DNA of 16,673 bases from Anaerolineales bacterium (lineage in GTDB: Bacteria; Chloroflexota; Anaerolineae; Anaerolineales; Villigracilaceae), in NCBI GenBank assembly GCA_016928525.1, contig JAFGKO010000102.1, positions 1-16,673 on the forward strand. Reading direction: 5' to 3'. Shown here in pieces: positions 1-16,673 of the stretch (position 1 is its first letter; each line of letters opens with the position of its first letter). The translations under genes and the position numbers were made by a program. The notes beneath the pieces are model-generated. The model had not been told where the DNA came from. It saw only the letters and a list, made by a program, of their open reading frames with translations, and did no database searches.

Positions 1-2
1 AA

Positions 3-101
3 GAACGAACTCGACAGTCCAACGGAGAACCGGGGATCGTGCTGATTTTTTATCGACACGGATACCCCGGCCTGTTTTTATTGCTGCATGGAGAAGAGTA
101 A
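3..101 (+). CDS. 3' end of an unidentified protein gene
   Basis: Partial: only the last 32 codons lie in the window, in frame 3, ending in TAA at 99-101. The visible tail reads ...GIVLIFYRHGYPGLFLLLHGEE, hydrophobic with a charged end. The stop codon is followed directly by the ATG of the next gene at 102, with no intervening base, and the ribosome binding site of that gene (GGAGAAGAG, about 90-98) lies inside these last codons. This arrangement argues that the frame is really translated and that the two genes are coupled. No family can be recognised from so short a piece. The other two frames stop at 45 and 117 and read less plausibly. Confidence 0.5.
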   Translation, partial: ERTRQSNGEPGIVLIFYRHGYPGLFLLLHGEE

Positions 102-665
102 ATGAAACAATACTCTAAACAGGGACTTTGGTCTCTTTTCCTGGTATGTGCTTTTCCATTCCATATTTGGACTATCGTCCTCGCTTTCAGAGATTTCTCC
201 TGGGTGACAGAGCGCACCAATTCATGGGATGCAGTTGGTGTACTTTCCTATGGGCTGATTTTTGCTTTCATCGAGAGCGTGGCAGTTTTCCTGGTCACAA
301 TACTGCTCGGGTTTCTTGTCTCGAAGAAGTGGGGAGAAGACCGGCGCAATGCTTTACTGGGCAATCTGGTATTGATTGTAAGTTTGTGGGCAATGGCAAG
401 CTATCTATTTTTTATCTTACAGGTGTCTGTCCCCGGACAAACAATCGATTTCTTTGTTAATCTTAAGCATCCGCTCAGGTTCTTATATGCACTTAGTCTT
501 GCTCTCGTTGGAGTGACCATTACACTCCCGACTTATCTCATTCTGCGGTCGGAAAAATTCCTACAATTTGTAAAGGGACTTTTCGAACGGCTCTCCTTGT
601 TGACGGTGTTTTATCTTTTTTTTGATTTCATAGGTTTGATAATTGTAATTATTCGCAATGTTTGA
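102..665 (+). CDS. hypothetical polytopic membrane protein
   Basis: The 187-residue protein consists largely of about five hydrophobic segments, at roughly residues 9-29, 44-72, 83-107, 124-146 and 163-185, separated by short charged loops such as KKWGEDRR near 75-82. It is therefore predicted to be an integral inner-membrane protein. I see no signal peptide cleavage site, catalytic motif or metal ligands, and do not recognise the family. The start is supported by GGAGAAGAG just upstream and by the preceding gene's stop codon ending at 101, so it is probably the distal gene of an operon that enters from the left. Its base composition is more AT-rich than the genes from 1465 onward, which may reflect its membrane content or a different origin. 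Confidence 0.75.
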   Translation: MKQYSKQGLWSLFLVCAFPFHIWTIVLAFRDFSWVTERTNSWDAVGVLSYGLIFAFIESVAVFLVTILLGFLVSKKWGEDRRNALLGNLVLIVSLWAMASYLFFILQVSVPGQTIDFFVNLKHPLRFLYALSLALVGVTITLPTYLILRSEKFLQFVKGLFERLSLLTVFYLFFDFIGLIIVIIRNV

Positions 666-844
666 TTTACAGGGTACTGCGTAAATATTTGAACCAAGGT
701 TCCAGGATTTGCGGGCAATTCGAAACAAGAAAATTCGCATATTTTTTACAAGAAGCAGTATTAGAACTTATGCGGTTCGAGAAAAGGTACCGAAACATGA
801 GTCATCCCAAACTTAAGGATTCAGCCACTGATTACACGGATAAG

Positions 845-1097
845 CACGGATTTTTGAATTAATTTGCCAGAGCTGTGTCCTAAAGGGTTAAAAACTTAGC
901 CGACCCTTCGCGCTGGATCGGCTAAGTCTGTGATTACTACCGTACAAACACCAAGATTGAATCGCAAAGCCCGCACACCGTCCCGGTGTCCTTCGGGAAA
1001 GTTCACAAAGAAAAAACACTAAACCTTCGCGGTCTTAGCGCTCTTTGCGGTAAATAATTGCAGAATGTTCGGTAGAGACATTCTCTGTAAATCCGTG
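845..1097. repeat. decayed element bounded by CACGGATTT inverted repeats
   Basis: CACGGATTT at 845-853 and its exact reverse complement AAATCCGTG at 1089-1097 bound a 253-base segment with no gene. The left end is preceded by CACTGATTACACGGATAAG, a CACGGAT-type repeat. Inside lies a corrupted CTTCGCGGTCTTAGCGCTC segment. I infer a degenerate dispersed element; its exact limits are uncertain. Confidence 0.35.
894..927 (-). terminator. 10-bp hairpin, possible minus-strand terminator
   Basis: ACTTAGCCGA (894-903) and TCGGCTAAGT (918-927) form a perfect 10-bp stem around a 14-base loop. Read on the minus strand the stem is followed by TTTTT (889-893 reversed), the layout of an intrinsic terminator. 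No minus-strand gene ends here, so the hairpin could instead be a stray repeat element or the end of an unannotated transcript. On the plus strand there is no T-tract. Confidence 0.35.
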
Positions 1098-1258
1098 AAA
1101 TTCGGGGGGAGCCATGTTTCAAGCTTCTCCTAATTCGACTGCGCAACTCCTATTTAATAAGAAGAGAGAGCATCTGGAAACCATCATCCTAACAAACAGA
1201 CTCTCTTTTTACTGTCCCCTCAAACAACCTCATCGTGCGCACTTAAGCATATTCTTAC

Positions 1259-1287
1259 TTGACAGGCATTCCCTCCGTTGTTACACT
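1259..1287 (+). promoter_or_regulatory. sigma-70 promoter of the riboswitch-ATPase unit
   Basis: TTGACA (1259-1264) is a perfect -35 box. It is followed by 17 bases and TACACT (1282-1287), a good -10 box. Transcription would start near 1294, at the very 5' edge of the riboswitch fold. Confidence 0.8.
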
Positions 1288-1290
1288 GAC

Positions 1291-1419
1291 TACGGATGGG
1301 GAGTAGCCGCCTGGATCCCCTCAGGGCAGGCTGTCGTCAGGACAGAGCGCAGCTCTCGGCAGTCCGCGCGCTTGTATGCGTTGGCAAGACCACCACGATA
1401 GCCGTGGTGGTCTTTTTTT
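1291..1419 (+). promoter_or_regulatory. yybP-ykoY (Mn2+) riboswitch with expression platform
   Basis: Sequence: GGGGAGTAGC at 1298-1307, the hallmark loop of this riboswitch family, is followed at once by a hairpin GCCTG (1309-1313) / CAGGC (1327-1331). A second conserved-looking piece, GTCGTCAGGACA (1333-1344), comes next, and the 3' side closes with GGCAAGACC (1383-1391). The 5' CGGATGG (1293-1299) can pair imperfectly with CCACCACG (1390-1397), giving the closing helix. That 3' strand is also the left arm of the intrinsic terminator at 1388-1412, so aptamer and terminator exclude each other. Family knowledge: these aptamers bind Mn2+ and commonly precede Mn exporters, including P-type ATPases, switching expression on. 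Inference: Mn2+ allows read-through into the ATPase at 1465. A covariance search was not possible here. Confidence 0.85.
1388..1419 (+). terminator. riboswitch-controlled intrinsic terminator
   Basis: GACCACCACG (1388-1397) and CGTGGTGGTC (1403-1412) form a perfect 10-bp stem with a 5-base loop, followed by seven T (1413-1419). It lies between the riboswitch aptamer and the ATPase start codon, and its left arm overlaps the closing helix of the aptamer. Confidence 0.92.
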
Positions 1420-1464
1420 GGCAAAGTTGCCCATCGAAAATCTACAAAGCGGAGGCTTGCACAC

Positions 1465-4389
1465 ATGGACATAAACTCGAACGGGGATGAAAAACGAACC
1501 TCGGATGAGGCCTGGCATGCGCTGACAGCAGAAGATGTACTCAGGCATCTGGAAGTTCAGGATGAGGGTTTGACAGCCAAACAGGCTGCCCATCGCTTAA
1601 ACCAGTACGGCCAGAACCAGTTGCAGGAAGCGCCACGTCCTACCTTTCTGCAAATGCTATGGGACCAGCTCAACAATTTCGTTGTTATCCTCTTGATCGT
1701 CGCCTCTATCATTTCGGCGTTGCTGGGAGATTACATCGAAGCTGGAGCGATCATGGCGATTGTGGTCTTAAATGCAGTGCTTGGCATCGTTCAGGAACAG
1801 CGCGCGGAGGAGGCCCTGGCGGCTCTCAAACGCCTGGCTGCGCCGGACGCGCAAGTCATGCGCGATGGGCGTCGGCAGTCCATTCCGGCGCGCGATCTGG
1901 TGCCCGGTGACATCGTCTTCCTGGAAGCTGGCAACTATATCCCTGCAGATGTACGTTTGCTGGAAGCTATCAACCTGCGCGTGGAGGAAGCCTCGCTGAC
2001 CGGCGAGTCACTGCCAGTGCAGAAGAACGCCGCCACCGTGCTGGATAAGAACGTCCCGCTCGGAGACCGCAAGAACACAGCTTTCATGGGTACCTTGGTT
2101 TCTTATGGCCGAGGGCGTGGCGTAGTGGTCAGCACTGGCATGCGCACACAGTTAGGCTTGATCGCTACGATGTTGCAAAGCGTAGAATCTGAAGAAACCC
2201 CGCTCCAGCGCCGCCTGGACCAGTTGGGAAAAACATTGAGCATTGCCTCGTTGCTTCTGGTGGCAATTGTATTCATTGTCGCTCTGATCAACTATACCGA
2301 AATTGGCGAGTTGTTTACCGGACCGCTAGCCTATTTCAAGGAATTCGCAGCGGAAATCACTGAGGTTTTCATCATCGCTGTCAGCCTGGCGATTGCGGCA
2401 GTCCCGGAGGGGTTACCAGCGGTGGTGACCATCAGCCTGGCGCTGGGCATGCGCGAGATGATCCAGCGTCACGCGCTCATCCGTAAATTGTCTTCCGTTG
2501 AAACGCTGGGTTCCGCCACCGTGATTTGTTCCGATAAAACCGGAACACTGACGCAAAATGAAATGACTGTCACACGTTTATGGGCGGATGGGCAATTCAT
2601 TAAGGTGACCGGTTCAGGCTATGCGCCGCATGGTGATTTCATGGTCGACGAAAAGCCGGTCGATTTGGCAAAATATCCAGCCATCCTGACTTCTCTCTGG
2701 CTGGGCGTGCTCAATAACGACGCTGCTCTTGAAATCACCGGCGAACGCGAAGAAGAAAAGACCTACCGCATCGTCGGCGACCCGACCGAAGGCGCCCTGA
2801 TCGTGGCCGCCGCCAAAACTGGCGCCTGGCAAGGCGAAGTCAAAGAAGCATACCCGCGCGGGAACGAGGTTCCCTTTGACTCGGAACGCAAGCGCATGAT
2901 CACTATCCATGATGTGGACAACCCGCGTCCGGATGACATTTCCCCGTTTTATGATGAACACTTCAAAGGTTGGGATGTGATTGCTGTCAAAGGCGCGCCC
3001 GATATTGTGCTGGACTTATGCTCGCACTACCAAAACATGGATGATCAGTCCAAGCCGTTGAACGATGAGAAGCGGAAGCGTATCCTGGCCGCCAATGATG
3101 AGATGACCAAAGATGCCCTGCGCGTATTAGGTGTAGCCTACCGTATGGAAAAGGATATCATCGGTCATGTAGAAGAGCTCAAAGCCGAAGAGTTAGAAAA
3201 GGATTTGGTCTTTGTCGGTTTGATAGGCATGATTGATCCGGCCAGGCAGGAAGTCAAACCGGCACTCGAAAATGCACGCCAGGCAGGCATCAGTACAGTG
3301 ATGATCACAGGCGACTATCCGAACACCGCGCGCGCCATCGCCGAATCCATTGGCTTGATGAAGTACAGGAAAGGCGTCCTAACTGGTGGGGACCTGGACA
3401 AGATGAGTGACAAACAATTGCAGGATGTTATTGAGGACACGGCTGTATTTGCTCGCGTCTCGCCTGAACACAAGATGCGCATTGTGGATGCGCTGCAGGC
3501 CAAGGACGAAGTGGTCGCCATGACAGGCGATGGCGTCAACGATGCCCCGGCCATCAAGCGTGCCGACATCGGTGTGGCCATGGGCATCACCGGAACGGAC
3601 GTGGCCAAAGAAACCGCTGATATGGTGTTGACCGATGATAACTATGCCAGCATCGTTGCAGCCGTGGAGCAGGGACGTATCATTTACAGCAATATCCGCA
3701 AGTTCGTGTTCTTCCTGCTCTCCTCCAATGTGGCAGAGATCATGATCATCTTCCTGGCCACGCTGGCGGGTCTTCCTGCGCCGCTGACTGCCATTCAACT
3801 GCTCTGGCTGAACCTGGTTACAGACGGCGCACCTGCGCTTGCGTTGGCGATGGAAAAAGGCGACCCCGATATCATGGAACAGCAACCACGCGCCAAAAGC
3901 GAACCAATCATCAACCGCAGCATGGGACTGGGCATCGTCATTCAGACCATTACCCAAACCACCGCCGTTCTGATGGCCTTTGGTCTGGGATTATACTGGC
4001 ACATTGACCAGGCGCTCCCGGCGGGCATCAACCCTATCCTCGGCCTGATCCAGCACGATTGGCGTGGTGTGGATGTGCAAACGGCCGAAACAATGGCCTT
4101 CCTGACACTCTCTCTGTGCGAGTTATTCCGCGCTTACACCGTCCGTTCGGAACGCGCCTCGCTCTTCACGATTGGCATTTTCTCCAACAAGTATATGCAA
4201 TATGCAGTCGGGCTTTCAATCACCTTGTTGCTGCTGGTCGCTGGAGTTCCCTTCCTACAGCCTATCTTCAACACCCACTGGCTCAACGTGAACGAATGGC
4301 TGCTCGTGGTCGGCTTGGCTCTTATCCCGGCCATTTCCGAGGAAATCACCAAGTTCTACCTGCGAAAGAGTGAACGCAGGACAAAATAA
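1465..4389 (+). CDS. P-type Ca2+/Mn2+ ATPase (P2A type), probable Mn2+ exporter
   Basis: A complete 974-residue cation pump that uses ATP to drive a divalent cation across the cytoplasmic membrane. It has an N-terminal cation-ATPase domain, the actuator motif TGES (179-182), the M4 motif PEGLP (314-318), phosphorylation motif DKTGTLT with D357, nucleotide-binding KGAPD (509-513) and the hinge TGDGVND (687-693). The ion-site residues N755/E758 in M5 and N783, T786, D787 in M6 match site II of SERCA. In M8 the sequence SLCELF seems to carry Ser where SERCA has the site-I Glu, suggesting a single-ion, PMR1-like pump. The start follows GGAGG (1451-1455) by 9 bases. The upstream Mn2+ riboswitch makes Mn2+ the likely substrate; Ca2+ transport remains possible. 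The gene is monocistronic and ends at a large palindrome. Confidence 0.93.
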   Translation: MDINSNGDEKRTSDEAWHALTAEDVLRHLEVQDEGLTAKQAAHRLNQYGQNQLQEAPRPTFLQMLWDQLNNFVVILLIVASIISALLGDYIEAGAIMAIVVLNAVLGIVQEQRAEEALAALKRLAAPDAQVMRDGRRQSIPARDLVPGDIVFLEAGNYIPADVRLLEAINLRVEEASLTGESLPVQKNAATVLDKNVPLGDRKNTAFMGTLVSYGRGRGVVVSTGMRTQLGLIATMLQSVESEETPLQRRLDQLGKTLSIASLLLVAIVFIVALINYTEIGELFTGPLAYFKEFAAEITEVFIIAVSLAIAAVPEGLPAVVTISLALGMREMIQRHALIRKLSSVETLGSATVICSDKTGTLTQNEMTVTRLWADGQFIKVTGSGYAPHGDFMVDEKPVDLAKYPAILTSLWLGVLNNDAALEITGEREEEKTYRIVGDPTEGALIVAAAKTGAWQGEVKEAYPRGNEVPFDSERKRMITIHDVDNPRPDDISPFYDEHFKGWDVIAVKGAPDIVLDLCSHYQNMDDQSKPLNDEKRKRILAANDEMTKDALRVLGVAYRMEKDIIGHVEELKAEELEKDLVFVGLIGMIDPARQEVKPALENARQAGISTVMITGDYPNTARAIAESIGLMKYRKGVLTGGDLDKMSDKQLQDVIEDTAVFARVSPEHKMRIVDALQAKDEVVAMTGDGVNDAPAIKRADIGVAMGITGTDVAKETADMVLTDDNYASIVAAVEQGRIIYSNIRKFVFFLLSSNVAEIMIIFLATLAGLPAPLTAIQLLWLNLVTDGAPALALAMEKGDPDIMEQQPRAKSEPIINRSMGLGIVIQTITQTTAVLMAFGLGLYWHIDQALPAGINPILGLIQHDWRGVDVQTAETMAFLTLSLCELFRAYTVRSERASLFTIGIFSNKYMQYAVGLSITLLLLVAGVPFLQPIFNTHWLNVNEWLLVVGLALIPAISEEITKFYLRKSERRTK

Positions 4390-4405
4390 ATTTCCCCTAA
4401 ATTAT

Positions 4406-4435
4406 ATAGGGACAGGCACATGTGCCTGTCCCTAT
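4406..4435. repeat. palindromic element 1 (perfect 30-base palindrome)
   Basis: ATAGGGACAGGCACA (4406-4420) is followed directly by its exact reverse complement (4421-4435). It sits between the convergent ATPase (stop TAA 4387-4389) and RNase HII genes. The RNase HII stop codon TAG (minus strand, 4434-4432) is part of the palindrome. T5 (4437-4441) follows on the plus strand, so it probably ends the ATPase transcript, and it may act both ways. It resembles the elements at 10110 and 13830. Confidence 0.85.
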
Positions 4436-5058
4436 GTTTTTAATGAAAACGTCTTTCTATGAACGGAGGAATAACCCAATCGTTTCAGCGCGGACCGATG
4501 GGCCTGCGTGCCGTACCCCTTGTTTTGCCCCAGTCCATAGCCGGGATACTGTCCATCCAGCTCACGCATGAGTGCATCGCGCGCTGTCTTTGCCAGCACC
4601 GAGGCGGCCGCAATACTCATGCAACGCGAGTCGCCTTTCGGCAGGGATGTTTGCGGCAGTTCGCTTTCGGGCAGTTCCAGGCGGAAGTCTGTCAGCAAAA
4701 AAATGGGTTGCCGGGTTAATGCGTCTAACGCGCGCATCCCTGCCAGTCGTATAGCGCTGACGATGCCCAAGCGGTCGATTTCTTCGGGGGAGGCATAAGC
4801 CACGCTCCAGGCCAGAGCAGTCACTTGAATGCCTGGCACACACAGGTCACGTTGACGGGGTGTCATCTGCTTGGAATCGCGCACGCAGGCCAAAATCCGG
4901 GAAAGATGCGGATCAGGAGGCAGGATGACTGCCCCAACGGCAACTGGTCCGGCCAGTGCGCCACGTCCGGCCTCATCCAATCCAGCCACGCGACTCAGTC
5001 CGCTTCTCCACAAGTCTATTTCGAATTGCAGATCTGGGAGATCAGTCTTGCGGGTCAT
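4432..5058 (-). CDS. rnhB: ribonuclease HII
   Basis: RNase HII cuts the RNA strand of RNA-DNA hybrids and starts removal of single ribonucleotides misincorporated into DNA. The 208 residues cover the whole family length. The N-terminal motif GLDEAGRGALAGP gives catalytic D28 and E29. DSKQM at 61-65 matches the usual DSKKL, LLTDF gives D124, KGDSR gives D143, and the tail HRKTFSLK is typical of the family end. The usual Gly after the third catalytic Asp (VDG) is replaced by Phe here. The ATG start overlaps the 3' end of the glycosyltransferase gene by 17 bases, so it is the last gene of a four-gene operon. No strong ribosome binding site is visible, consistent with coupling. Its stop codon lies inside the palindrome at 4406-4435. 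Confidence 0.95.
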   Translation of the reverse strand: MTRKTDLPDLQFEIDLWRSGLSRVAGLDEAGRGALAGPVAVGAVILPPDPHLSRILACVRDSKQMTPRQRDLCVPGIQVTALAWSVAYASPEEIDRLGIVSAIRLAGMRALDALTRQPIFLLTDFRLELPESELPQTSLPKGDSRCMSIAAASVLAKTARDALMRELDGQYPGYGLGQNKGYGTQAHRSALKRLGYSSVHRKTFSLKT

Positions 5059-5773
5059 ACCGGCCGCGCAGGTTATTCCAGTGGATCAGGAAGATATCGC
5101 GAAGCATGAGGATAGCGTCTTTGATTGCCCGGAGCTTGGTCTCGGGGTCGAAGTACCAGTGGATTGGCACTTCGCTGATTCGATATCCCCGCTTGAGAGC
5201 AATGTACAGGATCTCTATGTCGAATGACCAACCGGAGACGGTCTGATAAGGAAAAATGTCTTCAGCAACGGCCCCGCGGAAACACTTGAAGCCACATTGC
5301 GTGTCATGAAACCCCGGGAGGATCAGGAGGCGAATGGCAAAATTGATCAGCCGCCCGCCGCGGTGGCGATATTCCGGCTCATTATAGCGAACGGCTCCAG
5401 CAGCCTCTCGCGAGGCAATGGCAATATCAAGCTGTTCCACCTTTGCTGGGATGAATTTACTCAGTTCGGTGATGGGCATCGAAAGATCGGCGTCACACAT
5501 GAAACGATATTCCCCTCTGGCTTCCAGCATGCCGCGGCAAACAGCTTTGCCTTTGCCGGGTTGCTCCTCTTTCAAGATTCGCAAGTTCGCAAGCTGCTTT
5601 GCCAACCCCAGGGCAATTTCATAGGTCCGGTCGCTGCTACCATTTTCAACCACCAGGACTTCCGCGGTGTAATTCTGGGCTTGCAAGAACGTAAAAATTT
5701 GCTCCAGTGCGTGGGGCAATCTACGTTCCTCGTTGTGGGCAGGAATAATAATAGAGAGAAAAGGAGATGCCAA
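5042..5773 (-). CDS. family 2 glycosyltransferase, dolichyl/polyprenyl-phosphate glucosyltransferase-like
   Basis: The 243-residue protein has the GT-A fold signature of GT2 enzymes: SIIIPAHNEE near residues 7-16, VVENGSSDRT around 41-50, GKGKAVCRGM at 73-82 and the metal/nucleotide-binding DAD (94-96). The later motifs DTQCGFKCF and GWSFDIEIL, followed by EVPIHWYF, are those of the ALG5/DPM1-like group that charges a lipid phosphate carrier with a sugar from UDP- or GDP-sugar. No C-terminal membrane segments are present, so it is probably peripheral. The first possible start is TTG at 5773, six bases after the stop codon of the upstream gene in the same frame. No ATG or GTG precedes the conserved N-terminus and no Shine-Dalgarno is evident, so translation is probably coupled. 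It overlaps rnhB by 17 bases. Confidence 0.85.
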   Translation of the reverse strand: MASPFLSIIIPAHNEERRLPHALEQIFTFLQAQNYTAEVLVVENGSSDRTYEIALGLAKQLANLRILKEEQPGKGKAVCRGMLEARGEYRFMCDADLSMPITELSKFIPAKVEQLDIAIASREAAGAVRYNEPEYRHRGGRLINFAIRLLILPGFHDTQCGFKCFRGAVAEDIFPYQTVSGWSFDIEILYIALKRGYRISEVPIHWYFDPETKLRAIKDAILMLRDIFLIHWNNLRGRYDPQD

Positions 5774-5779
5774 AGGAAA

Positions 5780-6736
5780 TCAGGAATTAAGATAGAGAAT
5801 AATGGCAAAACCAACCAGCACGCAAATCTCGACCAGGAGCATACCTGCCAATAGCGCCAGTTGTGGAACGGTCATGCCCAGATAGCGTTTTTTCGCATCA
5901 GCCTTCGCCGGGAGAGGCAGCGCCGGGTTGGTCTCGATCAATTCCGGAGGAATTTCCAACCCCGAATCCTCATCGAATGCGAACCCAAGGTCTGTGGGGT
6001 TGAACGTCCCAGCTTCATCCGCAGCGCGGAAGATAGCCCCGGCGCGCGAAAGTTCCGGCTCTTCCTCACTTCGAATTGCCTGCGCAGCGGACTCTGACTT
6101 TGGCAAGGGAACGGCGGATTCCGATTCCCCATCTTTTTTCGGCGGACGCGGATTGACAATCCGGTCGGCCAATTCATAAGCTGTCTCGACGGTAAAGACA
6201 GGCGCAGCGTTGCTCACCGAAGCCGCCCAACGCTCTAAGGCATCCACCATGACAACACGGACGACCGGGCGTAACGATTGCACATGCATGCCAGGATTGG
6301 CTGTCAATAACACCGGCTCAACAGGTTGCGGCAACTTCACACCCTGGCGCTCAATGAATGCTTGCAACGCCCGCGCCAAACGCTCTGTACGGGTGAGTAA
6401 ATTGATGGCCACAGGCTTAAAGGTCTGGCCGGAAATAGTGCCCCAGCTATCGCCTTTTGCCTGGTAAGTCCCGCGCAAGTGCGTGACATAGGCTGCAAAA
6501 ATCCCCCCCGGCCCTACTATCGCCAGCGGGATCGCGATTCCGCTGGCTCCCAGCGTGTGGTTACGGATCACTGTATACCCTTTTCCCAGGCCGCGCTCCA
6601 ACAGGGCAAGCGCAAATTTCTGGGCCTCTAATTCGGGATACCAGCTCAAGCCGAACTGGAGCGTACCTTGTATACGCTGAATGATCCCTATTTTGCCATT
6701 TTCATCTTGTAGTTGGGTTCGGTCAATCAGTTTCAT
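5780..6736 (-). CDS. NERD-like domain protein with C-terminal membrane anchor
   Basis: A 318-residue protein read from ATG 6736 (an in-frame TTG at 6757 would add seven residues; neither start has a clear ribosome binding site). Residues about 35-175 follow the pattern of the nuclease-related domain (NERD): an early helix (AQKFALALLERGL), the core strand pair IAIPLAIVGPGGIF (67-80), then NLLTRTERLARALQAFIE and PVEPVLLTANPG. The acidic and Lys residues expected of an active NERD nuclease appear replaced (P70, Y83, T85 at my alignment of D, E, K), so it may be a non-catalytic version. Residues 195-285 are acidic, low-complexity linker, and about 290-315 form one transmembrane helix, giving a tail-anchored layout. 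It sits between a small conserved protein and a glycosyltransferase. The family assignment is by eye and moderate. Confidence 0.6.
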   Translation of the reverse strand: MKLIDRTQLQDENGKIGIIQRIQGTLQFGLSWYPELEAQKFALALLERGLGKGYTVIRNHTLGASGIAIPLAIVGPGGIFAAYVTHLRGTYQAKGDSWGTISGQTFKPVAINLLTRTERLARALQAFIERQGVKLPQPVEPVLLTANPGMHVQSLRPVVRVVMVDALERWAASVSNAAPVFTVETAYELADRIVNPRPPKKDGESESAVPLPKSESAAQAIRSEEEPELSRAGAIFRAADEAGTFNPTDLGFAFDEDSGLEIPPELIETNPALPLPAKADAKKRYLGMTVPQLALLAGMLLVEICVLVGFAIILYLNS

Positions 6737-6772
6737 CAGGAAGGGGCTTTTCGACAAATGTGAGGCGCTTTG

Positions 6773-7081
6773 TTAGAACGCCGGAGTCTTTTCGAGATCA
6801 TCGCGTTGCGCCGCATCCTCGCGGGTCGTTAAGAATTCCCTGCCATTTTCACCCACGGCTTTGACGGTCTTGCCGAGTTCAAAAGTGCTGGCCAAAAATT
6901 CCTTGCGTTGACCGGTACTGAAGTTCTTGCCCGCCTTAAGCCGTTCTAGCAGGGTTTTGCGGTCGAGCAACACACGATCCGAGAAGGTGACGCCGCGCCG
7001 CTCGTAGGCGCGCACCAGGGCGATCTGCCCATTCGGGTTGTAGCGAACTGCTTCGATCACTCCGTCGATTTTCTTTGCCAT
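6773..7081 (-). CDS. small conserved hypothetical protein
   Basis: The start is set at ATG 7081 because GGAGGG (7092-7087 on the minus strand) lies five bases upstream; the 18-base longer frame from 7099 would put this site inside the gene. The 102-residue product begins MAKKIDGVIEAVRYNPNGQI and continues with a basic, soluble, mixed alpha/beta sequence (RAYERRGVTFSDRVLLDRKTLLERLKAGKNF) and a charged C-terminus. There is no signal peptide or membrane segment. I cannot assign a function. It is the first gene of the operon that continues with the NERD-like protein, the glycosyltransferase and RNase HII, and has its own promoter directly upstream. Confidence 0.75.
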   Translation of the reverse strand: MAKKIDGVIEAVRYNPNGQIALVRAYERRGVTFSDRVLLDRKTLLERLKAGKNFSTGQRKEFLASTFELGKTVKAVGENGREFLTTREDAAQRDDLEKTPAF

Positions 7082-7099
7082 GGGGGCCCTCCAGTGCAT

Positions 7100-7124
7100 A
7101 TTTTAGCACAAAGGTGACCGTCAC
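7100..7124 (-). promoter_or_regulatory. extended -10 promoter and dyad before the four-gene operon
   Basis: On the minus strand TGC-TAAAAT (7108-7100) is an extended -10 box, placing the transcript start near 7093, just ahead of the GGAGGG ribosome binding site. No good -35 box is seen. Upstream lies GTGAC-c-GTCAC (7114-7124), a perfect 5-bp dyad with one central base, which could be an operator. Confidence 0.5.
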
Positions 7125-7132
7125 TTAAAAAT

Positions 7133-7291
7133 TCGGGTGGGTGGATGGTGAAATCCCTTCAATGGGGCGTGTCCCCTTTTAAGGGAGAAACCGCCGACCA
7201 AAAAGAATCAGCGGCTTCCTGGTCGGGGTGGGAGGACGGTGAAATCCCCTGAAAAGGGGAAACTGCTGACCATTCCTGATCAGCAGTTTAT
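7133..7291 (-). repeat. two tandem repeat units copying the 3' end of tRNA-Pro
   Basis: Reading away from the tRNA on the minus strand, unit 1 (7291-7220) and unit 2 (7219 to about 7133) share the same order: a 10-bp hairpin, a CCCC/GGGG hairpin, GATTTCACC(G/A)TCC and CCCACCC(C)GA. Unit 1 ends with the tRNA's own acceptor end and CCA: 7220-7237 matches 7292-7309 in 17 of 18 positions. The unit-1 hairpin is 7289-7280 with 7269-7260, the unit-2 hairpin 7217-7208 with 7197-7188. Their differences keep pairing in minus-strand RNA, including a T-A to C-G double change. They may act as terminators or processing signals of the tRNA transcript. They encode no protein. Confidence 0.7.
7260..7289 (-). 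terminator. hairpin directly downstream of tRNA-Pro
   Basis: On the minus strand AAACTGCTGA (7289-7280 read as complement) pairs perfectly over 10 bp with TCAGCAGTTT, with a 10-base loop, starting three bases after the tRNA CCA end. It is followed by TTT-CCCC-TTTT rather than a clean T-run, so termination may be weak or the hairpin may serve processing. Confidence 0.45.
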
Positions 7292-7367
7292 TGGTCGGGG
7301 TGGGCGGACTTGAACCGCCGGCCCCCGCGTCCCAAACGCGGTGCGCTGCCAACTGCGCTACACCCCG
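7292..7367 (-). tRNA. tRNA-Pro (anticodon UGG)
   Basis: The minus strand folds as a standard 76-base tRNA including an encoded CCA end. The acceptor arm is CGGGGTG (7367-7361) with CACCCCG (7302-7296), discriminator A and CCA (7294-7292). The anticodon arm is CCGCG-TTTGGGA-CGCGG, which places TGG at positions 34-36 and reads proline codons. The T arm is GGCGG-TTCAAGT-CCGCC. Its own promoter lies immediately upstream, so the primary transcript would have a leader of only about three bases. Its 3' end is partly duplicated in the repeat units downstream. Confidence 0.97.
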
Positions 7368-7376
7368 AGCGAGACG

Positions 7377-7405
7377 AGTATAATGCGAAGGTTGAAAAAT
7401 CGCAA
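7377..7405 (-). promoter_or_regulatory. promoter of tRNA-Pro
   Basis: On the minus strand TTGCGA (7405-7400), 17 bases and TATACT (7382-7377) form a good sigma-70 promoter. The start would be near 7370, three bases ahead of the mature tRNA. Its -10 box overlaps the plus-strand TATAAT of the divergent esterase gene. Confidence 0.75.
7379..7384 (+). promoter_or_regulatory. -10 box of the esterase gene
   Basis: A perfect TATAAT 32 bases before the likely ATG at 7417. No matching -35 box is present 16-18 bases upstream, where the tRNA gene lies, so the promoter may be weak or depend on other contacts. It overlaps the tRNA promoter's -10 box on the other strand. Confidence 0.5.
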
Positions 7406-7416
7406 GCAGATTGGAC

Positions 7417-8304
7417 ATGATGATACGCCTCGGTCGAACTCTCCTTCTCCTCCCGCTTCTGGCCGGACTTTGGGCCTGCTCGCCGTCGAGCGAGTCTATC
7501 CCCACGCCGACAGCACTTCCCGCCACTCCTACGTATACACCTACGCCGCCGCCACCTACGCCGATCCCGACAGCGACACCACTCGGTTGCCTGACTCAGC
7601 CTGGGCATGTCGAGCAAGGCAGCGTACAGGGAACCAACCCCCCGCAGGAATATCTGATCTACCTGCCACCGTGCTATGACGAGCAGCCAGATGAGCGTTA
7701 TCCCGTACTATATCTACTCCATGGACAAACCTACACCGATGACCAGTGGGTACGTCTCGGTGCAGTCACAGTCGCGGACAGGTTGATTCTGAGCGGTGAA
7801 GCCTCTCCTTTCATCATTGTTTTCCCCGATGACCGCTACTGGAATGTGCAGGCCGGGCCCGGGTTTGGACAACGCCTGGTGGATCACCTGATTCCTTATA
7901 TTGATCAAAACTACCGCACCCTCGCTGAGCGTGAGCATCGCGCCCTGGGCGGCATGTCGCGTGGAGCCGGTTGGGCTTTGCGGCTTGGCTTGCGGCGCTG
8001 GGAACTCTTCGGGACCCTGGGACTGCACTCCCTGGCGGCCTTCGCCGACGACCGTCCGTTTTTGGGCGATTGGTTGGAGGTTATTCCTCCCGAATCCTGG
8101 CCCAATATCTTCATCGATACGGGCGAGAGCGACCAGGAGTTGGGCTTCAACTCCCTGTTCGAGAGCACGCTCACACAGCTTGGAATCCCACATGAATGGC
8201 ACCTGTATCCCGGTGCTCATGATGAGCTATATTGGCAGGCTCATGTAGAAGAGTATCTGCGCTGGTACACAGAAATCTGGAGCCTCCAGGCAGCAGAACA
8301 ATAA
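7417..8304 (+). CDS. secreted lipoprotein esterase (alpha/beta hydrolase, esterase D type)
   Basis: The product (295 residues from ATG 7417; an upstream TTG at 7411 and an ATG at 7420 are alternatives) starts with a lipoprotein signal peptide, LLLLPLLAGLWAC, giving a lipidated Cys at 21. Then comes a Pro/Thr-rich linker of about 35 residues that tethers the domain outside the membrane. The rest is an alpha/beta hydrolase of the putative-esterase family: strand VLYLLHG, a nucleophile elbow GMSRG with S181, an acid near FIDTGESD (D234 or D239) and catalytic H268 in GAHDELYW. This family includes feruloyl and acetyl-xylan esterases and S-formylglutathione hydrolase; the natural ester is unknown. 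The gene is divergent from tRNA-Pro and ends 16 bases before gatC. Confidence 0.85.
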   Translation: MMIRLGRTLLLLPLLAGLWACSPSSESIPTPTALPATPTYTPTPPPPTPIPTATPLGCLTQPGHVEQGSVQGTNPPQEYLIYLPPCYDEQPDERYPVLYLLHGQTYTDDQWVRLGAVTVADRLILSGEASPFIIVFPDDRYWNVQAGPGFGQRLVDHLIPYIDQNYRTLAEREHRALGGMSRGAGWALRLGLRRWELFGTLGLHSLAAFADDRPFLGDWLEVIPPESWPNIFIDTGESDQELGFNSLFESTLTQLGIPHEWHLYPGAHDELYWQAHVEEYLRWYTEIWSLQAAEQ

Positions 8305-8308
8305 CAGG

Positions 8309-8314
8309 TATAAT
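8309..8314 (+). promoter_or_regulatory. -10 box placing the gatC start at its ATG
   Basis: A perfect TATAAT followed by six bases and the gatC ATG at 8321, so the transcript would begin at or next to the start codon. No Shine-Dalgarno sequence and no -35 box are visible. Confidence 0.5.
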
Positions 8315-8320
8315 TTCGCC

Positions 8321-8608
8321 ATGCCACTCTCCCTACAAGAAGTCGAGCATATCGCCAAGCTGGCCCGCCTGGAATTAACCGACGGGCAAAAAGCGCGTTA
8401 CCGCGAACAGTTAGAGGCCATTCTTGACCATGTTGCCAAGCTACAGGAACTGGATACGACGGATGTACCTCCCACCGCCAGCGTCTCAGTAGGGCAAATG
8501 CCGCTCCGCGTGGACGAGTCGCGTCCTGGCCTGTCGACCAGCGCCTTGCTCGAAAATGCCCCGCAACAAGCTGACGGTCAGTTCCAAATCCCACCTGTTT
8601 TCGAATAG
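8321..8608 (+). CDS. gatC: Asp-tRNA(Asn)/Glu-tRNA(Gln) amidotransferase subunit C
   Basis: GatC is the small subunit that holds GatA and GatB together in the GatCAB complex, which converts misacylated Glu-tRNA(Gln) or Asp-tRNA(Asn) to the correct product. The 95-residue length and sequence fit: LQEVEHIAKLARLELTDGQK near residues 5-24, the coiled helix LEAILDHVAKLQELDTTDV, and the C-terminal ENAPQQADGQFQIPPVFE that wraps on GatA. It is followed after 24 bases by gatA. A TATAAT six bases before the ATG and absence of a ribosome binding site suggest its own, leaderless promoter. gatB is not in the window. Confidence 0.95.
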   Translation: MPLSLQEVEHIAKLARLELTDGQKARYREQLEAILDHVAKLQELDTTDVPPTASVSVGQMPLRVDESRPGLSTSALLENAPQQADGQFQIPPVFE

Positions 8609-8632
8609 CATTTGTTCGAGATTTGATTTTTT

Positions 8633-10105
8633 ATGTCATCCCTTACTGAGCTCAGTCTAAAAGAGATGCAGACCGGTCTGCGCGAGGGCCAATTCTCCAG
8701 CCGTGAGTTGGTAGAGGCCGCTTTGGAACGCATTAAGCAATTGGAACCTTCCCTGCACACGTTTTTGCACGTGGCCGAATCGGCTTTGCAGCACGCGGAA
8801 GAGGCTGATAGACAATTGACAAGTGATAGACAACAACTGCCTCTAGCAGGAATCCCAATCGCCGTTAAAGATGTGCTGACTGTTGAAGGCATGCCTGCCA
8901 CGGCCGGCTCGAAGATCCTTGAAGGCTTTATGCCACCCTATACGGCTACGACCGTCAAAAAGTTGCAGGAAGCCGGGACCATCATAATTGGCAAAACCAA
9001 CATGGATGAGTTTGCAATGGGCTCTTCGACCGAAAACTCGGCTTATGGCGCGACTTACAATCCCTGGGATCTCACACGCGTGCCGGGCGGTTCTTCGGGC
9101 GGTTCGGCGGCAGCCGTGGCAGCGCGGCTTGTCCCGGTGGCGCTGGGCACAGATACGGGCGGCTCGGTGCGCCAACCAGCCTCGTTCTGTGGAGTGACCG
9201 GGTTGAAGCCAACCTATGGCCGTGTCTCACGCTATGGGTTGATCGCTTTCGGCTCCTCTCTGGACTGTGTGGGTGCCTTCGGGCGTACAGCCGAGGATGT
9301 GGCGGTCATCTTCGAAATCATGGCCGGGCACGACCCGCTGGATGCGACCTCGGCGGAGGTGGAAGTGGTCTCGATACGCCCAACGAACACGGGCTACTCG
9401 ACCGACGCGCCCCTACGAGGGTTGAGAATCGGCGTCCCACAGGAATACTTCATCGAGGGCATGCAGGCCGAAGTCCAGGAAAAGACGCGGGCGGCTATCG
9501 CGCAGTTGGAGTCGCTCGGCGCAGAAGTCCAGGAAATCAGCCTGCCGCATACCGAGTACGCATTGCCCGTCTACTATATTCTGGCCCCTGCGGAGGCTTC
9601 GGCCAACCTGGCGCGTTTCGACGGTGTCCGCTATGGCCCGCGCGTGCAGGCAGACTCGCTCTGGGAAGTGTTCTTCAAAACACGCGGAGAGAAGTTTGGC
9701 GCGGAAGTGACGCGGCGCATCATGCTGGGGACCTATGCGCTTTCGGCAGGCTATTATGATGCGTATTATGGACAAGCGCAGAAGGTGCGCACGCTCATCA
9801 AACGGGATTTTGAAACTGCGTTCGAGAAAGTGGACTTGATCGCCTGCCCGTCTGCGCCAACGACAGCCTTTAAAATTGGCGCGCACACGGGTGACCCGCT
9901 GGCAATGTATCTGGAAGATGTCTTTACCCTGCCGGCCAGCCTGGCGGGCGTGCCGGGAATTTCGTTCCCGGTGGGATTTGATAGCATAGGATTACCGATT
10001 GGTATGCAGTTGCTGGCGTCACATTTCCGCGAGGATTTGTTGTTCAGAGCGACGTATGCCTACCAGCAAGCGACGGATTGGCATAAACAAAAGCCGAATA
10101 TGTGA
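8633..10105 (+). CDS. gatA: Asp-tRNA(Asn)/Glu-tRNA(Gln) amidotransferase subunit A
   Basis: GatA is the amidase subunit that frees ammonia from glutamine and passes it to GatB. The 490 residues match the full length of the family. The Ser-cisSer-Lys triad is intact: K79 in IAVKDV, S154 in the PGGSSGGSAAAVAA amidase signature and S178 in TDTGGSVRQPAS, at the same positions as in the Staphylococcus aureus enzyme. NMDEFAMGSSTENSAYG and GRVSRYGLIAFGSSLD are further GatA-type motifs that separate it from generic amidases. The ATG at 8633 lacks a strong ribosome binding site, so it is probably translated together with gatC. The gene ends with TGA (10103-10105), four bases before a palindromic element that separates it from galE. 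Confidence 0.96.
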   Translation: MSSLTELSLKEMQTGLREGQFSSRELVEAALERIKQLEPSLHTFLHVAESALQHAEEADRQLTSDRQQLPLAGIPIAVKDVLTVEGMPATAGSKILEGFMPPYTATTVKKLQEAGTIIIGKTNMDEFAMGSSTENSAYGATYNPWDLTRVPGGSSGGSAAAVAARLVPVALGTDTGGSVRQPASFCGVTGLKPTYGRVSRYGLIAFGSSLDCVGAFGRTAEDVAVIFEIMAGHDPLDATSAEVEVVSIRPTNTGYSTDAPLRGLRIGVPQEYFIEGMQAEVQEKTRAAIAQLESLGAEVQEISLPHTEYALPVYYILAPAEASANLARFDGVRYGPRVQADSLWEVFFKTRGEKFGAEVTRRIMLGTYALSAGYYDAYYGQAQKVRTLIKRDFETAFEKVDLIACPSAPTTAFKIGAHTGDPLAMYLEDVFTLPASLAGVPGISFPVGFDSIGLPIGMQLLASHFREDLLFRATYAYQQATDWHKQKPNM

Positions 10106-10109
10106 TTTA

Positions 10110-10138
10110 GTAGGGGCAAGTCTGAGACTTGCCCCTAC
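10110..10138. repeat. palindromic element 2
   Basis: GTAGGGGCAAGTCT (10110-10123) and its exact reverse complement (10125-10138) flank a single G. It lies four bases after the gatA stop and is followed at once by GGAGG (10139-10143), the ribosome binding site of galE. It shares the TAGGG arm ends and the GTCTGAGAC centre with the element at 13830. There is no T-run after it, so termination is uncertain. Confidence 0.85.
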
Positions 10139-10147
10139 GGAGGAATG

Positions 10148-11125
10148 ATGAACATTTTCGTTACAGGCGGCGCAGGTTATATCGGCTCGGCCACGGTAGA
10201 AGCATTACTCAAAGCCGAACACACGGTCACAGTGTATGATTCGCTCGTCACTGGTCACAGACAGGCTGTACCAGATGGCGCACGCTTTATCCATGCTTCG
10301 CTGGAAGACAGCCACGCGCTGGCCGAAGCGCTGACCGCCGAAAAAATCGACGCGGTCATGCACTTTGCAGCCTTTATCGAGGCAGGCGAAAGCATGAAAA
10401 ATCCCGGCCGCTTCTATCAAAACAATCTGGTCAATTCGTTGCACCTGATCGAGAAGGCCGTTAAGGCAGGCGTGGAACGCTTTGTGTTATCGTCTACGGC
10501 AGCCGTGTACAAGTCTAGCGATGAGCCGCTTACCGAAGATTCTCCCCTCGGCCCGACCAATGTGTACGGGCACACCAAGTTGGTGATCGAGGAAACACTG
10601 GACTGGTATCGCCAGATCCATGGCTTGCATTATGCTGCGTTGCGCTATTTCAATGCTTGCGGCGCGTTACCGGGACGCGGCGAGGCGCACCAACCTGAAT
10701 CGCACCTGATCCCGCGTGTGTTGAGCGTCCCGCTGGGAAAAATGGAAGCGGCCAATATCAACGGGAATGATTACCCCACTCCGGATGGCACCTGCATCCG
10801 TGATTACATCCACATTGCGGACCTGGTTTCGGCGCACTTGCTGGCGCTCGATGCGCTGGGAGAACGTGATCGGCTGGTCTATAACCTTGGAAACGGAAGC
10901 GGGTACTCGGTCCGCGAGGTGATCGAGACAGCGCGCGCTGTGACGGGTCACCCGATCCCGGTCATTGAGTCGCCTCGGCGTCCCGGTGATCCGGCTCGTC
11001 TGGTTGCTTCATCCAAAAAAATCCGCCACGAACTGGGTTGGGAACCACAACATCCCGATTTGAAAGGCATTATCTCGAGCGCCTGGGAGTGGCACAAATC
11101 GCACCCGAGAGGTTACGAATCATGA
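10148..11125 (+). CDS. galE: UDP-glucose 4-epimerase
   Basis: An extended short-chain dehydrogenase that interconverts UDP-glucose and UDP-galactose with bound NAD. The 325-residue protein starts MNIFVTGGAGYIGS with the Rossmann GxxGxxG motif. It has SST at 115-117 and the catalytic pair Y140/K144 in YGHTK. The substrate-loop sequence ACGALPGRGEAHQPESHLIP and NDYPTPDGTCIRDYIHIADL are typical of GalE rather than other sugar epimerases. I prefer ATG 10148 over ATG 10145 because GGAGG ends at 10143, leaving four rather than one base. Its stop overlaps the next start as ATGA, so it is coupled to the hydrolase. UDP-galactose made here would serve cell-surface glycans, and possibly galactose use. 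Confidence 0.92.
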   Translation: MNIFVTGGAGYIGSATVEALLKAEHTVTVYDSLVTGHRQAVPDGARFIHASLEDSHALAEALTAEKIDAVMHFAAFIEAGESMKNPGRFYQNNLVNSLHLIEKAVKAGVERFVLSSTAAVYKSSDEPLTEDSPLGPTNVYGHTKLVIEETLDWYRQIHGLHYAALRYFNACGALPGRGEAHQPESHLIPRVLSVPLGKMEAANINGNDYPTPDGTCIRDYIHIADLVSAHLLALDALGERDRLVYNLGNGSGYSVREVIETARAVTGHPIPVIESPRRPGDPARLVASSKKIRHELGWEPQHPDLKGIISSAWEWHKSHPRGYES

Positions 11126-11814
11126 CATTTTCTTTCCATCGTATCCCAGTCGGTATCGACAATTGTTTCTTGCTGCGCGGCGAGCGGACCGTGCTCATCG
11201 ATGGCGGCGCTCCCTTTGGGGCGGGCGCTTTCGTGCGCATTATGCGGCAACTGGGCGTCGATCCGCAGGAAATCGAACTCGTGCTCCTGACACACGGTCA
11301 TTGGGATCACATCGCATCCCTGGGTTTTGTGCTGGAGCAGAGCGGGGCCAAAGTAGCTGTTCACCGCAATGACCAGGCCTGGGTCGAGGCTGGAACGCCG
11401 CCGTTTCCACCGGGAGTGAATTCCTATGGGCGCGGCATGATCTGGCTGGCGGAACGTCTTATTCATCCGAAATTGCCGCCCGTCAAAATTGACGTCGTGC
11501 TGGGCGATGAGGGTATGTCTCTGGCCGAGTATGGCATTCCGGGCAAGGTGGTCCATACACCGGGGCACACGCAAGGGTCGGTCATGGTTTTATTGGAAAC
11601 CGGTGAGGCCTTTGTGGGCGATATGGCCATGAATGCCTGGTTCTTGCGGCGAACGCCCGGCTTGCCCGTTCTGGCCGAGGATCTTGATATGGTCGTCGAG
11701 AGCTGGAAAAAGGTCCTGCCGACGGGTATCCAACGAATTTATCCGGCGCATGGCATGGACTTTCCCGCCGATGTTATTCAAAAAGAAATCCTCGCTTACG
11801 AGGCAATGCAATGA
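11122..11814 (+). CDS. metallo-beta-lactamase-fold hydrolase
   Basis: The 230-residue protein carries the full zinc-binding set of the glyoxalase II-like superfamily: THGHWDH with H58, H60, D62 and H63, then H149 in HTPGHTQGS, D167 in VGDMAM and H210 in PAHG. Both zinc sites are therefore expected to be filled. The early strand DNCFLLRGERTVLIDGG is the usual start of the fold. No signal peptide is present, so it is cytoplasmic. The superfamily includes thioesterases, glyoxalases and lactonases, and the substrate cannot be told. The start at 11122 overlaps the galE stop as ATGA, with GAGAGG upstream; a longer frame from 11038 would run far into galE. Its own stop overlaps the next start in the same way. 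Confidence 0.9.
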   Translation: MTFSFHRIPVGIDNCFLLRGERTVLIDGGAPFGAGAFVRIMRQLGVDPQEIELVLLTHGHWDHIASLGFVLEQSGAKVAVHRNDQAWVEAGTPPFPPGVNSYGRGMIWLAERLIHPKLPPVKIDVVLGDEGMSLAEYGIPGKVVHTPGHTQGSVMVLLETGEAFVGDMAMNAWFLRRTPGLPVLAEDLDMVVESWKKVLPTGIQRIYPAHGMDFPADVIQKEILAYEAMQ

Positions 11815-12455
11815 CATTTCTGGTTGTGCTCATCGGCTGGATTTTCTCACTTTGTCTGCACGAATTCTCACACGCGCTGGTGGCCTACCTGGGCGGCGAC
11901 TGGACCGTGCGCGACAAAGGCTACCTGACCTTCAACCCGCTCAAGTACACACACCCGGTCTATTCGTTGCTGCTGCCCCTGCTCTTCCTGGTGATGGGCG
12001 GGATTGGTTTGCCCGGCGGCGCTGTATACATCGAGACTTGGCGACTGCGCAGCAAACGCTGGGTCAGCGCGGTTTCGCTGGCGGGGCCGCTCTCGAACCT
12101 GCTCCTGGCCCTCATCCTGGCCTTGCTCCTGCGCTTTGCTCCCATTGATTTCTCCGGCGCCTGGCCGGGACTGGCCTTCCTGGCGCTTTTGCAGGTGACG
12201 GCAGTTGTGCTCAATCTTATCCCTGTGCCGCCCTTTGACGGATTCGGGGCTATCGAGCCGCACCTGAACGAACCTGTCCGCATGCAGTTTGCGCAGTTCC
12301 GCGGCGCGTTTATCTGGATCGTGTTCCTGGTGCTTTGGTACGTGCCGTTTATCAACAACCTGTTCTGGGGGTTAATATTTTCCATTTCCCAGTTTATTGG
12401 CATTCCGCTCACATTGGCGGCGACAGGCCTCGATCAATTCCTATTCTGGCGCTGA
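11811..12455 (+). CDS. site-2 protease family (M50) membrane metalloprotease
   Basis: A 214-residue, strongly hydrophobic protein with the intramembrane zinc protease motifs HEFSH (H17, E18, H21) in the first helix and NLIPVPPFDGFG with the third ligand D143. AGPLSNLLLALI (91-102) is another S2P-type signature. Four to five further membrane segments follow, and there is no PDZ domain, placing it among the small M50 proteases. Family members cleave membrane-embedded substrates such as anti-sigma factors; the target is not evident here. Its ATG overlaps the stop of the hydrolase gene as ATGA, so galE, the hydrolase and this protease form a translationally coupled set. A weak terminator follows. 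Confidence 0.88.
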   Translation: MTFLVVLIGWIFSLCLHEFSHALVAYLGGDWTVRDKGYLTFNPLKYTHPVYSLLLPLLFLVMGGIGLPGGAVYIETWRLRSKRWVSAVSLAGPLSNLLLALILALLLRFAPIDFSGAWPGLAFLALLQVTAVVLNLIPVPPFDGFGAIEPHLNEPVRMQFAQFRGAFIWIVFLVLWYVPFINNLFWGLIFSISQFIGIPLTLAATGLDQFLFWR

Positions 12456-12473
12456 AGCAAACTCTAAACGAGT

Positions 12474-12490
12474 CCCATCAGTGGGTTTTT
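12474..12490 (+). terminator. weak intrinsic terminator after the protease gene
   Basis: CCCA-TCAG-TGGG (12474-12485) followed by TTTTT (12486-12490), 19 bases after the stop codon. The stem has only four pairs, extended at best by wobble pairs, so it may be inefficient. Confidence 0.4.
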
Positions 12491-12507
12491 GCAAGGGCAA
12501 TAATATA

Positions 12508-12536
12508 TTTACAAATCGGATAAATTAGAGTATAAT
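12508..12536 (+). promoter_or_regulatory. promoter of the NADH dehydrogenase gene
   Basis: TTTACA (12508-12513) matches the -35 consensus in five of six positions. It is followed by 17 bases and a perfect TATAAT (12531-12536). The start would be near 12543, inside the Rex-like operator, leaving a leader of about 45 bases with GAGG (12580-12583) before the ATG. Confidence 0.85.
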
Positions 12537-12538
12537 TA

Positions 12539-12556
12539 TTGTGTATTATTTCACAA
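12539..12556 (+). promoter_or_regulatory. Rex-like operator over the ndh transcription start
   Basis: TTGTGTATTATTTCACAA fits the Rex consensus TTGTGAA-N4-TTCACAA in 13 of 14 defined positions. It begins two bases after the -10 box and covers the predicted start, a repressing position. Rex senses the NADH/NAD+ ratio, and ndh is a known Rex target in Bacillus. The rex gene itself is not in the window. Confidence 0.75.
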
Positions 12557-12587
12557 ACTTTATGCGCTTAGAAAGCAGTGAGGTTTT

Positions 12588-13835
12588 ATGAAACCACTTC
12601 CCCATGTCGTCGTCATCGGTGCCGGGTTTGGCGGGCTGGATGCTGTGAAACGACTGGCAAAAGCGCCGGTGCAAATCACACTAATTGATCGACACAACTA
12701 CCACCTGTTCCAGCCTTTGCTGTACCAAGTAGCGATTGCAGGACTCTCGCCGGTGCAGATCGCGTATCCGGTGCGGGCCATTTTCCACCGCCAACACAAT
12801 CTGAATTTCCTGATGGGCGAAGTATTGGATATCGACTTCGGTACCCAGCAGGTAATAACAGAACACAAAACGTTGAAGTATGACTACCTGATCCTGGCTC
12901 CGGGCAGCCGCACTAATTTTTTCGGCATGCAGTCGATTGAAAAGAACGGTCACGAGATGAAGGATATTTCCAGCGCCGTTGCGACCCGCAATCACCTGCT
13001 GAAATTGTTCGAAAAAGCCAGTCGCAAGTCGGATCCGGATGCGCGCCGCGCCATGCTGACCTTTGTGGTAGTTGGCGGCGGCCCGACCGGCGTCGAGAGT
13101 GCCGGGGCGCTGGCCGAGTTGATCCGTTTGGTATTGAGCAAAGATTACCCCCAGATGGACCTGAAGGATGCACGGGTGATCCTGATCGAGGCCAGCAATC
13201 ATTTGATGCCCAATATCTATCCGCGCAACTTGCAGGCCGCAACCCTGAAACTGTTGCGCCGCAAGCATGTCAGCGTCCGGCTGCGCGCGAAAGTCACCAG
13301 GTTTGATGGGAAGAGGGTAACACTCGAAGACGATGAGCCCATCTCAGCTCACACTCTAATTTGGACAGCCGGCGTGCGGGTTGCAAAGCTAATCGAAAAA
13401 CTGGAGGCGGCAAAAGGAGCCGGAGGAAGGATGATCGTCAAGCCGACTTTGCAACTCCCTGGCTATCCCGAAGTCTATGTGATTGGGGATGCTGCTTATC
13501 TGGAGGATAAACAGGGGCAGCCTTTACCCTTGCTGGCGACAGTTGCCCAGCAACAAGCGCAACATGCCGCCAGGAGTATCCACGGCGAGCTACGTGAGCG
13601 ACCGCCAAAGCCATTTTATTACAAGGATCCCGGTTTGCTTGCTACTGTTGGCCGCAATGCGGCTGTCGCCCGCTTGTGGGGTATCTCGTTCAGCGGATTG
13701 ATCGCCTGGCTGATTTGGGTCGGCCTGCACATCTATCGTCTGATCGGATTCCGTAACCGGCTGATCGTGATGCTCAACTGGGCCTGGGATTATTTCTTCT
13801 ATGACAGCCAGGTACGGTTGATTACAAAGGAGTAG
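12588..13835 (+). CDS. ndh: type II NADH dehydrogenase (NDH-2)
   Basis: A single-subunit, non-proton-pumping NADH:quinone oxidoreductase on the inner face of the membrane. The 415 residues contain the FAD-binding GAGFGG (11-16), the NADH-binding GGGPTG (163-168), the second FAD motif GDAAY with D301, and the quinone-site pattern AQQQAQHAA shortly after. The C-terminal 50 residues (GLIAWLIWVGLHIYRLIGF...WAWDYFFYD) are the aromatic amphipathic region that attaches NDH-2 to the membrane. Start: GAGG four bases before ATG 12588. The promoter has a near-consensus -35/-10 pair and an overlapping Rex-like site, so expression should rise when NADH accumulates. The TAG stop lies in the palindromic element at 13830. 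A ferredoxin- or sulfide-quinone reductase is less likely given the motifs. Confidence 0.93.
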   Translation: MKPLPHVVVIGAGFGGLDAVKRLAKAPVQITLIDRHNYHLFQPLLYQVAIAGLSPVQIAYPVRAIFHRQHNLNFLMGEVLDIDFGTQQVITEHKTLKYDYLILAPGSRTNFFGMQSIEKNGHEMKDISSAVATRNHLLKLFEKASRKSDPDARRAMLTFVVVGGGPTGVESAGALAELIRLVLSKDYPQMDLKDARVILIEASNHLMPNIYPRNLQAATLKLLRRKHVSVRLRAKVTRFDGKRVTLEDDEPISAHTLIWTAGVRVAKLIEKLEAAKGAGGRMIVKPTLQLPGYPEVYVIGDAAYLEDKQGQPLPLLATVAQQQAQHAARSIHGELRERPPKPFYYKDPGLLATVGRNAAVARLWGISFSGLIAWLIWVGLHIYRLIGFRNRLIVMLNWAWDYFFYDSQVRLITKE

Positions 13836-13862
13836 GGACGGGTTTGAGACCCGTCCCTACTC
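13830..13862. repeat. palindromic element 3, carrying both flanking stop codons
   Basis: A 16-bp stem around a single G (13846), with one wobble pair near the centre. The arms read AGTAGGGACGGG and CCCGTCCCTACT. The ndh stop TAG (13833-13835) is in the left arm, and the TAG stop of the convergent gene (minus strand, 13859-13857) is in the right arm. It is probably also the shared terminator, although no long T-run follows on either side. Confidence 0.85.
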
Positions 13863-14216
13863 TAATTCGCGATAGATGTACCACTGCCCCTTACGTTCGT
13901 CCACGCTTTTCATCGCACGGTCGTAGTACAGGTCGAAGATCTGTCCCGTGTCCACCTTTACGCGGAAGTAAAAACGCCCAACATTTAATGATCCGCGCGT
14001 GGAGGCGACCGCTGCATGCGCGGGCCGCATGTTACGGGCCATCTTCCCACGCCGCGTGAAATCGCTCCACTCCGACAGGGTTTCGAGGACGCGGTAAGTT
14101 TCGCCTTCCCAAACGAAACCATTGGGGCAATCCGGAGTCTTTTCGCGCGCTGGAGGAGTATCAAAGATTACTTCAATGGGATCATCGTAAAAGTGGATTG
14201 GTGTGAGTTCCGTCAT
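13857..14216 (-). CDS. DUF6504-like conserved protein
   Basis: The 119-residue soluble protein has a small-domain pattern PNGFVWEGETYRVLETLSEWSDF at about residues 31-53 and GRFYFRVKVDTGQIFDLYYDRA at about 80-101, with no signal or membrane segment. The F-W-x-G-x-x-Y-x-V and Y-F-R-V...F-x-L-Y-Y-D layout resembles DUF6504 proteins, which often occur near DNA repair genes in other bacteria; this assignment is from memory and moderate. It is the last gene of the minus-strand run that begins with the DNA glycosylase, 30 bases after the Mth938-like gene. No ribosome binding site is evident before ATG 14216. Its stop codon is inside the palindrome at 13830-13862. Confidence 0.65.
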   Translation of the reverse strand: MTELTPIHFYDDPIEVIFDTPPAREKTPDCPNGFVWEGETYRVLETLSEWSDFTRRGKMARNMRPAHAAVASTRGSLNVGRFYFRVKVDTGQIFDLYYDRAMKSVDERKGQWYIYRELE

Positions 14217-14246
14217 TTGAGTTTCAAATAGGATTTATCCTCTCCA

Positions 14247-14621
14247 TTAACAGGTTGAGTGAAACAAGCCGCCAACTCGTTTCCCCTTTTTGGCCAAATC
14301 GTTGAACATGGTCACAGCTTGCTTTGTCCTCTCGCTATGGTAGGGGATGCCCCGCTCGCGCAATAATGTTTCGGTTTCGACGCAGACGCCCAACCTGCCA
14401 AACACGCCGCATGCCAGCACGATCACGTCTACCGCGTGTTCGAAAAGCTCCTCAATATCGGCGGGCTGAATGCCGGGACTGTGCTGTGTGCCGGTCTCTG
14501 CCCAGTTCCAGGCTCGGGCACCGCCCGGCCAGATTTTGCAATCCTTGAAATGATAGATTTGCCCCCCAATCGTTACTTCCATCCGCCCCCATGCCAGACT
14601 CGTGATCAGGGTTTCTTCCAT
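14247..14621 (-). CDS. Mth938/NDUFAF3-like domain protein
   Basis: The 124-residue protein shows the Mth938-like (DUF498) pattern: a first beta element GRMEVTIGGQIYHFKDCKIWPGGARAWNW, the HSPGIQPADIEELFEH turn, the strand VDVIVLACGVFGRLGV, TETLLRERGIPYHSERTKQAVTMFNDL and the closing KKGKRVGGLFHSTC. In mitochondria the related NDUFAF3 helps complex I assembly. Bacterial members have no settled function, and the GxxG-type loop after the central strand is the likely ligand site. The ATG is three bases after the stop of the DNA glycosylase gene, with AAGGA upstream, so the two are co-transcribed. It might also have some bearing on the nearby NADH dehydrogenase, but that is only a guess. Confidence 0.85.
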   Translation of the reverse strand: MEETLITSLAWGRMEVTIGGQIYHFKDCKIWPGGARAWNWAETGTQHSPGIQPADIEELFEHAVDVIVLACGVFGRLGVCVETETLLRERGIPYHSERTKQAVTMFNDLAKKGKRVGGLFHSTC

Positions 14622-14624
14622 CGT

Positions 14625-15506
14625 CTATCCTTGATATTTCCAATCCCAGAACCAATAGGCCAGCCCTTTGAACTCGCCCCATTTTTCGAAGCGTTCCTCC
14701 ACCTGCGCGGGCGTGACAGGTTCCCCGTCATACCACTCGTGCGAGACCAGTTTCAGCGCCCAGGAATCAACAGGAATGAAGTCGCCTCGCCCAAGGATCA
14801 GCAGCAAATTGGCAGCCGCATATGGCCCTACTCCCTTGATCTTGAGCAGTTCCTTGCGTAATTCCAATGTGGGCAGATCGGATGTTTTGAAGGATTCGAT
14901 ATCCAGTTCGCCGGATGCCACGCGAACCGCCAGTTCATGGATGGCTGGCGCACGATAGCCAACTCTCACCGCTTCTTTCAGGACCTCGGGGCTGCTGGCC
15001 GCTATCTCGGCCGGGCTCGGGAAAGCGCGTTTCTCCGGTGTTCCATCTAGCACAGGCCCATACTGGTTGATCAGGTTCAAGTTCATGCGTTTGGTGGCCG
15101 CCCAGAGCGTGTTCGTCGTCAGGATGGTTTTGAGCACGTCCTCGAAAAACGTTGGGGAACGCAATACACGCCCGCGGGCAGTTTTCTCAGCATTCGCCAG
15201 CTTGGGCTCCTTGCGGACGGCGGCATAGAAAGTGGAGAAGTCCATGTCGAGGCCGAGCATCCAGGTAACTTTATCAGCCAACTCGCTGGTCTCGGCCCTG
15301 GTCAATTTCCCGCTTGTTTCGACGCTGACCCCACCGGGCGCTTCACGGACTCCCATCTCAAGCACCTTGCCAGTCTCCAACTGAATAACATAGTTCAGGA
15401 GACCCGCTTCTTCATTGTAGTCGAAGGGAGCCATCTGGTACCAACCGTGCGAACGGACGGCATTGCGGAAGATGAAGGGCTGGCGGGCAGGGAGGCTAAT
15501 TTTCAT
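14625..15506 (-). CDS. HhH-GPD family DNA glycosylase, probably monofunctional
   Basis: A 293-residue base-excision repair enzyme of the AlkA/OGG superfamily. The N-terminal part (SHGWYQMAPF, then GKVLEMGVRE) is the TBP-like domain of this group. TFFEDVLKTILTTNTLW near 120-136 matches the core helix preceding the lesion pocket. LLKIKGVGPYAAANLLLIL (about 220-238) is the helix-hairpin-helix, and PVDSW supplies the catalytic D247. OGG1-type bifunctional enzymes have Lys two positions after GVG; here Tyr229 aligns to it, as in AlkA-like monofunctional glycosylases, so strand cleavage is not expected. It could excise alkylated or oxidised bases; the specificity is unknown. A -10 box TAATAT lies six bases before ATG 15506, without a ribosome binding site. 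It leads the operon with the Mth938-like and DUF6504-like genes. Confidence 0.85.
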   Translation of the reverse strand: MKISLPARQPFIFRNAVRSHGWYQMAPFDYNEEAGLLNYVIQLETGKVLEMGVREAPGGVSVETSGKLTRAETSELADKVTWMLGLDMDFSTFYAAVRKEPKLANAEKTARGRVLRSPTFFEDVLKTILTTNTLWAATKRMNLNLINQYGPVLDGTPEKRAFPSPAEIAASSPEVLKEAVRVGYRAPAIHELAVRVASGELDIESFKTSDLPTLELRKELLKIKGVGPYAAANLLLILGRGDFIPVDSWALKLVSHEWYDGEPVTPAQVEERFEKWGEFKGLAYWFWDWKYQG

Positions 15507-15512
15507 GTGTTA

Positions 15513-15541
15513 ATATTAGCACAAATGTGCGATAAATCAAA
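15513..15541 (-). promoter_or_regulatory. extended -10 promoter of the glycosylase operon
   Basis: On the minus strand TGC-TAATAT (15521-15513) is an extended -10 box, with TTGATT 16 bases farther up as a possible -35. The start would fall at the ATG 15506, predicting a leaderless mRNA. GCACATTTGTGC in the spacer is a near-perfect 12-base dyad. Confidence 0.5.
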
Positions 15542-15543
15542 GT

Positions 15544-15568
15544 CCGCCCGTGATTTTGATTCGGGCGG
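15544..15568 (-). terminator. hairpin terminator of the HIT-family gene
   Basis: CCGCCCG and CGGGCGG (15568-15562 and 15550-15544 on the minus strand) form a 7-bp GC stem with an 11-base loop, starting 27 bases after the HIT gene's stop. The following bases, ACTTTGATTTATC, are T-rich but interrupted. Confidence 0.6.
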
Positions 15569-15595
15569 GGATTGTTTCTTATCGACTGACAAGCA

Positions 15596-16078
15596 TCAGG
15601 TCAGTAGCGTTCCTATCTTCTTTATCGATTTTTCAAGGTCTTTCCATTCTGCTTCATCAATTGTCCGGTTCGCATAATCGGCCATGATTTCCCTTATCTT
15701 TGTCAGTGACGGTTGCCCGTACTTCTCGATCACCTCTTGCGTCCAGGGGAAGAACCACAAGTGAAAGTGAACGGAATTCTCTTCTTGAACCATCGTCAAA
15801 TACTCGATCCTCGTCGCCTCCTTGACAGCACAATGTGTGGTTCTGATTAGCGTAGAAAGCTCTTCGTATTCAGTCTCCTGCATCTCAGAAATGGATCGGA
15901 TATGTCGTAGCGATGCGATGACCAAAAACCCCGGAAGCGGGATGAGTGGGTCCTGGTGCGCACAAAAATATTGCGTTCGTTTGATGAAGTCTCCTGGAAC
16001 CAACATCGACCGATCGCTGATAGCACAGCCCATACAATCAATATCCCATTCGTTGCCAAGGAAGTCTCTTGTTTTCAT
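15596..16078 (-). CDS. HIT-family nucleotide hydrolase/transferase-like protein
   Basis: The 160-residue protein (ATG 16078; an upstream frame to 16132 has no better start) has an N-terminal WDIDCMGCAIS, matching the CxxC-x-I zinc or fold element of HIT proteins. The strand GFLVIASLRHIRSISEM follows, and the signature SVHFHLWFFPW with H104 and H106 comes later. HIT proteins cleave or transfer nucleotide monophosphates through the second His. The third His of the canonical HxHxH triad is Trp108 here, so the activity may differ. The C-terminal 50 residues are a charged helical extension. No Shine-Dalgarno is visible. The region is more AT-rich than its neighbours, and the gene stands alone between a terminator and a repeat. 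Confidence 0.75.
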   Translation of the reverse strand: MKTRDFLGNEWDIDCMGCAISDRSMLVPGDFIKRTQYFCAHQDPLIPLPGFLVIASLRHIRSISEMQETEYEELSTLIRTTHCAVKEATRIEYLTMVQEENSVHFHLWFFPWTQEVIEKYGQPSLTKIREIMADYANRTIDEAEWKDLEKSIKKIGTLLT

Positions 16079-16137
16079 AAATTGAGTAGTTTCCCGTTCA
16101 GTGTTATAGGCACCATTCGCAAGCATAACCACAAGGA

Positions 16138-16186
16138 CACGGAGACACTGAGAACAAACGCTCTATGATTCTGTATCTCCGTGGTG
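16138..16186. repeat. degenerate ACCAC...CACGGAG inverted repeat
   Basis: AACCACAAGGACACGGAGAC on the left and TCTCCGTGGT on the right form an interrupted inverted repeat in the 160-base gap between the HIT gene and the amylase. It is of the same low-complexity type as the remnants at 824-860 and 1000-1053. No gene is seen in the gap. Confidence 0.5.
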
Positions 16187-16238
16187 AAACTTCAAGATCG
16201 ACGTTCAAGAGAGTACTGCAGACCCGACTCGCGAAACA

Positions 16239-16673
16239 TCATTTTAGAGCATAGACCGCATACCCGCGAGGCGCGGCGTAAAAATGCGCGCGACCGTCGC
16301 GGTCGGTGGTCTGGTCGATTGGGCGAGCCATGTCGGTTTTGCTCCACCAGGCTACGGGTTCGAAAGAAGCGTTGTACCATTTCGTGTTGACCAGCCCCCC
16401 GCGCCAGTCCCCGCCGTGATTGTTCAGTACGTAGATCAGTCCCGGTTTGTCTCCGAAGCCAGTACGTTGCATGATGTACAGGTTGTCGTCCAGCCACAGG
16501 GTCTGCGTACCGCCCTCGGCGTATTTCTCGTGCGCCCGGACAAGCGCGGCGATGCCGTTGGGCGTGCCGTCCAGCGCCAGGTTGTAATTGAAGTAATCGT
16601 GCCAGAAGACACAGGGATAGCCCTCATGCGTCAGGATGTAGGAATAGGCCAGCAGCTTGTCGTTGACGATGGG
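16239..16673 (-). CDS. alpha-amylase family GH13, C-terminal part
   Basis: Partial: the 5' end lies beyond the right edge, and 144 codons plus the stop are visible. The frame opens with PIVNDKLLAYSYILTHEGYPCVFWHDYFN, which is the end of the GH13 catalytic barrel (the last strand and helix, as in bacterial liquefying alpha-amylases). It continues with GTPNGIAALVRAHEKYAEGGTQTLWLDDN and then the beta-sandwich domain C (GFGDKPGLIYVLNNHGGDWRG...GRAHFYAAPRGYAVYALK). The catalytic Asp, Glu and Asp are upstream of the visible part, so activity cannot be judged. The enzyme would break alpha-1,4-glucans; whether it is secreted cannot be seen from this end. I do not see a clear terminator after its stop. 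Confidence 0.88.
   Translation of the reverse strand, partial: PIVNDKLLAYSYILTHEGYPCVFWHDYFNYNLALDGTPNGIAALVRAHEKYAEGGTQTLWLDDNLYIMQRTGFGDKPGLIYVLNNHGGDWRGGLVNTKWYNASFEPVAWWSKTDMARPIDQTTDRDGRAHFYAAPRGYAVYALK

Follow-up and report, generated by a model that had tools for sequence, protein, structure and literature searches.

Palindromes and neighboring genes in the window

Three near-perfect palindromes were found in the window, the stretch of 16,673 nt of Anaerolineales DNA that was analysed, which amounts to 3 copies in 16.7 kb (Table 1). An arm search of the window together with shuffled sequences confirmed that these hairpins, pointed out in a preliminary description of the sequence, are real and that their coordinates were exact. 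Arms of at least 14 bp occurred in 2 of 30 first-order-random versions of the window, where the longest arm was 15 bp, and the pattern TAGGGRC-N8-22-GYCCCTA matched three times in the window compared with none in 200 dinucleotide shuffles. The predicted RNA folds of the three palindromes had energies of -23.2 to -27.9 kcal/mol (z of -6.0 to -8.5). In two of the three, a GT[AG]G 5' end is mirrored by a C[TC]AC 3' end, and element 1 reads ATAG..CTAT. At gathering thresholds, Rfam matched tRNA alone in the window and no family for the palindromes. In appearance the three hairpins are copies of a known kind of tiny repeated element that is tied to a "domesticated" transposase and as a rule lies between genes; in this tightly packed genome, some copies happen to give a neighboring gene its stop.

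Table 1. Palindromes, neighboring genes and built-in stop codons in the window.
Feature	Position	Strand	Description or basis
Element 1, probable double-foot-like REP palindrome	4406..4435	.	ATAGGGACAGGCACATGTGCCTGTCCCTAT; ends A..T; 15-bp arms, no centre
Element 2, probable double-foot REP palindrome	10110..10138	.	GTAGGGGCAAGTCTGAGACTTGCCCCTAC; 14-bp arms, 1 central base
Element 3, probable double-foot REP palindrome	13830..13862	.	core GTAGGGACGGGTTTGAGACCCGTCCCTAC at 13832-13860; 16-bp arms with one mismatch, 1 central base
P-type cation ATPase gene, upstream of element 1	1465..4389	+	ORF; Pfam
rnhB (RNase HII)	4432..5058	-	ORF; Pfam
gatA-like gene, upstream of element 2	8633..10105	+	ORF; name from the preliminary description, similar genes in L006 and L011
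galE-like (NAD-dependent epimerase) gene, downstream of element 2	10145..11125	+	ORF; name presumed
ndh (NDH2-type NADH dehydrogenase)	12588..13835	+	ORF; Pfam
DUF6504 gene	13857..14216	-	ORF; Pfam
TAG stop of rnhB, given by element 1	4432..4434	-	ORF coordinates
TAG stop of ndh, given by element 3	13833..13835	+	ORF coordinates
TAG stop of DUF6504 gene, given by element 3	13857..13859	-	ORF coordinates

The genes next to the elements were supported by Pfam as RNase HII, NDH2-type oxidoreductase and DUF6504, and their ORF coordinates agreed with the earlier claim that the stops of rnhB, ndh and the DUF6504 gene lie inside palindromes; element 3 sits between the convergent ndh and DUF6504 genes and provides the stops of both. 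The gatA stop was likewise found where it had been placed, 4 bases ahead of a palindrome (it ends at 10105 and element 2 starts at 10110). Two further neighbors were absent from that description: the P-type ATPase stop is followed after 17 nt by the TAG of element 1, and element 2 lies about 10 bases ahead of the start of a presumed galE-like gene. Element 2, between the gatA stop and this start, is followed by GGAGG and has no T tract, and element 1 is followed by TGTTTTTAA on the + strand.

A dispersed family in related genomes

The motif was matched in 19 of 20 related genomes, with 47 copies in G005 and 39 in G013 compared with 5 and 10 for the reversed-motif controls; in 11 of the 20 the count did not exceed the reversed control. 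Across 301 sampled genomes of the phylum, the family GTAGGGRC(N)GYCCCTAC was present in 105, with at least 5 copies in 63 and a maximum of 158, and the reversed control of this G..C-ended motif never exceeded 4 per genome. The ends were G..C in 84 of 94 elements of one set and in 73 of 74 elements of four other genomes. Hence, the preliminary description's reading of a dispersed element at gene ends was supported in the relatives by copy counts and by locations outside genes.

The arms differ among copies yet stay complementary, while the outer part, TAGGG and the C at the seventh position, is constant. Inner arms were paired in 95.7% of cells, compared with 66.6% (maximum 74.1%) when the 3' arms were shuffled among copies. 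This paired variation lends itself as a natural test of what maintains the pairing: selection, copying or template-switch repair. As a test of selection at the RNA level, G.U and A.C mismatches in the arms were counted, giving 17 versus 8 (p = 0.11).

Location relative to genes and use of the built-in stop

Among 91 elements in three relatives (G005, G013 and G004), 55 were in gaps between same-strand genes, 19 in convergent gaps, 2 in divergent gaps and 15 inside genes, 6 of the last within genes for the linked transposases described below. An equal occurrence inside genes, which would have spoken against an element of gene ends, was not observed, since 76 of the 91 elements lay outside genes compared with 13% of random positions (86.6% of which were inside). 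The distance on the 3' side of a gene was shorter than that on the 5' side in 50 of 55 cases, and the median distance from same-strand copies to the next start was 18 nt over 60 5' distances. In four other genomes, 73 of 74 elements were between called genes, one was at a sequence edge and none was inside a gene; this set covered copies other than those already located within transposase genes.

Nearness to stop codons was not a general rule, the median 3' distance being about 85-90 nt in G053 and G136. Adoption as a stop was found for a minority of elements: TAG was the actual stop in 14 of the 91, and in 0 of 25, 1 of 26, 5 of 13 and 0 of 10 elements of the four other genomes, two looser genomes among these together giving 1 of 51. 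Use of TAG was not raised beside the elements of the relatives (19 of 86 neighboring genes versus 296 of 1365). The identity of the element can be separated from its look in packed genomes: the built-in stop seems to result incidentally from tight spacing and not to be the purpose of the element.

Transcription termination

The palindromes could instead be bidirectional intrinsic terminators that absorbed stop codons. With a T tract defined as TTTT within 12 nt of the element, tracts were enriched at both kinds of gap: they followed 11 of 56 same-strand elements compared with 96 of 1382 background stops, and 15 of 42 convergent sides compared with 394 of 4874 windows in element-free convergent gaps. 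Element 1 with its TGTTTTTAA fits the definition of a terminator, a GC hairpin followed by a T tract, on the + strand, a terminator scan listed elements 1 and 3, and T-tailed hairpins were found at equivalent gene ends in two other loci (ndh/DUF6504 and rnhB in L013, rnhB in L007). However, most copies failed that definition, with no T tract at 45 of 56 same-strand copies and 27 of 42 convergent sides. The 55 of 91 elements between same-strand genes are a short gap away from the next start, where termination would cut an operon, and a further 15 of the 91 are located within open genes. Copies in transposase genes, and the conservation of the GTAGGGRC foot, call for another cause. We therefore consider terminators improbable as the general explanation; of the proposed terminator role, the enrichment of T tracts stands for a minority of copies, and such a role is plausible for some, mainly convergent ones.

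Association with RAYT/TnpAREP transposases

RAYT/TnpAREP proteins are single-strand HUH nucleases with one tyrosine. Among the 30 best transposase loci of the relatives, 3 of which had contributed to the profile query, an exact palindrome was found inside the transposase gene in 10 and within 600 bp in 6; the other 20 had no exact palindrome inside. All 10 in-gene palindromes fell in the linker that separates the HUH motif from the Y motif downstream of it; in the model of P0005, a RAYT of Kallotenue papyrolyticum, this linker is a low-confidence stretch (92-111). A search of the accessible literature found no paper on the encoded peptide GAGLKPAP.

The transposases show the HUH motif, the catalytic Y, the N-P motif and the TnpArep fold. 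Their folds matched ISDra2, IS608 and 4er8, and 4er8, a TnpArep, was the sole match in a PDB sequence search at E 0.01. Three proteins scored 25, 22 and 21 bits with PF01797 against a cut-off of 23; their best family was NF047646 (NCBIfam REP transposase), where they reached 60.4-61.3 bits, below the cut-off of 80, and the best stretch covered only the part behind the linker. Two Pfam hits were seen in G005, and the GTAG..CTAC palindrome was absent from 30 Y1_Tnp loci (L040-L069). An apparent lack of RAYTs in G005 was rejected, as the transposases of the linked kind, which score near or below the Pfam cut-off, were found with a custom profile. Different palindromes flank some of the other RAYTs in these genomes, for example GTAGAGCGAGATA in L110 and GTAGGTCACG in L105.

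A transposase of the linked kind was found in 37 of 43 genomes with at least 10 elements compared with 61 of 258 others, a comparison that ignores phylogeny. The two full-length transposase genes of this kind in G053 contain the two arm variants that are most frequent in that genome (14 and 7 of 33, including 3 and 2 copies at the transposase genes themselves). In G136, the variant of the transposase gene was one of 26 listed copies (of 51) and not the commonest.

It is very improbable that the palindromes derive from another type of transposon (MITEs), as its remnants or folded-up ends, with no link to RAYTs. No direct transposition was seen, and 17 genomes with at least 5 copies had no A2 profile match at E 1e-10, with mostly only 11 candidates scored per genome; against this, palindromes with matching arms are inside and beside RAYT genes, and the other RAYTs have the different flanking palindromes given above. 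The near-perfect symmetry and constant outer part could suggest that a dimeric protein binds the palindromes, but this is hardly credible: the free variation of the inner arms is paired, as expected of a hairpin and not of base-specific reading, and divergent gaps, where promoters lie, hold just 2 of 76 intergenic copies.

Orthologous sites

The preliminary description had the element inserting at gene ends, and this part was not borne out by comparing occupied and empty orthologous sites: between the close genomes G004 and G131, 14 of 15 tested sites were common to both and no clean empty site was found. One gap common to both holds different palindromes, GTAGGGGCACGTATCGTGCCCCTAC in L295 versus GTAGGGGCGGGGTTACCCCGCCCCTAC in L299, with 277 of 294 flanking positions identical and the nearest 10 nt or so also changed. 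At the ndh/DUF6504 junction, the window, L005 and L004 carry three different GTAG palindromes, that of L005 being a variant of element 3 with one pair altered on both sides; the best match to the ndh-DUF6504 stretch among 400 sampled genomes of the order was 67% identical. A claim that elements change faster than their flanks (42 of 389 versus 109 of 4166 columns) was withdrawn since two alignments were out of register, and a recount in 12 equal-length pairs gave 13 of 335 changed columns inside elements. Because of the one swap seen and the suggestion at ndh/DUF6504, we raise the rather unlikely idea that in compact Anaerolineae the gap behind a gene is a lasting seat whose position is kept while double-foot hairpins are exchanged.

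Proposed origin of the palindromes

The dispersed copies, the GTAG..CTAC ends, the paired arm variation, the downstream gaps and the palindromes in or beside transposase genes of relatives lead us to propose that the palindromes are very probably "double foot" REPs with mirrored GTAG/CTAC ends, non-autonomous substrates of RAYT/TnpAREP transposases. The transposase would act on the hairpin in single-stranded DNA, probably with GTAG as the guide, for which other REPs give an in vitro precedent, and the hairpin would then be copied or moved by the enzyme. A mirrored foot would allow either strand to serve. Copies in promoters or sensitive coding stretches would be lost, and those that survive would lie in the gaps that follow stop codons or within protein linkers that tolerate them. 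With tight packing of genes, the TAG of the foot would now and then become the stop of a gene. In transcripts, the hairpin may stabilise messages or punctuate them, a role that has been discussed for REPs elsewhere.

Comparison with known REP systems

On this reading, between a fifth and a third of the 301 genomes sampled from the phylum (63 or 105) provide documented cases of double-foot REPs and the transposases that carry them. In Quentin 2018 (PMC6006769), REPs of TnpAREP subclass 2.4 (RAYT group 4) are "double foot": they begin with GT[AG]G, and a mirrored C[TC]AC forms their 3' end. Elements 2 and 3 of the window and most elements of the relatives share these ends. The subclass is described there as common in Cyanobacteria and Bacteroidetes, with scattered occurrences in other phyla, and the present family is from Chloroflexota. 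Palindrome copies inside a transposase gene are already in that paper, and a claim of novelty for them was dropped.

The GTAG REP super-family, as presented in Di Nocera 2013 (PMC3733652), consists of palindromes of 20-40 bp and has Chloroflexi among its named host phyla; TAG stops lent to neighbors were published there in 2013. Common features are the paired arm variants, the same-strand and convergent gaps, the nearness to 3' ends, the TAG stops and some in-gene copies. In that super-family, however, GTAG is unpaired and at one end, whereas here it pairs with CTAC, and a classical single-foot GTAG REP was rejected for this reason. The REPtrons of S. maltophilia and Marinomonas, as described in Corneloup 2021 (PMC8266576), belong to group 3, have perfect palindromes and are cleaved at CT or CA, chosen via pairing with the guide. 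The present elements resemble them in the perfect hairpin with a GTAG guide. REPtrons differ in having a single foot and a shorter stem, in being from Proteobacteria and in having been tested in vitro, whereas the elements described here are known from sequence.

Palindromes in the window

The three near-perfect palindromes of the preliminary description were found in the window, and all of them share TAGGGRC...GYCCCTA, a motif absent from 200 of 200 shuffles of the window. The built-in stop codons proposed for them were confirmed as well, with the palindrome's own TAG serving as the stop of three neighboring gene ends. Other features observed are listed in the table.

Features of the window and palindromes near transposase (RAYT) genes of relatives
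Feature	Location	Remarks
Palindrome, element 1	4406-4435	
Palindrome, element 2	10110-10138	gatA-galE
Palindrome, element 3	13830-13862	ndh/DUF6504
Stretches resembling dispersed repeats	820-1080, 16121-16190	e.g. CCACAAGGACACGGAGACACTGAG... CTCCGTGG
Candidate Mn2+ riboswitch yybP-ykoY (RF00080)	1289-1434 (+)	may lie ahead of P-type ATPase gene; 20.4 bits, E 0.00065, below gathering score of 45
T-tailed hairpin	1386-1414	within candidate riboswitch
Array in genome G256	L255 16-1399 / L262	about 10 GTAGGGGCGACCC..GGGTCGCCC(T/C)(T/A)AC palindromes, spacing 113-179 bp
Palindrome beside other-subgroup RAYT	L110	GTAGAGCGAGATA
Palindrome beside other-subgroup RAYT	L106, L107	AAGTGACAGTCACC
Palindrome beside other-subgroup RAYT	L103, L104	CAACCTTGACAAGG

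Dispersal and arm pairing

Twenty loci of relatives (Anaerolineae or Chloroflexi records) were obtained from a scan with the DUF6504 protein. The motif was present in 19 of the 20 genomes, with 47, 39 and 17 copies in G005, G013 and G004 against 5, 10 and 11 for the reversed motif, and its count was not above this control in 11 of the 20. When the motif was extended by its G..C ends, matches were found in 105 of 301 sampled genomes of the phylum, 63 of which had at least 5 copies (maximum 158), and the reversed control gave 0-4, cleaner than the control without ends. In the relatives, these counts support the suggestion of a dispersed family.

Pairing was studied in 94 elements (46 of 47 from G005, 39 of 39 from G013, 6 of 17 from G004 and three from the window). 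Although the 8-22 inner bases are unconstrained by the motif, the arms had no mismatch in 65 elements and one in 24. Beyond the foot, 95.7% of cells were paired, compared with a mean of 66.6% and a maximum of 74.1% after 3' arms were exchanged among copies of equal length, counts that are raised by identical copies and kinship.

Position relative to genes

Genes were called with our own simple caller, whose output was inspected on the window. Among 91 elements of relatives, 55 were in same-strand gaps, 19 in convergent gaps, 2 in divergent gaps and 15 inside genes, whereas 20,000 random positions fell mostly inside genes (17,327; 1,778 same-strand, 285 convergent, 564 divergent, 46 edges). In same-strand gaps the 3' distance was shorter than the 5' distance for 50 of 55 elements, and 35 of the 55 lay 3-8 nt past the stop codon. 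Six of the 15 elements within genes were in RAYT genes and nine in other genes whose open frame continues through the element, including what we take from their sequences to be glycerol kinase-, homoserine kinase-, MoeA- and GlyS-like proteins. In-frame translation of the element yields V-G-A..P or R-G..P stretches.

Regions around listed places in four further genomes (G025, G053, G136 and G287) contained 74 elements of a pattern total of 118, copies known in transposase genes being left out; 53 were in same-strand, 16 in convergent and 4 in divergent gaps, and 1 was at an edge. The proposed role as stop provider held only in part. The element TAG was the actual gene stop for 14 of the 91 elements of relatives and 5 of 13 in compact G025, where the fit to gene ends was snug, whereas G053 and G136 had a median 3' distance of roughly 85-90 nt, with the stop supplied by 1 of their 51 elements; in G287, with mixed spacing, 0 of 10 did so. 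Given this tight fit in G025 and wide spacing in G053 and G136, the stop-providing role appears to be a consequence of gene packing.

Orthologous sites

At the ndh/DUF6504 junction, locus L005 carries a palindrome of this GTAGGGRC family with one pair altered on both sides. L004 has a different GTAG palindrome (GTAGGTCACG..), and the same kind flanks a RAYT in that genome (L105). A GTAGAAACC..GGTTTCT hairpin was found in L006, a hairpin with a T tail in L013 and a longer inverted repeat in L014; visual inspection of 150 nt at the other loci revealed no GTAG palindrome. The gatA-galE gap of L006 holds an inverted repeat unlike the window's element. This repeat, which fills the gap, resembles the dispersed-repeat-like stretches of the window.

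Two close genomes, G004 and G131, were compared at sites other than two copies in G131 and L196, a cluster of three copies. All 8 fetched G131 elements had counterparts in G004, as did 6 of 7 further G004 sites in G131; the seventh is inside a RAYT gene, matched in G131 by a paralogue only. Six of the 14 common sites were identical, and a seventh differed only in the central base. In the 12 equal-length pairs 13 of 335 columns differed, with 2 base pairs altered on both sides and 8 changes otherwise; the flanks differed in 109 of 4,166 columns. At one site the palindromes were unrelated in the inner part, the adjoining ~10 nt also being different, and at another the inner part was unequal in length. 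At the shared site L095/L322, 12 extra bases in G004 repeat the right arm of the element, which is intact in both genomes.

The linked transposase

With profile A1, built from RAYTs of the relatives' genomes, RAYT genes were found in 12 element-rich genomes, and some of these genes carry the palindrome internally, between their HUH and tyrosine motifs, as well as alongside. At a threshold of E 1e-10, profile A2, built from this palindrome-holding subgroup, had matches in 98 of the 301 genomes, with only 11 candidates scored in most of them. At least one element and A2 were found together in 65 genomes, elements only in 40, the transposase only in 33 and neither in 163; for at least 10 elements the numbers were 37, 6, 61 and 197. 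The genomes are related to one another, so p-values of this co-occurrence should not be read literally. Among the 30 best A2 loci, three of which had contributed to the profile, an exact palindrome was in the gene in 10 and within 600 bp in 6. Several others had near-perfect palindromes, some with the foot altered on both sides (GTCG..CGAC, GCAG..CTGC), and others had none.

For the RAYT of locus L237, 91 of 108 homologues parsed from the best 120 of 7,995 above threshold had a palindrome-type linker, a set biased toward it because the query has one itself. The model of P0005, a RAYT of Kallotenue papyrolyticum, had a mean pLDDT of 75.5, with linker residues 92-111 below 50. By sequence and fold, the transposase matched TnpArep 4er8 and IS200/IS605 transposases.

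Several RAYTs of other subgroups (L103-L110, L112-L114) are flanked by quite unlike palindromes, and the RAYT gene adjoining the G256 array itself contains two palindromes of the array type. A single long open frame of 370-1098 aa that includes a Y1_Tnp domain (IS200-type) is also present in each of the 20 relatives' genomes (L050-L059, L063-L067, L069). The domain was C-terminal in all three examined, and two of these had a response-regulator-like N-terminal stretch under the Pfam cut-off. In L053, the one locus examined for it, the following gene codes for the beginning of DNA polymerase I. These frames possibly encode a domesticated HUH protein beside polA.

Relation to known REP systems

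In the relatives, the elements are dispersed hairpins placed at gene ends and linked to RAYTs. The RAYT would process the hairpins in single-stranded form, the elements could then spread, and selection may act afterwards. Passages of the literature describe GTAG REPs placed just beyond 3' ends, with TAG used as the neighbor's stop (Di Nocera 2013, PMC3733652), double-foot REPs and REPs lying within the RAYT gene, between its HuH and Y motifs (Quentin 2018, PMC6006769), guide and cleavage rules of REP transposases (Corneloup 2021, PMC8266576) and RAYTs flanked by and co-evolving with REPs (Nunvar 2010, PMC2817692). Since the GTAG and double-foot features are already published in these passages, the elements of the window very probably belong to a known type, as further examples of the REPs described there.
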